Origin: Serinicoccus kebangsaanensis
GTDB taxonomy: Bacteria; Actinomycetota; Actinomycetes; Actinomycetales; Dermatophilaceae
Length of the DNA stretch: 64,000 nucleotides
Reading direction: 5' to 3'
Assembly: GCF_008919445.1 (NCBI RefSeq)
Contig: NZ_VSLG01000001.1
Coordinates: 326,421-390,420 of the forward strand
In this document: in pieces, positions 1 to 64,000 of the stretch
Layout: each line of letters opens with the position of its first letter
Numbering within the stretch: position 1 is the first letter of the stretch
Notes under the pieces: model-generated
Databases searched by the model: none
Told to the model about the DNA's origin: nothing
The model's input: the letters and a program-made list of their open reading frames with translations, nothing else
Position numbers and translations under genes: made by a program

Positions 1-720
1 TCCGAACCCAGGACGCGAGTGCGGTCGACCAGCAACTGCTCGAACTGCACAACCGCCTCTCCCACCCGACCCGCCTGACCACACCAGTACGCGAGATTGT
101 TCCGGGTGATGAGCGTAAGGGGGTGGTCCGAACCCAGGACGCGAACGCGGTCGACCAGCAACTCCTCGAGACGGGCGACCGCCTCTCCCACCCGACCCAC
201 CTCACCAGTCAAGATCGCCAAGTCGTCACGCGTGGCAAGGGTGTCGGGGTGTTCCGAGCCCAGAATCCGGCTGCGATCGATGAGCAACTCCTCGGACCGC
301 GCGAGGGCTTCGCCCACCCGACCCACGCGAGCAAGCCCCGACGCCACGTTGCTCCGCATCGACAGCGTGCCCGGGTGACTCAGACCGAGCAGTCTGCCGT
401 GGTCGGCGAGCAGCTGCTCGAGTTGGGCGACCGACTCCTGCATCCGCCCCGCACGACCTAGCCAGATCGCGAGGTTGTTGCGGACGGACAGCGTCTTCAG
501 ATGGTCCGCACCCAGAACTCGAACGCAATCCGCCAACAGGCTCTCGAACTGAGCGACCGCCTCCTGCACCCGCCCCAGTTCGCCGAACCCAGACGCCAAC
601 TTTCCTCGGATGTCCAGAGTGCTCGGGTGGTCCGGTCCGACGACACGGGTGCACTCAGACAGCAACTCTGTGAAATGAGTGACCGCCTCGTTCACGCGCC
701 CTGTTTCCCCGAGCCACTCC
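1..720 (-). repeat. In-gene tandem 126-bp TPR repeats
   Basis: The HPxTL core of the TPR unit recurs on the minus strand near 627, 500, 374, 248 and 122, which is a constant 126-bp (42-codon) period. Units differ at many positions, so this is an old protein-level repeat rather than a recent DNA duplication. It runs off the left edge. Confidence 0.8.
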
Positions 721-2474
721 GCCACCTTGTAGCGAACCGGAAACAGGACATCCGACGGGTGGGGAAAACGTTCCTGAACCAGGTCAAGCGCCTCCACGTA
801 GCGATACTGTGCACCTCGCTGCAATGCGATGGTGAACGCCGCAGCTTGCACCGCAGTTGGACCCTCCTCGCGCGGTGGAGCGAGGTCCAGGAGCCACTGC
901 GCCAGGGTCAGGTTGTGTGGCGTCGTCGGCATCGCCGGTTGACCGTCGGCACGCCGAGTGATCTCCTCGTCCAGAACCTGTCGTGCTGCATCGGTGAGGT
1001 CCGCAATCTCGTCACGGGCGAGGCCGAGCTCGTCATCCTCGAGCGACTCGCGGACGGTGTCGAGCAAGAGGTGCTCACGAAGCCAGTGGCTGTCGTCCTC
1101 GTTGAGGCACCACGACAGCGGAGCCACCGCGTGCTGCAAGGAGTCCATCAGCTCGTCGTGGCCCACCCCCGCCAGCTCCGCTGCCCTCGCGACAGTCAAG
1201 GGGTCGTAGGCAGGGATCGCAGCGGTCCCGCTGTCAGAGGTCGCGTCCCCGATGCGGCTCGCCACGGCCCGGATGAGCGCGCTTCTCACCGATGCCGGGA
1301 GCTCGTTCCAGCGCATCTGCACGACGTCCCGGGCCGACGCAGGCAGCCGATCGAGCTCCCCAGGTGCAAGGTCGATCCTCCCGCCCGTTCGGGCGATACG
1401 ACGTTGCACCTGTGCCGAGGTGAGCCACAGCTTGACCAGGTGCGGACTGGGCATACGCGCAGCCAGCACCCGAGCCGCCTCCATGTCTGTCGCGGGCGCG
1501 TGCTCGAGGACGAGCTTCACGAGATCGGCCTCGACCAGTGGGGCGATCGCGACCAGCTCCAGGTGCCCGGCGCTGCTGGCGGACTCCATCCATTCGCGGT
1601 ACTCACGGTTGTGGGCGCCCTCTGGCCAGGCCGTGCCGACGACCAGGACCGGACGATCCGGCACGGCGGGCGCCAACGCCTGGAGCAGCTGCGTGAGGTC
1701 CGGTCCCATCCGGTGCAGATCCTCGATCACCACGATCTGCGGTATGCCGGGGTGGGCCAGGTCACGTATGGTGCCCGCCAACTCCTCCGCCGCGGAGACA
1801 CGGGTCTGATCGACCCGCCGGCCCATATCCATGGTGTCGGCGAGCTCGGCCCGGGTCTGCAGGTGCTGCTGAGCCTGCCGCGCACCGCGGACAGACCACT
1901 TCACCACCAGGTTGGCCCCGGGCACGATCCCCGCCACATCGGCCAGCATGTCCACACCTTCACCGGCTAGGTCGACGCTCAGGGCCTTGGTGACCTGCTT
2001 CGCGCGCTCACCCCACCGCTGAAGCGCGCCCGTCGCCTCGAGCTTGGCATGCGCCAGCCCCTGCACATGGGCTGCCAGCTGCGGGTACGCGGCGGCCACC
2101 ACATCCATGCTCGACCCCGTCTGCAGCCGCTCACACCCGAACGACCACCACCCGAACGTCGGCAGAGCACCCCCGGCCCGCACGAACGTCCCGGGATCCG
2201 GACCCAACACCTTCCGGCCCGGCATCGGGTCAGCCCCACCCCCGTGATCTTCGCGCACGGGTCCAAGCAGCAACGGCCAGTACGCGGGTTCCGGCTGCCG
2301 ACCCTGCAACCTCCCGTACAGCTCCTGCACGACCCTCGACTTCCCCACCCCGGACTCCCCCGTCAGCACCACGATCCGAGGCCTCGACGTGTCACCCCCG
2401 GACACCTCATCGACCCGGGCCAGCAAGTCCTCGACCACCTGCCGGTGCGCACCCAGAAGCATGGACCAGAGCAT
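1..2474 (-). CDS. STAND/AAA-like ATPase with C-terminal TPR repeats (partial)
   Basis: The frame is open on the minus strand from an ATG at 2474 to the left edge, so about 824 residues are visible and the C-terminus lies outside the window. An in-frame stop at about 2522 limits the start; a second ATG at 2462 is possible, and neither has a strong ribosome site. A P-loop (GESGVGKS, residues 39-46) and a Walker-B-like strand (IVVIEDLH, near residue 250) mark an ATPase. From about residue 570 it turns into tandem 42-residue tetratricopeptide repeats of the kinesin-light-chain type (RVLGxDHPxTLxxRxNLA). In known families this design is a signalling scaffold: the repeats sense a partner and the ATPase switches state. 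The P-loop starts almost at the N-terminus, so there is no N-terminal effector domain. Substrate and partner are unknown. Confidence 0.8.
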   Translation of the reverse strand, partial: MLWSMLLGAHRQVVEDLLARVDEVSGGDTSRPRIVVLTGESGVGKSRVVQELYGRLQGRQPEPAYWPLLLGPVREDHGGGADPMPGRKVLGPDPGTFVRAGGALPTFGWWSFGCERLQTGSSMDVVAAAYPQLAAHVQGLAHAKLEATGALQRWGERAKQVTKALSVDLAGEGVDMLADVAGIVPGANLVVKWSVRGARQAQQHLQTRAELADTMDMGRRVDQTRVSAAEELAGTIRDLAHPGIPQIVVIEDLHRMGPDLTQLLQALAPAVPDRPVLVVGTAWPEGAHNREYREWMESASSAGHLELVAIAPLVEADLVKLVLEHAPATDMEAARVLAARMPSPHLVKLWLTSAQVQRRIARTGGRIDLAPGELDRLPASARDVVQMRWNELPASVRSALIRAVASRIGDATSDSGTAAIPAYDPLTVARAAELAGVGHDELMDSLQHAVAPLSWCLNEDDSHWLREHLLLDTVRESLEDDELGLARDEIADLTDAARQVLDEEITRRADGQPAMPTTPHNLTLAQWLLDLAPPREEGPTAVQAAAFTIALQRGAQYRYVEALDLVQERFPHPSDVLFPVRYKVAEWLGETGRVNEAVTHFTELLSECTRVVGPDHPSTLDIRGKLASGFGELGRVQEAVAQFESLLADCVRVLGADHLKTLSVRNNLAIWLGRAGRMQESVAQLEQLLADHGRLLGLSHPGTLSMRSNVASGLARVGRVGEALARSEELLIDRSRILGSEHPDTLATRDDLAILTGEVGRVGEAVARLEELLVDRVRVLGSDHPLTLITRNNLAYWCGQAGRVGEAVVQFEQLLVDRTRVLGS

Positions 2475-2713
2475 GTCAGAGAAGCCACCGCAGCAGCGGC
2501 CTGGTGATCCTGCGTCCGATCACGTGACACCCAGCCAAATGTCCGATCACTCGTGCTCTTGGCGGCGTCAGGAAAAACTCCACCCCTGCCCGGCGCCCCG
2601 ACTGCTATCCTGCGGCGGAGCGAGGTCGAGGTACGAAGCCATCAGCGCCCAGCCCTCAGGAAGCCCGTGAAGGCCTCTACGGTGGCGTCACCCCGGCCCG
2701 TGAGCGTGACGAG

Positions 2714-3151
2714 GTGAGCCCGATGTCGTTGCTCGAACTCTCGGACGACCGTGCTGGCAGTGTCGGCGGCACCGCTTCAGGTCTGAGGTTATGCCTGCGC
2801 GCCGTCGGGCTAGGAGTTGCCGTCGTGATGGTTCTGGCGGCCTGCACAGGCGACGACGACTCGGTCCTCACCAGGACAGAGTCACCGTCGGTCGAGCCCG
2901 AGATCGAACCGATAGCCGAGGACGAACCCGACGCCGAGGCGGACCCGGAACAGCTGGCTGAGGATCAGGCGGTCAGCGCGGAGATCGACCGGATGCGTGC
3001 TCGGCTCTCCGCACCGTCTTTCGACGCCAGCATTTTCGACGGGGTGGACCTGGGTGAGGAGGACCTCACTTTGACCATACCCCCGCAGATCGCGCCGTCC
3101 GGTGACGCGCCACCCGTGCCAGAGCTGGCACCGATCGAGGTCGACCCGTGA
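2714..3151 (+). CDS. Putative acidic lipoprotein
   Basis: This 145-residue protein starts at GTG 2714 (an ATG at 2723 is the alternative). A basic segment is followed by a hydrophobic stretch ending in the lipobox VLAAC near residue 44, so the mature protein is probably lipidated and anchored on the outer face of the membrane. The mature part is rich in Asp and Glu and predicted to be poorly structured, and ends in a proline-rich tail. No family is recognised. Its stop overlaps the GTG of the next gene (GTGA), so the two are translationally coupled and probably act together at the cell surface. The start lies unusually far upstream of the hydrophobic segment, so the true start may be internal. 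Confidence 0.6.
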   Translation: MSPMSLLELSDDRAGSVGGTASGLRLCLRAVGLGVAVVMVLAACTGDDDSVLTRTESPSVEPEIEPIAEDEPDAEADPEQLAEDQAVSAEIDRMRARLSAPSFDASIFDGVDLGEEDLTLTIPPQIAPSGDAPPVPELAPIEVDP

Positions 3152-5214
3152 GGCTTCGGACCGTCTCGCGGACGGCGCTGGGGGTCGGTACCGCAGCATG
3201 TCTGCTGGCCGCCCAGGTCGCACACGCGCAGGTCCCGGTGCCGGACGATGCCGTGGGCGAGGACACCGATGGCGACCAGCAGCTGGACACGTGGACCTCC
3301 ATCCGAGACGTGGACGGCGAGCCGACCCAGCTGCGAATGACCGACTCCGACGGAGATGGGATCCTGCGGGAGCCCGGCGAGCCTGTCGAGGTCAGGTTCG
3401 GGCAGGACGGTGTCGGGGGCTACCGGACGACCCAGTACGACTCCGACGGCGACTCCTTCTACGAGCGCCTCGACCATGATCGAGACCTCGACGGCAACCC
3501 CGAGGAGTCCATCAGCTGGACCCCGGACGCGCAGGGGGGATACCAGCGCGAGTCGATCGACTGGGACACCGACGGCGACGGTTCCTTCGACGCCCGCTCG
3601 GAGCGCCGCGAGACAGATGGTGAGTGGCCGACGCTGCTCGCCTGGAACGACGGCTCCTCGGGCAGCCACATCGTCGCGGAGCTCCCACCTCCCAACGGTC
3701 GGCGGGACCCTGGGGAGTCTCACGTCCACTGGACCGACATCGGGGGCGCCGGCGAGATCGTGCGGTTCGACCACGACGGAGACCAGCAGTGGGACGAGAT
3801 CGGCAAGGACATCGACGGTGTGCCAGGGCTGGACGTGAGGTACACCCTCGCGCCGGACGGGACGATCCTGACGATCTCCCACCTCGACAGCAGCGGCGAG
3901 GTCACCTTCACCTTGGAGGACGTCGACGGTGACGGCCGGATCAACGAGATCAGGTATCCCGGGGTCCACGAGGAACAGATCGTCGTCGACGAGAACGGCA
4001 ACGGACGACCCGACCCCGGAGAGGAACGGCGCGTGCGTCTGCTCAACGACGACGGCTCGGTGGCCGAGGAATGGGTCGACTCTGATGGCGACGGGTCCTG
4101 GGACGAGGTCCGCGCCGAGTTCGACGACGACGGCACACCGTCCCTGGTCGAGACCCGCTCTCCGGACGGCACGACGACCATCGCCTACGACTCCGACGGC
4201 GACGGGGTGATCGATGCCTGGAAGTACGACCTCGACGGCGACGGCGAGTTCGACCGGTTCACGCGCGACCGCGACGGTGATGGCGTCGAGGACGTGGAGC
4301 TGGTCGACTCCGACGGCGACGGCCAGTTCGACACCGAGCGGTGGAACCTCGACGCGGACGCCACCGCAGTCCAGTGCCAGGAGATCACCTTCGACGGCAG
4401 CACCTTCCTGACCTTCACCGTGACCGCCGGCACAGGGGAGAGCGTGCTCGACGACGGTTGCCGGCTGGAGCTGCCGATCGGCCCGTGCCCCTCGGCGGAC
4501 CCCCTGAGCATCTCGCTCGGCATCGCGGTCCCCGGTGGCGGATCGTCCGGTCTCAGCTTCGGCCGCCAGGGGGCCGCCGGTGGAGGTGATGCTGCCAATC
4601 AGCACCTGGAGGCCTTCGATGCCGGTGACGTCACCGCCCTGACGCGGTTCTACCAGGAGCAGGCCGAGCTCCTGTTCGCTGACGGCGACAGTCCGTACTT
4701 CCAGAACTTCTTCCAGGGGTATGAGTTCATCACCTCGGAGACGTTGGGACAGGACGGCGTCCTGACGCTCTACGGTCGTGGCGATGATGGCTTGGCTCAG
4801 GGCAGTTTCGACGACCTCGTGGACGTCGAGTACGACGGCCCCCTCAACGTCGATCTCGTGGATGTCGACTCCTCCACAGTCCCCCCGCAGACGACCCAGC
4901 TGAATGTGTTTCCCGTCGACGTGGTCGGCCTGGCGATCTCGCCCCGCGTCGTCGCCCTGCCGGACGGGTCGACGCTCGACGTCGCTGTCGTGGCCAGCTT
5001 CCAGGGCGGTGTCGGCTGGGGACCGGCCGACGACCCCGGGGACCGGTGCGAGGAGCTGGGGACGATCGTGCTGCACCACCAGCGTGCGTCGCACGACCCG
5101 GTCCGCACGTCGGAGTGGGCATTCTTCGGCACGGGCGAGCCGAACGAGTGGCGCAACGCGCTGGCCCGGGTGGTCGACGACGTGGAGGTCGAGCTCGCGG
5201 ACCGGACCACGTGA
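3148..5214 (+). CDS. Secreted protein with about 13 DxDGDG calcium-type loops
   Basis: This 688-residue protein starts at GTG 3148 and overlaps the upstream lipoprotein stop. A signal peptide ends near residue 27 (AHA before Q). Roughly residues 35-400 contain about thirteen DxDGDG-like loops (DSDGDG, DTDGDG, DVDGDG, DENGNG), the motif of thrombospondin type 3 and dockerin-like repeats, which bind calcium. The last 290 residues have no such loops and form an unrecognised domain with two cysteines near its start and a mixed alpha/beta composition. I infer an extracellular, calcium-stabilised, rod-like protein that works with the coupled lipoprotein. It has no visible catalytic motif and no C-terminal sorting signal. 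Adhesin or surface-structural roles are possible but unproven. Confidence 0.75.
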   Translation: MRLRTVSRTALGVGTAACLLAAQVAHAQVPVPDDAVGEDTDGDQQLDTWTSIRDVDGEPTQLRMTDSDGDGILREPGEPVEVRFGQDGVGGYRTTQYDSDGDSFYERLDHDRDLDGNPEESISWTPDAQGGYQRESIDWDTDGDGSFDARSERRETDGEWPTLLAWNDGSSGSHIVAELPPPNGRRDPGESHVHWTDIGGAGEIVRFDHDGDQQWDEIGKDIDGVPGLDVRYTLAPDGTILTISHLDSSGEVTFTLEDVDGDGRINEIRYPGVHEEQIVVDENGNGRPDPGEERRVRLLNDDGSVAEEWVDSDGDGSWDEVRAEFDDDGTPSLVETRSPDGTTTIAYDSDGDGVIDAWKYDLDGDGEFDRFTRDRDGDGVEDVELVDSDGDGQFDTERWNLDADATAVQCQEITFDGSTFLTFTVTAGTGESVLDDGCRLELPIGPCPSADPLSISLGIAVPGGGSSGLSFGRQGAAGGGDAANQHLEAFDAGDVTALTRFYQEQAELLFADGDSPYFQNFFQGYEFITSETLGQDGVLTLYGRGDDGLAQGSFDDLVDVEYDGPLNVDLVDVDSSTVPPQTTQLNVFPVDVVGLAISPRVVALPDGSTLDVAVVASFQGGVGWGPADDPGDRCEELGTIVLHHQRASHDPVRTSEWAFFGTGEPNEWRNALARVVDDVEVELADRTT

Positions 5215-5254
5215 CACCCCCGACCGCACCCGAACCCGCCTCACGTCCACCGAG

Positions 5255-5749
5255 ATGACGTCACGGCATACCGATCGAGGGCACTCGCTCCACGACCTCG
5301 TCCAGGAGCCGGTCGACGTCCGTTGCCCCCGGTGCGACCACCGGGCCCGGCTGGCGCCTGGCACCCCGGCCGAGGGCACCAGCACGCCGCGCAGGCTCAC
5401 CTGCTCGGCGTGCGGCTTCGCCCGCCACCACGACGGGATCGTCCTCTCCTTCGCCGACGACGGGCGAGACCCGTGCTTCGGCTACCCGCTCTGGTTCCGG
5501 AAGGAGACGGCCAAGGGAACGGTGTGGGCCTACCACCGGCTCCACCTCGAGGATCTCCGCGCCTTCGTCGCCGCCCCCCAACGGTCACGTATCGCCGCGC
5601 CGACCTGGCGCAACCGGAGCTATCTGTCACGCCTACCGGCATGGATGAAGTCCGCCAAGAACCGGGCCCTCATCCTCAGGTCGTTGGATGACATGCTCAC
5701 CGACGCCGAGGAACGGCGACACCCTGGTCGGCCTGAGAGTGGGACCTGA
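5255..5749 (+). CDS. Zinc-ribbon protein of unknown function
   Basis: The chosen ATG at 5255 gives 164 residues and begins 40 bases after the preceding stop; the frame is open further upstream, but that part only shadows the previous gene. Two CxxC knuckles (C24/C27 and C50/C53) form a four-cysteine zinc ribbon. The rest is rich in Trp, Tyr and basic residues with no enzyme motif. There is no signal peptide, so it is probably cytoplasmic. Small proteins of this form are usually annotated as TFIIB-type zinc-ribbon proteins without a known job. It may be co-transcribed with the secreted protein upstream, but the shared role is unclear. Confidence 0.65.
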   Translation: MTSRHTDRGHSLHDLVQEPVDVRCPRCDHRARLAPGTPAEGTSTPRRLTCSACGFARHHDGIVLSFADDGRDPCFGYPLWFRKETAKGTVWAYHRLHLEDLRAFVAAPQRSRIAAPTWRNRSYLSRLPAWMKSAKNRALILRSLDDMLTDAEERRHPGRPESGT

Positions 5750-5756
5750 ACGGCGA

Positions 5757-5786
5757 GAGCCCGCCACCTGCACAGGCAGCGGGCTC
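5757..5786. terminator. Terminator-like hairpin
   Basis: Perfect 8-bp arms (GAGCCCGC and GCGGGCTC) surround a 14-base loop, between the zinc-ribbon gene on the plus strand and tRNA-Val on the minus strand, which converge here. There is no strong U-tract, as is usual in high-GC actinobacteria. Confidence 0.5.
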
Positions 5787-5805
5787 CGTCCTCAGCGGAG
5801 AAGGG

Positions 5806-5879
5806 TGGACGTGAAGGGACTCGAACCCCTGACCTCTCGCGTGTGAAGCGAACGCTCTAACCAGCTGAGCTACACGTCC
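5806..5879 (-). tRNA. tRNA-Val (anticodon CAC)
   Basis: The minus strand folds into a full cloverleaf: 7-bp acceptor stem GGACGTG paired with CACGTCC, a D-arm with AGCTGGTTA, an anticodon loop TTCACAC giving anticodon CAC, and a T-arm with GGTTCGAGTCC. The discriminator is A. The next bases are CCC, so CCA is not fully encoded. This isoacceptor reads GUG. Confidence 0.95.
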
Positions 5880-5957
5880 GGAACATGCCCTCGGGCACGG
5901 GGAGGAAGTGTATCCTCCCCGTGCCCGAGCGGCGAAATCGCAGCGCGATCCGTGGTG

Positions 5958-6872
5958 TCAGTCGTTCTGCGCGGCGTCGTAGACCTGCTGCGCGACGTTG
6001 CCGAAGTACGGGCCGTACATCACGTTGCTCTCGTCCCGGTAGCCGAAGGAGTTCACCGAGTTGAGGGTGCCGTTCGTGATCCAGCCGCCACCGCTGGAGC
6101 CACCGGTCATCGAGCAGGGCAGCCGGTGGTCGTTGGTGCCGCGGGTGTCGCGCCCGGCGGTGCCGGAGCAGCGGTAGAGGTACTGCCCGTTGTAGGGGCT
6201 GGCCGCGGGGTAGCCGAAGGCGCTGAAGTTGCGGTTGTAGCCCATGTTGAACCCGATCGGGTAGGAGCCGACCGCGTCGACCAGGCTCTCGCCGCCCTGC
6301 TCGCCCATCACGGCGAACGCGACGTCGTAGTTGAAGTCGCCGCTGTTGACCCACTGCGAGGGAGCGACCAGGTTCTCCGCCACCCAGGTGCCGTAGGGAG
6401 CCGACCCGTTGTCGTATGCCGGCACGAAGGCGAAGTTGGTGGCCCAGTTGCCCGGACCGTCGTTGAGGCAGTGCCCCGCCGTGGTCACGACGTCGCGGTT
6501 CACACTCTGGGTCGCGGTGCCGGAGCAGACGTAGTCGCTGCCGGCGATGGTGAAGAAGACCTTGCCGAAGCGCGGCTGCGGGTTGACCCGGACGGCCTGC
6601 TGCATCGGTGCCATGGACGAGGAGGTCGAGGCCTCACCCTTGCCAGTGCCGGTCAGCTCGCGCGGCGTGGCCTCCTTCATCCGCTCCGGCGTCCAGTACT
6701 GCTCCACCGAGCTCTGCTGGGCCATCGTCGTGGCGAGCGAGTGCGTCACCACCACGTCGCTCTCACCCTCACCGACCTCGGGGACGGCTCCGGCGCCGGT
6801 GGCACCGATGACGGACATGGTCAGCGCTGCGGCGCCGGCCAGGGACAGGGCCTTCGTGCGAACTGGACGCAT
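5958..6872 (-). CDS. Secreted trypsin/V8-like serine peptidase
   Basis: The protein has 304 residues from the ATG at 6872; an ATG two codons earlier at 6878 is too close to the AAGGAG ribosome site, which fits 6872 better. A signal peptide (basic start, hydrophobic AGAAALTMSVIGATGAGA) is followed by a propeptide-like region of about 70 residues. The catalytic triad of the PA clan is visible: TTAGHC (His), YDVAFAVM (Asp) and GGSSGGGW (Ser). The protein should act outside the cell, cleaving an unknown protein substrate. The upstream region to 7009 carries its promoter, and the gene stands alone between tRNA-Val and the aminotransferase gene. Confidence 0.85.
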   Translation of the reverse strand: MRPVRTKALSLAGAAALTMSVIGATGAGAVPEVGEGESDVVVTHSLATTMAQQSSVEQYWTPERMKEATPRELTGTGKGEASTSSSMAPMQQAVRVNPQPRFGKVFFTIAGSDYVCSGTATQSVNRDVVTTAGHCLNDGPGNWATNFAFVPAYDNGSAPYGTWVAENLVAPSQWVNSGDFNYDVAFAVMGEQGGESLVDAVGSYPIGFNMGYNRNFSAFGYPAASPYNGQYLYRCSGTAGRDTRGTNDHRLPCSMTGGSSGGGWITNGTLNSVNSFGYRDESNVMYGPYFGNVAQQVYDAAQND

Positions 6873-7009
6873 CCACATTCTCCTTAGGTCTCGAGCACCG
6901 TCTTTCGGCGCCCGACACTTGACGCTAGGCGGATCTGGGTCAAGATCGACCCAGTCGTGGACAAGCCTTTGGCAAAAGTTGGGTCAGGCCCGGGTCAAGT
7001 GACGCAGCG

Positions 7010-7945
7010 TCAAGGATCGCGCCGCTCAGCGGCCCGCCGGGCGAAGATCTCCTGGGCACGGGCCGTCACCTCACCCGCCCCCTCGCTGACGACTCGCGGG
7101 CTCACCTGCGGCCTCTCCAGCGACCGCCCGGAGGTCAGCTCGACGCCGTCGGCCACGTCGAGCCTCGTCACGGCGGTGAGGTCGCGGATGCTGCTCGTGA
7201 TCCAGACCTCATCCGCCTCATCCAGCACGGACAGGGGCAGCGGCTCCTCCAGCACCTCCAGCCCCTCCTGCCGCAACCACTCGATCGCCAGCCCGCGGGT
7301 GACCCCGGCCAGCGGCCCGGAGGCCAGGTCGGGGGTGCGGACCACCCCGTCGGTCACGACGAAGACGTTGGTGCCCGTCCCCTCGCACAGCAGGCCGGAC
7401 GAGTTGGCCAGGATCGCCTCGGAGTGCCCCGCCGCCTTGGCCGCCCCGAGGGCGACGACGTTCTCCGCGTAGGACGTCGACTTCACCCCGGTCAGGGCCC
7501 CCCGCTCGTTGCGTGTCCAGGGCACCACCAGCACGCTCGTCGTGGGCCCCATCGGCTCCTGCGGCACCGCGGTGACGACGTAGGTCGCCGCCCCCTCGAC
7601 CCGGTCACTGCCCAGCGGCCCCAGCCCCGCGGTCACCGTGTAGCGCAACCGGCCGAACGGCATACCTCCCTCGGCGAGGACCGCCTGGATCCCCTCGCCG
7701 ATGCGCTCCCGGTTCAACGGCGCCAGCCCCAGCGCCGCCAGCGAGCGATCCATCCGATCGTGGTGCCGGGTCAGCGCGAAGGTCGCGTCGTCGACCACCT
7801 TGCAGGTCTCGAAGACACCGTCGCCCACCGTGAGGCCGTGGTCCAGCGCACGCACCGCGCCCTCCGGACCGACCAGGGCACCGTCCACCCAGACACGCAC
7901 CGCCGCCAGTCCCCCGGCAGCGGTGAGCGAGCTCGAAGTTTCCAT
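7010..7945 (-). CDS. pabC: Class IV PLP enzyme, aminodeoxychorismate lyase type
   Basis: This 311-residue protein belongs to the fold-type IV PLP family (branched-chain aminotransferases, D-amino acid aminotransferases, aminodeoxychorismate lyase). The PLP lysine is in VKSTSYAEN near residue 152, and the family GTGTNVF loop follows. Length and the ALDHGLTVGDGVFET start favour 4-amino-4-deoxychorismate lyase, which makes p-aminobenzoate for folate. A D-amino acid or branched-chain aminotransferase cannot be excluded from sequence alone, and no pabA/pabB is nearby. It diverges from pta with a 33-base gap, so both promoters must overlap. Confidence 0.75.
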   Translation of the reverse strand: METSSSLTAAGGLAAVRVWVDGALVGPEGAVRALDHGLTVGDGVFETCKVVDDATFALTRHHDRMDRSLAALGLAPLNRERIGEGIQAVLAEGGMPFGRLRYTVTAGLGPLGSDRVEGAATYVVTAVPQEPMGPTTSVLVVPWTRNERGALTGVKSTSYAENVVALGAAKAAGHSEAILANSSGLLCEGTGTNVFVVTDGVVRTPDLASGPLAGVTRGLAIEWLRQEGLEVLEEPLPLSVLDEADEVWITSSIRDLTAVTRLDVADGVELTSGRSLERPQVSPRVVSEGAGEVTARAQEIFARRAAERRDP

Positions 7946-7978
7946 GGACGCAGCGTATGCCGTCGCTATCGTGGCCCC

Positions 7979-10066
7979 GTGAGCACCAGCCTGTATGTCG
8001 CCTCCGCCGAGTCCCGATCAGGCAAGTCGGCCGTCGCCGTCGGTCTGCTCGCCGAGCTGTGCGCCCGGGGCGGGCGCGTCGGGGTCTTCCGACCGGTCGT
8101 CATCGAGGCGGCCCAGGACCCGCTGATCGAGCTGCTGCACCCGCTGTCGACCTCGACCGCGAGCCCCGAGGAGGCGGTGGGCGTCACCTACGACGACGTC
8201 AACACCCGTCGCGACGAGGCGATCAACGAGGTCGTCGACCGCTTCCACCGGTATGCCGCGCAGCACGACACCGTGCTGGTGGTCGGCTCCGACTTCACCG
8301 GGGTGCCCACGCCCACCGAGTTCTCCACCAACGCCAGCATCGCCGCCCACCTCGGGGCACCGATGGTCCTCATCGTCCCCGGCGCCGACCGACCCGCCGA
8401 GGACACCGCGACCGCGGCGCTCATCTCGGTCCAGGAGGCCGTCAGTCGGCACGCCTCCGTCGTCGCGGTCCTGGCCAACCGCGTCACCCAGGAACAGGTC
8501 GAGGAGGTCGCCGACGCGGTGCGCGACAGGTTGGCGCAGGACGTCCCCGACGCCACCCCCCAGGTGATCGGTGTGCCCGCCGATCCGCTGCTCGCCGCGC
8601 CGACCGTGCGCGACCTCATGCTCGCCACCGACGGGACGCTCCAGGCCGGGCAGGAGGAGCTGCTGGAGCGCGAGGTGACCGACCTCATCGTCGCCGGCAT
8701 GACCATGCCCAACGTGCTCGACCGGCTCCGCGAGGGCAACGTGCTCATCTGCCCCGGCGACCGGGAGGAAGTGCTGCTGGCGGCGATCCTCGCGCACCGC
8801 TCGTCCACCTTCCCCTCCCTCGCGGCGATCGTGCTCAACGGCGGGCTCCAGCCGAGCACCCAGGTGTCCCGCCTGATCGAGGGCATCGCCGTGGAGCTGC
8901 CCGTGGTCGCCTGCCAGGGCGGCACCATGAGCACCGCCATGACCATGCACGACGTGGTCGGCCGGATCTCGCCCGCCTCCACCCGCAAGATCGAGCACGC
9001 GCGGGCGCTCGTGCATACCCACGTCGACACGGAGCGGCTGCTCCCCTCCGACGGGGCGACGGGCCGGTCCCGGTCCACGGTCGTGACCCCGCTGATGTTC
9101 GAGCACCAGATCATGGCGCGCTCGCGTGCGGCCGATGCCCACATCGTGCTCCCCGAGGGTGGCGAGGACCGCATCCTGCGGGCCGCGGACACGCTGCTCG
9201 CGCGCAAGGTCGCCCGGCTCACCCTGCTCGGCGACGAGGCGCAGGTGCGCGACCGCGCCGGCAGCCTGGGGCTGCGGATCGACGACGCGCAGGTGGTCGA
9301 CCCGCAGACCAGCGAGCTGCGGGAGCAGTTCGCGGCGACGTATGCCGAGCTGCGGGCGCACAAGGGCGTCACCGCCGAGCAGGCGCACGACATCGTGGTG
9401 GACCCGGCATACTTCGGCACCCTCATGGTCAAGGCCGGGGCGGCCGACGGCATGGTGTCCGGGTCGATCACGACGACGGCCCACACCATCCGGCCCGCGC
9501 TGGAGGTGATCCGCACCTCGGCGGGCGTGTCCGTGGTCAGCAGCGTCTTCTTCATGTGCCTCGCGGACAAGGTGCTCGTCTACGGCGACTGCGCGATCAA
9601 CCCGGACCCCAGCGCGGAGCAGCTCGCCGACATCGCGATCTCCTCGGCGGGGACGGCAGCGCAGTTCGGCGTCGAGCCCCGGGTCGCGATGCTGTCCTAC
9701 AGCACCGGCGGCTCGGGCAGCGGGGCCGACGTCGACAAGGTGCGGACGGCGACCGAGATCGTGCGGGAGCGGCAGCCGGATCTGCAGGTCGAGGGGCCGA
9801 TCCAGTACGACGCCGCCGTCGACCCGAGCGTGGCCGCCACCAAGCTCAAGGACTCCCCCGTCGCCGGCCGGGCCACGGTGCTCGTCTTCCCGGACCTCAA
9901 CACCGGCAACAACACCTACAAGGCGGTCCAGCGCAGCGCGTCGGCCGTCGCGATCGGGCCGGTGCTCCAGGGGCTGAACGCACCGGTCAACGACCTGTCC
10001 CGCGGTGCGACGGTCCGCGACATCATCAACACGGTCGCGATCACCGGCATCCAGGCGAAGGGCTGA
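7979..10066 (+). CDS. pta: Phosphate acetyltransferase, long form
   Basis: The GTG at 7979 gives 695 residues, the usual length of the long Pta form. The N-terminus is a P-loop, BioD-like domain (SAESRSGKSAVA), the middle carries a DRTGG-type regulatory domain (about residues 215-330), and residues 370-690 form the catalytic PTA_PTB domain. The enzyme interconverts acetyl-CoA and acetyl phosphate. The frame remains open far upstream, but that part is antisense to pabC. The stop lies four bases before the ackA start, so pta-ackA form an operon for acetate excretion or activation. Confidence 0.95.
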   Translation: MSTSLYVASAESRSGKSAVAVGLLAELCARGGRVGVFRPVVIEAAQDPLIELLHPLSTSTASPEEAVGVTYDDVNTRRDEAINEVVDRFHRYAAQHDTVLVVGSDFTGVPTPTEFSTNASIAAHLGAPMVLIVPGADRPAEDTATAALISVQEAVSRHASVVAVLANRVTQEQVEEVADAVRDRLAQDVPDATPQVIGVPADPLLAAPTVRDLMLATDGTLQAGQEELLEREVTDLIVAGMTMPNVLDRLREGNVLICPGDREEVLLAAILAHRSSTFPSLAAIVLNGGLQPSTQVSRLIEGIAVELPVVACQGGTMSTAMTMHDVVGRISPASTRKIEHARALVHTHVDTERLLPSDGATGRSRSTVVTPLMFEHQIMARSRAADAHIVLPEGGEDRILRAADTLLARKVARLTLLGDEAQVRDRAGSLGLRIDDAQVVDPQTSELREQFAATYAELRAHKGVTAEQAHDIVVDPAYFGTLMVKAGAADGMVSGSITTTAHTIRPALEVIRTSAGVSVVSSVFFMCLADKVLVYGDCAINPDPSAEQLADIAISSAGTAAQFGVEPRVAMLSYSTGGSGSGADVDKVRTATEIVRERQPDLQVEGPIQYDAAVDPSVAATKLKDSPVAGRATVLVFPDLNTGNNTYKAVQRSASAVAIGPVLQGLNAPVNDLSRGATVRDIINTVAITGIQAKG

Positions 10067-10070
10067 CGCC

Positions 10071-11276
<1,206 letters not shown>

Positions 11277-11277
11277 C

Positions 11278-11498
11278 CACCGGGCGTCGCTTGTGGTTGC
11301 CCCACGCCCCACCGGGCGTCGCTTGTGGTTCCCTCACGCCCCACCGAGCGTCGCTTGTGGTTCCCTCACGCCCCACCGGGCGTCGCCTCTGGTTGCCCCC
11401 TCACCACAGGCGACGCTCGGTCACCCCAGGAGTGACCACAGGCGACGCTCGGTCGCCCCAGGGGTGACCACAGGCGACGCTCGGTCGGGGTTGGGGAG
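11278..11498. repeat. Array of seven 32-bp intergenic repeats, four direct and three inverted
   Basis: Units begin at 11278, 11310, 11342 and 11374 in one orientation (core CACCGGGCGTCGCTTGTGGT) and at 11403, 11435 and 11467 in the opposite orientation (core ACCACAGGCGACGCTCGGT). The period is exactly 32 bp in both blocks. The two blocks are complementary and could form a very long hairpin between ackA and galK, which converge. The last inverted unit ends a few bases before the galK stop codon. The same unit recurs at 58776-58870. A terminator or mRNA 3' stabiliser is plausible; a CRISPR is not, because units abut with no spacers. Confidence 0.9.
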
Positions 11499-11501
11499 GG
11501 G

Positions 11502-12698
<1,197 letters not shown>

Positions 12699-12735
12699 GG
12701 CCGGGACGCTCTCCTGCGGGTGGTCGGCGGGCGGA

Positions 12736-13992
12736 TCAGATCCCCAGGCGGTCGAGGAAGTCGTTGCGCAGCGCGCCGCGGGGGTCGAGTCGGCGCCGCA
12801 GCGAGCCTAGCCGGTGCCGGTGCGGATAGGCCTCGTCGACCCGCCCGGCGAGCGCGTCCTCGCCGAAGAGCTTGCCCCAGTGCGGCCGCGCCCCCAGGGG
12901 CGTGAGCCCCTCCTCGATGTGCGGGATCAGCCGCTCCACGGCGCCCTGGTCCGGCCCCCAGGTGAAGTGGAAGGCGACGCAGTCCACGCCCTGCGTGAGC
13001 CCCAGCCACTGCCGACCCGCCGCGACGGCGCGCATCTCGCACACCTGGAGCACCGGCTCCATCCGCGCCGCGAGCCCTCGCAGGGCGTCGATCGCCTCGC
13101 CGGCACGCTCCCTCGGCAGCAACCACTCGGACTGCACTTCCGCGCCGTTGGAGGGCGTGAAGTCCATCCGGAAGTGCGGCAGCCGGTCCAGCCAGGGCCC
13201 CGGCACCCCGCCCTGCCGGGTGCACCGCTCCCCCGGCCCGCCCGGCAGCATGTGACGCTGCCCGTCCGCGGCCACCAGACCCAGCGCGGCGGGGTCACCT
13301 CCCTCGGTGTCGGTGCGCTGCTTGACCCAGACCTGGTCGACCCGGTCCGCGTCCTTCCACCAGGTGAAGACGGACACGCTGGTGCCGAGCCCGGTCACGG
13401 CGTCCAGGTCGGCGGCGACCGCGTCCCAGGTCAGGCCTTCGTAGACCGTCTGCGCGACGTCATAGCTCGGCTCCACGTCCAGCTCCAGCGCGGTCACCGC
13501 ACCGAGGGTCCCGAGCGAGACGACCGCCCCGCCGAAGTCGTCCTCGCCCCGCTCGAGGCGGACCTGCTCCCCCTCGGTCGTCACCAGCTCGACCGCCGCG
13601 ACCCCCTCCGCCAGGGACGGTATGCCGTCGCCCGAGCCGTGCGTGTCGGTCGCCACCGCGCCCGCGACGGTGATGTGCGGCAGCGAGGCCATCGCATGCA
13701 GGCCCCAGCCCAGCGCGGCCAGCCGCTGCGCCACGACGCCGTAGGCGGCGCCGCCCTCGACCCGCGCGAGCCGCCGGTCCCCGTCGACGCTCACGTCCAC
13801 GGGCAGCCGGCCCAGGCCGACCATGGTCCCGGTCGTGTCCGCGATCCGGTTGAACGAGTGGCGCGAGCCCAGCAGGCGCACCGCGTCCGCGGACGCCATC
13901 ACCTCGGCGAGCTCGTCGAGGCTGGCGGGCTCGACCAGCTCGCGAGCCGAGTAGGCGTAGTTCTTGGCCCAGGTGCTCCCCGCAGCGGTCAT
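12736..13992 (-). CDS. aldO: Alditol (xylitol-type) oxidase
   Basis: This FAD-dependent oxidase has 418 residues, the same length as Streptomyces alditol oxidase. The N-terminal PCMH-type FAD domain includes LLGSRHSFNRIADT, in which His45 matches the histidine that bonds covalently to FAD, and the later VATDTHGSGDG segment. The C-terminal D-arabinono-lactone-oxidase domain contains HPHxRxG-type residues near the end. Family members oxidise the terminal hydroxyl of xylitol, sorbitol or galactitol and release hydrogen peroxide. Its ATG overlaps the stop of the alpha-galactosidase gene, which suggests a sugar alcohol from galactosides (for example galactinol-type or galactitol) as substrate; that is inference. 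Confidence 0.82.
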   Translation of the reverse strand: MTAAGSTWAKNYAYSARELVEPASLDELAEVMASADAVRLLGSRHSFNRIADTTGTMVGLGRLPVDVSVDGDRRLARVEGGAAYGVVAQRLAALGWGLHAMASLPHITVAGAVATDTHGSGDGIPSLAEGVAAVELVTTEGEQVRLERGEDDFGGAVVSLGTLGAVTALELDVEPSYDVAQTVYEGLTWDAVAADLDAVTGLGTSVSVFTWWKDADRVDQVWVKQRTDTEGGDPAALGLVAADGQRHMLPGGPGERCTRQGGVPGPWLDRLPHFRMDFTPSNGAEVQSEWLLPRERAGEAIDALRGLAARMEPVLQVCEMRAVAAGRQWLGLTQGVDCVAFHFTWGPDQGAVERLIPHIEEGLTPLGARPHWGKLFGEDALAGRVDEAYPHRHRLGSLRRRLDPRGALRNDFLDRLGI

Positions 13993-16169
13993 GCCGTCAT
14001 CCTAGGCGTCGCACCACCGGAGCCGCCGACCGCGACGGCCCGCCAGATCTGGCTGTGCTCGGGGTCCGTCGGCTGCACCGGGAGGCCGGCCTCGGCGAGG
14101 AGGCGACCGGTCAGCGTGATCCCGTCCACCGCCCACGGCACGACGCCCAGACCGGCCGGCAGCGGGTCCTGGCCCGGACTCTCGAGGGTGACCCGGTAGC
14201 GCACCGCCGGGTCCAGCCCGGGCAGCCGCACCCGGTGCGGCCCGGTGGTGTCGGGGCGGCGGAGCGAGGCGACCTGGTAGAGCGCCTCGGACCGGTCCTG
14301 GGCGACGGTCCCGTGGACCCAGGTCGCGTCGTCGTGGTGGTCGCCGTTCACGACCCGGCCGGTATGCAGCAGCTCGCGGTGCGAGGTGTGGAAGGCCACC
14401 CAGTGGCTCAGCTCGGTCAGCTCCTCCTCGGAGCAGGTGGCCAGGTCCCACTCGATCCCGAGGTGGCCCCACAGGGCGGTGCCCGCGCGGAAGTCGAGGT
14501 CGTGCCGCCGACCGGTGGTGTGCGACTCCCGCGAGGCGACGTGCGTGCCGACGAGCTCCGGCGGCACGAGCAGCATCGTCCCGCGCTGGATCTGCTGCCG
14601 CTCCAGGGGGTCGATGCAGTCCGAGGCCCACACCCGGACGGTCCGCTCCAGCACCCCGAGGTCGACCCGACCGCCACCGGCCGAGCAGGACTCGATCTCC
14701 AGCCCGGGGTGCGCGGCGAGCAGCTCGTCCATGAGTCGGTAGACGGCGAGCGTGTGCGCCCGCACCCCGGGCTCCCCACCGGGTGTGTGCCCGGCGTCGT
14801 TGAGGTAGCGGTTGTGGTCCCACTTGAGGTAGGCGATGGCATACCGGTCCAGCAGGGCCGTCAGCTGGTCCCGGACGTGCGCGTAGGCCCCCGGGTGACC
14901 GAGGTCCAGGACGTGCTGCTGCCGGGACTCGAGGCCGCGACGGCCCCCGGCGGCGAAGATCCACTCCGGGTGGGCACGCGCGAGGTCGGAGTCCAGGCTG
15001 ACCATCTCCGGCTCCACCCAGAGGCCGAACTCCATCCCGGCCGCGTGCACGTGCTCGATCAGCGGGTCCAGACCGTCCGGCCAGGCGTCCTCGGAGACCA
15101 CCCAGTCACCGAGGCTGGTGGTGTCGTCACGCCGGCCGCCGAACCACCCGTCGTCGAGCACGAAGCGCTCCGCACCGACCCGGGCACCGCGGTCCACCAG
15201 GTCCGTGAGCCGGGCCAGGTCGTGGTCGAAGTAGGTCGCCTCCCAGTTGTTGATCGTCACCGGGCGCGGGCGCGCCGGGTGCTGCGGGCGGCTGCGCAGC
15301 CAGGCGTGGAAGCGTCCGGCGACCTCGTCCAGCCCGGTGCCGTGCGCGGCATACAGCCAGGGAGTGGTCACGCGCTCGCCCGCACCGATCCTCACCTCGC
15401 CGTGCTCCAGCCGCTCGCCGGACCCGAGCACCCGCGAGCCGTTGAACAGCCGCTCGGCATAGGTCGTCTGGTTGCCGCTCCAGCCCAGGTGCACCGCCCA
15501 CACCTGCCCGCTCCCGAAGCCGAAACCCGGCTCACCGGCGCAGAGCAGGTGCACGGCGTCCAGGCCGGTGCGGCCGGTGCGCACCTCGCGGCTGTGCGCG
15601 CCGATGTCGAACGGCTGCCGCTGCGGGACGCGCTCCATCGTGTGCCGGCCGGCGAAGTCGAGCAGCTCGGTGGCGCGCTCGGGCACCGGCAGGGTGGTGC
15701 GGAGCGCGCCCAGGTCATAGACCTCCTCGCCGGTGTTGGTCAGGGTGGTCCGGGTGCGCAGCAGCCCGCCCGGGTGCAGCTCGAGCTCCAGCTCGACCTC
15801 GAGGTATGCGCATGCGTCGCCTCCGCGGACGACCACCCGCCGGGTGCCGTCCGCCTCCGTGGTCACGGTCGCAGGTGCCTCGCCGCTGGTGCGGAACGCC
15901 GGGGACCAGTCGCGTCCCGCACGGGACCCCTCGACCCCCGGTCGCCCGAGCCAGCCCCGGGCGTGCTCGGGGAGCATGCTCACCTGGTCGGCGCGGTCGA
16001 ACGGGCTGTCGCCCCGGGCCACCCAGCCGGCCAGCGCGAGCGCCTGCAGCTCGTCCTCGCCCAACTCCCCGAGGTCGGCGCCCCAGTGGCGCACCACGGG
16101 CAGCAGCTGGTCGGCGAGGTCCAGGACGAGGGAGGTCCCTGCGGCGCGCAGGTGCAGCAGTGTGCTCAC
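13989..16169 (-). CDS. Alpha-galactosidase, GH36 family
   Basis: The GTG at 16169 gives 726 residues; another GTG at 16187 would add six. The order is an N-terminal beta-supersandwich, a central (beta/alpha)8 barrel and a C-terminal sheet, the usual GH36 plan of about 720 residues. The nucleophile is the Asp in LKWDHNR near residue 448 and the acid/base is in WASDCIDPLERQ near residue 516; the LDDGWFGGRRDD segment is also typical. There is no signal peptide, so it should hydrolyse imported alpha-galactosides such as melibiose or raffinose inside the cell. No transporter is present, and the gene is coupled to aldO by an ATGA overlap. Confidence 0.92.
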   Translation of the reverse strand: MSTLLHLRAAGTSLVLDLADQLLPVVRHWGADLGELGEDELQALALAGWVARGDSPFDRADQVSMLPEHARGWLGRPGVEGSRAGRDWSPAFRTSGEAPATVTTEADGTRRVVVRGGDACAYLEVELELELHPGGLLRTRTTLTNTGEEVYDLGALRTTLPVPERATELLDFAGRHTMERVPQRQPFDIGAHSREVRTGRTGLDAVHLLCAGEPGFGFGSGQVWAVHLGWSGNQTTYAERLFNGSRVLGSGERLEHGEVRIGAGERVTTPWLYAAHGTGLDEVAGRFHAWLRSRPQHPARPRPVTINNWEATYFDHDLARLTDLVDRGARVGAERFVLDDGWFGGRRDDTTSLGDWVVSEDAWPDGLDPLIEHVHAAGMEFGLWVEPEMVSLDSDLARAHPEWIFAAGGRRGLESRQQHVLDLGHPGAYAHVRDQLTALLDRYAIAYLKWDHNRYLNDAGHTPGGEPGVRAHTLAVYRLMDELLAAHPGLEIESCSAGGGRVDLGVLERTVRVWASDCIDPLERQQIQRGTMLLVPPELVGTHVASRESHTTGRRHDLDFRAGTALWGHLGIEWDLATCSEEELTELSHWVAFHTSHRELLHTGRVVNGDHHDDATWVHGTVAQDRSEALYQVASLRRPDTTGPHRVRLPGLDPAVRYRVTLESPGQDPLPAGLGVVPWAVDGITLTGRLLAEAGLPVQPTDPEHSQIWRAVAVGGSGGATPRMTA

Positions 16170-16223
16170 CCCACCACCCCACTGCACCGGCGGGCCCGGT
16201 GTCCAGTCGGGCCGGTGGCCTCC

Positions 16224-17435
16224 TCAGGCGGCGAAGATCTGCAGCTCCTCGGCGAACCGGCGGCCGATGCGCAGCAGCTCGGGCAGCTCCGGGTGCCGGA
16301 CGATCACCATCCCGTCGGACAGCAGGGTCGCCCGCCAGTCCCGCCGCATCGAGCCGACGGGGAGCAGGTCGATGACCCGGACGTGCTCCCCCTCCTCGCG
16401 GACCAGCCGCTCGAGGCCCTCGACCCGGCTGATCCGGCCCGAGCCCTGGGCCCGCTTGAAGATGCTGGCGGCGTTGTAGCGGTGCGTGACCGGCTCCGGC
16501 GATCCGGTCGTGACGGCCTCCGCCCAGGTGCGGAAGAGGTCCGCGTCGCAGGCGTAGTTCATGACGTCCACCGTCCGTGCCCCCGGCGGGCGGGCACCGA
16601 TCTCGCCGAACACCACCTCGCCGTCGGCCTTGCGGTACCACTCCATGTGGGTGAAGCCGTGGGTGAACTGCAGCGCGGTGAGCACCGCGCGGCCCATGGC
16701 CAGGCCGCCCGCGAGCTCGGGCGCCTCGGTGTCCTTCAACGCGATGGTCATCGGGCTGACCCACTCGTGGCTGCGCTGCTCCAGCGGCCGCGGGAGATAC
16801 CAGCTGATGTTCTCCACGTGCACCTGGCCGTCGCCGCAGATGGTGTCGTAGGTGAACTCCTCGCCCTCGATGAACTCCTCGACGCTCACCTTGGGGACGT
16901 GCCGGATCATCGGCTGCACCTCGGCGAGCCGCGTCGCGGAGTCCACCCGGTAGGTGTCCGCCGAGCCCGCGCCGGCGATCGGCTTGACGATGAGCGGGTA
17001 GCCGACCATCTCCGCGGCCTCCCACACCTGGGCCGTGGTGGTGGCAGCGGCGTGCCGCGGCGTGCGGATGCCGGCGGCGTCCAGCACCTGCTTCATCGAC
17101 TCCTTGTCGCGGAACCAGGTGGCCTGCTCGACGCTCATCCCGGGCAGGCCCAGGTGCTCCCGGATGGTGGCGGCCAGCACGACGTAGGGCTCCCACAGGC
17201 ACTCGACCTGGTCGATGCCCACGTGCCGGGCCAGACCGGTGAGCGCTGCGAGCACGGCCTCGGTGTCGGCGAGCGGCACGTGCTCGTAGTGCGCCAGGTG
17301 CGCCCGCGCCTCGTGCGGCAGGGCCGAGACGGGCTGGTCGCCGACGCCGATCACGCGCGCGCCGGTCCGGGCCAGGGCCCGGGTGAAGTAGCCCTGCTCC
17401 AACGGGAAGCCCGGGCTGAGCATGACGATGTTCAC
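16224..17435 (-). CDS. ATP-grasp ligase, copy B of a tandem pair
   Basis: This 403-residue protein has a pre-ATP-grasp domain (residues 1-110), an ATP-binding segment (VKPIAGAGSADTYRVD near residue 155) and the magnesium-binding block HMEWYRKADGEVVFGEIGAR near residues 265-285. ATP-grasp enzymes activate a carboxylate as acyl phosphate and join it to an amine or thiol. Copy A, nine bases upstream, shares HMEW, GARPPGA and KPxxGAG blocks, so the pair arose by duplication. Substrates are unknown. Neighbours are alpha-galactosidase downstream and soxR upstream, and all may form one minus-strand transcript. Confidence 0.75.
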   Translation of the reverse strand: MNIVMLSPGFPLEQGYFTRALARTGARVIGVGDQPVSALPHEARAHLAHYEHVPLADTEAVLAALTGLARHVGIDQVECLWEPYVVLAATIREHLGLPGMSVEQATWFRDKESMKQVLDAAGIRTPRHAAATTTAQVWEAAEMVGYPLIVKPIAGAGSADTYRVDSATRLAEVQPMIRHVPKVSVEEFIEGEEFTYDTICGDGQVHVENISWYLPRPLEQRSHEWVSPMTIALKDTEAPELAGGLAMGRAVLTALQFTHGFTHMEWYRKADGEVVFGEIGARPPGARTVDVMNYACDADLFRTWAEAVTTGSPEPVTHRYNAASIFKRAQGSGRISRVEGLERLVREEGEHVRVIDLLPVGSMRRDWRATLLSDGMVIVRHPELPELLRIGRRFAEELQIFAA

Positions 17436-17444
17436 GGGTGCCTC

Positions 17445-18674
17445 CTATCCCGCCTCGACCAGCGTGACCTGGACCGTGGAGACGATGCGTTCCAGCGCCT
17501 CACGCACCACGCCGGTGTCGTGGTGCCGGACGGTGATGAACCCTTCTCCCTCGTAGGAGCTGGACGCCTGCTGCCCCCGGTGCGGCAGCCGGTGGTCCAC
17601 CACGAGCTCGCCCAGCTCCCGGTTGATCTCCTCCAGCCCGGTGACGCCGCGGACCCGTCCGTGCCCCATCCCGCGCAGGTATGCCGTGCCGCAGGCATAC
17701 ACGCGCTCGGGGCGGACGAACTCCTCCCGCAGCACCAGCCGCGACCACAGGTCGAAGAAGTCGACGTCGTGGGCCAGCCCGATCATCGAGGCCAGCTGCG
17801 CGCCCGGCGGGCGGGCACCGACCTCGGAGATCGCGACCGAGCCGTCCGGGCGGGCGAACCACTCCATGTGCGACACCGAGTTGTCCACCCCGAGCGCGGC
17901 CAGCGCCTGCGGGCCGATCCGGTGGATCTCGGCATACTCCGGCCCGTCGACGCGCTGGGGCAGCACCACCTGCCACTGCATCCACGGGTTGCGCAGCACC
18001 TCCAGCGGGGTGGGGTGGTAGTCGGCGACCGAGGAGAACACGGTCTGGCCACCCACGGTCACCGAGTCGAAGGTGTGCTCCCGGCCGGTGAGGAACTCCT
18101 CCAGCAGCCACTCCTGGCCGGACTCCCGGCGCGCCAGCTCGAGCCAGGCGTCGACGTCCCCGCGGGTGTCCAGGCGGTAGGTGGCGGTGGCGCCGGCGCC
18201 GTCCGGCGGTTTGGCCACGACCGGCAGCCCCACGAGCTCGAGGAAGTCCTCGGCCTGCTGGGTCCGGCTCACCCGCTGGTGCCGTGCGCACGGCAGGCCC
18301 GCCTGCTCCAGGACGGTCTTCATCCGCGCCTTGTCGCGCACGTTGCGGGCGCTCTGCTCCCCCATCCCGGGGATCCCCAGCGCGTCCCTCACCTGACCCA
18401 GCGGCACCTGGAGCTGCTCCAGGATCCCGATCAGCCGCTCCACCGGGCCGAGCTGGTGGCCCAGTCCGCGCACCGCGTCGGCCAGCTGCTGCGGGTCCAG
18501 CGCGTCGGTGACCTGCCAGTGCGCGGCGACGGCGGCACGCAGCTCGGGGTCGAGGTCGTCCAGCGGCGAGGCCGTGATCACCGCGAGCCGCACGTCCGGG
18601 ACGCGGGCCGCGGCCAGCACGAAGCGTCGGGTCGCCTCGAGCAGGAACGGCGCGACGAAGGCTGCGGTCACCAT
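17445..18674 (-). CDS. ATP-grasp ligase, copy A of a tandem pair
   Basis: The ATG at 18674 gives 409 residues. The ATP-grasp fold is shown by KPPDGAGATATYRLD near residue 160 and by HMEWFARPDGSVAISEVGAR near residue 275, followed by PPGAQLASM. It is a diverged paralogue of the gene that follows it. The N-terminal domain begins with VTAAFVAPFLLEATRRF, unlike the Rossmann-like start of copy B, so the carboxylate substrate probably differs. Two ligases in a row would suit stepwise ligation of two building blocks, but no peptide or small-molecule product can be named. Confidence 0.75.
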   Translation of the reverse strand: MVTAAFVAPFLLEATRRFVLAAARVPDVRLAVITASPLDDLDPELRAAVAAHWQVTDALDPQQLADAVRGLGHQLGPVERLIGILEQLQVPLGQVRDALGIPGMGEQSARNVRDKARMKTVLEQAGLPCARHQRVSRTQQAEDFLELVGLPVVAKPPDGAGATATYRLDTRGDVDAWLELARRESGQEWLLEEFLTGREHTFDSVTVGGQTVFSSVADYHPTPLEVLRNPWMQWQVVLPQRVDGPEYAEIHRIGPQALAALGVDNSVSHMEWFARPDGSVAISEVGARPPGAQLASMIGLAHDVDFFDLWSRLVLREEFVRPERVYACGTAYLRGMGHGRVRGVTGLEEINRELGELVVDHRLPHRGQQASSSYEGEGFITVRHHDTGVVREALERIVSTVQVTLVEAG

Positions 18675-18733
18675 GTCGAGAGCGTAGTAGGACGGCGGGC
18701 GGCCCGGAAGGAGCTGCGGGCCGGGCACAGCCC

Positions 18734-19186
18734 TCAGCCGCCGGCCCGGTCACGCTCCTCCAGCTCGACCACGGCGTCCAGGAAGCGCGGGCCGGCGCCC
18801 TGGGCGGCCAACCGGTCCTCCGCGTTGCGCAGCGGGCAGGTCTGCTGCGACAGGCATCCGCACCCGATGCAGCCGGTCAGCCCGTCCCGCAGCTGCTGCA
18901 GGGCACGGATGCGCAGGTCGAGCGTGTCGTGCCACGACCTGGACAGGCGCGCCCACTCCTCCCGGGTCACCGGCCGGTCCAGCGGCACCGTCGCCAGCGC
19001 CTCCGACACCTCCGCGAGCGACAGCCCGACCGCCTGGGCCGCCCGGATGACGGCGAGGCGGCGCAGCACGTGGCGTGGGTAGCGGCGCTGGTTGCCGGGC
19101 GTGCGGTGCGCCTCGATCAGGCCGCGCGCCTCGTAGAAGCGCAGCGCCGACGCACTCACGCCCGCGCGTCGCGACACCTGGGTCAC
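18734..19186 (-). CDS. soxR: SoxR-type redox-sensing MerR regulator
   Basis: I choose the GTG at 19186 (150 residues) because GAGGAG lies six bases upstream and it gives the normal SoxR length; a GTG at 19222 would add 12 residues. The N-terminal MerR winged helix (SRRAGVSASALRFYEARGLI) leads through a dimer helix to C-x2-C-x-C-x5-C (CIGCGCLSQQTC, near residues 104-115), which binds the [2Fe-2S] cluster of SoxR. The oxidised protein activates its target promoters. It diverges from the SDR-QueA pair across a perfect dyad, so those genes are its likely targets. Confidence 0.92.
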   Translation of the reverse strand: MTQVSRRAGVSASALRFYEARGLIEAHRTPGNQRRYPRHVLRRLAVIRAAQAVGLSLAEVSEALATVPLDRPVTREEWARLSRSWHDTLDLRIRALQQLRDGLTGCIGCGCLSQQTCPLRNAEDRLAAQGAGPRFLDAVVELEERDRAGG

Positions 19187-19233
19187 GGTCAGCTCCTCGC
19201 CCTTGACGTCAGCGTGCCGCACCCGACGCTTGA

Positions 19234-19257
19234 CTTCAACTTAAGGTGAAGTTGAAG
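19234..19257. promoter_or_regulatory. Candidate SoxR operator
   Basis: CTTCAACTT at 19234-19242 and AAGTTGAAG at 19249-19257 are perfect 9-base inverted arms around six bases. The dyad lies between soxR and the divergent SDR gene. A TTGACT at 19230-19235 overlaps its left end as a possible -35 element. MerR-family activators bind exactly such dyads in long-spacer promoters; the assignment to SoxR rests on position. Confidence 0.7.
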
Positions 19258-19286
19258 GCTGGGTGCACCACACGAAAGGACATCTC

Positions 19287-19982
19287 ATGCCACTCAGCCT
19301 CATCACCGGAGCCACCGCAGGCCTCGGGCGCGCGCTCGCCGTCGCCCTGGACGATGCCGGGCACGACCTCGTCCTCGACGGTCGCGACCCCGCACGCCTG
19401 GACGAGCTGCGGGCGGACCTCCCGCGGGCCACCGTCATCGGTGGCGACGTCACGGACCCCGAGCACCGTCAGGCGCTCGTGGACGCCGTCGGCGGGCGCG
19501 GGCTGGACCTGCTGGTGCACAACGCCAGCACCCTGGGCCGGTCACCCCTCCCCCACCTGGCCCAGCTCGACCACACCACCCTGCGGGCCGTGCTCGAGGT
19601 CAACCTGGTCGCCCCGCACGCCCTCACCACCGCTGTGCTGGACCAGCTGCAGCGGGCCGGTGGGACGGTCCTCACCCTCTCCTCGGACGCCGCCGTCGAG
19701 CACTACGAGAGCTGGGGCGGCTACGGCGCGAGCAAGGCCGCCCTGGACCACCTCGCCGGCACGCTGGGCGCCGAGCACCCCGGGCTGCGCGTCTACGCCG
19801 TCGACCCGGGCGACATGCGCACCGCGATGCACCAGGCCGCCTTCCCGAACGAGGACATCTCCGCCCGCCCCCTGCCGGAGGACCTGGCCGTCCCCGGCAT
19901 CCTCGCCCTGCTGCGGGACCGGCCGGACAGCGGCCGCTACCGCGCCGCCGAGCTGATCGCCGAGAGCGAGGTCCGGGCATGA
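19287..19982 (+). CDS. Short-chain dehydrogenase/reductase
   Basis: The ATG at 19287 follows GAAAGGA by six bases and gives 231 residues. TGATAGLG is the nucleotide-binding turn, HNAS the structural motif, and Ser (LSSDAA) with YGASK the catalytic set of classical SDRs. It reduces or oxidises a carbonyl or alcohol with NAD(P)H; the substrate is unknown. It starts 30 bases after the candidate SoxR box and its stop overlaps the start of the QueA-like gene, so redox-cycling signals probably induce both. Confidence 0.87.
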   Translation: MPLSLITGATAGLGRALAVALDDAGHDLVLDGRDPARLDELRADLPRATVIGGDVTDPEHRQALVDAVGGRGLDLLVHNASTLGRSPLPHLAQLDHTTLRAVLEVNLVAPHALTTAVLDQLQRAGGTVLTLSSDAAVEHYESWGGYGASKAALDHLAGTLGAEHPGLRVYAVDPGDMRTAMHQAAFPNEDISARPLPEDLAVPGILALLRDRPDSGRYRAAELIAESEVRA

Positions 19983-21076
19983 CGACATCGCACGCCGTCA
20001 CCAGGCTCGCCGAGCGACCGAGCACGACCTTCCACGGGACCGTCCCGACCTTCGCCGGGAGACCCGCCGAGGAGCGCGGTGCGGGACGGGACGCGGTGCG
20101 CCTGCTCGTGGCGCGGCCGAGCGGCATCGAGCACCACGCCTTCGGCGACATCGCGGACCAGCTGGACCCCGGCGACGCGCTCGTGGTCAACACCTCGGCC
20201 ACGGTGGCGGGCGAGATCGACGCCGACCTGTGGCGACCCGGTGGGCCGGAGGTGCAGGCACCGGCGCGTGAGGTGGTGCTGCACGTCGCCAGCCCGCTCG
20301 GTGAGGACGAGTGGGTGGTGGAGCTGCGCACCGCTCCCGACGCCGCCCGCGCGGTCCTCGACGCCACCGAGGGTGACCGCGTGCGGGCCGACGGCTTCGC
20401 GCTCACCCTGCTGGGGGCATACCCGCACCACGGCTCGCCGACGGCGACGGGCAACCGGCTCTGGCGAGCCCGCGCGGAGGGCGACGTCCGGGGCGTCCTC
20501 GACCGGGCCGGCCGGCCGATCGCCTACGGCTACCTCGAGCGGCCCTGGCCGCTGTCCACCTACCAGACGGTCTTCTCCACCGTGCCCGGGAGTGCCGAGA
20601 TGGCCTCCGCCGGACGACCCTTCACCCCGGACCTGGCCCTGCGGCTCGTCGCGCACGGAGTCCACCTCGCGCCGGTGGTGCTCCACACCGGCCTGTCCTC
20701 GCAGGAGGCGGGTGAGCCGCCCCAGCCGGAGCGGTTCGAGGTCCCCGCCAGCACCGCCGAGCTGCTCAACCACGTGACACGGGCACGCGGCCGGGTCGTC
20801 GCGGTCGGCACCACCGCCACCCGGGCGGTCGAGTCGGCGGTGATCGACGGCCGGGTGGTCCCGGCCTCCGGCTGGACCGAGCGGGTGATCACGCCCTCGG
20901 ACCCGCCCGCCGTGGTGGGCGGCCTGGTCACCGGGTGGCACGACGACGGTGCCTCGCACCTGCTGCTGGTCGAGGCGGTGGCGGGCGCCCGGCTCGCTCA
21001 GCGTGCCTACGACGCGGCGCTGCGGGAGGGGTATGCCTGGCACGAGTTCGGCGACTCCGCCCTGTTCCTGCCCTGA
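19979..21076 (+). CDS. QueA-like S-adenosylmethionine:tRNA ribosyltransferase-isomerase paralogue
   Basis: This 365-residue protein shares the QueA family blocks PGSAEMASAGRPFT, LHTGLSSQE, VGTTATRAVES and the C-terminal GYAWHEFGDSALFL. QueA adds the epoxycyclopentanediol moiety from SAM to 7-deazaguanine in tRNA during queuosine synthesis. No tgt, queC, queE or queF is nearby. The gene instead sits under a SoxR box with an SDR, so it may have a different acceptor or role. The ATGA overlap with the SDR gene shows coupling. Family assignment is firm, function less so. Confidence 0.8.
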   Translation: MTTSHAVTRLAERPSTTFHGTVPTFAGRPAEERGAGRDAVRLLVARPSGIEHHAFGDIADQLDPGDALVVNTSATVAGEIDADLWRPGGPEVQAPAREVVLHVASPLGEDEWVVELRTAPDAARAVLDATEGDRVRADGFALTLLGAYPHHGSPTATGNRLWRARAEGDVRGVLDRAGRPIAYGYLERPWPLSTYQTVFSTVPGSAEMASAGRPFTPDLALRLVAHGVHLAPVVLHTGLSSQEAGEPPQPERFEVPASTAELLNHVTRARGRVVAVGTTATRAVESAVIDGRVVPASGWTERVITPSDPPAVVGGLVTGWHDDGASHLLLVEAVAGARLAQRAYDAALREGYAWHEFGDSALFLP

Positions 21077-21133
21077 TCCCGCCGTTCACGTGGTGTCTAC
21101 TCTGCGGCCATCCGGCCTCGCTACCGTCGCCCG

Positions 21134-21337
21134 GTGGCCAAGGAGCTGGACTTCATCAAGGGCGTCGACAAGCTGCACGCGTTCTACACCGAGCACGTGC
21201 GGATGCTCGCGCACGCCTACGACCTGAGCGACGAGGACGCGGCGCGGATCCTGGACCGCTTCGACTTCAAGAACGTCTCCCGCTCGATCCTGGCCCGTCC
21301 CCGGGTCGACCTCTTCGAGGTGCCCCCGGAGCTGTAG
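21134..21337 (+). CDS. Small conserved-looking protein of unknown function
   Basis: A GTG at 21134 gives 67 residues. The protein is largely helical, charged and soluble, with no membrane segment and no known motif (a core reads DLSDEDAARILDRFDFKNV). It lies 57 bases after the QueA-like gene and 52 bases before the cyclohydrolase fusion, so it could be the first gene of the following cluster. Codon use fits a real gene. Confidence 0.55.
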   Translation: MAKELDFIKGVDKLHAFYTEHVRMLAHAYDLSDEDAARILDRFDFKNVSRSILARPRVDLFEVPPEL

Positions 21338-21389
21338 CCCTGGCTGCCTCACCGGGGAGAACCCGCGCCGGACTGGCATACTCGGAAGG

Positions 21390-22781
21390 GTGGCCGATGA
21401 CGAACGCACCGCACCGCAGCGGGTCGAGCGGGTGGCCGACACCTGGCTCCCGACGGACCACGGCACCTTCCGGATGACGGCATACCGGGACGACCGGGGC
21501 ACCGACCACGTCGCCCTCAGCCAGGGCGTGAGCGACGACGACGGCCCCGACGCCGACCCGCCCCTGGTGCGGATCCACTCCGAGTGCCTGACCGGCGACG
21601 CGCTGGGATCGCGGCGGTGCGACTGCGGCGAGCAGCTGCAGGCCTCCCTGCACCTGCTGGGGCGGACCGGACGGGGCGTGGTGATCTACGTGCGGGACCA
21701 CGAGGGTCGTGCCATCGGCCTCGGCGAGAAGCTGCGCGCCTACGCCCTGCAGGACCGCGGCGCGGACACCGTCGACGCCAATCTCGCCCTCGGTCACCCG
21801 GCGGACGCCCGCACCTACGCCCACTGCGCCGCCATGCTGCTCGACCTGGGTGTCGACCGGGTCCGCCTGCTCTCGTCCAACCCGGCGAAGCAGATCGCGC
21901 TGCGGGCGCTGGGCATCCAGGTGTCCGAACGGATCCCCATCGTCGTCCCCCACCGGGACGAGAATGCCGCCTACCTTGCGACCAAGCGCACCCGGATGGG
22001 CCACGACCGGACCGCCCCGCCCGAGTGGGAGGAGCTGCTGGCCGGGAGGGTGCCGGCGACCGGGGTGCTGGCGCAGCGCTACGGCGACCTGGCCCAGGGC
22101 GAGGGTCCCCTCGTGGTGGCCCAGCTCGGTCAGAGCCTGGACGGCTTCATCGCGACCCGGACGGGCGACGCGACCTTCGTCACCGGCGAGCTGGACCGCG
22201 AGCACCTGCACCGGCTGCGTGCCCTGGTCGACGCGGTCGTCGTGGGTGGCGCGACGGTCGCCTGCGACGACCCGCGGCTCACCGTCCGGGCGGTGACCGG
22301 CCGGCACCCCACCAGGGTGGTCCTGGACCCGCGGGGGGTCACCCCCCGGACGGCCTCGGTGCTGACCGACGGCGCCGCCCCGACCCTCTGGGTCGTGGGG
22401 CCGGAGGTCGAGGCCGGAGCGCCCGGCGACCACGTCGACGTGGTCCGCTGGCCGACGGACGGGCCGATGGACCCCCGGGCGGTGGTCGACCTGCTGGCCG
22501 CCCGGGACCTGCGCCGTGTCCTCGTCGAGGGCGGAGGGCGGCTGGTCTCGGCCTTCGTCCGCGCCGAGGTCGTGCACCGGCTCTACCTCACCACCGCCCC
22601 GGTGCTCATCGGCGACGGGGTCCCCGGGCTGCGCGTCGAGGGCCAGGACCGGCTGACCGACGCGCTGCGCCCGCCGGCCCGGCGCTACCAGCTCGGGGAG
22701 GACGTCGTCACCGAGCTCGAGCTCACGCCCCGCCCCGCCACCTGCTCGACCCTGGCCGCCGACGTCCCCGACGCGAGCTGA
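21390..22781 (+). CDS. GTP cyclohydrolase II fused to RibD-type pyrimidine reductase
   Basis: GTG 21390 gives 463 residues. Residues about 20-210 are GTP cyclohydrolase II: zinc ligands in SECLTGDALGSRRCDCGEQL, then KLRAYALQDRGADTVDAN and SSNPAKQIALRALGI. Residues about 240-445 are the RibD C-terminal reductase (SLDGFIATRTGD, DAVVVGGATVACDDPRLTVR, VEGGGRLVSAF). In riboflavin synthesis these carry out GTP ring opening and ribose-chain reduction. The deaminase domain of RibD and the DHBP synthase domain of many RibA proteins are both missing, and no ribE or ribH is near. The context points to a specialised pyrimidine or pteridine product rather than riboflavin. It starts a packed plus-strand cluster. 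Confidence 0.88.
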   Translation: MADDERTAPQRVERVADTWLPTDHGTFRMTAYRDDRGTDHVALSQGVSDDDGPDADPPLVRIHSECLTGDALGSRRCDCGEQLQASLHLLGRTGRGVVIYVRDHEGRAIGLGEKLRAYALQDRGADTVDANLALGHPADARTYAHCAAMLLDLGVDRVRLLSSNPAKQIALRALGIQVSERIPIVVPHRDENAAYLATKRTRMGHDRTAPPEWEELLAGRVPATGVLAQRYGDLAQGEGPLVVAQLGQSLDGFIATRTGDATFVTGELDREHLHRLRALVDAVVVGGATVACDDPRLTVRAVTGRHPTRVVLDPRGVTPRTASVLTDGAAPTLWVVGPEVEAGAPGDHVDVVRWPTDGPMDPRAVVDLLAARDLRRVLVEGGGRLVSAFVRAEVVHRLYLTTAPVLIGDGVPGLRVEGQDRLTDALRPPARRYQLGEDVVTELELTPRPATCSTLAADVPDAS

Positions 22782-22808
22782 CGTCGGCGCAGCACCGAGG
22801 ATGACCGC

Positions 22809-23534
22809 ATGAGGCCAGCACCCCCGGTGGACCGCGCGGGAGCACGCCCCGTGGGCTTCGGCGCGGTGGAGGGCGCCGTCGTCCTGACCCCTCTCGTCCT
22901 CGCCCTCGCCCTGGTCCTGCTGGTCGCGCCCTCTCCGGCGGTCGGTGCCGCGGCGGTCGCCGCGTCCCTCGTGGTGCCGGCCGCGGTCGCGGTCACGCTG
23001 CTGCGTCGCCGGGCGGTCAGCGCACCGGACGCGATCACCCTGGGGCGCGTCGTGCTGACCGGTGCCCTCTCGGCGGCGGCCGTGCTCGTCCTCGCCGACG
23101 AGCTGGCCGAGCGCACCTGGACCGTGGCCGCGGTCGTGGGGCTGGCGCTGCTCATGGACGCCGTGGACGGATGGGTCGCCCGACGCACCAGCAGCGCGAC
23201 GCTGGCGGGTGCGCGTCTGGACATGGAGTCGGATGCGGCGCTGCTCCTCGTGCTGTCCCTCCTCGCCGTCCCCACGGTGAGCTGGTGGGTGCTGGGCATC
23301 GGGGCGATGCGCTACCTGTTCGTCCTGGCCTCGTGGGTGCGTCCGGCCCTGCAGGCGGACCTGACCTACAGCGAGCTGCGTCGGGTCGTCGCGGCGCTGC
23401 AGGGGGTCGCGCTGCTCATCGTCCTCGTGCCGGTCGTGCCCGTCCCGCTGGCGACCGTCGCGGCGGCTCTCGCCCTGGTCGCGCTGGCCGGTTCGTTCGC
23501 CCGGGACGTGGTGGCGCTGGAGGCGAGGACGTGA
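22809..23534 (+). CDS. CDP-alcohol phosphotransferase family membrane protein
   Basis: This 241-residue integral membrane protein has about six hydrophobic segments. The family motif D-x2-D-G-x2-A-R-x8-G-x3-D-x3-D is intact (from DAVDGWVARR to GARLDMESD, about residues 117-139). Such enzymes move a phosphoalcohol from a CDP-linked donor, most often CDP-diacylglycerol, to an acceptor such as glycerol phosphate, inositol or serine. The acceptor cannot be read from sequence. Its stop overlaps the GTG of the dehydrogenase gene, so it belongs to the cluster. Confidence 0.85.
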   Translation: MRPAPPVDRAGARPVGFGAVEGAVVLTPLVLALALVLLVAPSPAVGAAAVAASLVVPAAVAVTLLRRRAVSAPDAITLGRVVLTGALSAAAVLVLADELAERTWTVAAVVGLALLMDAVDGWVARRTSSATLAGARLDMESDAALLLVLSLLAVPTVSWWVLGIGAMRYLFVLASWVRPALQADLTYSELRRVVAALQGVALLIVLVPVVPVPLATVAAALALVALAGSFARDVVALEART

Positions 23535-24556
23535 GCGCCGACGCTGCGACGGCGCTCGCCTACTGGGCCACCGGGCCGGGGTCGGGCGAGCTGCGCACCG
23601 AGACCCTGCCCGAGCCCGGGCCGGACGAGGCCCTCGTCCGCACCGTGGTGAGCGGCGTGAGCAGGGGCACCGAGATGCTCGTGCGGCGAGGGGGTGTCCC
23701 GGCGTCGCAGGTGGACCGGATGCGGGCGCCCTTCCAGTCGGGCACCTTCCCCTTCCCGGTGAAGTACGGCTACCTGTCGGTCGGCGTGGTCGAGCGCGGC
23801 CCGGACGACTGGCTGGGCGCGCGCGTGTTCTGCCTGCACCCGCACCAGGACCTGTATGTCGTGCCCGTGAGCGCCCTGGCCCGGGTCCCCGACGACGTCC
23901 CTTCCGGAAGGGCGGTGCTCGCCGGGACCGCGGAGACCGCCCTCAACGCGCTCTGGGACGCACCGCCCTGTGCTGGCGACCGCATCGCCGTGGTGGGTGG
24001 CGGGCTGGTCGGGGGCGCCGTCGCCCTCTTGCTCGGCCGCTTCCCGCTGGCCCGGCTGCAAGTGGTGGAGGACGACCCTGAGCGGCGGGCGCAGCTGGCC
24101 GCCGTGGGTCTGGACGCGGTGCCGCCCCCGGAGGCGCTCCCCGACTGCGACCTGGTCTTCCACGCCTCGGCCAGCGAGCCGGGCCTCGCCCTGGCACTGT
24201 CGATCGCCGGTGACGACGGCACGGTCGTGGAGCTGTCCTGGTTCGGGTCGCCGTCGCCGCGCGTGCCCCTCGGTGAGGACTTCCACGCGAGACGGCTGAG
24301 CCTGACGGCGAGCCAGGTCTCCCGCGTCGGCGCCGCCCGGCGGAGCCGCCGGGACACCGCCTCCAGGCTCCGGACCGCCCTGGAGCTCCTCGCCGACCCC
24401 GCCTTCGACATACTCCTCGGGGCCGAGCATCCGTTCGGCGACATCACCGCCGTGTTCGACGACCTGGACCACCACCGGGCACCAGCCGGGTGCCCCGTCC
24501 TGACCTATCCACAGCCGACTCCGCCGGCCGGACCTGACCGGCCGCACCACACCTGA
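23531..24556 (+). CDS. Medium-chain dehydrogenase/reductase (alcohol dehydrogenase-like)
   Basis: GTG 23531 overlaps the previous stop and gives 341 residues. The N-terminal GroES-like domain contains VSRGTEMLVRRG, and the Rossmann turn is VVGGGLVGGAVALLLG near residue 155. The usual catalytic-zinc ligands and structural-zinc cysteine lobe of alcohol dehydrogenases are not evident, so it may be a zinc-independent member, similar in outline to BchC-type enzymes. It would oxidise or reduce an alcohol on the cluster's product. The next gene starts 15 bases later. Confidence 0.75.
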   Translation: MSADAATALAYWATGPGSGELRTETLPEPGPDEALVRTVVSGVSRGTEMLVRRGGVPASQVDRMRAPFQSGTFPFPVKYGYLSVGVVERGPDDWLGARVFCLHPHQDLYVVPVSALARVPDDVPSGRAVLAGTAETALNALWDAPPCAGDRIAVVGGGLVGGAVALLLGRFPLARLQVVEDDPERRAQLAAVGLDAVPPPEALPDCDLVFHASASEPGLALALSIAGDDGTVVELSWFGSPSPRVPLGEDFHARRLSLTASQVSRVGAARRSRRDTASRLRTALELLADPAFDILLGAEHPFGDITAVFDDLDHHRAPAGCPVLTYPQPTPPAGPDRPHHT

Positions 24557-24571
24557 CTCCGAAGGAGCCCC

Positions 24572-24952
24572 ATGTTCGGACTCACCGTCCGCGATCACGT
24601 CATGGTCGCCCACAGCCTGCCCGATCCCTTCTTCGGTCCGGCGCAGGCGCTGCACGGCGCGACCTACGTGATCGAGGCCACCTGGCGCCGACGGGAGCTC
24701 GACTCCCACGGCGTGGTCGTGGACATCGGGGCGGCGGGGCAGAGCCTGTCCGAGGTGCTGGAGTCGCTGCGCTACACCAACCTGGACGACCACCCCGCCT
24801 TCGCCGACCGGCTCAGCACCACCGAGGCCGTGGCGGCGCACGTGGCCCACGCGCTGGCCGAGCGCGACGACACCGGGATCGACGGGATCGGCGTGGTGGT
24901 GCGGGAGCACCCCGACGCGTGGGTGACCTATGACCTCGACCTCCGGACCTGA
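24572..24952 (+). CDS. Pyruvoyl-tetrahydropterin synthase/QueD homologue with altered active site
   Basis: The protein has 126 residues, with GAAGGAG well placed upstream of ATG 24572. The fold is shown by VMVAHSL, LHGATYVIEA, VVVDIG, YTNLDDHP, STTEAVA and the pterin-anchoring glutamate in VVREHPDAW (Glu112). Family enzymes bind zinc through three histidines, here matched by His14 and His28, but the third is replaced by Ala30. The catalytic cysteine position four residues before His28 is Ala24. Substrate-ring recognition therefore seems kept while the normal chemistry is lost or changed. Its end overlaps the glycosyltransferase gene by 23 bases. Confidence 0.82.
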   Translation: MFGLTVRDHVMVAHSLPDPFFGPAQALHGATYVIEATWRRRELDSHGVVVDIGAAGQSLSEVLESLRYTNLDDHPAFADRLSTTEAVAAHVAHALAERDDTGIDGIGVVVREHPDAWVTYDLDLRT

Positions 24953-26000
24953 GCGCGGCCCGTCTCGTGCCATCCTCGTGCCCGGTGACCTCGTCGGGCC
25001 GAGCGGCGGCAACCGCTACAACGCCCGCGTGCTGGCCGAGCTGGCCGCGATGGGGGTGGCGGTCGTCGAGGAGCGGATCCCCGGCGACTGGCCGCGAGCG
25101 ACGGAGGACGACCGGCGCGCCCTGGACCAGGCGCTGACGAGGCACGGCGACGTCGTGGTGGACGGGCTCATCGGGTCGGCTGCACCGGCCGAGCTCGCCT
25201 CGGCCCGCGCACGCGGCGTCCGAGTCCACGTGCTGGTGCACCTGCCGCTCCCCGTCGAGAACGGGGCAGGGGCCCGGGAGCAGGCCCGGATCTCGGCCTC
25301 CGAGCACGAGGCGCTGCGCGTCGCTGACACCGTGGTCGCGACGAGCAGGTGGGCGCGCGAGGATCTGGCGCGCCGGTACGACCTCCGCCACGTGCACGCC
25401 GTGCCCCCAGGCGTGGACGTCGCGCCGGTGTCCCGCGGCAGCAGCCCACCTCACCTGCTCTTCGTCGGGGCCCTCACCCGGCGGAAGAACCCCCTCGCCC
25501 TCGTCGACGCACTCGCAGGAGTCCGCGACCGCTCCTGGACCGCGTCACTCGTCGGGCCGGCCGGCGCCGACCGGGCCTACGTCGACGCCGTCCGCGACGC
25601 AGCGGCCGCCCTGAGGGAGCGGGTCCGGGTGCTCGGCACCCGCAGCGACGGCGAGCTCGAAGCGGTGTGGCGCACCGCCGATCTGCTCGTCCTCCCCTCG
25701 ACGGCCGAGACCTACGGCATGGTGGTGAGCGAGGCGTTGGCCCACGGTGTCCCCGGGGTCGTCGCGAGCGGAACCGGGGCGGTGGAGGCCCTCCGCGGCT
25801 CGGGCGAGCGGGACGGGCTGCCCGACGCCGGTGCGGTGGTGGACATCGACCTGCCGGCAGCGTGGGGCGAGGCCCTCGGACGGTGGCTCGACCACCCTGA
25901 CCTGCGCGGACGGTGGCGGGCGGCGGCCCTGGACCACCGGGCTAGACTGCGACGATGGGGCACGGCCGCGAGCGAGTTCCGGGCGGTGCTGGGGTGGTAG
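24930..26000 (+). CDS. GT4-type glycosyltransferase
   Basis: This 356-residue GT-B protein overlaps the preceding gene. The N-terminal acceptor domain contains GGNRYNARVLAEL, and the C-terminal donor domain contains FVGALTRRKNPLALVDAL and the E-x7-E motif of retaining GT4 enzymes (AETYGMVVSEA, near residue 255). It should move a sugar from a nucleotide donor to an acceptor made in this cluster. It has no membrane segment and probably works at the inner face of the membrane. It overlaps the methyltransferase gene. Confidence 0.85.
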   Translation: MTSTSGPERGPSRAILVPGDLVGPSGGNRYNARVLAELAAMGVAVVEERIPGDWPRATEDDRRALDQALTRHGDVVVDGLIGSAAPAELASARARGVRVHVLVHLPLPVENGAGAREQARISASEHEALRVADTVVATSRWAREDLARRYDLRHVHAVPPGVDVAPVSRGSSPPHLLFVGALTRRKNPLALVDALAGVRDRSWTASLVGPAGADRAYVDAVRDAAAALRERVRVLGTRSDGELEAVWRTADLLVLPSTAETYGMVVSEALAHGVPGVVASGTGAVEALRGSGERDGLPDAGAVVDIDLPAAWGEALGRWLDHPDLRGRWRAAALDHRARLRRWGTAASEFRAVLGW

Positions 26001-26833
26001 CCCGTCCGGTCGCGCCCGAGTGGCTGGCTCTGCGACGGGCCGCCGACCACCAGGCCCGCGCGGGGGCGCAGGGCCTGCTGGACGAGCTCACCGGGCACCT
26101 GAGGGACCGGGACGAGCTCCTCGTCGTCGACGTCGGCGCGGGCACCGGCTCGAACCAGGCCTGGCTGGCCCCTCGCCTGCCCGGACCACAGCACTGGATC
26201 CTCGTCGACCACGACCCCGCCCTCCTGGGGTCGGTCGAGGCCGACGGCGTCTCCGGGGAGATCGAGACCGAGCGTGCGGTCGCGACGGTGGGCGACCTCG
26301 CTGAGGTGCTGCCTCCCGACCGCGACGTGGTGCTGACCTGCGCGGCCCTGCTGGACCTGCTCCGGCCCGCCGAGCTCGACGCGCTCGCCGAGGTGATCGC
26401 CCCGGCCGGTCGACCCGGCGTCCCGGCGCTGCTCAGCCTCACCGTCACCGGGGAGGTCGCGCTCGACCCCGGGCACCCCGACGACGCGACGGTCGCGGCC
26501 GCCTTCGACGCCCATCAGCGACGCGACGGCCTGCTCGGCCCTGATGCGGCGACCACCATGGCGGCGGCGCTCCGACGTCGCGGGGCCCACGTCGAGCTGG
26601 CCGCGACCGACTGGGTCCTCGGCCCCGCCGATGAGGTCCTGCTCCGCCGCTACCTCGACGACCGTGCGGCGGTCGTCGTCGAGGAGCGTCCTGACCTGGA
26701 CTCCCTCGCGCGCGCCTGGCGTGCCGAGCGCGAGTGGCAGCTGCAGGCCGGTGCGCTCACCGTGCGCGTCGGGCACGTGGACCTGCTCAGTCTGCCGTCG
26801 GACGCCCCGCAGCAGACCCGGACGGGCCGGTGA
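25994..26833 (+). CDS. Class I SAM-dependent methyltransferase
   Basis: I place the start at GTG 25994, which overlaps the glycosyltransferase stop; an ATG at 25955 is possible but has no ribosome site. The SAM motif I is VVDVGAGTGSN, followed by an acidic motif II (ILVDHDPALL) and LTCAALLDLL. The protein has about 279 residues and no membrane segment. It should methylate an O, N or C atom of the cluster's product. It ends inside the start of the flippase-like gene. Confidence 0.8.
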   Translation: MVARPVAPEWLALRRAADHQARAGAQGLLDELTGHLRDRDELLVVDVGAGTGSNQAWLAPRLPGPQHWILVDHDPALLGSVEADGVSGEIETERAVATVGDLAEVLPPDRDVVLTCAALLDLLRPAELDALAEVIAPAGRPGVPALLSLTVTGEVALDPGHPDDATVAAAFDAHQRRDGLLGPDAATTMAAALRRRGAHVELAATDWVLGPADEVLLRRYLDDRAAVVVEERPDLDSLARAWRAEREWQLQAGALTVRVGHVDLLSLPSDAPQQTRTGR

Positions 26834-27816
26834 CCCCGCCTCACGACGGTGGCGGGTCGGCACCCGGTCGGACCCGCCTGGTGGTCCTCGCGACCCTGCA
26901 GGTCCTGGTCACGGTGGTGGTGCTCGGCCTCATCGTCTCCCAGTGGGGCCTGAGGCCCTTCACGACGGCGGCTCGGTCGCTGCCGTGGTGGGCCATCGCC
27001 CTCGGCATCCTGCTCGGCGCCGTGGGGGTGCTCGCCCAGGCGTTGCGCTGGCGGCTGGTGGCGCGGCACCACCACATCCGTATGCCGGTGGGCCCGGCGC
27101 TCGCCCGGTGCTGGCAGGCGGCCTTCCTCAACAGCCTGCTGCCCGGAGGACTCGCCGGCGACGTGCTGCGGGCCGCCGACGACAGCAGTGACGCCGAGGT
27201 GAGCGCCGGTCGGCGCGCCCTCGCCAGCGGATTCGCCGCGGTCACCGCGGAGCGTCTCGCGGGCACCACGGTGGTCTTCGCGGCGGCGGCGGTGGCTCTG
27301 GTGCCCCTGGCCTCGCTCGCCGCGCTCGCCTGCCTGGTCGTCGCGGTGGTCACCGCCGTGGTGGCGTGGCGCTGGCTCCGTGTCCTGCCCCGGGTGGACC
27401 TGGGCGCGGTGGTGCTGCTGTCGGTCGCGGGGTGGGCGGCCTTCGTCGGGATGTTCGTCCTCGCCGTGGCGGTGGTGGCACCGGAGGTCGACCCGACCCT
27501 GGCCCCAGGTGTCGCGGCGGTCTCCATCGCGGGCATGTCGGTGCCGATCGCCGTGGGCGGGTGGGGCACCCGGGAGGCGGCCGCCGGCTGGATCTTCACC
27601 GTGGTCGGCCTCGACGCCGGGACCGGCGTCACCGTGTCCATCGGCTACGGCATCATGGCCCTGCTCTCCACGCTCCCCGGCGCCGTGGTGCTCGCCGTGC
27701 GGCTGGCTCCGCGCGTGCGTGCGGCGGGCGATGCCCGGGGCCGGCGCCGGGCTCGGGCGGACACCCACCAGGGCACCGACGACCTCGCCGGAGGCGACCG
27801 CACGCACCGCAGGTGA
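26830..27816 (+). CDS. Flippase-like membrane protein (LPG-synthase transmembrane family)
   Basis: GTG 26830 overlaps the previous TGA and gives 328 residues with about eight transmembrane helices. The family blocks NSLLPGGLAGDVLRA and VGGWGTREAAAGW are present. This family (lysylphosphatidylglycerol-synthase transmembrane domain, UPF0104) includes lipid flippases that often accompany glycosyltransferases. There is no C-terminal aminoacyl-transferase domain. As the last gene of the cluster, it may translocate a glycolipid or lipid-linked product. The basic, hydrophilic tail is cytoplasmic. Confidence 0.82.
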   Translation: MTPPHDGGGSAPGRTRLVVLATLQVLVTVVVLGLIVSQWGLRPFTTAARSLPWWAIALGILLGAVGVLAQALRWRLVARHHHIRMPVGPALARCWQAAFLNSLLPGGLAGDVLRAADDSSDAEVSAGRRALASGFAAVTAERLAGTTVVFAAAAVALVPLASLAALACLVVAVVTAVVAWRWLRVLPRVDLGAVVLLSVAGWAAFVGMFVLAVAVVAPEVDPTLAPGVAAVSIAGMSVPIAVGGWGTREAAAGWIFTVVGLDAGTGVTVSIGYGIMALLSTLPGAVVLAVRLAPRVRAAGDARGRRRARADTHQGTDDLAGGDRTHRR

Positions 27817-27836
27817 GCCCACGGCCCGCCCCGCGG

Positions 27837-28088
27837 TCACCGGCCGAGGACGATCCGCACGACTCCTCCGCCGGGCACGGTCACCGTGCACCGCCCCGAG
27901 CCGTCGTCGGCGTGCGCGGCGACGACATACTCCCCCGGCTGCGGCACGTCGAGCCAGAACTGCCCGTCGCCGTCGCTGAGCAGCGCGACGTCGGGCACCG
28001 GGACGGGCCCCGCCTCCAACGCCACCCGGGCGTCGGGGACGGGGCTGCCGCTCGCATCGAGGACGATGCCGCGGATCCGTCCGGTCAT
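27837..28088 (-). CDS. Small carboxypeptidase-regulatory-like domain protein
   Basis: ATG 28088 gives 83 residues that form one complete CarboxypepD_reg-like beta-sandwich (GRIRGIVLDASGSPVPDARV, then GEYVVAAHADD). It has no signal peptide. It starts 10 bases after the V8-like peptidase gene, with which it is surely co-transcribed, and may bind or chaperone that peptidase. It converges on the flippase-like gene. Confidence 0.7.
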   Translation of the reverse strand: MTGRIRGIVLDASGSPVPDARVALEAGPVPVPDVALLSDGDGQFWLDVPQPGEYVVAAHADDGSGRCTVTVPGGGVVRIVLGR

Positions 28089-28098
28089 GATGGTGGGC

Positions 28099-29031
28099 TC
28101 AGCCCTTCCAGAGCTTGAGGTTGTCGAACACCGGCTTGTTGATCCGGGTCCCGCTGTTGCTGCTGGAGCCACCGTAGGCGTGGATCGCCACGGCATACCG
28201 GCCGCCGTTCTCGATGACGTAGACCCCGCTGCCGCTCTGGCCTCCGGCCGTGTCGAGCGTGTAGTAGACCTTGCGGGCACTGAGCGAGGCGACGCCGCTC
28301 CAGTGGTACCACTGCGTGCCGCTGGGCTTGTCGCCCGGGTAGCCCGACAGGTTGAGGGTCTTGCCGTTCAGCGTGGCGTCGGACCAGTTGGCGAAGCCGA
28401 GCCAGCCGGTCTCGTTGCCCTTGGGCTCGCTGAGCAGCATCGCGCCGTAGTCGTACTCGTGGTTCGGGCTGCTGGTCCAGCCGTGCACGCTGCGCAGCTG
28501 CGCGCGGGGCACGACGACCTTGCCGTAGGGCAGGCTCGCGCCGTTGCGCCCGGGCATGACCTCGACGCTGCGGACCCAGCCGTGCCGCTGGGTCCCGGGG
28601 GCGTGGATGAACACGCAGTGGCCCGCGGTGATGACGCTCTTCGGGCCGTTGAACCAGCCGGTGCCGATCCAGCGCGAGCCGTCGTTGGCGGTGATGAGCA
28701 GCGAGCAGTGCACCCGCCACGGGTAGCTGCTGGTGCCGGTGATCTGCACCCGGTTGTCCGGACCCTGGACCGACTCGGTCGAGGGGTCCGGCGGGCCGTA
28801 GGTGGCCTCACCGATCGGCCGCAGGCCCGACGTGTCGGGTGCGGTCTCCTCCGCGCTGAGCGCCTCGGCCATGGCGGCCGCGACCGGCTCGAGGTCGAGC
28901 CCCTCGACGCTCTGCTTCTGGGCGTTGTCCCCCGTCTGCGGGTCCTCGGTGAGCTCCTCGGTGCCGACCTCGTCGGTCGGCTCCGGCTCCGGCGCCACCG
29001 GCTCGTGCGGGTTCGTGGTGTCGTGCGACAT
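28099..29031 (-). CDS. V8-like (glutamyl endopeptidase type) serine peptidase without signal peptide
   Basis: ATG 29031 follows GAGGAG by seven bases, and the 310-residue product begins with a long acidic, disordered segment (about residues 1-90) rather than a signal peptide. The catalytic triad is visible: VITAGHCVF, YDYGAMLL and GGQSGSGVY. PA-clan peptidases of this type are normally exported, so a cytoplasmic form, non-classical export or a missed leader are all possible. The acidic N-terminus may act as an inhibitory propeptide. It is a distant relative of the secreted peptidase at 5958-6872. Confidence 0.82.
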   Translation of the reverse strand: MSHDTTNPHEPVAPEPEPTDEVGTEELTEDPQTGDNAQKQSVEGLDLEPVAAAMAEALSAEETAPDTSGLRPIGEATYGPPDPSTESVQGPDNRVQITGTSSYPWRVHCSLLITANDGSRWIGTGWFNGPKSVITAGHCVFIHAPGTQRHGWVRSVEVMPGRNGASLPYGKVVVPRAQLRSVHGWTSSPNHEYDYGAMLLSEPKGNETGWLGFANWSDATLNGKTLNLSGYPGDKPSGTQWYHWSGVASLSARKVYYTLDTAGGQSGSGVYVIENGGRYAVAIHAYGGSSSNSGTRINKPVFDNLKLWKG

Positions 29032-29259
29032 GGTGTCTCTCCTCGTGTGCGCGCACCGGCCCCTGCGCCGGTGCGTCGAGGAGTAGGAGCCGCTGGTATG
29101 CCCTCAGATACGCGAGGCTGCGAGGTCGGCTCGACGTGGCTGCTCTGTCCTGGGGCGGGGGGAGAGGCGCTGCTACGGTTGGATCCGGGTCAGGGCGGGG
29201 AACGGACTTCGTCCGGCCACGGACCGGCGAGAGCCGCCGGTCCGCGGGAGGAATTGAAG

Positions 29260-29712
29260 ATGAGCATCGCCAAGCGAGTCCTGTCCGCCGCTGCCGCACT
29301 GGCCGTGGCCGGGAGCATGATGACGGCCGCGCCGGCCTCGGCGGCCGGTCAACGCTGCGACGGCAGCCAGGTGCGGACCTGTGTCTCTGTCGCGTTGCCT
29401 GGCAACGACGTCCGGGCTAGAGCCATCATCCGGGACGTGAAAGGCGACGGGCTGGATTTCAAGGTCCGCGTTACTGACGTCCAGCTGCAGCGGCGCAGCG
29501 GAGGCAAGTGGGTGACCCTGCAGACCGACAGAGACTACGACGGCTGGCACCGGTCCGTGGACAAGTCTCGGACCTACCTCCTGCACGGCTGCCACGGGAA
29601 CGGCTATGTGCTCGTGCGTGCCCGCGCCCACTTCGACTGGAAGCGGGTCGGCCAGGCCGGGGAGTGGATGAACTCCAAGGCGGTGCGGGTGTACTGCCAC
29701 GTGCACATCTGA
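29260..29712 (+). CDS. Small secreted protein of unknown function
   Basis: ATG 29260 follows GGGAGGAA by seven bases and gives 150 residues. A signal peptide (AKRVLSAAAALAVAGSMMTA, cut after ASA) is clear. The mature part of about 120 residues is basic and holds four cysteines (RCDGS, RTCVS, HGCHG, VYCHVH), which could form two disulphides. The family is not recognised. It is the last chromosomal gene before the att repeat of the integrated element, whose hairpin may serve as its terminator. Confidence 0.75.
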   Translation: MSIAKRVLSAAAALAVAGSMMTAAPASAAGQRCDGSQVRTCVSVALPGNDVRARAIIRDVKGDGLDFKVRVTDVQLQRRSGGKWVTLQTDRDYDGWHRSVDKSRTYLLHGCHGNGYVLVRARAHFDWKRVGQAGEWMNSKAVRVYCHVHI

Positions 29713-29776
29713 CCCGTCGAGCTGGTGCTCACGGGTCCAGGTGACACGTAGGTCACACGCAGCTGGTAACAACACA

Positions 29777-29845
29777 GCCCCTGACTGGCGTTTTCGCTGG
29801 TCAGGGGCCTGCTGCGTTGGTGGACGATACTGGGATCGACCCAGT
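29777..29845. repeat. Left att repeat (tRNA-Val 3' fragment and hairpin)
   Basis: This 69-bp sequence matches 40188-40256 with four mismatches by eye. Positions 29818-29845 are the last 28 nt of tRNA-Val including CCA; 29778-29807 is a hairpin (CCCCTGAC/GTCAGGGG) that ends the tRNA transcript in the right copy. The rest of the tRNA is missing, so this is not a tRNA gene. Confidence 0.88.
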
Positions 29846-29960
29846 TTGAGCACGATGCTGCGATACTGAGGTTCGCCTGCACTAAAGGACTCTGAACTGC
29901 GTATACGTTGAACAGTATCGCGTGTCATATGGTACCAGAACTGGACAGACAGGTACTCTG

Positions 29961-29980
29961 ATCCTGCACGTATCCTGCAC
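29961..29980. promoter_or_regulatory. Candidate integrase arm-type site, left
   Basis: ATCCTGCACGTATCCTGCAC is itself a near-direct repeat of ATCCTGCAC and lies just upstream of the integrase gene. It recurs with 19 of 20 bases at 40151-40170, close to the other att copy. Arm-type sites of tyrosine integrases show this arrangement. Confidence 0.65.
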
Positions 29981-29992
29981 GGAAGGCATCCC

Positions 29993-31120
29993 ATGCCAGC
30001 TCGCAAGAAGCGCGGCTTCGGTCAGCTGCGTCGCCTCCCCAGCAAGCGGTGGCAGGCGTTCTACACGGGGCCAGACTCCAACTTGCACTACGCCCCCACC
30101 ACCTTTGAGACCGCCGAGGACGCCGAAGCATGGTTGGCCGCCGAGCGGCGACTCACGACAGGAGATCAGTGGTCCACCCCAAGGGAGCGCATGAGCACCC
30201 AGCGTCAGCGCGAGGCCACCACCCTCGCGGCTTACGTCGAGCGATGGATGAAGCATCGCGACCTCAAGCCGCGCACCCGCGAGCACTACTTGCAGCTTCT
30301 CGACCGGCACATCCTCCCAGCGCTCGGCGCTCTCCCCCTTCGCGCCCTCACGAGTGAGGTGGTCGGAAACTGGTACGCCGAGCTCGATCCCCAAAAACCA
30401 ACAATCCGGTCTCACGCTTACGGGCTGCTGCGCACGATCCTGGGCAGCGCAGTGCTCGACGAGAAGATCGCGGCGAACCCCGTGCACATTCGCGGCGCGG
30501 GCAACGCCAAGCGCGCGACACGAACCGAGCCCGCGACGCTGGACCAACTCGCCACTCTGGTCGATGCCATGCCCGAGCGTTACAAGGTCATGACTCTTCT
30601 GGCCGCGTGGTGTGGCCTTCGGTTCGGGGAGCTGACCGAGCTGCGCCGCAAGGACATCGACCTCACCAACGGTGTGATCAAAGTCCGACGTGCCGTTACC
30701 CGCGTGAGAGGACAGTTCGTGGTCGGCACACCCAAGAGCGCCGCCGGAATCCGCGACGTCGCTATCCCCCCGCACCTGGTCCCTGCCGTCCGCGAGCACC
30801 TGGCCGCGAATATGACCGGGAGGGACGGCCTGCTGTTCCCCTCGGCTGGGGATCCGGCGAAGCACCTGGCCCCGGCCTCCCTTTACGGCGCGTTCTATCG
30901 TGCCCGAGAGGCCGCCGACCGCCCGGACCTGAGGTGGCACGACCTACGCCACACCGGGGCGGTGCTGGCAGCGCAGACTGGCGCCACGCTAGCCGAACTC
31001 ATGGGACGGCTTGGGCACTCCACACCAGCCGCAGCGATGCGCTACCAACATGCTGCGAAGGGTCGAGACGCCCAGATCGCTGCAGCTCTTTCCGCCATGG
31101 CACAGGGCAACCCTGGATGA
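29993..31120 (+). CDS. int: Tyrosine site-specific integrase
   Basis: This 375-residue recombinase starts at ATG 29993. Residues 1-60 are an arm-binding type N-terminus, 75-160 a core-binding SAM-like domain (YVERWMKHRDLKPRTREHY), and 175-360 the catalytic domain. Catalytic residues are Arg in GLRFGELTEL, His and Arg in WHDLRHTG, His in RLGHST, and the nucleophile Tyr in AMRYQHA. It should insert and excise the element at tRNA-Val(GAC). No excisionase gene is recognisable next to it. Confidence 0.95.
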   Translation: MPARKKRGFGQLRRLPSKRWQAFYTGPDSNLHYAPTTFETAEDAEAWLAAERRLTTGDQWSTPRERMSTQRQREATTLAAYVERWMKHRDLKPRTREHYLQLLDRHILPALGALPLRALTSEVVGNWYAELDPQKPTIRSHAYGLLRTILGSAVLDEKIAANPVHIRGAGNAKRATRTEPATLDQLATLVDAMPERYKVMTLLAAWCGLRFGELTELRRKDIDLTNGVIKVRRAVTRVRGQFVVGTPKSAAGIRDVAIPPHLVPAVREHLAANMTGRDGLLFPSAGDPAKHLAPASLYGAFYRAREAADRPDLRWHDLRHTGAVLAAQTGATLAELMGRLGHSTPAAAMRYQHAAKGRDAQIAAALSAMAQGNPG

Positions 31121-31492
31121 TTAGGTGCGTCGGCACTGCTGGTGGGTGCCTGTGGGGAGAAGTGGCGGGAACCTCCCTACCCATCCTCCTGACCTGCGCC
31201 GGCACCTCAGGCAGCGCGCCTGTGACAGGCCTGTGACCGCTGCCTCGGGGGCTGAGACCTTGCGGTCGTCACCACGTCGACCAACCCCAGGACGGATGAG
31301 TGAACAGATGAGAGGTCTGCCGATCGACCTCGATCGGCGCCTGGTCATCCGCCGCCGGTCGAGGAAGCCCCTTACGCGCCCGATCCTCACCCACGACTAC
31401 GTGCGAGGTGTCCGCTCGACGTCGGGTGGCGGTGCCGCCGTGAGTTCGTGGCCCTTGCGCTCGCGCAGCGTGTCATCGGCTCCTACCGTTGA
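31121..31492. other. Non-coding stretch after integrase
   Basis: I see no convincing gene in these 372 bases; the open frames are short and have poor composition. A TTGACA at 31489-31494 upstream of the SDR relic may be a remnant -35 element. Confidence 0.5.
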
Positions 31493-31831
31493 CAGATAGA
31501 CTCCTCCCCTGCCCGTCCCGTCGCCCTCGTCGCGGGCGGCTCGCGCGGTCTCGACCTCTTGGTCGCCGCCGAGCTGGCTGGCCGCGGCTACGACGTCGCG
31601 ATCTGCTCGCGCCATCTGGACCAGGCACGCCAGGGTGCCGAGGTCGCCCAGCAGCGGGCCGCCGCGGGCGAGCCTGCGGCAGGGAGGATCGTCGCCACCC
31701 GGTGCGACGTGTCGGACCGGCAGGCCGTGCGGGACGTGGTGCGCCAGGTGGAGGCCGAGCTCGGCCCGGTCGAGGTGCTCCTGCACGTGGCCGGCATCAC
31801 CCAGGCAGCGTGCCACGGCTATCGCTGCTGA
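31493..31831 (+). pseudogene. N-terminal fragment of a short-chain dehydrogenase
   Basis: The frame from 31493 reads PVALVAGGSRGLDLLVAAEL, then YDVAICSR, TRCDVSDR and HVAGI, which is the first 100 or so residues of an SDR. There is no start codon before TTG 31559, the last glycine of the nucleotide-binding GxxxGxG motif is Asp, and homology ends at AGI before the catalytic Ser-Tyr-Lys. It is a truncated relic. Its break abuts a fragment of an unrelated permease gene. Confidence 0.75.
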
Positions 31832-31967
31832 CGCATCGACAGCACGAGACCTGCACGTGCCCGTCGGTGCGTCAGTCTTGGCTGGGCTCGTGGTCTCGCT
31901 GCTCGGCACCCGCTACTTCCTGTGGCTGCTGCACCGGATGCGCGCAGACGGATGGCCAACTGTGTGA
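31832..31967 (+). pseudogene. C-terminal fragment of a FecCD-type iron-siderophore permease
   Basis: The frame ending at TGA 31965-31967 reads LHVPVGASVLAGLVVSLLG and then TRYFLWLLHRMR, which matches the final helix and tail of FecCD permeases (PVGxxTALxGxPxFLWLL). Only about 40 residues remain. The direct fusion to an SDR fragment shows a large deletion or recombination joint. Assignment rests on this one motif. Confidence 0.6.
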
Positions 31968-32288
31968 TTCTCCCACCCCGGGGTCGCTTCTCGTTCTCGG
32001 AGATCACGAGGACGTGGTCGATGACTCTGATCCGTCGAAGCGAGGGGTTGCTGACCTGCCCTGTCCTGACGATGCCACTCGTGTCCTTGCTGATCTCAAG
32101 GTTCCGTCAGTACGACGTCGCGCGTCGAGGCAATCGCCGGTGGACGAGCTGACCGCCGGCGCCATAGGTGAAGATGGCCGACCTGCGGTTGACCGCCAGC
32201 GGTTCCGACCCCCGATAACCAAGCCGGCCCTGGTGGCGAAAATGCCGACTACTCGACCCCGCCGACCAGCAGGCCAGCTCAGAGCCTC
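31968..32288. other. Stretch without a recognisable gene
   Basis: These 321 bases hold only short open frames without family features; they lie between gene fragments and the 3' end of the DoxX-like gene and are probably further debris. Confidence 0.45.
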
Positions 32289-32834
32289 TCAGCGCAGCAC
32301 GGGCGAGGGCGTCACTTTGCGCCAGAGATCGCCGAGTCCGAGGTAGGACCAGGATGCCGGGATAGCAGCGATCACTAGCAGCACAATTGCACCGGTGAGG
32401 TGGTCGTCGAGGAAGGGGTTGGTGCTTGTGGGGATCGCTGCTCCGTACATGAACAGGTACATCAGCGTGCCGCACAACGCACCGACCCGAGCGCCCATGC
32501 CGGTCATCAAGGTCACCCCGATGCCCAGCAATCCGAGCATGAACAGCCAGTCGATGACGACGATGCCCGCCATCCCCTGGTAGAAGACAGCGAGTGGGCC
32601 CTCGACCCCAGACAGGTAGCCCGTCGTCGGGCTGCCCCCGCCCAGCCACGAACCCTCCGCCGGGGTCGCGAAGCCGAGGCCGAAGGTCTTGTCCAGGAAA
32701 GCCCACAAGAAGTAGAACCCGAAGGCCAGTCGCATCACCCCGAGGGCAATCCCACCGAGGACGGGCAGCTCTCGGCGTCCGGTCCCCACCGAACCTGTCG
32801 TCCGGTTCTGGCCAGTGCTCGTGTGGGTCGTCAT
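32289..32834 (-). CDS. DoxX/DoxD-like membrane protein
   Basis: ATG 32834 gives 181 residues; an ATG at 32855 with AAAAGG upstream would add seven. A short polar N-terminus is followed by four hydrophobic segments (GVMRLAFGFYFLWAFLDKTF; IVVIDWLFMLGLLGIGVTLM; ALCGTLMYLFMYGA; AIVLLVIAAIPASWSYLGLG), the layout of DoxX-like and thiosulfate:quinone oxidoreductase small-subunit proteins. These act in the membrane near quinone or oxidative metabolism; the exact activity is unknown. A palindrome overlaps its promoter, and a broken GntR gene lies upstream. Confidence 0.75.
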   Translation of the reverse strand: MTTHTSTGQNRTTGSVGTGRRELPVLGGIALGVMRLAFGFYFLWAFLDKTFGLGFATPAEGSWLGGGSPTTGYLSGVEGPLAVFYQGMAGIVVIDWLFMLGLLGIGVTLMTGMGARVGALCGTLMYLFMYGAAIPTSTNPFLDDHLTGAIVLLVIAAIPASWSYLGLGDLWRKVTPSPVLR

Positions 32835-32880
32835 GTCGGCACGCTCCTGTCTCATCGGATCCTTTTCGAACACACCCAAT

Positions 32881-32899
32881 ATACTACTATATGTAGTAT
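32881..32899. promoter_or_regulatory. Palindromic operator upstream of the DoxX-like gene
   Basis: ATACTACTATATGTAGTAT consists of perfect 7-base arms with a 5-base centre in a locally AT-rich patch. On the minus strand TATATT follows directly and could be the -10 element of the DoxX-like gene, so a bound repressor would block it. GntR (YtrA type) and BlaI proteins use such TAGTA/TACTA dyads; the adjacent GntR relic is the likely former regulator. Confidence 0.65.
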
Positions 32900-33016
32900 T
32901 ACGCCACGCAGTAGCACGCGAAGGCGCACCTCAAGGACACCTCGAGCCGTCTCCGGACGGTGGAGCATGAGCAGCAGGGACAGCGTCAGACCCCGCGTGC
33001 GCGTGAGGGAGCAGGC

Positions 33017-33290
33017 ATGCTGATCCGGATCGACGCCGGGGCGAGCATGCCGGTCTTCGAGCAGATCGGGGACCAGTGGTCCCCAGGGGTGCGTGGCGGC
33101 GACCTGGTCGCCGACGAGAAGCTGCCACCGGTCCGACAACTGGCCGCGGAACTGGGGATCGCCCCACTGGCGTGGGGTCTGGTCGGGCCCTGCGAAAGGT
33201 CTGCCGTGAGCTGCCTGCGCCGTTGGTGATGGACGCTTTGGCGCAGTCCGTGGCTGCCTTGTCGGCACGGGCAGCCCCCAAGGGTTTGGA
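33017..33290 (+). pseudogene. Broken GntR (YtrA-type) regulator
   Basis: From ATG 33017 the frame reads MLIRIDAGASMPVFEQIGD, then EKLPPVRQLAAELGIA, which is the winged-helix N-terminus of a YtrA-type GntR protein. It then loses homology where the recognition helix and wing should be. A second frame downstream (RKVCRELPAPLVMDALAQSV) resembles the C-terminal helices of the same family. An internal deletion plus a frame change has removed the core, so no functional repressor is expected. Confidence 0.6.
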
Positions 33291-33350
33291 CAGTCTCGGC
33301 CCCACCCGGGACATGGGTGGGGCCGAGGGTAGGTGGTGATCGGTGATCGG

Positions 33351-34166
33351 TCAGCGGCCGCGATGCTCCTCGGGCAGGTCGGTGTCGATCTGCTCCTTGT
33401 GAACCTCGTCGGTCACCTGCTGCTCCTCGGCGACGGTGTCGGTGTCGAGGCGGACCTCTTCGACTGGCACGGTCTCCTTGTCGACGAGGACCTGGTCCTC
33501 GGTGAGGGTGACTTCCTGCTCGTCCTCGCCGAGGTCAGTCCCGGACAGGCGTGCCCTGTCCTGCTCGTCGAGCGGTTCCCGTTCGATGCGGACTTCCTCC
33601 CGCTCGACGGGAACGGTCTTGGTCACGTTCTCGGTGACGACGTACTTGCGCAGCCGGGCCCTGCCGGCGTCTACCTTCTCGGTGCCGACCTGGAGCTGCT
33701 CCTCGGAGCGGACCATGCTCGCGTCCGCCTCGTGGTCACTGGTCTGACGCCTGTTGCCTGGGGAGCCCGTGCCGGCGACGGTCCCGTGAGTGGTGCGGGT
33801 GTCGGCTCGGTCGCGGGACGCCGGTGCACCGTTGTTCGCGTGCTGCTGCCCGTCCCGGCCGCCATAGTAGGAGTACAGCTCGCGCTCCTCCTCCACCGAG
33901 ATGTGGCCGTCCTCTTCCACCCGCGGGGCGTCCTTGACCTGGTCCTTGGTGTAGGGCACACGGATCTCGTCGAGTTGCACGGTCGCGCCCTGCAAGGGCA
34001 CGAACGACTCCGAGGTCCCGAAGAGCCCGGTCTTGATGGTGACCCAGGCGGGCTCTCCGGTCGAGTCCTCCAGATAGACCTGGCCGACCTTGCCGATCTT
34101 TTCCCCATCCTGGTCGACGACTACGCCGTCGTTCCGCAGGGACTGGATCTGTTCCTCGTTCATCAT
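33351..34166 (-). CDS. PRC-barrel and DUF2382 (YsnF-type) stress protein
   Basis: The 271-residue protein starts at ATG 34166 or the next codon, with AGGAG seven to ten bases upstream. Residues 1-110 form a PRC-barrel (VVDQDGEKIGKVGQVYLEDS), 110-155 are a low-complexity linker, and 155-265 are a DUF2382 domain of repeated charged strands (VPVEREEVRIEREP, VPVEEVRLDTDTV). The pair is known in general-stress proteins such as B. subtilis YsnF; its biochemical role is unknown. It lacks membrane segments. A 9-bp inverted repeat lies in its leader. Confidence 0.88.
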   Translation of the reverse strand: MMNEEQIQSLRNDGVVVDQDGEKIGKVGQVYLEDSTGEPAWVTIKTGLFGTSESFVPLQGATVQLDEIRVPYTKDQVKDAPRVEEDGHISVEEERELYSYYGGRDGQQHANNGAPASRDRADTRTTHGTVAGTGSPGNRRQTSDHEADASMVRSEEQLQVGTEKVDAGRARLRKYVVTENVTKTVPVEREEVRIEREPLDEQDRARLSGTDLGEDEQEVTLTEDQVLVDKETVPVEEVRLDTDTVAEEQQVTDEVHKEQIDTDLPEEHRGR

Positions 34167-34187
34167 GCGGGAACTCCTGTGGTGGGT

Positions 34188-34211
34188 GGACGGTGCCCTG
34201 ATGCACCGTCC
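34188..34211. promoter_or_regulatory. Inverted repeat in the DUF2382 leader
   Basis: GGACGGTGC at 34188-34196 and GCACCGTCC at 34203-34211 are perfect arms around six bases, starting about 22 bases upstream of the gene start. It could be an operator or an mRNA hairpin that controls translation. Confidence 0.5.
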
Positions 34212-34514
34212 GCTTACACCGTAAAGGTAGATCTACGACTGGTGGCCCGCAACCCGGACTGGCGTGCCCCCGGGGCGGCACCTGGGAGGCGGCTGCAGTG
34301 GCCGGCCAGCAACGCCCATACGGGGTAGATGACCGGGAGGCGCAGCACAGCCGATGTGCACTGGGGGCATTGCCGTTGGCGCGACGTCGTGGAGCACTGG
34401 GATCGCCCGGCCGCCTGCGGCGGTGACCGCGTCTAGCGCGGATGGCACCGGCCGTATGCGAGTGATGCACCTCCGGGAAGCCTCTGGTGCCCCGGGGGGC
34501 GAGGTGATGTCTGG
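34212..34514. other. Intergenic region with DUF2382 promoter
   Basis: This region of about 300 bases lies between the 3' end of the TetR gene and the leader of the DUF2382 gene. I find no gene. It must hold the DUF2382 promoter; TTTACACCGTA-like sequence recurs near 34215 and 35646 (upstream of the YtxH-like gene), a possible shared promoter element. Confidence 0.45.
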
Positions 34515-35231
34515 CTAGTGGGAGACGGACTGTTCGATGCGATTCAGCAGCATCTCAAGTCCGATTTCGAACTCTTCCTCACCGCGGTCCTGGCTGAGCA
34601 GTTCGCGCATGCGCAGCACGTGCGGAGCCGTATACAGCCCGGTGTCCGGGTCGTCCTGCTCGGGGATGTCGGCGCTTCCTTCGTTCATGGGCTCTTCGAC
34701 GGCAGCGACGTTCTCGACGCGCATGGATACCTCTAGCAGAAGATAGCCGACGAGAAAGCTGGTGAACGCCTTGTAAGCGTCGACCGCGCGCCCATCGTCA
34801 AAGCCGTGGTCGGTCAGCGTGGCGAGAAGGTGCTCGACCGTCTCGATGTCCCGCAGGGGCGGACGTAGCCAAGGGGTAGCCGGGTGGCGGGATACCACGA
34901 GCGGGAAAGCAGCCGGGTGCCTAAGGGATACATCGCGGATCTCGTGAGCCAGCAGCTGTAAGTACTGCTGCCAACTCGTCGGCCGGGCGGCGTCCACCCG
35001 ACCTACCAGGCCCTCGAGCAGTCTCACCACGACCGCCTCCAGCAGGTCCTCACGTCCAGACACGTACCGGTACAGCGCCATCGCTTCGACTTGCAGATCA
35101 GGGCCAAGCCTGCGCATCGTCGTGTGCTCAACGCCCCGTGTCTCGATGCTGGCAAGGGCGGCATCCACGATGCGCTCACGGCTCAAGCGTCGCCGCGAGC
35201 GGCGCGTACCCGCCCGCTCGTCTGGGCTCAT
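34515..35231 (-). CDS. TetR-family repressor with TetR_C-type ligand domain
   Basis: The 238-residue protein has an N-terminal helix-turn-helix (SRERIVDAALASIETRG, then MRRLGPDLQVEAMALYRYVS) and a larger C-terminal domain of the Tet-repressor class, with LLATLTDHGFDDGRAVDAYK. It should bind DNA as a dimer and release it on binding a small molecule. Targets are unknown; the neighbouring stress genes are candidates, but no matching operator pair was found by eye. Confidence 0.88.
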   Translation of the reverse strand: MSPDERAGTRRSRRRLSRERIVDAALASIETRGVEHTTMRRLGPDLQVEAMALYRYVSGREDLLEAVVVRLLEGLVGRVDAARPTSWQQYLQLLAHEIRDVSLRHPAAFPLVVSRHPATPWLRPPLRDIETVEHLLATLTDHGFDDGRAVDAYKAFTSFLVGYLLLEVSMRVENVAAVEEPMNEGSADIPEQDDPDTGLYTAPHVLRMRELLSQDRGEEEFEIGLEMLLNRIEQSVSH

Positions 35232-35297
35232 CAGGGCACCTCCTGGGTACCCACTGTGTCACACGCCCTCTGCGCTGGCTCCTTGTCACCCTCGGCT

Positions 35298-35579
35298 TCA
35301 ACCCGCGACTGACTCGGGCAGGTGGCCCTTGCGCTTGGTGTAGGCCTCGGTGGACTTGTGGTTGATCCACACCCGCACCAGTTGCACGATCGCCCCAGAG
35401 ACCAGCGCGAAGGCCATGGCTTCACCCCAGTCCACCTCGGGGTCCTCGGGGTTGCTCGGGGAGTTGCTGCCGGTGACGAACTTCCATGTCGTCTCGGTGA
35501 CATTCTTGGCTAGCACTCCCCCGCCGATCGCCGCCACCGTCGTCGCCAGGCTCCACATCTTGTCGCTCACTGAGCTCAC
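35298..35579 (-). CDS. DUF4235 membrane protein
   Basis: This 93-residue protein matches the actinobacterial DUF4235 pattern: an N-terminal hydrophobic helix (WSLATTVAAIGGGVLAKNVT) with the K-x-T-x-x-x-W-K segment, a short acidic loop (PEDPEVDWGEA) and a second helix (FALVSGAIVQLVRVWIN). Its function is unknown. It diverges from the YtxH-holin-DUF3618-YihY operon across 158 bases, with which it commonly travels. Confidence 0.85.
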   Translation of the reverse strand: MSSVSDKMWSLATTVAAIGGGVLAKNVTETTWKFVTGSNSPSNPEDPEVDWGEAMAFALVSGAIVQLVRVWINHKSTEAYTKRKGHLPESVAG

Positions 35580-35737
35580 CGCTTCCTCGTCTGGGCCCCG
35601 GACCCGCCCGAGGACACGCTTGCACGGACATGGACTACGCCGTACGTTTACACCGTATTCGCATGCTGAGCATCACAGCAAGGCGACGCTGACCCAGCCG
35701 GGTCCGCGCAAGACACCTCTGCAGTCAGGAGCAGACG

Positions 35738-36028
35738 ATGAGCAAGATCATGATGGCCGCCGCGTTCGGGGCCGGATACGTCCTAGGAGCCAAGGCGGGC
35801 CGTGAGCGGTACGAGCAGCTGAGCGCGAAGGCGCAGGAACTGTGGGGGCACCCGAAGGTGCAGGAGCAGGCGTACAAGGCCAAGGAGCAGGCCGGGAGGG
35901 TGACCGAGCAGGCCAAGGGCCGGTTGAAGGATGCCAAGGACGGCGACCAGGGCAGCATGGACGGCCCTTGGGACGTCGACACGGACAGCGCCCTCGCGGG
36001 TGATGACCTGGAGGACCCCCGTGGCTGA
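35738..36028 (+). CDS. YtxH-like small membrane-associated protein
   Basis: The protein has 96 residues, with one short N-terminal hydrophobic segment that includes AAFGAGYVLGAKAGRERYEQ and then a charged Lys/Glu/Gln helix. This resembles YtxH-type general-stress proteins. It is the first gene of a packed plus-strand operon, and its end overlaps the start of the holin-like gene by eight bases. Function is unknown. Confidence 0.72.
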   Translation: MSKIMMAAAFGAGYVLGAKAGRERYEQLSAKAQELWGHPKVQEQAYKAKEQAGRVTEQAKGRLKDAKDGDQGSMDGPWDVDTDSALAGDDLEDPRG

Positions 36029-36431
36029 GCGGTTCACCCCGGACACCGACCACGCGTCCACGGGTGAGCTCATCGCGCGGATGAGCGAGCAGACGAGCAC
36101 CCTCATCCGGGACGAGATGCGCCTGGCGCAGGCCGAGCTGAGCGCCAAGGCCAAGAACGCGGGCGTGGGCATCGGCATGTTCGGTGCCGGTGGCCTGCTC
36201 GCCTTCTTCGGCATCGCCACCCTCATCACGACGGTCATCCTGGTGCTCGCCCTGGTGCTGCCCCCGTGGGCCGCCGCGGGCATCGTGACCCTGCTGCTGC
36301 TCGCCGCGGCGGCGGTGGTGTCGCTCGTGGGCAAGAAGCGCGTTCAGGAGGCCACCCCGGCCAAGCCCGAACGCGCGATGGACAACGTCAAGCAGGACAT
36401 CGCCGAGGTGAAAGGGGCCGCCCAGTCATGA
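36021..36431 (+). CDS. Phage-holin-like (holin superfamily III) membrane protein
   Basis: GTG 36021 gives 136 residues: an amphipathic start (LIRDEMRLAQAELSAKAKN), then two long helices (GMFGAGGLLAFFGIATLITT and the AGIVTLLLLAAAAVVSLV segment), and a charged tail. The match is to Phage_holin_3_6, a family common in actinobacterial chromosomes away from phages, so lysis is not implied. It shares overlaps with both neighbours (ATGA on the 3' side). Confidence 0.82.
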   Translation: MAERFTPDTDHASTGELIARMSEQTSTLIRDEMRLAQAELSAKAKNAGVGIGMFGAGGLLAFFGIATLITTVILVLALVLPPWAAAGIVTLLLLAAAAVVSLVGKKRVQEATPAKPERAMDNVKQDIAEVKGAAQS

Positions 36432-36790
36432 GCACCACACCGCACGAGACTCCCGACAGCGAAAACACCCAGGACGAGGCCAGCGGCGACCCGGCACAGA
36501 TCGAGGCCGACATCGCCCGTCACCGCGCGGAGCTGGGTGAGACTGTCGACGAGCTCACCGAGCGTCTGGATGTGAAGAAGCAGGCCCAGCACAAAATCGA
36601 GGCGGTCAAGAAGCAGGCCACGAACAAGGTCGAGTGGGCCCAGACGCGCGCCAATGCTGGCGTGGGTGAGGTCAAGGCCAGGTTGAACAGTGAGGACCAC
36701 CGGGACGTACTCAGCGTGCTCGCCCCGGCGCTGGGTGCCGTGGCCGCCGTGGTGCTGATCATCGGGGTCGCCCGGCGGGCGCGCCGGTGA
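36428..36790 (+). CDS. DUF3618 protein
   Basis: ATG 36428 overlaps the holin-like stop. The 120-residue protein contains the DUF3618 core IEADIARHRAELGETVDELTxRLDVK, a coiled-coil middle and a C-terminal transmembrane helix (LAPALGAVAAVVLIIGVARR). DUF3618 proteins usually accompany the holin-like family; their task is unknown but membrane-tethered. It overlaps the YihY gene by GTGA. Confidence 0.85.
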   Translation: MSTTPHETPDSENTQDEASGDPAQIEADIARHRAELGETVDELTERLDVKKQAQHKIEAVKKQATNKVEWAQTRANAGVGEVKARLNSEDHRDVLSVLAPALGAVAAVVLIIGVARRARR

Positions 36791-37923
36791 GCTCCAGCGC
36801 AGCCAACCGTAAGGAAACCGGCGGCAAGGCCGAGCAGGTGGACGCGCCGGACCCGGAGCGGGAGGACAAGCCGGACTCGCCGGCGCAGATGACCGGGCCG
36901 GCGTGGAAGTACACCGCGGGCAAGGCGTTACGGGAGTTCCTGGACGACGAGTGCACCGACCTGGCTGCGGCGCTGACCTACTACGCCGTGCTCGCCATCT
37001 TCCCGGCGCTCATCGCGATCTTCTCCCTGCTGGGACTGGTCGGGCAGAGCCAGCAGGTGGTCGACACCGTGATGCCCGTCCTGGAGGGCGTGCTCGGTGA
37101 GTCCGGGTCCTCCACCCTCGAGCCGGTGGTGCAGTCGTTGGCCACCTCCCCGGGTGCCGGGCTGGCCCTGGTCATCGGTCTGGCCACCGCGCTGTGGTCT
37201 GCCTCGGGCTACGTCACCGCGTTCAGCCGCGCGATGAACCGGGTCTACGAGATCGAGGAGGGTCGGCCGGTGTGGAAGCTGCGCCCGGTCATGCTCCTCA
37301 TCACCCTGGTCATGGTGCTCATGGTGGTGCTCATCGCCCTGATGCTCATCGTGTCCGGACCGGTGGCGACGGCGCTCGGCGAGGCCATCGGCCTCGGGTC
37401 GACCGTGGTCACCGTCTGGCAGATCGCCAAGTGGCCGGTCGTGCTGCTGCTGGTCATGCTGCTCGTGGCGCTGCTGTACTACAGCACGCCGAACGTCCAG
37501 CAGCCCAAGTTCCGGTGGCTGAGCATCGGTGCCGCGATCGCGATCCTCGTGTGGATCCTCATCTCGGTCGCGTTCGGCTTCTACATCGCCAACTTCTCCA
37601 GCTACGGCGCCACCTACGGGTCGTTCGCCGGGGTGATCATCTTCCTGCTCTACCTGTGGATCACCAACCTCGCCCTGCTGCTCGGGGCGGAGGTCGACGC
37701 CGAGCTGGAGCGGTCCCGCCAGCTGATCGCCGGCATCGAGGCCGAGGAGGACATCCAGCTGCCCCCGCGCGACGACGCCAAGATCCGCGCGGCGCAGGAG
37801 AAGGAGCTGGAGGACCAGGACAAAGCCCGCGCCCTGCGCCGCAGCGGCGGGGACACCACCGAACCCGACCAAACCCCCTACCGGGTCAACGGAGCCCAGC
37901 ACCCCAGGAAGAAGAGTCACTGA
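36787..37923 (+). CDS. YihY/BrkB-family inner membrane protein
   Basis: GTG 36787 gives 378 residues with about six helices and the family blocks DLAAALTYYAVLAIFPALIA, LLYYSTPNV and TYGSFAGVIIFLLYLWITN. YihY/BrkB proteins are integral membrane proteins of unclear function, once named RNase BN in error. The C-terminal 90 residues are charged and cytoplasmic. It is the last intact gene of the operon, and its TGA overlaps the ATG of the damaged lsr2. A second, more distant YihY gene lies just outside the element at 40593-41651. Confidence 0.9.
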   Translation: MSSSAANRKETGGKAEQVDAPDPEREDKPDSPAQMTGPAWKYTAGKALREFLDDECTDLAAALTYYAVLAIFPALIAIFSLLGLVGQSQQVVDTVMPVLEGVLGESGSSTLEPVVQSLATSPGAGLALVIGLATALWSASGYVTAFSRAMNRVYEIEEGRPVWKLRPVMLLITLVMVLMVVLIALMLIVSGPVATALGEAIGLGSTVVTVWQIAKWPVVLLLVMLLVALLYYSTPNVQQPKFRWLSIGAAIAILVWILISVAFGFYIANFSSYGATYGSFAGVIIFLLYLWITNLALLLGAEVDAELERSRQLIAGIEAEEDIQLPPRDDAKIRAAQEKELEDQDKARALRRSGGDTTEPDQTPYRVNGAQHPRKKSH

Positions 37924-38250
37924 TGGTGCAGAACGTGAAACTGGTGCTCGTCGATGACCTCGACGGCACCGAGGCGCAACAGACCGTCGAATTCGCATTG
38001 GACGGCGTGTCCTACGAGATCGACCTGCACGACCAGCACGCCACCCAGCTACGCCACGACTTCGACGAGTGGATCGAGCATGCCCGTCAGGCGGGTGGCC
38101 GACGGCAGACTCATCGCCGGCCCAACAACTCGTCCGGCCGCAACGACCTGGCCCAGGTCCGGCAGTGGGCCGAGAGAACGGGTACCAGGTCACAGCGACC
38201 GCGGTCGCGTCGCCCAGGCCGTGGTCAACGCCTACGACGCCGCCCACTAG
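37923..38250 (+). pseudogene. lsr2: Frameshifted lsr2 (nucleoid silencer)
   Basis: From ATG 37923 the protein follows Lsr2: VKLVLVDDLDGTEAQQTVEF, LDGVSYEIDLHDQHA, then VRQWAER. The AT-hook-like DNA-binding domain is broken: the codons for ENGYQV are in a second frame and SDRGRVAQAVVNAYDAAH, ending at TAG 38248-38250, in a third. One base lost near 38170 and two gained near 38193 explain this. In the original frame translation would run on to 38408 with a foreign tail. The dimerisation domain may still be made, but the DNA-reading RGR loop would be missing. Confidence 0.82.
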
Positions 38251-38628
38251 CCCAAGCCCGCCAGTCATGTCCAGCGAGATCTCCAGCAGTCCCCCTCGCC
38301 CGGCAAGCTGGCCACGGCTCCAACCACAGATGTGACGAGTTGCGTAACCGGCTAGATGACGTTCTTCCTGTGGTCTCGGATCACCACCACGGAAGCAGGC
38401 TTGGATGACGCAGGACGCCCCCATGACCCCCATCGGCGACCTGAGACCCGGCACCGTGCGGATGAGACCCTTGCCGGTCGTATTTGGCCTGGACCGGACC
38501 CGGGACCGGGAGTCGGGCCGGGAGCACAGCAGTCAGGTCGACAGCACGGTGAGCGCGGCGATGGTCGCGGAAGCCCCGTAGAGATGCCGACGACGCCAAC
38601 CAGTGCACAGCGCCCGCCAGAGGGCAAG
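38251..38628. other. Stretch without a recognisable gene
   Basis: No convincing coding region is seen in these 378 bases between the lsr2 relic and a small hypothetical gene. Open frames here have Gly/Pro/Arg-rich translations typical of non-coding high-GC DNA. Confidence 0.5.
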
Positions 38629-38859
38629 ATGCGCGACATATCAGTACCCATGCTGGGGTATGGGCTCACGATCAAGGAGCGTGGCGACCGTGTCGAAGCC
38701 GTTCTCGCTGCACTCGATGTCGACTTCGAGCGGGTGGGCCCGGCCACGTTCCAGTACGGCCCCGACGGTATCGGAGTCGGGACGGAAGAGGCTGAACTCG
38801 TCTCGGCAGTGCTTCACCTGATCGACGCACGGTATCCCCCCATGAACCAAGCGGAGTAG
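38629..38859 (+). CDS. Small hypothetical protein
   Basis: ATG 38629, four bases after AGAGGG, gives 76 residues with ordinary amino-acid composition (GLTIKERGDRVEAVLAALDV; ELVSAVLHLIDARYPPM). No family is recognised. The frame is open further upstream, with a possible ATG at 38584. It ends next to the truncated end of the IS relic. Confidence 0.4.
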   Translation: MRDISVPMLGYGLTIKERGDRVEAVLAALDVDFERVGPATFQYGPDGIGVGTEEAELVSAVLHLIDARYPPMNQAE

Positions 38860-38869
38860 GGGCCGGGGC

Positions 38870-39650
<781 letters not shown>

Positions 39651-39651
<1 letters not shown>

Positions 39652-39971
39652 TACCTGCTGGTGGGGCGGTCGAGCTCCGCCGCGAAGAAGGCCGAGGCCG
39701 TCTTCAGGATGTGATTCGCGCGCCGCAACTCGCGGACCTCCCGCTCGAGCTCGGCCACGCGCTGCGAGTCGCTGGTGGTAGTGCCCGGCCGGGCACCGCC
39801 ATCGATCTCAGCCTGCCGGACCCAGTTGCGCAAGGTCTCACGGTGCATCCCGAGCTGCTCGGCTACCCGAGCGATCGCCCCCGGCTTCGTCGCCGGGTCT
39901 GGGCGCAGCTCCACCGCCATACGGGTAGCACGCTCACGCAGCTCGTCGGGGTACTTCCTGGGTGCTGCCAT
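39651..39971 (-). CDS. IS3-family transposase OrfA
   Basis: ATG 39971 gives 106 residues. A helix-turn-helix (PGAIARVAEQLGMHRETLRN) that binds the IS ends is followed by a leucine-zipper-like helix (VAELEREVRELRRANHILK). It is intact, and its TAG overlaps the orfB start by one base. Without a working OrfB it could at most regulate related elements. Confidence 0.82.
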
Positions 39972-40150
39972 AACTCTCATCTTCCATGGATTGAGAGCCT
40001 CCACCAGACCCGGGGCGATTCACACCGTCAGGACAGACGGTTGACCACCCTCACGTTGCTTTGGCTGTCACCGCGGGCGAGGTAGTAGGGGTCCGGAGGC
40101 CTCGCTGATCGTCGTGCCCCTCTCGGATCAGATCCTCTTGGTGGCGGGCC

Positions 40151-40170
40151 ATCCTGCACGTATCCTGCTC
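40151..40170. promoter_or_regulatory. Candidate integrase arm-type site, right
   Basis: ATCCTGCACGTATCCTGCTC differs by one base from 29961-29980. It lies 18 bases inside the right att repeat, in the same orientation as the left site. Confidence 0.62.
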
Positions 40171-40187
40171 GTTTCGAGGACGAAAGC

Positions 40188-40256
40188 GCCCCTGACTGGC
40201 GTTTCCGCTGGTCAGGGGCCTGCTGTGCTGGTGGACGATACTGGGATCGAACCAGT
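40188..40256. repeat. Right att repeat
   Basis: This 69-bp copy covers the tRNA-Val terminator (40189-40218) and the last 28 nt of the intact tRNA (40229-40256). It pairs with 29777-29845. Because the tRNA is whole here, this is the junction that restored the gene on integration. Confidence 0.88.
40189..40218 (-). terminator. Terminator of the tRNA Gly-Cys-Val transcript
   Basis: CCCCTGAC and GTCAGGGG with further pairing of TGGCG form a strong hairpin ten bases past the CCA of tRNA-Val, followed on the minus strand by CGCTTTCG. An almost identical hairpin at 29778-29807 was copied with the att site. Confidence 0.75.
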
Positions 40257-40303
40257 GACCTCTTCCGTGTCAAGGAAGCGCGCTACCGCTGCGCCAATCG
40301 TCC
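40229..40303 (-). tRNA. tRNA-Val (anticodon GAC)
   Basis: The cloverleaf has acceptor stem GGACGAT/ATCGTCC, D-loop AGCGGTA, anticodon loop TTGACAC and T-arm GGTTCGATCCC, and encodes CCA (40229-40231). It reads GUC and GUU codons. It is the last gene of a three-tRNA minus-strand transcript and the integration target of the adjacent element. Confidence 0.96.
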
Positions 40304-40328
40304 CTGCGCGGTGAAGACCGCGAGTGCG

Positions 40329-40399
40329 AGGTGGAGACGGGATTCGAACCCGTGTATACGGCTTTGCAGGCCGCTGCCTCGCCTCTCGGCCACTCCACC
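40329..40399 (-). tRNA. tRNA-Cys (anticodon GCA)
   Basis: Acceptor stem GGTGGAG/CTCCACC, anticodon loop CTGCAAA and T-arm GGTTCGAATCC give a complete tRNA-Cys. The discriminator is U (T), as in other tRNA-Cys, and CCA is not encoded. Confidence 0.95.
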
Positions 40400-40429
40400 G
40401 TGAGGCATCTGGTGGTGTTCGTGCCTCCG

Positions 40430-40502
40430 AGCGGATGACCGGCCTCGAACCGGCGACCTCAACCTTGGCAAGGTTGCGCTCTACCAACTGAGCTACATCC
40501 GC
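40430..40502 (-). tRNA. tRNA-Gly (anticodon GCC)
   Basis: Acceptor stem GCGGATG/CATCCGC, D-arm AGTTGGTA, anticodon loop TTGCCAA and T-arm GGTTCGAGGCC give tRNA-Gly reading GGC and GGU. CCA is not encoded. It is first in the Gly-Cys-Val transcript. Confidence 0.95.
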
Positions 40503-40592
40503 GTGCGCCGCTGACACCAGCGGCGCGAGAGAAAACATTAGCCGACGGCGGCAGGCGATTCCAAATCACCGACGCGGCGCGTCACCGGCCGC

Positions 40593-41651
40593 TCAGCGAG
40601 GTCCGGGTATGCCGTCCAGCTGCGCCAGCCGGCGCTGCTCGTCCTCGTCCGACTCGTCGTCCTGCGCGCGCATCCGCGCCCGCTCCTCCCGGCGCAGCTC
40701 CCAGCTCGCGCGCCGCTCCTCCCACCACTCGTTGACCCGCGCCGTGGGGCCGCGGTACTCCGGCGGCGGCCAGAGCCGGCGGATCGCCGCGTTGAGCGAG
40801 GCCCCGACCAGGACGGCGAAGGACAGGAAGTAGAGGTAGACCATGAGGATGATCGGCGCTGTCAGCGGGCCGAAGACGGAGAAGCCGCCCGCCGCGAGCT
40901 CGGCCCACCGGCGGATGAGGATGGAGCTGATCACCCAGAACGCGATGGTGAGCAGGGCACCGGGCAGGTCGCGCCAGAAGGGCGAGCGCGCCGGGGTCGC
41001 GACGTGGAACAGCCCGGTGAGGCTCACCACGCCGAGGACACCGACGAGCGGCCAGTAGAGCTCGACGAGCATGTCCATCTGGTCCGGCAGCCAGCGCAGC
41101 AGATAGCCCGGCCCGATGAGCAGCAGCGGGAGGGTCAGGCCCATGACCACGATCGAGGCGAGGTATGCCGTGAGCGAGAGCACGCGGGCGCCCACCGGAC
41201 CGCGGTCGCCGCCCTGCCCATACATGATCGAGATCGCGTCGAGGAAGATGTGCAGCGCCCGGGACCCCGACCAGAGCGCGATGAGGAAGCCCACCGACAG
41301 GTAGTCGCCGCGCCGGGCGGTCAGGGTCTGCTGGAACGTCGGCATGATGACGTCCTCCACCGCCTCCGGCGTGAGGAAGGTCAGCGACCAGCGCTCCAGC
41401 GCGCTGCTCATGCGCATCAGGGTCTCCGGGCCGAGCCACTCGGAGGCGAAGCCCGCCCCGGCGACCAGGGCCACGAGCAGCGGCGGCAGGGACAGCAGGG
41501 TGAAGAAGGCCGCCTCGGCGGCGAGCCCGGTCGCCCGGTAGCGGAAGGCCACCACGGCGGTCTCGGCGGTGAGCCGCACGAAGGCGACGGCCCCGGGGAT
41601 CGGGGCGATGACCCGGCGCAGGCGACGTCGGAACGTCGTGGGGACCGTCAT
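40593..41651 (-). CDS. YihY/BrkB-family inner membrane protein (chromosomal copy)
   Basis: ATG 41651 gives 352 residues with about six helices. The blocks GLAAEAAFFTLLSLPPLLVA, LFHVATPARSP and PIILMVYLYFLSFAVLVGAS fit the family. The C-terminal 60 residues are highly charged (WEERRASWELRREERARMR). Function is unknown. It is only distantly similar to the YihY protein at 36787-37923 inside the element. It diverges from glgX across 160 bases. Confidence 0.87.
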   Translation of the reverse strand: MTVPTTFRRRLRRVIAPIPGAVAFVRLTAETAVVAFRYRATGLAAEAAFFTLLSLPPLLVALVAGAGFASEWLGPETLMRMSSALERWSLTFLTPEAVEDVIMPTFQQTLTARRGDYLSVGFLIALWSGSRALHIFLDAISIMYGQGGDRGPVGARVLSLTAYLASIVVMGLTLPLLLIGPGYLLRWLPDQMDMLVELYWPLVGVLGVVSLTGLFHVATPARSPFWRDLPGALLTIAFWVISSILIRRWAELAAGGFSVFGPLTAPIILMVYLYFLSFAVLVGASLNAAIRRLWPPPEYRGPTARVNEWWEERRASWELRREERARMRAQDDESDEDEQRRLAQLDGIPGPR

Positions 41652-41811
41652 CACACCCGTCACGTTAGCCCCAGGCATACCAGAACCCGTGGAGGCGGGC
41701 CGAGGAGCCCCAGCGCGCGGGAGCTGCACCCCTCGGGCCTACACTGGAGTGCTGGTGACAACGCGGTCAGCCCCTTCCGTGGACCCGCGACAGAAAGGCA
41801 CCGACCACCCG

Positions 41812-43941
41812 ATGGAACTCTGGCCCGGATCGGCCTACCCCCTGGGCGCCACCTTCGACGGCAGCGGCACCAACTTCGCGCTGTTCTCCGAGCACGCGAC
41901 CGCCGTCGACCTCTGCCTCATCAACGACCGGGCTATCGAGACCGTGCTGCCGTTGACCGAGGTCGACGCCTACGTGTGGCACGGCTACGTGCCCAACTGC
42001 CAGCCCGGCCAGCGCTACGGCTTCCGGGTGCACGGCCCCTACGAACCCTCCCGCGGACACCGCTTCAACCCGCACAAGCTGCTGCTGGACCCCTACGCCA
42101 AGGCGATCGCCGGCCAGATCCGCGGGCACCAGGGCCTGTTCGCCTACGACTTCGGCGACCCCACGTCATACAACACCGACGACTCGGCCCTGCACACGAT
42201 GACCTCGGTGGTGGTCAACCCGTTCTTCGACTGGGGGCACGACCGGCCGCCCCGGCACGAGTACCACGACAGCGTCATCTACGAGGCGCACGTCAAGGGC
42301 CTGACGATGAACCACCCGGACGTCCCGCCGGAGATCCGTGGCACCTACGCGGGCGTCGCGCACCCCGCGGTGGTCGAGCACCTGACCAGCCTCGGCGTGA
42401 CCGCGCTCGAGCTGCTCCCCGTGCACCAGTTCGTCAACGACCCGCACCTGCAGGACGCCGGGATGTCGAACTACTGGGGCTACAACACGATCGGCTTCCT
42501 CGCCCCGCACAACGGCTACTCCGCCTACGGCCACCGCGGCCAGCAGGTCACCGAGTTCAAGTCGATGGTCAAGACCCTGCACGAGGCCGACATCGAGGTC
42601 ATCCTCGACGTGGTCTACAACCACACGGCCGAGGGCAACCACCTGGGGCCGACGCTGTCCTTCCGCGGCATCGACAACGTGAGCTACTACCGCCTCGTCG
42701 ACTTCGACCGGGCGCACTACTACGACACCACGGGCACCGGCAACAGCCTGCTCATGCGCAGCCCGCACGTGCTGCAGCTCATCATGGACAGCCTGCGCTA
42801 CTGGGTCACCGAGATGCACGTCGACGGCTTCCGCTTCGACCTCGCGGCGACCCTGGCCCGGCAGTTCCACGAGGTGGACAAGCTCTCCGCCTTCTTCGAC
42901 ATCGTCCAGCAGGACCCGGTCATCTCCCAGGTCAAGCTCATCGCCGAGCCCTGGGACCTCGGCGACGGCGGCTACCAGGTCGGCAACTTCCCCCCGCTGT
43001 GGACCGAGTGGAACGGCAAGTACCGCGACACGGTCCGCGACTACTGGCGCGGCGCCCCGGCCACGATGGGCGAGTTCGCCTCCCGCATCACCGGCTCCAG
43101 CGACCTCTACGAGCAGAGCGGGCGCCGACCGTATGCCTCGATCAACTTCGTCGTCGCGCACGACGGATTCACCCTGGCCGACCTCGTGTCCTACAACGAG
43201 AAGCACAACGAGGCGAACGGCGAGGGCGGCGCAGACGGGGAGGACCACAACCGGTCGTGGAACGGCGGCGTCGAGGGCCCGACCGACGACCCGGAGATCC
43301 AAGCGTTGCGGCTGCGGCAGCAGAAGAACTTCCTGGCCACCCTCATGCTCAGCCAGGGTGTCCCGATGCTGGCGCACGGTGACGAGATGGGCCGCAGCCA
43401 GCAGGGCAACAACAACGTCTACGCCCAGGACAACGAGCTGGCCTGGATGGACTGGGACCTGGACCCGCACCAGCTCGAGCTGCTCGACTTCACCTCCCGG
43501 CTGATCGCGCTGCGCCGCGAGCACCCCGCCTTCGGTCGCCGCCGCTTCTACGCCGGCGACGCCGACCACGGTGGGCAGAGCGACCTCGGCGACATCCAGT
43601 GGTACTCCCCCGGCGGCGAGGTGATGAACGAGGAGCGGTGGCACAGCCGGGAGCAGGCCGTCATGGTCTTCCTCAACGGCGAAGCGATCAGCGAGCGGGA
43701 CGACCGCGGCCGGCCGGTCACCGACGACCACTTCCTGCTGCTCTTCAACGGCCACCACGAGGCGGTCGACTTCACCGTGCCGGGCGGGATGAACACCCCG
43801 ACCTGGCAGGTGGTCGTCGACACCAGCGGCGACGACCTCGACGACGACGTGCCGTGGGAGACCGGCGGCACGCACCAGATGCCGGCGCGGGCGGTGGTGG
43901 TCCTGCAGGCCACGCCCCGGCCGGAGCTCGCCGCCGACTGA
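41812..43941 (+). CDS. glgX: Glycogen debranching enzyme GlgX
   Basis: ATG 41812 gives 709 residues, normal for GlgX/TreX. An N-terminal CBM48 domain (YPLGATFDGSGTNFALFSEH) is followed by a GH13 barrel: VVYNHTAEGN, the nucleophile Asp in VDGFRFDLAATL, the acid Glu in LIAEPWD, and FVVAHDGFTLADLVSYNEKH. It hydrolyses alpha-1,6 branches of glycogen left after phosphorylase action. No other glycogen gene lies in the window. The GlgX-type enzyme is well supported over trehalose-pathway TreX by length only, as the two are homologous. Confidence 0.93.
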   Translation: MELWPGSAYPLGATFDGSGTNFALFSEHATAVDLCLINDRAIETVLPLTEVDAYVWHGYVPNCQPGQRYGFRVHGPYEPSRGHRFNPHKLLLDPYAKAIAGQIRGHQGLFAYDFGDPTSYNTDDSALHTMTSVVVNPFFDWGHDRPPRHEYHDSVIYEAHVKGLTMNHPDVPPEIRGTYAGVAHPAVVEHLTSLGVTALELLPVHQFVNDPHLQDAGMSNYWGYNTIGFLAPHNGYSAYGHRGQQVTEFKSMVKTLHEADIEVILDVVYNHTAEGNHLGPTLSFRGIDNVSYYRLVDFDRAHYYDTTGTGNSLLMRSPHVLQLIMDSLRYWVTEMHVDGFRFDLAATLARQFHEVDKLSAFFDIVQQDPVISQVKLIAEPWDLGDGGYQVGNFPPLWTEWNGKYRDTVRDYWRGAPATMGEFASRITGSSDLYEQSGRRPYASINFVVAHDGFTLADLVSYNEKHNEANGEGGADGEDHNRSWNGGVEGPTDDPEIQALRLRQQKNFLATLMLSQGVPMLAHGDEMGRSQQGNNNVYAQDNELAWMDWDLDPHQLELLDFTSRLIALRREHPAFGRRRFYAGDADHGGQSDLGDIQWYSPGGEVMNEERWHSREQAVMVFLNGEAISERDDRGRPVTDDHFLLLFNGHHEAVDFTVPGGMNTPTWQVVVDTSGDDLDDDVPWETGGTHQMPARAVVVLQATPRPELAAD

Positions 43942-43995
43942 CGTTCTGGACATAGCTTTCTGGGGCCCGTCCCCCAGAAAGTTATGTCCAGAACG
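43942..43995. terminator. Long hairpin between glgX and ppk2
   Basis: Two 24-base arms with one mismatch (left arm begins CGTTCTGGACATAGC) surround a loop of about six bases between the convergent genes glgX and ppk2. It probably works as a two-way terminator. The arm sequence TTCTGGACAT-n-GCTTTCTGGG recurs at 53038-53093, so this belongs to a repeat family. Confidence 0.8.
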
Positions 43996-44002
43996 GCAGG
44001 TC

Positions 44003-44935
44003 TCAGAGGTCGGCCAGCCGCTCCTGCTGCTCGGCGACGTCGAAGTCGGCCTCCGGCCAGGCGAGGTCGAGACCGCGCAGGTGCTCCAGCAGCAGCTGCT
44101 GGACGGCGAGCCGGGCATACCACTTGCGGTCCGCCGGCACGACGAACCACGGCGCGTGCTCGGTGCTGCACCGCTCCAGCAGCGCCTGGTATGCCTCCTG
44201 GTAGTCGTCCCAGTAGGCGCGCTCGTCGAGATCGCCGGGGTTGAACTTCCAGTGCTTGTCGGGCCGCTCGAGGCGCTCGGCCAGCCGCTCCTTCTGCTCC
44301 TCCGCGGAGATGTGCAGCATCACCTTGATGACCGTGACGTCGTCGGCCGCGAGCTTCTCCTCGAAGGCGTTGATGGTGGCGTAGCGGCGCTTCCACTGGC
44401 CGGGCGGGACGAGGTCGTGCACCCGGACGATGAGCACGTCCTCGTAGTGCGAACGGTCGAAGACGCCGATCATCCCCGGACCGGGTAGAGCCTTGCGGAT
44501 GCGCCACAGGAACGGGTGCTTCTTCTCCTCCGCCGTCGGAGCCTTGAACGCGGTCAGCTCCACCCCCTGAGGGTCGACCGCTCCGACGACGTGCCGCATG
44601 ATGCCGCCCTTGCCCGAGGTGTCCATCCCCTGGACGACGAGGAGCACGCGCTTGCGCCCGCCCGCCTTGGACTCGGCATACAGCTGCTCCTGCAGCGTGT
44701 CCAGCTCCTCGTCCGCGGCCGCCAGCGCGTCCTTGCCCTCCTGCTTGTCACCGCCGAAGTGCGGGGTGGCCCGCGGATCCAGGTCCGCCAGGACGAAGCC
44801 GTCCTTGGCCCGCAGGGCCTCGGTCCAGGACGATGCCGAGGTCTCGGGCGAGGCCTTCTTGGCCTTGTCCCTGCTCTTGTCCTTCCCCTTGACCTTGTCC
44901 TTCGTGCCTGCGGACTTCTTCGACTTCTTTCCCAT
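44003..44935 (-). CDS. ppk2: Polyphosphate kinase 2 family protein
   Basis: The 310-residue protein carries the PPK2 P-loop QGMDTSGKGGIMRHV (near residue 100), the second Walker motif FDRSHYEDVLIVRVHD and the lid segment NAFEEKLA. It moves phosphate between polyphosphate and ADP/GDP or NMP. One domain and this size suit class I PPK2. The first 30 residues are an unusual Lys-rich tail (KKSKKSAGTKDKVKGKDK) that may bind polyphosphate or nucleic acid. The next gene upstream starts 13 bases before, so co-transcription with the reductase is likely. Confidence 0.92.
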   Translation of the reverse strand: MGKKSKKSAGTKDKVKGKDKSRDKAKKASPETSASSWTEALRAKDGFVLADLDPRATPHFGGDKQEGKDALAAADEELDTLQEQLYAESKAGGRKRVLLVVQGMDTSGKGGIMRHVVGAVDPQGVELTAFKAPTAEEKKHPFLWRIRKALPGPGMIGVFDRSHYEDVLIVRVHDLVPPGQWKRRYATINAFEEKLAADDVTVIKVMLHISAEEQKERLAERLERPDKHWKFNPGDLDERAYWDDYQEAYQALLERCSTEHAPWFVVPADRKWYARLAVQQLLLEHLRGLDLAWPEADFDVAEQQERLADL

Positions 44936-44947
44936 CGCCGCAGTCTG

Positions 44948-45574
44948 TCACGGGTCCAGCCGGACGCGCAGCAGCAGATCACCGCCCCACTCCAGCAGGT
45001 GCGAGGCCTCGCCGACCAGGCCACCCAGCTCCACCTCCGCGGGCACCACCAGCGGGCCTGCTCCTCCGGTCAGCACCGGACGCACGGTGAGGCACAGCTC
45101 GTCCACCGCCCCCTGCGCCACCCACGGCCCGAACAGCTCCGGGCCACCCTCGACCACGACCCGCCGCCACCCCCGTCGTGCGCAGACCTCGAGCACGGCG
45201 TCAGGAGGGACGTCCTGCCCGTCACCGCCCAGGACCAGCACCCCCGGGTCGGAGCGCAGCTGCGGCGGGACGTCCCCCGACCGGGTCACCACGAGCAGGG
45301 CGCAGTCCTGGAGCGGGCCGTAGCCCTCGGCCCGCGCCGTCCCGGCCGCGACCACCACCACGTCAGCCCAGCGGCGCAGGTGGGCGAAGGCGGCGTGGTC
45401 GCCCTCCGACCCGGCGTTGAGCCCACCGCTGCGCCCCCCGGGACCGGTCACCCGGCCGTCCAGGGTGGTGATGAAGCTCCCCCGCACCCACACCGCGTCG
45501 TCCGCGACCCCGTCCGGCGGGGCATACCAGCGGGCGAGCTCGGCCTCGGACACCGGACCACGGGAGATCTCCAT
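44948..45574 (-). CDS. RibD C-terminal-like pyrimidine reductase
   Basis: ATG 45574 gives 208 residues of the bacterial-type dihydrofolate-reductase-like RibD_C fold: FITTLDGRVTGPGG, ADVVVVAAGTARAEGYGP and VVVEGGPELFGPWV. It is a free-standing reductase without the deaminase half. Members bind NADPH and reduce a ribosylaminopyrimidine or related compound. The residues match those of the fusion protein at 21390-22781 only at the family level. It lies between ppk2 and a hydrolase gene. Confidence 0.82.
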   Translation of the reverse strand: MEISRGPVSEAELARWYAPPDGVADDAVWVRGSFITTLDGRVTGPGGRSGGLNAGSEGDHAAFAHLRRWADVVVVAAGTARAEGYGPLQDCALLVVTRSGDVPPQLRSDPGVLVLGGDGQDVPPDAVLEVCARRGWRRVVVEGGPELFGPWVAQGAVDELCLTVRPVLTGGAGPLVVPAEVELGGLVGEASHLLEWGGDLLLRVRLDP

Positions 45575-45588
45575 GCTTATCGGGCGGT

Positions 45589-46803
45589 TCAGCGCAGGAA
45601 GGAGGCCACGAGGTCCTCCCACAGCGAGGCGTTGGTGTTCCACTCCTGGCAGTGCCGGGCCTGCGGCCAGACGAAGGTCTGCACCAGCCCCGGCCGGCGC
45701 CGGGCCAGGTCCTGAGAGGGCCCGAAGGGCACCGTCTCGTCGGTCGCGGAGTGGATGATGAACATGCGGTGGCTCACCTCGTCGGCCCGGTCCACCCAGT
45801 TGGTGGCGGCCACGTCGACCGGCTCCGCGATCCGGAGCAGATGCCGGGACGCCTTGCTGCGCAGCAGGCTCCGGGCCAGCTGCTCGATCGGTCGCGGGAT
45901 GAAGTGCAGGTCCGCCTGGTGCGCGAGGACCGAGCCCCAGTCGATGACCGGGCCGTTGAGCACGACCCGCTGCACCCGGTGCGCGACGTCCGAGCGGTTC
46001 AACGCCTGCAGCACGATCGCCCCGCCCATCGACCAGCCGAGCAGGACGATCCGCCGGGCGCCGTGGGCGAGGGCATACCGCATCGCGGCGTCGATGTCGC
46101 GCCACTCGGACAGCCCGAGGCTGTAGCGCCCGTCCGAGGAGGGTGGCGCGCCGATGTCGTTGCGGTACATCGGAATCAGGCAGGTGTAGCCGAGTCGGTG
46201 CAGCACCGGGACGGCACGCAGGGTCTCGCCGCGCTGGGCGCTGCGACCGTGCACCAGGATGGCCCAGTCGTCGTGGTGCGCCGGGGCCTGCGGGTCCCCC
46301 GGCACCCGCCACGCCGGCAGGTCGCCGACGTCGGAGGTGACGACGACGTCCTCGTGCTGCAGGCCCAGGGAGCTCGTGGGGTCGCCGCAGTAGAAGTACT
46401 TGTTCCACCGCGCGGGACCCGGCGCGAGGTCACCCTCGTCGACCCCCAGCAGCCGGCGGGTCACCACCTCCTGCCGCCGGGCGCCGCGGGCGGGATCGTC
46501 CGCGTCGTGGTCGTCGCCGGGGACGATCTCCCCGAGCCGGGCGTGCCCGGCCCCGCGCTCCAGCCACAGGCCGTACCTCCCCGCCGACGTCGTCTGCGGG
46601 TCTGCCCGCAGGGTCACCGTCCCGGCCTCCCGGTCGACGGCGACGACCGTGACGTCGTCCTTCTTCTCGTGCTCGGGGGTGATGATCCGGTGCGCGAAGT
46701 AGGTCGCGGTGCCCATCGACACCGCACCGCCGAGGGCCGCTCCCCCGGCCACGGCCGAGCCCACCGCCGCCGCGCGGCTCGCCGTGCTGGTCATCCGCGT
46801 CAT
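45589..46803 (-). CDS. Membrane-anchored or secreted alpha/beta hydrolase
   Basis: ATG 46803 gives 404 residues. An N-terminal hydrophobic segment (AAAVGSAVAGGAALGGAVSM) suggests a signal anchor. After about 150 residues of a distinct N-terminal domain comes an alpha/beta hydrolase: oxyanion region VHGRSAQRGET, nucleophile elbow GWSMGGA, acid in SATDETVPF and His in ARHCQEW. It could be an esterase, lipase or peptidase; the substrate is unknown. It is 14 bases upstream of the RibD-like gene. Confidence 0.82.
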   Translation of the reverse strand: MTRMTSTASRAAAVGSAVAGGAALGGAVSMGTATYFAHRIITPEHEKKDDVTVVAVDREAGTVTLRADPQTTSAGRYGLWLERGAGHARLGEIVPGDDHDADDPARGARRQEVVTRRLLGVDEGDLAPGPARWNKYFYCGDPTSSLGLQHEDVVVTSDVGDLPAWRVPGDPQAPAHHDDWAILVHGRSAQRGETLRAVPVLHRLGYTCLIPMYRNDIGAPPSSDGRYSLGLSEWRDIDAAMRYALAHGARRIVLLGWSMGGAIVLQALNRSDVAHRVQRVVLNGPVIDWGSVLAHQADLHFIPRPIEQLARSLLRSKASRHLLRIAEPVDVAATNWVDRADEVSHRMFIIHSATDETVPFGPSQDLARRRPGLVQTFVWPQARHCQEWNTNASLWEDLVASFLR

Positions 46804-46814
46804 CGCAGGCCCCC

Positions 46815-47894
46815 TCAGTCCCCCGTCACCGGTGCCCCGAGCACCTCGGCCAGCGGGTAGTCGACCGGCTGGTCCAGCTGGTCGTAGGTGCAGCTGCCCG
46901 GCTCGCGGTCCTCCCGCCACCGCAGGAACTGCGCGGTATGCCGGAACCGGTCGCCCTCGAGGTAGTCGTACTTCACCTCGACCACCCGCTCGGGCCGCAG
47001 CGGCGTGAACGACAGGTCCTTGCCCGCCGCCCACCGCGACCCCTCGCTCTTGCGCGGGGTGTCCGCCTGCAGCTGGGCCGCCCAGTCCCACGGGTGGCCC
47101 TCGAACCCGGTCACCAGTGGCTGCAGCTCGGTGAAGAGCTCCCGGCGCCGGGCCATCGTGAACGAGGAGGACACCCCCACGTGCGCCAGCCGACCCTCGT
47201 CGGTGTAGATCCCCAGCAGCAGCGACCCGATCGCGTCCTCGCCCGACTTGTGCGTGCGGTAGCCGGCGACCACGCAGTCGGCGGTCCGGGTGTGCTTGAG
47301 CTTGGTGAGGACCCGTTTGTTCGGCTGGTAGGTGGCCTCCGGGTCCTTGCCGATGATGCCGTCCAGGCCGGCCCCCTCGAAGTCCCGGAACCAGCGCATC
47401 GCCAGCTCGGCGTCCTCGGTCAGCGGAGACAGGTGCACCGAGCCCGCGGAGACGGCCGGGAGGATCGACTCCAGCCGCTCGCGCCGCACGCGGAACGGCT
47501 GACCGGTGAGGTCCTCGTCGCCCAGGGCCAGCAGGTCGAAGGCGACGAAGGCCGCCGGGGTGGCCTCGCTCAGCATGCGCACCCGCGACTCGGCAGGGTG
47601 GATCCGCTGCCCGAGCGCCTCGAAGTCCAACCGCGAGCCGTCCGCGGAGGCGACGACGATCTCACCGTCGACCACGCACCGCTGCGGCAGCTCGGCCCGG
47701 GCGGCCACCACGAGCTCGGGGAAGTAGCGCGTCATCGGCTTCTCGTTGCGCGAGCCGAGCTCCACCTCCTCGCCGTCCCGGAAGACGATCGAGCGGAAGC
47801 CGTCCCACTTCGGGTCGTAGCGCCAGCCCTCGGGCAGGGTCGCGGCAGGCTTGGCCAGCATCGGCTTGACCGGAGGCATCACGGGCAGGTCCAC
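46815..47894 (-). CDS. ligC: ATP-dependent DNA ligase, LigC type
   Basis: GTG 47894 (or ATG 47879) gives about 359 residues, typical of stand-alone LigC. The adenylated lysine is in YDPKWDGFRS, followed by GSRNEKPMTRYFPE, VVDGEIVV, FVAFDLLALGD and TKLKHTRTADCVV, the nucleotidyl-transferase motifs, and an OB-fold that ends in RPERVVEVKYD. It seals nicks with ATP and in mycobacteria acts in repair. A LigD-type polymerase is 4 kb away, but no Ku gene is in the window. It diverges from the rifampicin-phosphotransferase-like gene. Confidence 0.93.
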   Translation of the reverse strand: MDLPVMPPVKPMLAKPAATLPEGWRYDPKWDGFRSIVFRDGEEVELGSRNEKPMTRYFPELVVAARAELPQRCVVDGEIVVASADGSRLDFEALGQRIHPAESRVRMLSEATPAAFVAFDLLALGDEDLTGQPFRVRRERLESILPAVSAGSVHLSPLTEDAELAMRWFRDFEGAGLDGIIGKDPEATYQPNKRVLTKLKHTRTADCVVAGYRTHKSGEDAIGSLLLGIYTDEGRLAHVGVSSSFTMARRRELFTELQPLVTGFEGHPWDWAAQLQADTPRKSEGSRWAAGKDLSFTPLRPERVVEVKYDYLEGDRFRHTAQFLRWREDREPGSCTYDQLDQPVDYPLAEVLGAPVTGD

Positions 47895-48005
47895 GCCGCC
47901 AGTGTGCCTGATCGGACCGACAGACGCCCGGGGGCACTGACGACGGTCGGGGCGGAGAGGCATACTGGCGAGCCAGACCGCGACCGCACGACGAAGGACG
48001 GTGAC

Positions 48006-50627
48006 ATGGCGGACGACGTCATCCGCTGGCTCGCGGACGTCGACGCCTCGATGCTGGGCGAGGTCGGCGGCAAGGCGGCGAACCTCGGCGAGCTGCTCCG
48101 CGCGGGTCTGCCCGTGCCGGACGGCTTCGTCCTCACGACGGCGGCGTATGCCCCCACCCGGCCGGGCGAGACCCTGCCGGGCGAGGTGCGGGAGCGGGTC
48201 GCAGCGGCATACGAGGAGCTGGGCGAGCGGGCCGGCACCGAGGACGTGGCGGTGGCGGTCCGCTCCTCGGCCACCGCCGAGGACCTCCCGGAGGCGAGCT
48301 TCGCCGGGCAGCAGGACACCTTCCTGCACGTGATCGGGGTCGACGCGGTGCTGCGCGCGGTGCGCGACTGCTGGGCGGGGCTGCGGTCGGAGCGGGCGAC
48401 CGCCTACCGCAGGAGGCAGGGCATCGACGAGGACGGCGTGGCGATGGCCGTCGTCGTCCAGCGCCTCGTGCCGGCCCACGCCGCGGGAGTGCTCTTCACC
48501 GCCAACCCCTCCACCGGCGCCCGCGACGAGATGGTCGTCAACGCCGCCTGGGGGCTCGGCGAGGCGGTCGTCGGCGGGCTGGTCACGCCGGACACCGTCC
48601 TGCTGAGCACCGCGGACCCGGACGCGCCACGCGTCGTGCGCGAGGACATCGCCACCAAGGACGTCCGCACCGTGCCCTCCGGCACGGGCACGCAGGAGGA
48701 GTCCACCCCGGCCGGGCAGGCGGACCAGCCCGCCCTGGACCGGTCGACCCTGCTCGACCTGGCCGCGCTCGGCGTCCGCATCGCCGAGCACTTCGGCGCA
48801 CCGATGGACGTCGAGTGGGCCTCCGGGGAGGAGGGGATCGCCATCCTGCAGGCGCGGGCCATCACCTCGCTGCCGCCGGCGCCGCTGCGCGACGTGCGCT
48901 GGGAGCCTCCCGTCGCGGACACGGTCTGGATGCGGCGTCAGGTGGTGGAGCACATGCCCGAGCCGCTGTCGCCGCTCTTCGAGGAGCTCTACCTGCGTCG
49001 CGGCCTGCACGTGGCGATCGGCGAGCTCGGCCGGGAGATGGGCCGAGCCGGTGGGGTGAGGTTCGACTTCGACCGCATGGTGCCGCACGGCTTCGGCCGG
49101 ACGATCAACGGCTACGCCTACACCACGGTGAGCTTCGACTACGGGTGGCCCACGGTCCGGGCCATCGTCGGCGTGTATGCCCGGATGCCACGGCTCTTCC
49201 ACAGCCCGGCCTTCGACTGGCACGGGGTGGTGCTGCCCCGCTACCAGCAGGTCCGCGCCCGGTGGACGCAGCTCGACGTGCCCGCCGCACCGAGCGAGGA
49301 GCTGCTGGAGGGCCTGGCCGAGCTGGCCCTCGAGGACGCGCGCTACTGGTTCGGCTCGGCGCTGGACCTGGGGATGTCCCGGCTCCTCGACCCCTTCTTC
49401 GGAGCGGTCCTGCGGCTCCCGCCGTTCCGCGGCGCGCTGCCCGACCCCGGCCTGGGCAGCTCGGCCTTCCTGCGCGGCTTCGGCTCCCCCGCCCTCGACG
49501 CCCAGGCCGACCTGGAGGACCTCGCGGCACAGGTCCGCTCCTCCCGTGAGCTGCGCGCACTGGTGCTCGACACGGCGCCCGAGGAGCTGCTGGGGGCGTT
49601 GGACGATCACCCGGACGGTGCCGCGGTGCGGGCCAGGCTGGGCCGGCACCTGACGACCTACGGCCACCAGATCTACAACCTCGACTTCGCCGACCCGACC
49701 ATGGGCGAGGACCCCTCCCTCGTGATCTCGTCGCTGCGCACGCTGGTCGACACCGAGCCCGAGAAGGGTGCCCAGGCCCGCCGGGAGGAGATCGCGGCGC
49801 GGCGCGAGGAGCTGCTCGAGCAGACCCGGCAGGGTCTGGGGCCGGTCGGCCGGGCGGTCTTCGACCGGTTGTGGCGGCTGACGGCGCGGTATGCACCCAT
49901 GCGCGAGCACGTGGTCTTCCACCTCGGGTCGGGCTGGCCGGCGGCGCGCCGGCTGGCAGCCGAGCTGGGTCGGCGGCTGGTCGAGACCGGGGCCCTGCGC
50001 GAGGCCGACGACGTCTACTTCCTGACCGACGGCGAGATCCGCTCCGCGCTGGGCCTCCCGGCGCGGACGGAGGACGACGCCCGCAGCGGTGCCGAGGCCA
50101 GGCAGGACCAGGACGTGCCCGACGCCGCCGAGCTGGCCGACCTGGCCCACGAGCGGCGGGAGCTGCGCGCGGCACGGTCCCGCCTGGCGCCGCCCCCGGT
50201 GGTGCCCGAGCGGGGCGGGCTGAGGGTCGGCCCGTTCACCCTCACCGCCTTCCACCCGACCCCGGAGGACTCCGGCGAGGACGGCGACGTGCTCACCGGG
50301 TTCGCCGTCAGCTCGGGGCAGGTCACCGCACCCGCGTCGGTCATCGGCTCGACCGCGGACTTCCACCTGATGCGGCCCGGCACGATCCTCGTCGCCCGCA
50401 CGACCACCCCCGCCTGGACGCCGCTGTTCGCCCAGGCCGCGGGGCTGGTCACCGATGTCGGCGGCGCGCTGGCCCACGGCTCCATCGTGGCGCGGGAGTA
50501 CGGCATACCGGCCGTCATGGGGACCGGGGCCGCCACCGAGCGGATCACCTCCGGCACCGTCCTCACGATCGACGGTGACCGTGGCACGGTCCGGCTGCAC
50601 GACGACGACGCCGGGCAGGAGTCGTGA
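48006..50627 (+). CDS. Rifampicin phosphotransferase/PEP synthase-like enzyme
   Basis: ATG 48006 follows AAGGA by eight bases and gives 873 residues, the size of rifampicin phosphotransferase (Rph). Residues 1-315 are a PPDK_N ATP-binding domain (GEVGGKAANLGELLRAGLPV; AVAVRSSATAEDLPEASFAG), the middle part is the large substrate domain, and the C-terminus is the swivelling His domain with GGALAHGSIVAREYGIPAV, in which His is phosphorylated. Rph uses ATP to phosphorylate rifamycins. PEP synthase also shares domains one and three but has a PEP-binding barrel, which I do not see. Antibiotic substrate is therefore a family-based inference. It overlaps manA by GTGA. Confidence 0.78.
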   Translation: MADDVIRWLADVDASMLGEVGGKAANLGELLRAGLPVPDGFVLTTAAYAPTRPGETLPGEVRERVAAAYEELGERAGTEDVAVAVRSSATAEDLPEASFAGQQDTFLHVIGVDAVLRAVRDCWAGLRSERATAYRRRQGIDEDGVAMAVVVQRLVPAHAAGVLFTANPSTGARDEMVVNAAWGLGEAVVGGLVTPDTVLLSTADPDAPRVVREDIATKDVRTVPSGTGTQEESTPAGQADQPALDRSTLLDLAALGVRIAEHFGAPMDVEWASGEEGIAILQARAITSLPPAPLRDVRWEPPVADTVWMRRQVVEHMPEPLSPLFEELYLRRGLHVAIGELGREMGRAGGVRFDFDRMVPHGFGRTINGYAYTTVSFDYGWPTVRAIVGVYARMPRLFHSPAFDWHGVVLPRYQQVRARWTQLDVPAAPSEELLEGLAELALEDARYWFGSALDLGMSRLLDPFFGAVLRLPPFRGALPDPGLGSSAFLRGFGSPALDAQADLEDLAAQVRSSRELRALVLDTAPEELLGALDDHPDGAAVRARLGRHLTTYGHQIYNLDFADPTMGEDPSLVISSLRTLVDTEPEKGAQARREEIAARREELLEQTRQGLGPVGRAVFDRLWRLTARYAPMREHVVFHLGSGWPAARRLAAELGRRLVETGALREADDVYFLTDGEIRSALGLPARTEDDARSGAEARQDQDVPDAAELADLAHERRELRAARSRLAPPPVVPERGGLRVGPFTLTAFHPTPEDSGEDGDVLTGFAVSSGQVTAPASVIGSTADFHLMRPGTILVARTTTPAWTPLFAQAAGLVTDVGGALAHGSIVAREYGIPAVMGTGAATERITSGTVLTIDGDRGTVRLHDDDAGQES

Positions 50628-51832
50628 GCATGGCCGAGCTGGTGCCGATCACCGGCGAGCTGCGCGCGTATGCCTGGGGCCGCCCGGGTGGGGTGAGCGC
50701 CGCCCTGGGCCGGGAGCCCGGCGTCGAGCCGGAGGCCGAGCTGTGGCTGGGCGCCCATCCCAGCGCGCCCAGCCGGCGCGCGGGCGACCCCGAGCACGGG
50801 GGGTGGTCCGACCTGGCCGGGTGGGAGGAGGACCGTGGGCAGCACCTGCCCTTCCTGCTGAAGCTGCTCGCCGCGGCGTCACCGCTGTCGCTGCAGGCCC
50901 ACCCGAGCACGGAGCAGGCACGCGAGGGCTTCGCCCGCGAGGAGGCCGAGGGGGTCCCCGGCGACGCCCCGCACCGCAACTACAAGGACCCGCACGCCAA
51001 GCCCGAGCTCGTCGTCGCGGTGGAGGACGGCTTCGACGCGCTCTGCGGCTTCCGGCCGGTCGGCGAGGTCCTGACCGTGCTCGACGGCCTCGCCGCGCAG
51101 GTCGAGGAGACCGCCCTCGAGCGCTGGCGAGCCCGGCTGACGGGGCCTGCGGACACCGGCGACCCCGCGACCGCGGTGCGCGACACCGTGGGGTGGCTGC
51201 TCTCCGGCGACCCGGCGGTCCAGCGGCTGGTCCGCACCCTCGGCGGGACGGACCTGTCCGCCCTCCCGGAGCGCGACGCCGACCTCGTCCGGCTGCTGGC
51301 GCGGCACCACCCCGGCGACCCGGGGATCGCGGTGGCGCTCATGCTCAACCGGGTCACGCTCGCCCCGGGCGAGGCGCTGTGGCTGCCCGCCGGCAACGTG
51401 CACGCCTACCTCTCCGGGCTCGGTGTCGAGGTCATGGGTCCCAGCGACAACGTGCTCCGCGGCGGCCTGACCGGCAAGCACGTCGACGTCGCCGAGCTGC
51501 TGCGCGTGCTGGACTTCACGCCGGGCCCACCACCGCGCCTGGCCCCGGTCGAGGTCGCGGCGGGGGTGCGGGCATACCGTCCGAGCACGCAGGCCAGCGG
51601 CGCGGACGTGCCCTGGCAGGTGCTGCAGGTCACCGGTCCGGCGGAGGTCGAGACGGGTGGCCCGTCGATCGCGCTCGTGCTGGGCGGCGAGTTCGGGCTC
51701 CGGGCGGAGACCTCGGGCGCGACCGGGGACCCGCTCACGCTGTCCCGGGGCGAGGCCTGCTTCGTCGACCGTCCCGGCCGGCTCGCGGTGACGGGCTCCG
51801 GCGACCTCTACCTCGCGACGACCCTGTCCTGA
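50624..51832 (+). CDS. manA: Mannose-6-phosphate isomerase, type I
   Basis: GTG 50624 overlaps the previous stop and gives 402 residues (ATG 50630 is the alternative). Zinc ligands and catalytic blocks are PLSLQAHP, NYKDPHAKPELVVA, PAGNVHAYLSGLGVEVM and SDNVLRGGLTGKHVDV. It interconverts fructose-6-phosphate and mannose-6-phosphate for mannan, GDP-mannose or mannose use. Coupling to the Rph-like gene has no obvious metabolic sense. Confidence 0.95.
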   Translation: MSMAELVPITGELRAYAWGRPGGVSAALGREPGVEPEAELWLGAHPSAPSRRAGDPEHGGWSDLAGWEEDRGQHLPFLLKLLAAASPLSLQAHPSTEQAREGFAREEAEGVPGDAPHRNYKDPHAKPELVVAVEDGFDALCGFRPVGEVLTVLDGLAAQVEETALERWRARLTGPADTGDPATAVRDTVGWLLSGDPAVQRLVRTLGGTDLSALPERDADLVRLLARHHPGDPGIAVALMLNRVTLAPGEALWLPAGNVHAYLSGLGVEVMGPSDNVLRGGLTGKHVDVAELLRVLDFTPGPPPRLAPVEVAAGVRAYRPSTQASGADVPWQVLQVTGPAEVETGGPSIALVLGGEFGLRAETSGATGDPLTLSRGEACFVDRPGRLAVTGSGDLYLATTLS

Positions 51833-51922
51833 GCCGCCACACGCACGGACGGTCCCGTGGATGTGGGGCACGGTGCCGACTCCCACGGGACGCTCCGGCG
51901 GGGTGTCATCGCCGCCGTCCGC

Positions 51923-52999
51923 TCAGGTGCCCTCCACCCGGTTGCCCTGCTCGTCCCAGTGCTCGGCCACCTTCTTGGAGGGCTGCACCCGCGGAGGCTC
52001 CCATGGCATCTTCGGGTGCTCCGGTGGGAAGTTGAGCTCCCCCAGTCCCCGCTCCAGGTCGGCCTCCCACAGCCCGTAGGCGCCGTCGATCGTGCCCGGA
52101 TCGTCGTGCAGGCCGGCCCAGGCGTCCCCGTGCTCGGCCAGGAAGTCCGGCACCGTGTGCAGGGTCAGCGCGGCAGGGTCGACGTCGTCGAGCTGCTCCC
52201 AGGCGAGCGGCACCGAGACCGGCGCCCCCGGCAGGATCCGGGTGCTCCAGGCCGCGGCCAGCGTGCGGTCGCGCGTGGCCTGGTTGAAGTCGACGAAGAT
52301 GCGCTCGCCACGCTCCTCCTTCCACCACGCCGTCGTGACCAGCTCCGGCATCCGCCGCTCCAGCTCCCGTGCGATCCCGATGACGGCGTGCCTGACCTCG
52401 AGGAACTCCAGCCGCGGCTGGATCGCCGCGAAGACGTGGACGCCACGGTTGCCGGTGGTCTTGACGAAGGGGGTGAGACCGACGTCGGTCATCACCTCGC
52501 GCAGACCGTGCGCCGCCCGCACGACGTCGGCGAAGCCGCGGCCCGGCTGCGGGTCGAGGTCGATCCGCACCTCGTCGGGATGGTCGTTGTCCGCGGAGCG
52601 CACCGGCCACGGGTGCCAGGTCACCGTCCCCATCTGCGCGGTCCACAGCAGGGTCGCCAGGTCGGTCCCGTCGATGACCAGCTGCGGGTGGCTGCGGCCG
52701 GACGGGTAGGTGCAGACGGTGGTGCGCGACCACTCGGGCACGCCCTTGGGCGGGTTCTTGGAGTAGAACTCCTCCCCCTCGATGCCGCCCCGCACCCGCT
52801 GCAACGTCACCGGACGGTCCGCCAGACCGCGCAGCATCGGCTCGGCCACGGCCCGGAGGTATGCCGCCAGGTCGGCCTTGGTGATCTCCGCACCGGCGTC
52901 GGTGGCCGGCCACACCACCTTGTCCGGGCTGGACAGGCGCACCTGCCGCTCCTCGCCCTCCGGGCCGGGGGCGGTCAGGGTCTGGGCGTCCGCAGGCAT
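51923..52999 (-). CDS. LigD-type primase-polymerase domain protein
   Basis: ATG 52999 gives 358 residues, a free-standing PolDom of LigD. The archaeo-eukaryotic primase fold shows VWPATDAGAEITKADLA, FYSKNPPKGVPEW, the metal-binding pair in VRIDLDPQPG, VKTTGNRGVHVF and FVDFNQATRDRT. In the mycobacterial end-joining system this domain adds ribonucleotides to broken ends before ligation. Nuclease and ligase domains are not attached, and the ligase may be the LigC protein 4 kb away. It diverges from msrB. Confidence 0.92.
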   Translation of the reverse strand: MPADAQTLTAPGPEGEERQVRLSSPDKVVWPATDAGAEITKADLAAYLRAVAEPMLRGLADRPVTLQRVRGGIEGEEFYSKNPPKGVPEWSRTTVCTYPSGRSHPQLVIDGTDLATLLWTAQMGTVTWHPWPVRSADNDHPDEVRIDLDPQPGRGFADVVRAAHGLREVMTDVGLTPFVKTTGNRGVHVFAAIQPRLEFLEVRHAVIGIARELERRMPELVTTAWWKEERGERIFVDFNQATRDRTLAAAWSTRILPGAPVSVPLAWEQLDDVDPAALTLHTVPDFLAEHGDAWAGLHDDPGTIDGAYGLWEADLERGLGELNFPPEHPKMPWEPPRVQPSKKVAEHWDEQGNRVEGT

Positions 53000-53037
53000 A
53001 CCGCCGAATCTAGCGTGCCGGCGCCCCCGCCGACCTC

Positions 53038-53093
53038 CCCTTCTGGACATCGCTTTCTGGGGAGCGGGTCCCAGGATCCGATGTCCAGAAGGG
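53038..53093. repeat. Long hairpin between ligD-type gene and msrB
   Basis: Arms of 15 perfect bases (CCCTTCTGGACATCG and its complement) continue into an inner CTGGG/CCCAG pairing. The sequence resembles the hairpin at 43942-43995 but lies between diverging genes, so it cannot be a simple terminator for either. It is more likely a dispersed hairpin repeat that may affect the msrB or ligase-polymerase promoters. Confidence 0.75.
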
Positions 53094-53135
53094 ACGGTCA
53101 GGAAGCAATACGGCTCCTCGGTCGTTGTCCCCGTC

Positions 53136-53591
53136 ATGAGGCATCACAGCACCCCCGCGACGGACGCCACCAAGCCCGACGCCACGGCATACCAGAGCGC
53201 GAAGAGCGAGCAGGAGTGGCGCGAGCGGCTCACCCCGGCGGAGTATGCCGTCCTGCGGGAGTCCGGCACCGAGCGGCCGTTCGTGGGTGAGTACACCAAC
53301 ACCACGACCGAGGGTGTCTACGCCTGCCGCGCCTGCGGCGCCGAGCTTTTCCGCAGCGACACCAAGTTCGAGAGCCACTGCGGGTGGCCGAGCTTCTACT
53401 CCCCGCTCGCCGAGGACCGGGTGGAGTACCTCGTCGACGACTCGATGGGCAGCACCCGCACCGAGGTGCGCTGCGCCTCCTGCGGGTCCCACCTGGGCCA
53501 CGTCTTCGAGGGCGAGGGCTACGACACCCCCACCGACCAGCGTTTCTGCATGAACAGCATCGCGATGACGCTGCACCCCAAGCAGGCCTGA
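53136..53591 (+). CDS. msrB: Peptide-methionine (R)-S-oxide reductase MsrB
   Basis: ATG 53136 gives 151 residues. Two CxxC pairs (CRACG, CASCG) bind structural zinc, GWPSFYSPL is the substrate pocket, and the catalytic Cys is in RFCMNSIAM. It reduces methionine-R-sulfoxide in proteins with thioredoxin. The gene stands alone after a hairpin repeat and ends before a perfect palindrome. Confidence 0.95.
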   Translation: MRHHSTPATDATKPDATAYQSAKSEQEWRERLTPAEYAVLRESGTERPFVGEYTNTTTEGVYACRACGAELFRSDTKFESHCGWPSFYSPLAEDRVEYLVDDSMGSTRTEVRCASCGSHLGHVFEGEGYDTPTDQRFCMNSIAMTLHPKQA

Positions 53592-53607
53592 GCCCCCACT
53601 GCCCGAA

Positions 53608-53653
53608 TTCGACCTCTCGAATCGTCGCCATGGCGACGATTCGAGAGGTCGAA
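53608..53653. terminator. Perfect 46-bp palindrome
   Basis: Every base from 53608 pairs with its mirror up to 53653 about a central CCATGG (23 bp per arm, no loop). It lies 16 bases after the msrB stop and 9 bases before the stop of the ProC-like gene, which converge, so it probably ends both transcripts. Perfect loopless palindromes of this length are unstable in DNA, so its preservation is notable. Confidence 0.8.
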
Positions 53654-53662
53654 ATCGAGCAA

Positions 53663-54442
53663 TCAGCCGTAGGACCCACCGGTCTGTCGGCGGAAGACCT
53701 CGTCCAGCGCCGCGCGCGTGGCCTTGGGGACCCCAGCCTCCCGCATCAAAATGGCGAGCTGCTCGTTGCCGCCACCCGGTGTCGCGTGCCCCCGCAGCAG
53801 CTCTCCCAGGTCCACGTCGCCCTGCCCCAGGGGCGCCGCGACCTGCGCGAAGCTCTGCCCGAGCAGCCGCTCCGCATCCGGCCGCGCCATCCCGTGGTCG
53901 GTGAGGAAGGTCGCGACGGTCCCGAGGTAGTCGAAGAAGGGCGCGACGGTGCCCAGGCCGGTGGCGACGGCGTCGAACTCCTCGTCGCTGCCCACCGCGA
54001 GCACACCTCCCGTGCGCTCGAAGACGGTGCGCGCCTCCGGCAGGTCGGGACGCAGCGGGGTCGACCAGGCGCGGACCGCGGTGGCGACCATCGGCACCGC
54101 CCGGGCCGTGCGGTGGGCGGGCGCGACCGCAGCGGCCAGGTCCGGCGCGGAGAGTCCCGTCACAGCGCTCACCACCGTCTGGTCCGGGCGCCAGGACAGG
54201 TCCGCGAGCAGACCGGCATCCTGTCGCCGCAGGCACACCAGCACGACGTCGGCGCGGTCGAGCACGGCCTGGTTGTCCGGGCCGACCTCGACACCGGGGT
54301 AGGCCCGCGCCAGCCGCTCGCCTGCCTCCGCCCCGCGGGGCGACAGCACGACCGGTGGCGGGTCGTCGACCCCCTCGCACAACCCGGTGACGATCGCGGA
54401 GGCGATCGCCCCGACGCCGAGGATGCCGATGGTTGAGGTCAT
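53663..54442 (-). CDS. Pyrroline-5-carboxylate reductase-like protein
   Basis: The 259-residue protein has an NAD(P)-binding Rossmann start (IGILGVGAIASAIVTGL) and a C-terminal helical dimer domain ending in TPGGGNEQLAIL, the P5CR signature in variant form (TPGGTT is usual). It may make proline or reduce another imine. The GNEQ change suggests a paralogue rather than the housekeeping ProC. Confidence 0.75.
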   Translation of the reverse strand: MTSTIGILGVGAIASAIVTGLCEGVDDPPPVVLSPRGAEAGERLARAYPGVEVGPDNQAVLDRADVVLVCLRRQDAGLLADLSWRPDQTVVSAVTGLSAPDLAAAVAPAHRTARAVPMVATAVRAWSTPLRPDLPEARTVFERTGGVLAVGSDEEFDAVATGLGTVAPFFDYLGTVATFLTDHGMARPDAERLLGQSFAQVAAPLGQGDVDLGELLRGHATPGGGNEQLAILMREAGVPKATRAALDEVFRRQTGGSYG

Positions 54443-54486
54443 GACGTCAGCCTCGCACGCGGCGCCACCCGCTCCGTCGCGTGCCC

Positions 54487-55209
54487 TCAGGGCAGGGCGG
54501 CGACGACCTGGTCCAGGCTCACCCGCGGGCCGGTGAAGAAGGGGGTCTCCTCGCGCACGTGCAGCCTGGCGTCGGTGGCCCGCAGCTCGCGCATGAGGTC
54601 CACGATCCGGTGCAGCTCGTCGGCCTCGAAGGCCAGGAGGAACTCGTAGTCACCCAGGGCGAAGCTGGCCAGCGTGTTGGCGAGCACGTCCTTGTAGTCC
54701 CGCGCCGCCATCCCGTGCTCCCGCAGCATCCGCGAGCGCTCCCCGGCATCCATGACATACCAGTCGTAGGACCGCACGAAGGGGTAGACGCACAGGTAGG
54801 CCTTCGGCTCCGCCCCGGAGAGGAACGCCGGCACGTGGCCCCGGTTGAACTCCGCGGGCCGGTGGATGGCCACGTTGCTCCACACCGGCTCCAGGTGCTG
54901 GCCCAGGTGGGTCTGCCGGAAGCGCTGGTATGCCGTCTGCACCGTCTCGACGCGCTCCGCGTGCCACCAGATGAGCAGGTCCGCGTCCGCCCGCAGGGCG
55001 GACACGTCGTAGACCCCGCGGATGACCAGACCGTCCTGCTCGAGCGCGGCGAAGAGCTCACCGACCTCCGTCGCCAGCGCGGCGCGCGCCTTGCCCTGCG
55101 GCAGCGGGGCAGCGGCGCGGAAGACGGAGTAGGCGGCATAGCGGATCGAGGCGTTGATCTCCTCGGCCTGCTCGGGGGTGGGGTGGGTGTAGTCGGACAT
55201 GTCCCTCAT
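54487..55209 (-). CDS. hemQ: Coproheme decarboxylase HemQ (chlorite-dismutase family)
   Basis: The ATG at 55209 overlaps the stop of the upstream oxidase gene and gives 240 residues; an ATG at 55200 is the alternative. Family blocks include [33 protein letters not shown] and the helix [15 protein letters not shown], which supplies the proximal histidine. Actinobacterial HemQ converts coproheme to heme b with peroxide, the last step of the coproporphyrin-dependent route. The gene order supports this: the flavin oxidase is directly upstream and hemE is 2.5 kb away. Confidence 0.92.
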
Positions 55210-56621
55210 TGTGCTGGGTGCAGGTCCGCCACGGCCCGGCGGGCCGAGGCGATGCAGGCCGGGATCCCGACGCCGTCGTAGGTGGCGCCGCAGACCGCCA
55301 GTCCGGGCACCTCGGCCACCGCCTCCCGCACCTGCGCGACCAGGTCCACGTGGCCCACGGCATACTGCGGCAGCGCACCTCCCCACCGCTGAACGTCCGC
55401 GTCGACCGGGGCCGGCAGGGGTCGACCGAGCGCGTCGGACAGGTCGGCGAGCGCGGCGTCGACCAGCTCGGCGTCCGGCCGCTGCAGGGTCGCCTCCTCG
55501 CCGTGCCGCCCGATCGAGGCTCGCAGCAGGACCAGATCCCTGGCGCGGCCGGGATCGCCCGCGTCCAGCCCCAGCTCACGCACCCAGTCCCACTTGGTGG
55601 CGCTGAAGGTCGCCGCCTTGATGACCCGCTGCTCGACCGGAGGCACGAGGAAACCCGACCCGCGCAGCGCCCCCAGCGGCTCGGCCTCGAAGGCGAGGCT
55701 CAGCACCGCCATCGAGGCGGTCTCGACGGTCGCCAGCGCCCCGGCGGCGGTGGGCGCGACCTGCTCCAGCAGCCGTGCCGCGGGGGCCGGTGGCAGGGCC
55801 AAAACAACCCGGTCGGCGCGGTAGGCGGTCGGGTCGGGGCGCGGACCGGTCACCACCTCGAAGCCCCCGTCAGCGGTGCGGGTCAGCTCCCGGACCGTCG
55901 TCCCCGTCCTGATCTGCACCTCGCGGTCGCACAGCGCCTGCGCGAGGGTGGTGGGCAGACGGTGCAGCCCCCCACGGACCCCGGCGAAGACCGGGGCGGC
56001 GGGACCATCACCCGGCGCGAGCGGGAGCAACCGGGCGACGGCGTCCTGCAGCCGCTCGCCGCGCTGCGCCGCCCGGAGCAGCCCCGGGACGGCGGCCCGG
56101 GCCGAGAGCAGACGCGCGTGGCCGGCATACACCCCGCCGAGCAGGGGCTCGACCAGCCGGTCGGTCAGCGCCGTCCCGAGGCGTGCCGCGACGAGGTCGC
56201 CGACGCTCACGTCGTCGGCCTCCAGCGGGTCCGCCGGCTCGGCCAGGGCACGGGCGACCTCGCCGTCGGTGAGCAGGCCGGCGAGTCCGCGCGGGTCGGC
56301 CGGCACCCCCATGAGCGTCCGCGGCGGCAGCGGCTGCAGCACCCCGCGACTCCACACCTGCGCCCGCGCCGGGGTCGGATGGGCGAGGTCCGCCCCGAGC
56401 CCGGCGCGCCGCAGCAGGTCCACCCCCTCGGGCCGACGGGCCAGCATCGCCTCGGCCCCGACGTCGACCTCCCGCCCGGCCAGGCTCCCGGCGCGCAGCT
56501 TCCCGCCGACCCGGTCGCTCCCCTCCAGGACGGTGACCCGGCCCTCGCCGTCGGCGTCGACCAGGGCCTGCGCCGCCGCCAGTCCGCTGATGCCGCCGCC
56601 GAGGACCAGGGTGGACGTCAT
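55206..56621 (-). CDS. hemY: Coproporphyrinogen III oxidase (HemY/HemG type)
   Basis: ATG 56621 gives 471 residues. The FAD-binding start [15 protein letters not shown], the GGKLRAG motif, the [11 protein letters not shown] segment and the C-terminal [15 protein letters not shown] are those of the oxygen-dependent oxidase. In Gram-positive bacteria it oxidises coproporphyrinogen III to coproporphyrin III for the HemH-HemQ route. It is translationally coupled to hemQ. hemH is not in the window. Confidence 0.92.
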
Positions 56622-56782
56622 GCCGTCCAGCGTCTCACCACGCCGCCGTGACCCGACCGTGACCCCCTCGTGGTGATCGTGCCCGGATCGTGACCCGGGT
56701 GCAGGAACGTGCCGCGCCCGGACCTCCGTCCCAGCCACGACGCCGCCGGGACCGGCCCGCGGCGGTGGCGAGAGGCTGGGCG

Positions 56783-57706
56783 ATGACCGCACGACTGATG
56801 ACGGCGCTGGTGGCGATGGTGCTCCTGCTGGCGGGATGCTCCGCAGATGGCTCGGGCGGCTCGGACGACTCGGCCGCCGAGGCGGCCTCCTCCCCCGGCG
56901 GTGAGGCCGACGGCGGCGACGCCGCGTCCGAGGGCGAGTCGGCCGACGGGTCCGGCGAGGAGTCGCGCGGCGCGGCCGCCGACCTCGGCCCGACCGTCGC
57001 GGACGGCGAGGCTCCGCTCATGGTGCGCAGCGTGGAGCTGGAGATGGTCGTCGAGGACGTGGCGGCCGCCGTCACCCGGGCACGGGCCACCACCACCGGG
57101 GCCGGGGGCTTCGTCTCCTCCGAGGACGTCTCCCCCGCGACCGGGACGCGGACCGGCTACGGCTCCCTCGTCCTGCGCGTCCCCGCCGCGGACCTGGACC
57201 AGGTCGTGACCAGCCTGTCCGAGCTGGGCGAGGTCCGGGCCAGCCGCAGCAACGCCGACGACGTGACGGCCGAGTACCGCGACGTCGAGGCCCGGATCGC
57301 CACCATGGAAGCCGGCGCGACCCGGTTGCGCGAGCTGGTGGCCGAGGCCGCGAACCTCGAGGACATCGCCGCCCTGGAACGCGAGCTGACCGACCGCGAG
57401 GCCGAGCTCGACGCCCTCAAGGCCCGGATGCAGGTGCTCTCCGACGACGTCGCCCGCTCCACCATCACGCTGCACCTGGCGGAGGAGTCCGAGGACCTGG
57501 ACGAGGTCGTCCCCGACACCGGCTTCGTCGCCGGCCTGTCGCAGGGCTGGTCCGCCTTCACCACCTCGGTGACCATGCTGCTGACCGCCCTCGGCGCCCT
57601 GCTCCCCTTCCTCGTCCTCGCGGCCGCCGTGCTCGTCCCGGCGCTGGTCTGGCACCGTCGCCGGCGGGCGGCCAGCACCCCCGACCGTGAGACGATCGAG
57701 GAGTGA
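56783..57706 (+). CDS. DUF4349 lipoprotein
   Basis: ATG 56783 gives 307 residues. A lipoprotein signal peptide ends in LLLAGC (Cys about residue 15), then comes a Ser/Gly/Asp/Glu-rich linker to residue 75, a DUF4349 domain ([28 protein letters not shown]) with a coiled coil (about residues 170-220), and a C-terminal membrane helix ([19 protein letters not shown]). The family is exported and of unknown function. Its stop overlaps hemE, though a role in heme synthesis is not implied. Confidence 0.87.
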
Positions 57707-58770
57707 CCTCCCCCGCGACACCGACGCTCGACCCGTCCCGCGCCGGCGCCGACAGCACCCTGGTGCGCGCCGCCCGGCAGCTCCCCACACCGCATACCCC
57801 GGTCTGGTTCATGCGGCAGGCGGGACGGTCGCTGCCGGAGTACCGCGAGCTGCGCCGGGACGTGCCGATGCTCACCAGCTGCCGCACCCCCGAGCTGGTC
57901 ACCGAGATCACGCTGCAGCCGGTGCGGCGGCACGGGGTGGACGCGGCGATCTTCTTCAGCGACATCGTCGTCCCGCTGCAGGCCGTCGGCGTCGACGTCG
58001 ACATCGTGCCAGGCACCGGCCCGGTCATCGCCCACCCGATCCGGGCCCGGGCGGACCTGGACCGGCTCCCGGAGCTCACGCCCGAGCACGTGCCGGACAT
58101 CGCGGAGTCGGTGCGGCTGCTCGTCGCCGAGCTGGGGCATACCCCGCTCATCGGCTTCGCGGGCGCCCCGTTCACCCTCGCGTCCTACCTGGTCGAGGGT
58201 GGCCCGTCGAAGAACCACGAGCGCACCAAGGCCCTGATGCACGGGGACCCCCAGCTGTGGAGCGACCTGTGCGCGCGGCTGGCGCAGATCTCCGGCGCCT
58301 TCCTCCGGGTCCAGGCGGGCGCGGGCGCCGGCGCCGTGCAGCTCTTCGACTCCTGGGCGGGGCACCTGTCCCGCGCCGACTACCTGCGCCACGTCGAGCC
58401 GCACAGCCGCGCCGTGCTCGAGGGCGTCGCCGACCTCGGGGTGCCGCGCATCCACTTCGGGGTCGGGACCGGGGAGCTGCTGCCCGCCATGGCGCGGGCC
58501 GGGGCGGACGTCATCGGCGTCGACTACCGGGTGAGCCTGACCGACGCGGTGCAGCGGACGGAGGGGCGGTATGCCGTGCAGGGCAACCTCGATCCGGCGC
58601 TGCTCTTCGCGCCGTGGGAGGCGCTCGAGGCGCGGGTGCGCGAGATCGTGGACGAGGGGCGTGAGGCACCGGGCCACATCTTCAACCTCGGGCACGGCGT
58701 GCTCCCGGACACGGACCCGACCGTGCTGACCCGGGTGGTCGAGCTGGTGCACGAGGTGTCCGCGCGGTAG
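57703..58770 (+). CDS. hemE: Uroporphyrinogen decarboxylase
   Basis: GTG 57703 overlaps the previous stop and gives 355 residues. Both family signatures are present: [15 protein letters not shown] and [17 protein letters not shown], with the catalytic Asp in [10 protein letters not shown]. It removes four acetate carboxyls from uroporphyrinogen III to give coproporphyrinogen III, the substrate of the oxidase encoded at 55206-56621. A 32-bp repeat array follows its stop. Confidence 0.96.
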
Positions 58771-58775
58771 GAGCC

Positions 58776-58870
58776 AACCACGAGCGACGCCCGGTGGGTC
58801 CAGAGCCAACCACAGGCGACGCTCGGTGGGTCAGGAGGCAACCACGAGCGACGCTCGGTCGGGGGTGGGC
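58776..58870. repeat. Array of three 32-bp intergenic repeats
   Basis: Units begin at 58776, 58808 and 58840 (core AACCACGAGCGACGCTCGGT and variants), again exactly 32 bp apart. They match the inverted units at 11403-11498. They fill the gap between the convergent genes hemE and rnd, and the last unit runs up to the rnd stop, just as the array near 11.4 kb runs up to the galK stop. Confidence 0.88.
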
Positions 58871-58872
58871 GG

Positions 58873-60135
58873 TCAGGGGTGGGCGGTGAGCGCCTCGACC
58901 AGGATCGGGACCACGAGCTCGCGCTGCCACGGGCGGGCGCCCAGCTCGGCCGTCGCGGCGTCCACCGCGTCGGCGTCATGCTCCTCGGGCGGACGCCACA
59001 GCACCCGCCGGACGACGTCGGGGGTCATGAGGTTCTCGACCGGGATCTCCAGCCGGTCGGACAGGTCGGCGAGGTCGGCCCGCACCCGGGTGAGCCGCTC
59101 CGCGGCGGCCGGCTCCCGCTCGGCCCAGGCGCGCGGGGGCGGCGGCGTGTCGCCGCGACGCGCCGGCTCGGGGAGCTCCTCCTCGGGCAGCTGGGCCGCG
59201 GTCTTGATCGCGGCGAGCCAGGCCCGCTGGTGCCGGAGCAGCCCCTGCTCGGCCCGTCGCTGCCGGGTGCGCGAGCTCTCCTTGCGGTCCGACCCCAGCC
59301 CGGAGGCCTGCGCCGGCATCCGGTGGGCCAGGTCGATGAGCGTGCCGTCCGGCAGCACCCGTGCCGCGGGCACGTCCCGCTCCTGCGCGATCCGGTCGCG
59401 CGTCAGCCACAGCTCCCGCAGCGCGCCCAGGGCGCGCCGCTTGCGCAGCCGGTGCACGCCGGTCGTCCGGCGCCAGGCGTCGGGGTCGTCCGGCCCGGGC
59501 GGCCCGGTGAAGTGGCACAGCGCGGCGAACTCCTGCTCCGCCCAGTCCAGCTTGCCCTGCTCGCGCAGGTCGCGCTCCATCCGCTCGCGCAGCGGCACCA
59601 GCAGCTCGACGTCCAGCGCGGCATACCGCAGCCACGGCTCGGGCAGCGGCCGGGTGGACCAGTCGACCGCGGAGTGCTCCTTGGCGAGCGTCACCCCGAG
59701 GTAGTACTCGAGCACCGCCGACAGCCCGACCCGCGGCAACCCGGCCAGCCGCGCCCCGAGCTCGGTGTCGAAGAGCCCGCGGGGGCGCATACCGACCTCG
59801 GCCAGGCACGGGATGTCCTGGGTGGCCGCGTGCAGCACCCAGTCGGCCCCGGCCAGGGCCTCGTCGACATCGCCGAGACCGTCGAAGACGGTGGGGTCGA
59901 CCAGCCACGTCCCGGCGCCCTCACGGCGCAGCTGGATGAGGTATGCCCGTTGGCCGTACCGGTAGCCCGACGCGCGTTCCGCGTCGACGGCGACCGGGCC
60001 GCGCCCCTCGTGCAGCGCGGCGAGCAGTGCCTCCTTGCCGGCGACGGTGTCCACCACGCCGGGTATGCCGTCGGGCGGCGTCTCGAGGCGCTCGTAGTCG
60101 CTGCCGGGGTCCTCGTCCGTGAGGTCTCGGGTCAT
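58873..60135 (-). CDS. rnd: Ribonuclease D family 3'-5' exonuclease
   Basis: ATG 60135 gives 420 residues. The DEDDy exonuclease motifs are VAVDAERASGY (Exo I), HAATQDIPCL (Exo II) and YAALDVELL (Exo III), followed by two HRDC-like helical domains. RNase D trims tRNA and other RNA 3' ends. The long actinobacterial form is as expected. It follows the DUF3000 gene by one base. Confidence 0.92.
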   Translation of the reverse strand: MTRDLTDEDPGSDYERLETPPDGIPGVVDTVAGKEALLAALHEGRGPVAVDAERASGYRYGQRAYLIQLRREGAGTWLVDPTVFDGLGDVDEALAGADWVLHAATQDIPCLAEVGMRPRGLFDTELGARLAGLPRVGLSAVLEYYLGVTLAKEHSAVDWSTRPLPEPWLRYAALDVELLVPLRERMERDLREQGKLDWAEQEFAALCHFTGPPGPDDPDAWRRTTGVHRLRKRRALGALRELWLTRDRIAQERDVPAARVLPDGTLIDLAHRMPAQASGLGSDRKESSRTRQRRAEQGLLRHQRAWLAAIKTAAQLPEEELPEPARRGDTPPPPRAWAEREPAAAERLTRVRADLADLSDRLEIPVENLMTPDVVRRVLWRPPEEHDADAVDAATAELGARPWQRELVVPILVEALTAHP

Positions 60136-60136
60136 C

Positions 60137-60778
60137 TCAGCGGCGGACCCCCGTGAGGGCCACCACACCGTCCGGGAGCGGGGGCAGACCCGCGAGGGTG
60201 CAGAGCAGGTCGCCCCACGCCCCGAGGTGGGCGGCGAGCTCACGGGCCTCGTCGCCGTCGGTGAGCACCGGGGTCCACGACGCGCGGATCTCCAGCTCGA
60301 CGGTGGGCTGGCGGTCGGCGAGCGCCCCGAAGCTCTCCGAGGTGACGCAGGTGACCGTCCCGGCCGCGGCGGCCCACCCCAGGGCGGCCTCGTCCAGCGC
60401 GTCGGTCAGCCAGGACCACCCCGCCTGGCCCGCGAGCGGGTCGTGCCCGACCTCGGGCTCCATCTGCGCCTTGGCGTAGGTGACGGCGCGCCAGGTCCCC
60501 TCCCAGGGCTCCGGGCCGTCCGGGTCGTGCAGGACGACGAACCGCCCGGTGGCGATGGGGTCCTCGTCCTCGAGCCGGGAGGGGATCACCTCTCCGGACA
60601 GCGCCACGGCGTGCGGTGCCAGCCGGCTCGGCGCGGGCACCTCCTCCAGGATGAGCTCGGGCCTGACCTGTGCCGCCCGGATCCCCTCCAGGCCCCGCTG
60701 GAAGACACCCGGCTCGGGCGCGCCCTGGCCACCCGCGGCGCGCTGCCGCGGTCGCTGGTCGGAGATCCGGCTCACCAC
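60137..60778 (-). CDS. DUF3000 protein
   Basis: The 213-residue protein matches actinobacterial DUF3000 (LEEVPAPSRLAPHAVALSG; DPIATGRFVVLHDPDGPE; GTWRAVTYAKAQMEPEVG). It has no membrane segment or catalytic motif and is typically next to rnd, as here. Function is unknown. Confidence 0.9.
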   Translation of the reverse strand: MVSRISDQRPRQRAAGGQGAPEPGVFQRGLEGIRAAQVRPELILEEVPAPSRLAPHAVALSGEVIPSRLEDEDPIATGRFVVLHDPDGPEPWEGTWRAVTYAKAQMEPEVGHDPLAGQAGWSWLTDALDEAALGWAAAAGTVTCVTSESFGALADRQPTVELEIRASWTPVLTDGDEARELAAHLGAWGDLLCTLAGLPPLPDGVVALTGVRR

Positions 60779-60904
60779 CCCTCCAGCCTAGGACGCCGGA
60801 GCCGTGGCCGACAGCAGCGCAACGCCGCGATCGACCGGCGACCGGTGCCCGACCCACCCCCACCCGTTCAGGGATATCTCATATATGTGATCTACAGTGG
60901 CAGG

Positions 60905-62434
60905 ATGACTGAGAGCTACCTGTCCCGCATCGGGGGGCTGATCCGCGACGCCCGCCGCCACAAGGACCTCACCCAGGCCGAGCTGGCCGAGCTGCTGAGC
61001 ACCAGCCAGAGCGCGGTCGCCCGGATCGAGCAGGGCAAGCAGAACCTCTCCCTGGAGATGATCGCGCGGATCGGCGAGAAGCTCGACTCGGAGATCGTCC
61101 AGGTCTCCTCGGGCATCCCGCAGAACCTGCGCATCGAGGGCGGCGTCAAGCTCTCCGGGGCGATCGACGTCCGGACCTCCAAGAACGCCGCGGTGGCCCT
61201 GCTCTGCGCCTCGCTGCTCAACAAGGGGCGGACCACGCTGCGCAACCTCGCCCGGATCGAGGAGGTCAACCGGATCACCGAGGTGCTGACCAGCATCGGC
61301 TTCAAGATCCGCTGGCTCCCGGACTCCTCCGACCTGGAGATCGTCCCGCCGGAGAAGATCGACCTGGGTTCGATGGACGAGGCCGCGGCCCGACGCACCC
61401 GCACCATCATCATGTTCCTCGGCCCGCTCATGCACGAGTTCGACGCCTTCGAGCTGCCGTATGCCGGTGGCTGCGACCTCGGCACCCGCACCGTCGAGCC
61501 GCACATGATCGCGCTGCGGCACTTCGGCCTCGACGTCACCGCGACCACGGGCAGCTACCACGCCACCGTGGACGACTCCGTCTCGCCGACCAAGCCGATC
61601 GTGCTCACCGAGCGCGGCGACACCGTGACCGAGAACGTCCTGCTGGCCGCGGCCCGGCACACCGGCACCACGGTGATCCGCAACGCCAGCTCCAACTACA
61701 TGGTCCAGGACCTCTGCGTCTTCCTGCAGCAGCTCGGGGTGAGCATCGAGGGGATCGGCACCACCACCCTCACCGTCACCGGGGTGGACCGGGTCGACAC
61801 CGACATCGAGTACGCCCCCTCCGAGGACCCGATCGAGGCGATGAGCCTGCTGGCCGCCGCCGTGGTGACCGGGAGCGAGATCACCATCCGGCGGGTGCCG
61901 ATCGAGTTCATGGAGATCGAGCTCGCGGTCCTGGGCACCATGGGCTTCGAGTGCGACCTGTCCGAGGAGTACCCGAGCGCCAACGGGCATACCCGGCTGG
62001 TCGACCTCACCACCTCCCCCGGCCCGCTCAAGGCCCCGCTGGACAAGATCCACCCCCTCCCCTTCCCCGGGCTGAACATCGACAACCTGCCGTTCTTCGC
62101 CATCATCGCGGCGTGCGCGCAGGGGTCGACGCTCATCCACGACTGGGTCTACGAGAACCGCGCGATCTACCTCACCGAGCTCACGACGCTGGGCGCGAAG
62201 GTGCACCTGATGGACCCGCACCGGGTGATGATCGAGGGTCCGACGAAGTGGCGTGCCGGGGAGATCATGTGCCCGCCGGCGCTGCGCCCGGGGGTCGTCA
62301 TCCTGCTCGCGATGCTGGCCGCGCCGGGCACGTCGGTGCTGCGCAACGTCTACGTCATCAACCGCGGCTACGAGGACCTCGCCTCCCGGCTGAACGCGCT
62401 CGGCGCCGAGATCCAGACCTTCCGCGACATCTGA
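60905..62434 (+). CDS. XRE helix-turn-helix fused to MurA-like enolpyruvyl transferase
   Basis: ATG 60905 with GGCAGG six bases upstream gives 509 residues. Residues 8-62 are an XRE domain (RDARRHKDLTQAELAELLST; QSAVARIEQGKQNLS), and residues 75-505 an EPSP-synthase fold related to MurA, which transfers enolpyruvate from PEP to UDP-GlcNAc. The substrate Lys-Asn pair is kept (TSKNAAVALL), as is the Cys in PYAGGCDLGTR. Normal MurA is about 420 residues without a DNA-binding domain. The fusion could be a DNA-binding sensor of a cell-wall precursor or an autoregulated second MurA. It is 1 base ahead of a spermidine-synthase-like gene. Confidence 0.88.
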   Translation: MTESYLSRIGGLIRDARRHKDLTQAELAELLSTSQSAVARIEQGKQNLSLEMIARIGEKLDSEIVQVSSGIPQNLRIEGGVKLSGAIDVRTSKNAAVALLCASLLNKGRTTLRNLARIEEVNRITEVLTSIGFKIRWLPDSSDLEIVPPEKIDLGSMDEAAARRTRTIIMFLGPLMHEFDAFELPYAGGCDLGTRTVEPHMIALRHFGLDVTATTGSYHATVDDSVSPTKPIVLTERGDTVTENVLLAAARHTGTTVIRNASSNYMVQDLCVFLQQLGVSIEGIGTTTLTVTGVDRVDTDIEYAPSEDPIEAMSLLAAAVVTGSEITIRRVPIEFMEIELAVLGTMGFECDLSEEYPSANGHTRLVDLTTSPGPLKAPLDKIHPLPFPGLNIDNLPFFAIIAACAQGSTLIHDWVYENRAIYLTELTTLGAKVHLMDPHRVMIEGPTKWRAGEIMCPPALRPGVVILLAMLAAPGTSVLRNVYVINRGYEDLASRLNALGAEIQTFRDI

Positions 62435-62435
62435 G

Positions 62436-63230
62436 GTGGAGATCGTCTGGGACGAGCGGGGCGGCGCCACGGTCGTCCGGGACGGCCATCCCCAGTCCTA
62501 CGTCGATCCCGACGACCCCGAGCTGCTCGTCTTCGAGTACGTCGAGCACCTCGCCCTGGTGCTGCGGGCGCTGCGTCCGGACCCGGCACCGCTCGCGGTG
62601 ACGCACGTGGGCGGGGCCGGTATGACGCTGGCCCGGTGGGTGCACCGCACCCACCCCGGGTCGCCGCAGATCGTGCTGGAGCCGGACGCCGCCCTCACCG
62701 AGCTGGTGCGCCGCGAGCTCCCGCTCCCCCGCGGCCACCGGATCCGGGTGCGGCCGCAGACCGGCGAGACCGGCATCACCGGCCTCAAGGACGGGTCCGC
62801 CGACCTGGTCGTGGTCGACGCCTACGACGAGGGCCGCGTGCCCGCCGCGCTGGCGGGGCAGTCCTTCGCCCGGGAGGTCGACCGGGTGCTGGCGCCGGAC
62901 GGCCTGCTGCTGGTGAACGGCGCGGACCTGCCCGGGCTGCGCTGGGTGGCCCGCCTCGGCTCCACGCTGCGCACGACGCTCCCCCAGGTGGGGCAGCTGC
63001 TGCTGCGCGAGGTCGCCACCGGCAAGCGCTACGGCAACGTGGTGCTCGTGGCCTCCCGGCAGCCGCTTGACGACGTGACCCTCACCCGCCAGGCGGCGCG
63101 GGCCACCTTCCCGACCCGGTGGCGACCCTCCCCTGAGGTGGCGGCCCTCGAACGGGGCGTCCGACCGTTCGGCGAGACCGGCGAGCCCTCGCCCGCCCCG
63201 CCTGACGCGGGCGCGCTGCGGCTGCGCTGA
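62436..63230 (+). CDS. Spermidine synthase-like methyltransferase-fold protein
   Basis: GTG 62436 gives 264 residues. The nucleotide motif THVGGAGMTLARWV, the acidic LEPD end of strand two and DLVVVDAYDEGRVP are those of spermidine synthase-like proteins. The N-terminal tetramerisation part is reduced, so polyamine synthesis is uncertain; many such actinobacterial proteins have no tested role. It follows the XRE-MurA gene by one base. Confidence 0.78.
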   Translation: MEIVWDERGGATVVRDGHPQSYVDPDDPELLVFEYVEHLALVLRALRPDPAPLAVTHVGGAGMTLARWVHRTHPGSPQIVLEPDAALTELVRRELPLPRGHRIRVRPQTGETGITGLKDGSADLVVVDAYDEGRVPAALAGQSFAREVDRVLAPDGLLLVNGADLPGLRWVARLGSTLRTTLPQVGQLLLREVATGKRYGNVVLVASRQPLDDVTLTRQAARATFPTRWRPSPEVAALERGVRPFGETGEPSPAPPDAGALRLR

Positions 63231-63288
63231 CCTCGGGCGGTGGGTTCGGGGAAACCTCGCCGTCATCTGGCGGCCGTAGCCTGGAGGT

Positions 63289-64000
63289 ATGCGTACCCGT
63301 GACGACATCGACGCCTGGCTCACCGACATGGACGGTGTCCTCGTGCACGAGAACCAGGCCCTGCCCGGGGCCCGTGCCCTCATCGACCACTGGGAGGTCA
63401 CGCACACCCCCTACCTGGTCCTGACCAACAACTCGATCTTCACCGCGCGCGACCTCTCCGCCCGGCTGCACCGCTCCGGGCTGCCCGTGCCCGAGGAGCG
63501 GATCTGGACCAGCGCCCTGGCCACCGCCGACTTCCTCGCGACGCAGAAGCCCGGTGGGTCGGCCTACGTGGTGGGGCAGGCCGGGATCATCACCGCGCTG
63601 CACGAGGCCGGCTTCACGATGACCGAGAAGGGCGCCGACTTCGTCGTCATCGGCGAGACCCGGCAGTACTCCTTCGAGGCCATCACGACCGCCGTGCGGC
63701 TGGTGGCCGACGGAGCCCGGTTCATCGCGACCAACCCGGACGCCACCGGCCCCAGCGCCGACGGCATCCTCCCGGCGACGGGCGCGATCAGCGCGCTGGT
63801 CACCAAGGCCACCGGCCGGGAGCCCTACGTCGTGGGCAAGCCGAACCCGATGATGTTCCGCTCCGCCCTCAACGCCATCGGGGCGCACAGCGAGAGCACC
63901 GGGATGATCGGCGACCGGATGGACACCGACATCGTCGCCGGGATGGAGGCCGGGCTGCACACCGTGCTGGTGACCACCGGGATCAGCAGCCTGGACACGC
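63289..64000 (+). CDS. HAD-IIA (NagD-like) phosphatase, partial
   Basis: ATG 63289, three bases after GGAGG, begins a gene that runs off the right edge with 237 codons visible. HAD motifs are WLTDMDGVLVHEN (motif I), LVLTNNS (II), GKPNPMMF (III) and GDRMDTDI (IV), with the type IIA cap between II and III. It should dephosphorylate a sugar phosphate or nucleotide. Spacing between the ribosome site and the ATG is short. Confidence 0.92.
   Translation, partial: MRTRDDIDAWLTDMDGVLVHENQALPGARALIDHWEVTHTPYLVLTNNSIFTARDLSARLHRSGLPVPEERIWTSALATADFLATQKPGGSAYVVGQAGIITALHEAGFTMTEKGADFVVIGETRQYSFEAITTAVRLVADGARFIATNPDATGPSADGILPATGAISALVTKATGREPYVVGKPNPMMFRSALNAIGAHSESTGMIGDRMDTDIVAGMEAGLHTVLVTTGISSLDT

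Follow-up and report, generated by a model that had tools for sequence, protein, structure and literature searches.

A conserved seven-gene operon that may direct a pathway from GTP to a glycosylated, methylated, lipid-linked pterin- or pyrimidine-like product

Introduction

What might an operon make that joins a GTP cyclohydrolase II (GCHII) and a RibD_C-type reductase to a PTPS-like protein, a glycosyltransferase, a methyltransferase and lipid-type enzymes? The question arises from seven plus-strand genes at positions 21390-27816 of the window, the whole 64,000-nucleotide stretch of Serinicoccus kebangsaanensis DNA that was analysed, as delimited by open reading frame calls and Pfam matches (Table 1). 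The initial annotation proposed an undescribed pathway to a GTP-derived product. Part of this setting has been described: the FGPAQ signature of PTPS-IV and its GCHII and RibD_C neighbours appear in the PTPS-IV passage of PMC5445326, and the corresponding part of PMC5041015 (Zallot et al.) prints the same neighbourhood and gives PTPS-IV a role in F420 from unpublished work. The word "undescribed" is thus too strong, because this neighbourhood is in print and the structure of SCO6650, a relative from Streptomyces coelicolor, has been solved. What stands is that no product assigned to the gene set was found in the literature searched for cluster or product, where "halopterin" was a false match only.

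Results

The operon and its conservation

The seven genes mostly overlap, as first annotated, and for all but the dehydrogenase Pfam agrees with the families named for them. Four of the six junctions overlap, by 4, 23, 46 and 4 bp, and the other two are gaps of 27 and 15 bp, counts that depend on the starts of the dehydrogenase and flippase-like genes, which we chose within longer reading frames starting at 23171 and 26734. A promoter and terminator scan found nothing.

Table 1. Genes of the operon and diagnostic codons, in window coordinates
Feature	Position	Strand	Evidence
GTP cyclohydrolase II-RibD_C reductase fusion, 463 aa	21390..22781	+	PF00925 1.8e-59, residues 13-183; PF01872 3.4e-37, residues 240-414
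Tyr118 codon (matches Tyr105 in GCHII of E. coli)	21741..21743	+	alignment to 2bz0
CDP-alcohol phosphotransferase, membrane protein	22809..23534	+	PF01066 9.6e-13; family alignment
Codons of CDP-alcohol phosphotransferase motif DxxDGxxAR(x8)GxxxDxxxD	23157..23234	+	invariant in 11/11 aligned sequences
MDR dehydrogenase (DH), BchC-like, without usual zinc ligands	23531..24556	+	NCBIfam BchC 1.3e-7 (weak); structure model
PTPS-IV subfamily T-fold protein	24572..24952	+	PF01242 5.3e-22; 3D7J profile match 7.2e-56
Codons of PTPS-IV FGPAQ signature	24632..24646	+	sequence; signature named in PMC5445326
GT4 glycosyltransferase	24930..26000	+	PF13692 4.7e-21
Class I SAM methyltransferase (MT)	25955..26833	+	PF13649 2.7e-6; structure model
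Flippase-like membrane protein, LPG_synthase_TM	26830..27816	+	PF03706 1.4e-21

The set is kept together in other genomes, which bears out the grouping as first proposed and argues that it did not arise by chance. We examined 116 loci from Actinomycetota, some Pseudomonadota and Halobacteria, a biased sample in that its 80 named loci are the best of 105 that short sequence patterns from the PTPS of the window picked out; 20 of 45 order-level genomes were taken as regions, and 7 of 30 plasmid records are included (L189-L195 lie outside the 116). PTPS occurs in all 116 loci, DH and GT4 in 115 each, the CDP-alcohol phosphotransferase in 94, MT in 92, the flippase-like protein in 82, GCHII in 81 and RibD_C in 60; 74 loci hold all six of the genes other than the fusion, and DH adjoins PTPS in 98 of 115. 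The phage collection held no PTPS relative.

Three flanking candidates were set aside. The 67-residue protein at 21134, suggested earlier as a possible member, and a QueA-like gene were found in the window alone among the 116 loci (blastp, E 1e-5; the 67-residue query is so short that blastp may overlook relatives), and an SDR gene of the window recurred in just two further loci at the same threshold.

A GTP-derived, un-deaminated core

The fusion passes the GTP cyclohydrolase II model TIGR00505 (222 bits; cut-off 206), and three Cys and Tyr118 of its GCHII half align to those of 2bz0, residues that we take to serve zinc binding and catalysis (Tyr105 in E. coli). Among solved structures, 6P8C, named as the DARP reductase, scores best against the RibD_C half. 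By Pfam the fusion lacks the N-terminal deaminase domain of RibD, and across the 116 loci this domain gave one weak match (E 1e-4), about 3 kb past the GCHII gene of L113. This combination supports an un-deaminated pyrimidine start for the product.

The residue at the Tyr105 position and a creatininase-family gene vary together. Where the cluster GCHII has Tyr, the creatininase-family gene is absent from the stretch in 27 of 27 loci; where it has Met, His or Gln, the gene is present in 54 of 54 (Met in 24, His or Gln in 30), with stretches of 6-21 kb for the former and 13-21 kb for the latter, so that absence here means absence from the stretch. This pattern is new here. Met at this position is presumably the mark of the SCO6655-type, formyl-product cyclohydrolase, a type reportedly described by Spoonamore in 2006. 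The creatininase-bearing clusters resemble that type, whereas the window enzyme differs from it in having Tyr; we therefore rejected a formyl-stopping role for the window GCHII and predict that it reaches the deformylated product unaided. A deformylase gene thus appears where the cyclohydrolase should halt at the formyl intermediate, and the variants would therefore converge on one intermediate, 2,5-diamino-6-ribosylamino-4(3H)-pyrimidinone 5'-phosphate (DARP). On the GCHII tree, both the switch from Tyr to Met/His and the creatininase gene fall on a single clade (86/87), so the 54 cases may go back to one event. In that tree bootstrap is unsettled, the outgroup row from L027 is junk because its strand was misread, and rows L042 and L044 were too short in the alignment to be kept. 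A single creatininase protein, from L105, was scanned; it matched Pfam Creatininase at 1.5e-64 and scored higher with the MftE model (141 bits) than with ArfB (37 bits; cut-off 180), reaching neither cut-off. Less in keeping with the pathway, RibD_C went undetected in the stretch for 41 of 57 creatininase loci, and 32 of the 116 stretches hold neither GCHII nor creatininase. In favour of convergence, Haloarcula and Natrarchaeobaculum records carry an unrelated GTP cyclohydrolase IIa/III beside DH; the Haloarcula stretch L104 (cyclohydrolase IIa) has no creatininase gene, so a deformylase would need to be elsewhere.

The archaeal ArfA/ArfB/ArfC route to ribitylaminopyrimidine uses a cyclohydrolase, a creatininase-family deformylase and a RibD_C-type reductase, all before deamination. 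The same kinds of enzyme occur here inside a tailoring cluster, but the window has one fusion protein, and its whole genome gave zero matches to the creatininase family (PF02633).

GCHII and RibD_C are also riboflavin enzymes, which would suit a back-up or overflow operon for that vitamin. We find this barely credible: a separate riboflavin operon lies elsewhere in the genome, on contig C5, the seven genes include no deaminase, lumazine synthase or riboflavin synthase, and their conserved partners lie outside riboflavin synthesis. The C5 operon also answers the concern, raised at the outset, that the fusion might be the only cyclohydrolase and be needed for riboflavin.

An orphan PTPS

The window PTPS belongs to the orphan subfamily PTPS-IV (COG0720), with PF00925 and PF01872 in the neighbourhood of 81 and 60 of the 116 loci, and the FGPAQ signature is found in the window and in 102 of the 116. 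The protein has no Cys at all and reads PAQALHGAT in place of the CxxxHGH/CxxxxxHGH of PTPS-I/QueD or PTPS-II. The equivalent of the catalytic Cys is Ala in 107 of 116 loci and Glu in 9, and the third zinc His, missing in the window, is retained in 9; we rejected a queuosine or BH4 function because both residues are gone, and the records seen nonetheless annotate PTPS-IV as 6-carboxytetrahydropterin synthase. Glu112, at the position that we take to anchor the pterin, is kept in all 116. The S. coelicolor protein SCO6650 is of the same subfamily (profile E 7.2e-56), and its structure entry, 3D7J, names it an "uncharacterized protein". It reportedly has neither zinc nor PTPS activity but keeps its pterin-binding residues.

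The neighbourhood shares FGPAQ, GCHII (PF00925) and RibD_C (PF01872) with that drawn for PTPS-IV (AGeNNT, PMC5445326; PMC5041015). In its PTPS-IV passage PMC5445326 names just PF00925 and PF01872 beside PTPS-IV, calling PF00925 GTP cyclohydrolase I/FolE2; DH, GT4, MT, CDP-alcohol phosphotransferase, flippase, creatininase and sulfatase-like parts and the archaeal version go beyond that passage. The F420 role given in the PTPS-IV part of PMC5041015, from unpublished work, would make the cluster one for F420 biosynthesis, and the F420 precursor FO is likewise fed by GCHII and RibD_C; the genome also holds CofD above its cut-off. This role does not fit the genome of the window, however, and we consider it very improbable: CofG and CofH had no match at E 0.001 (each model found a match in 11 of the 14 control genomes, above its cut-off in 3), and neither did PRK07360, which we take to be FO synthase. 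FO synthesis needs a deaminated pyrimidine, yet the cluster loci, bar the one weak match, are without the RibD deaminase domain. F420 would also leave the glycosyltransferase, CDP-alcohol phosphotransferase and flippase unaccounted for, and we know of no place for them in that pathway.

Tailoring and lipid parts

The sugar-, methyl- and lipid-type genes are present as claimed initially (GT4, MT, CDP-alcohol phosphotransferase and LPG_synthase_TM by Pfam). The MT model (pLDDT 91.1) has class I methyltransferases as neighbours and resembles many class I enzymes. DH had no Pfam match at 0.001 and was assigned the MDR fold by its structure model (pLDDT 90.7), the nearest folds being threonine, polyol and alcohol MDRs. 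The catalytic zinc Cys of MDR alcohol dehydrogenases is replaced by Ser, and the His by Tyr, in 114 of 115 DH proteins each, with one gap each, so simple alcohol oxidation is less likely.

The CDP-alcohol phosphotransferase motif, presumably that of the family, is invariant in all 11 aligned sequences, Haloarcula included. A sulfatase-like family occurs in 31 of 116 loci, with a domain fused to the CDP-alcohol phosphotransferase in 6 ORFs; of six proteins scanned, four match Pfam Sulfatase below its cut-off, and a PDB search with the sulfatase-like protein gave matches only at E 0.18 or worse. The intact phosphotransferase, sometimes sulfatase-fused, together with the flippase-like protein argues for a product that is exported and probably lipid-linked.

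The core could instead be a soluble glycosylated, methylated pterin or pyrimidine, with the CDP-alcohol phosphotransferase and flippase-like protein serving separate lipid or transport functions. Eight distant loci, three on stretches under 12 kb, have GCHII-RibD_C, DH, PTPS and GT4 with no CDP-alcohol phosphotransferase, MT or flippase-like gene detected by the models used, and the presence of the phosphotransferase in 94 and the flippase-like protein in 82 loci, against 116 for PTPS, fits that picture. We regard it as possible but doubtful, since the phosphotransferase sits close to the core genes in Haloarcula as well as in Actinomycetota and Pseudomonadota, with its motif intact, and in the window its gene overlaps that of DH by 4 bp. 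The sulfatase-like family and its fusions would also suit a glycolipid of the membrane surface, or a decoration resembling teichoic acid, where the GTP-derived group serves only as a tag that the sulfatase-like enzyme processes outside; that family went undetected in 85 of the 116 loci and, with one query and no positive control, in the genome of the window, and we think this improbable.

Synthesis of phosphatidylglycerol- or phosphatidylinositol-type lipids is known alongside LtaS/MprF-like export. The CDP-alcohol phosphotransferase, LPG_synthase_TM and, in some loci, a sulfatase-like protein are parts in common; unlike there, they are linked here to GTP-derived chemistry.

Discussion

We propose, at a probability of roughly one half, that the operon is a dedicated pathway from GTP to a glycosylated, methylated, lipid-linked pterin- or pyrimidine-like product, whose structure and role we infer. 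From family knowledge, the GCHII half would open GTP to DARP and the RibD_C half would reduce the ribosyl to a ribityl chain; no deaminase would act, so the 2-amino group would be retained. The MDR dehydrogenase may then oxidise the side chain, and our specific suggestion is that a 2'-ketone closes on the 5-amine, standing in for the Amadori step without FolE and giving a pterin that resembles dihydroneopterin, an intermediate which PTPS-IV would bind and shape. GT4 would add a sugar and the methyltransferase a methyl group, the CDP-alcohol phosphotransferase would couple a phosphatidyl group to the product, which the flippase-like protein would turn outward; in some hosts the sulfatase-like membrane domain may act on it there.

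More speculatively, and we consider this unlikely, the operon would make, independently of FolE, a (tetrahydro)pterin that is methylated, glycosylated, exported and anchored in the membrane. Cyclohydrolase II (or archaeal III) would act with RibD_C reduction and MDR oxidation in place of the GTP cyclohydrolase I Amadori step, and the product would serve bacteria and haloarchaea alike as a lipid-linked redox cofactor or shield, itself served in some proteobacteria by a cytochrome b561 encoded in that cluster. The genome does have FolE, and why it would need a second route to pterin, here or in the main proposal, calls for explanation.

An orphan pathway that spans domains points to a small molecule that may represent a new class of lipid headgroup or a membrane cofactor. 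The Tyr/creatininase pattern makes its first chemical step directly testable, and the pathway would give a function to PTPS-IV and to the extra cyclohydrolases of actinobacteria.

Results

The cluster and its neighborhood

An ORF search followed by Pfam assignment confirmed the gene set, families and overlaps described in the initial annotation: seven plus-strand reading frames, the first combining GTP cyclohydrolase II (GCHII) and RibD_C and later ones matching CDP-alcohol phosphotransferase, PTPS, GT4, class I methyltransferase and LPG_synthase_TM (flippase-like). With the start codons we chose, four of the six junctions overlap (4, 23, 46 and 4 bp) and the remaining two are gaps of 27 and 15 bp. 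The dehydrogenase (DH) had no Pfam match at E 0.001 and weak NCBIfam matches, the best to BchC; its predicted structure (pLDDT 90.7) is an MDR fold, and most of the 50 best folds listed for it belong to threonine, polyol and alcohol dehydrogenases, with TM scores (by query) of 0.65-0.77.

Coordinates of the cluster and associated features (window positions unless a locus or contig is named)
Location	Strand	Feature
16224-19222	minus	Tandem pair of ATP-grasp-type genes and MerR regulator
19263-21076	plus	SDR gene overlapping QueA-like paralogue, directly upstream of operon
21390-27816	plus	Seven-gene operon
28000-44000		GC falls from ~76% to 66-69% right after operon
29993-31120		Tyrosine integrase
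40229-40502		tRNA block
G000:C26:13941-14798		CofD, same genome, over cut-off
L102 13485-14042		Cytochrome b gene within proteobacterial cluster
L103 13960-14493		As L102; cytochrome b561 by Pfam
L192 11970-12509		As L102
L193 10018-10390		Haloarcula marismortui pNG700: PTPS region between DH and GT4, not one open frame

The QueA-like paralogue matches PF02547 at 1e-58 but scores 129 bits against a QueA cut-off of 324, and no such gene was detected with the cluster at any other of the 116 loci compared. Beyond the operon, where GC falls, the integrase and the tRNA block hint that an integrated element adjoins the cluster.

Conservation and spread

The cluster is real and conserved. A set not kept together in other genomes would have refuted the initial annotation, but DH, PTPS and GT4 occur together in all 20 regions taken from the order. 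Of the order's 297 genomes, 45 have PTPS itself (E 1e-6), the window's own genome counted, with a patchy distribution (6 of 24 in the window's family). We compared 116 loci (the window, 8 distant, 20 from the order, 7 plasmid and 80 named loci, the best 80 of 105 from a PTPS pattern search), using profile searches at E 1e-6 and, for the sulfatase-like family, a single-sequence search. PTPS was present in 116, DH and GT4 in 115 each, CDP-alcohol phosphotransferase in 94, methyltransferase in 92, flippase-like protein in 82, GCHII in 81, RibD_C in 60 and creatininase in 57; the six families other than GCHII, RibD_C and creatininase coincide in 74. DH and PTPS are same-strand neighbors at 98 of 115 loci, as are PTPS and GT4 at 108 of 115, GCHII and RibD_C co-occur in 43 (fused in 20), 32 stretches hold neither GCHII nor creatininase, and profile searches of the eight distant loci found the core only.

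A collection of 72,556 plasmid records yielded 30 tblastn matches to DH, among them records from Streptomyces, Microbacterium, Methylosinus, Rhizobium, Thiodictyon and Haloarcula. Annotated clusters of Agrobacterium and Rhizobium comprise sulfatase, flippase-like protein, CDP-alcohol phosphotransferase, RibA, DH, PTPS, GT4, methyltransferase, RibD family and cytochrome b genes. In other annotated stretches the cluster recurs in Thiodictyon, Streptomyces and Microbacterium, lacks the CDP-alcohol and cyclohydrolase genes in Methylosinus, is reduced to DH, PTPS, methyltransferase and RibD in a Rhodobacteraceae bacterium, and is present to varying extent in haloarchaeal records; pNG700 has a creatininase-family gene near its CDP-alcohol gene, both close to the interrupted PTPS region. 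In a midpoint-rooted DH tree of 59 rows, five halobacterial rows (100/98) and six distant rows (100/99) each group and stand together apart from the rest (100/100), and six Pseudomonadota rows branch off basally to the actinobacterial ones without forming a separate clade. The DH of the window is closest to those of two Microbacterium loci and of L081, none from its own family, which suggests transfer.

Discussion

The initial annotation would also have been refuted had the fusion been the genome's only cyclohydrolase and needed for riboflavin, but a second PF00925 match lies on a different contig, in an operon that contains RibD, riboflavin synthase, RibBA and lumazine synthase genes (named from their translations and PF01872/PF00925 matches). 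The window's GCHII keeps three zinc cysteines, and its Tyr118 stands opposite E. coli Tyr105 in the alignment. Spoonamore's 2006 work reportedly concerns the role of Tyr105 and SCO6655, a Met enzyme stopping at the formyl compound. Among the 81 cluster GCHII sequences, none of the 27 with Tyr (25 plus L042 and L044) has a creatininase-family gene in its stretch, and all of the others do (24 have Met at this position, 29 His and 1 Gln); 22 further GCHII loci (L020-L041, L022 being the same gene as L049's) all carry Tyr. Creatininase had no match in the window's whole genome, the same model being positive in 6 of 14 control genomes. On the simplest interpretation, the cyclohydrolase either completes the reaction (Tyr) or leaves a formyl group for a creatininase-like protein to remove. 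ArfB is the archaeal FAPy deformylase; the sole creatininase protein scanned (L105) matches the NCBIfam ArfB model and lies closer to MftE, under every cut-off. As Met and His types together make up one clade (86/87), the pattern may reflect a single switch. In three records, two from Haloarcula and one from Natrarchaeobaculum, GTP cyclohydrolase IIa adjoins DH (PF05165 confirmed for one). The cyclohydrolase type of Haloarcula locus L104 is likewise expected to go no further than the formyl compound, yet the stretch of that locus holds no creatininase gene. Apart from one weak match ~3 kb past the GCHII gene in L113, cluster loci showed no RibD deaminase domain, and the 2-amino group is therefore expected to be retained. 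RibD_C accompanies all 27 GCHII loci without creatininase and just 16 of 57 creatininase loci, the others of which may use a reductase encoded elsewhere.

The operon's PTPS, the sole PF01242 match in its genome, has SCO6650 (3D7J) as its best solved relative (E 7.2e-56). At the positions we take to be zinc histidines, catalytic cysteine and pterin-holding glutamate, the first two His are unchanged across the 116 loci, the third is kept in 9, Cys is replaced by Ala in 107 and Glu in 9, and the pterin-holding Glu is present in all 116. The window's protein carries FGPAQ, as do 102 of the 116 loci. The cluster has been partly noticed in print: PMC5445326 gives FGPAQ as the signature of PTPS-IV and describes a 561-sequence PTPS-IV cluster with PF00925 and PF01872 in its neighborhood, labelling PF00925 GTP cyclohydrolase I/FolE2 whereas Pfam names it GTP cyclohydrolase II, and a statement in PMC5041015 assigns PTPS-IV a role in F420 synthesis as unpublished work. 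The open-licence literature searched yielded no product assigned to the cluster. Although CofD scores over its cut-off in the window's genome, we give little weight to a role in F420 synthesis, because neither CofG/CofH (FO synthase) nor PRK07360 has a match there. With CofD above cut-off and an FO synthase match absent, F420 in this organism may depend on FO from outside.

In the chemistry proposed here, RibD_C would turn C1' into CH2; should DH then oxidise C2', the resulting ketone could close on the 5-amine to yield the dihydroneopterin skeleton, which FolE reaches via an Amadori shift; PTPS-IV, devoid of catalytic residues, could guide ring closure. The lack of MDR zinc ligands in the DH sequence counts against this chemistry, as does the want of an obvious purpose for a second route beside FolE, which is found in the window's genome.

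Sulfatase-like proteins occur at 31 of 116 loci (annotated "sulfatase" in two records), fall under the Pfam Sulfatase cut-off in 4 of 6 scanned, and are fused to CDP-alcohol phosphotransferase in six single ORFs (L094, L095, L099, L131, L141 and L153); one query, run without a positive control, found none in the window's genome. All 11 CDP-alcohol phosphotransferase sequences compared, drawn from Actinomycetota, Pseudomonadota and Haloarcula, carry the full motif of the family. Together with the sulfatase-like proteins and fusions and the flippase-like protein, this motif argues for a putative phospholipid-type product that would be handled outside the cell.
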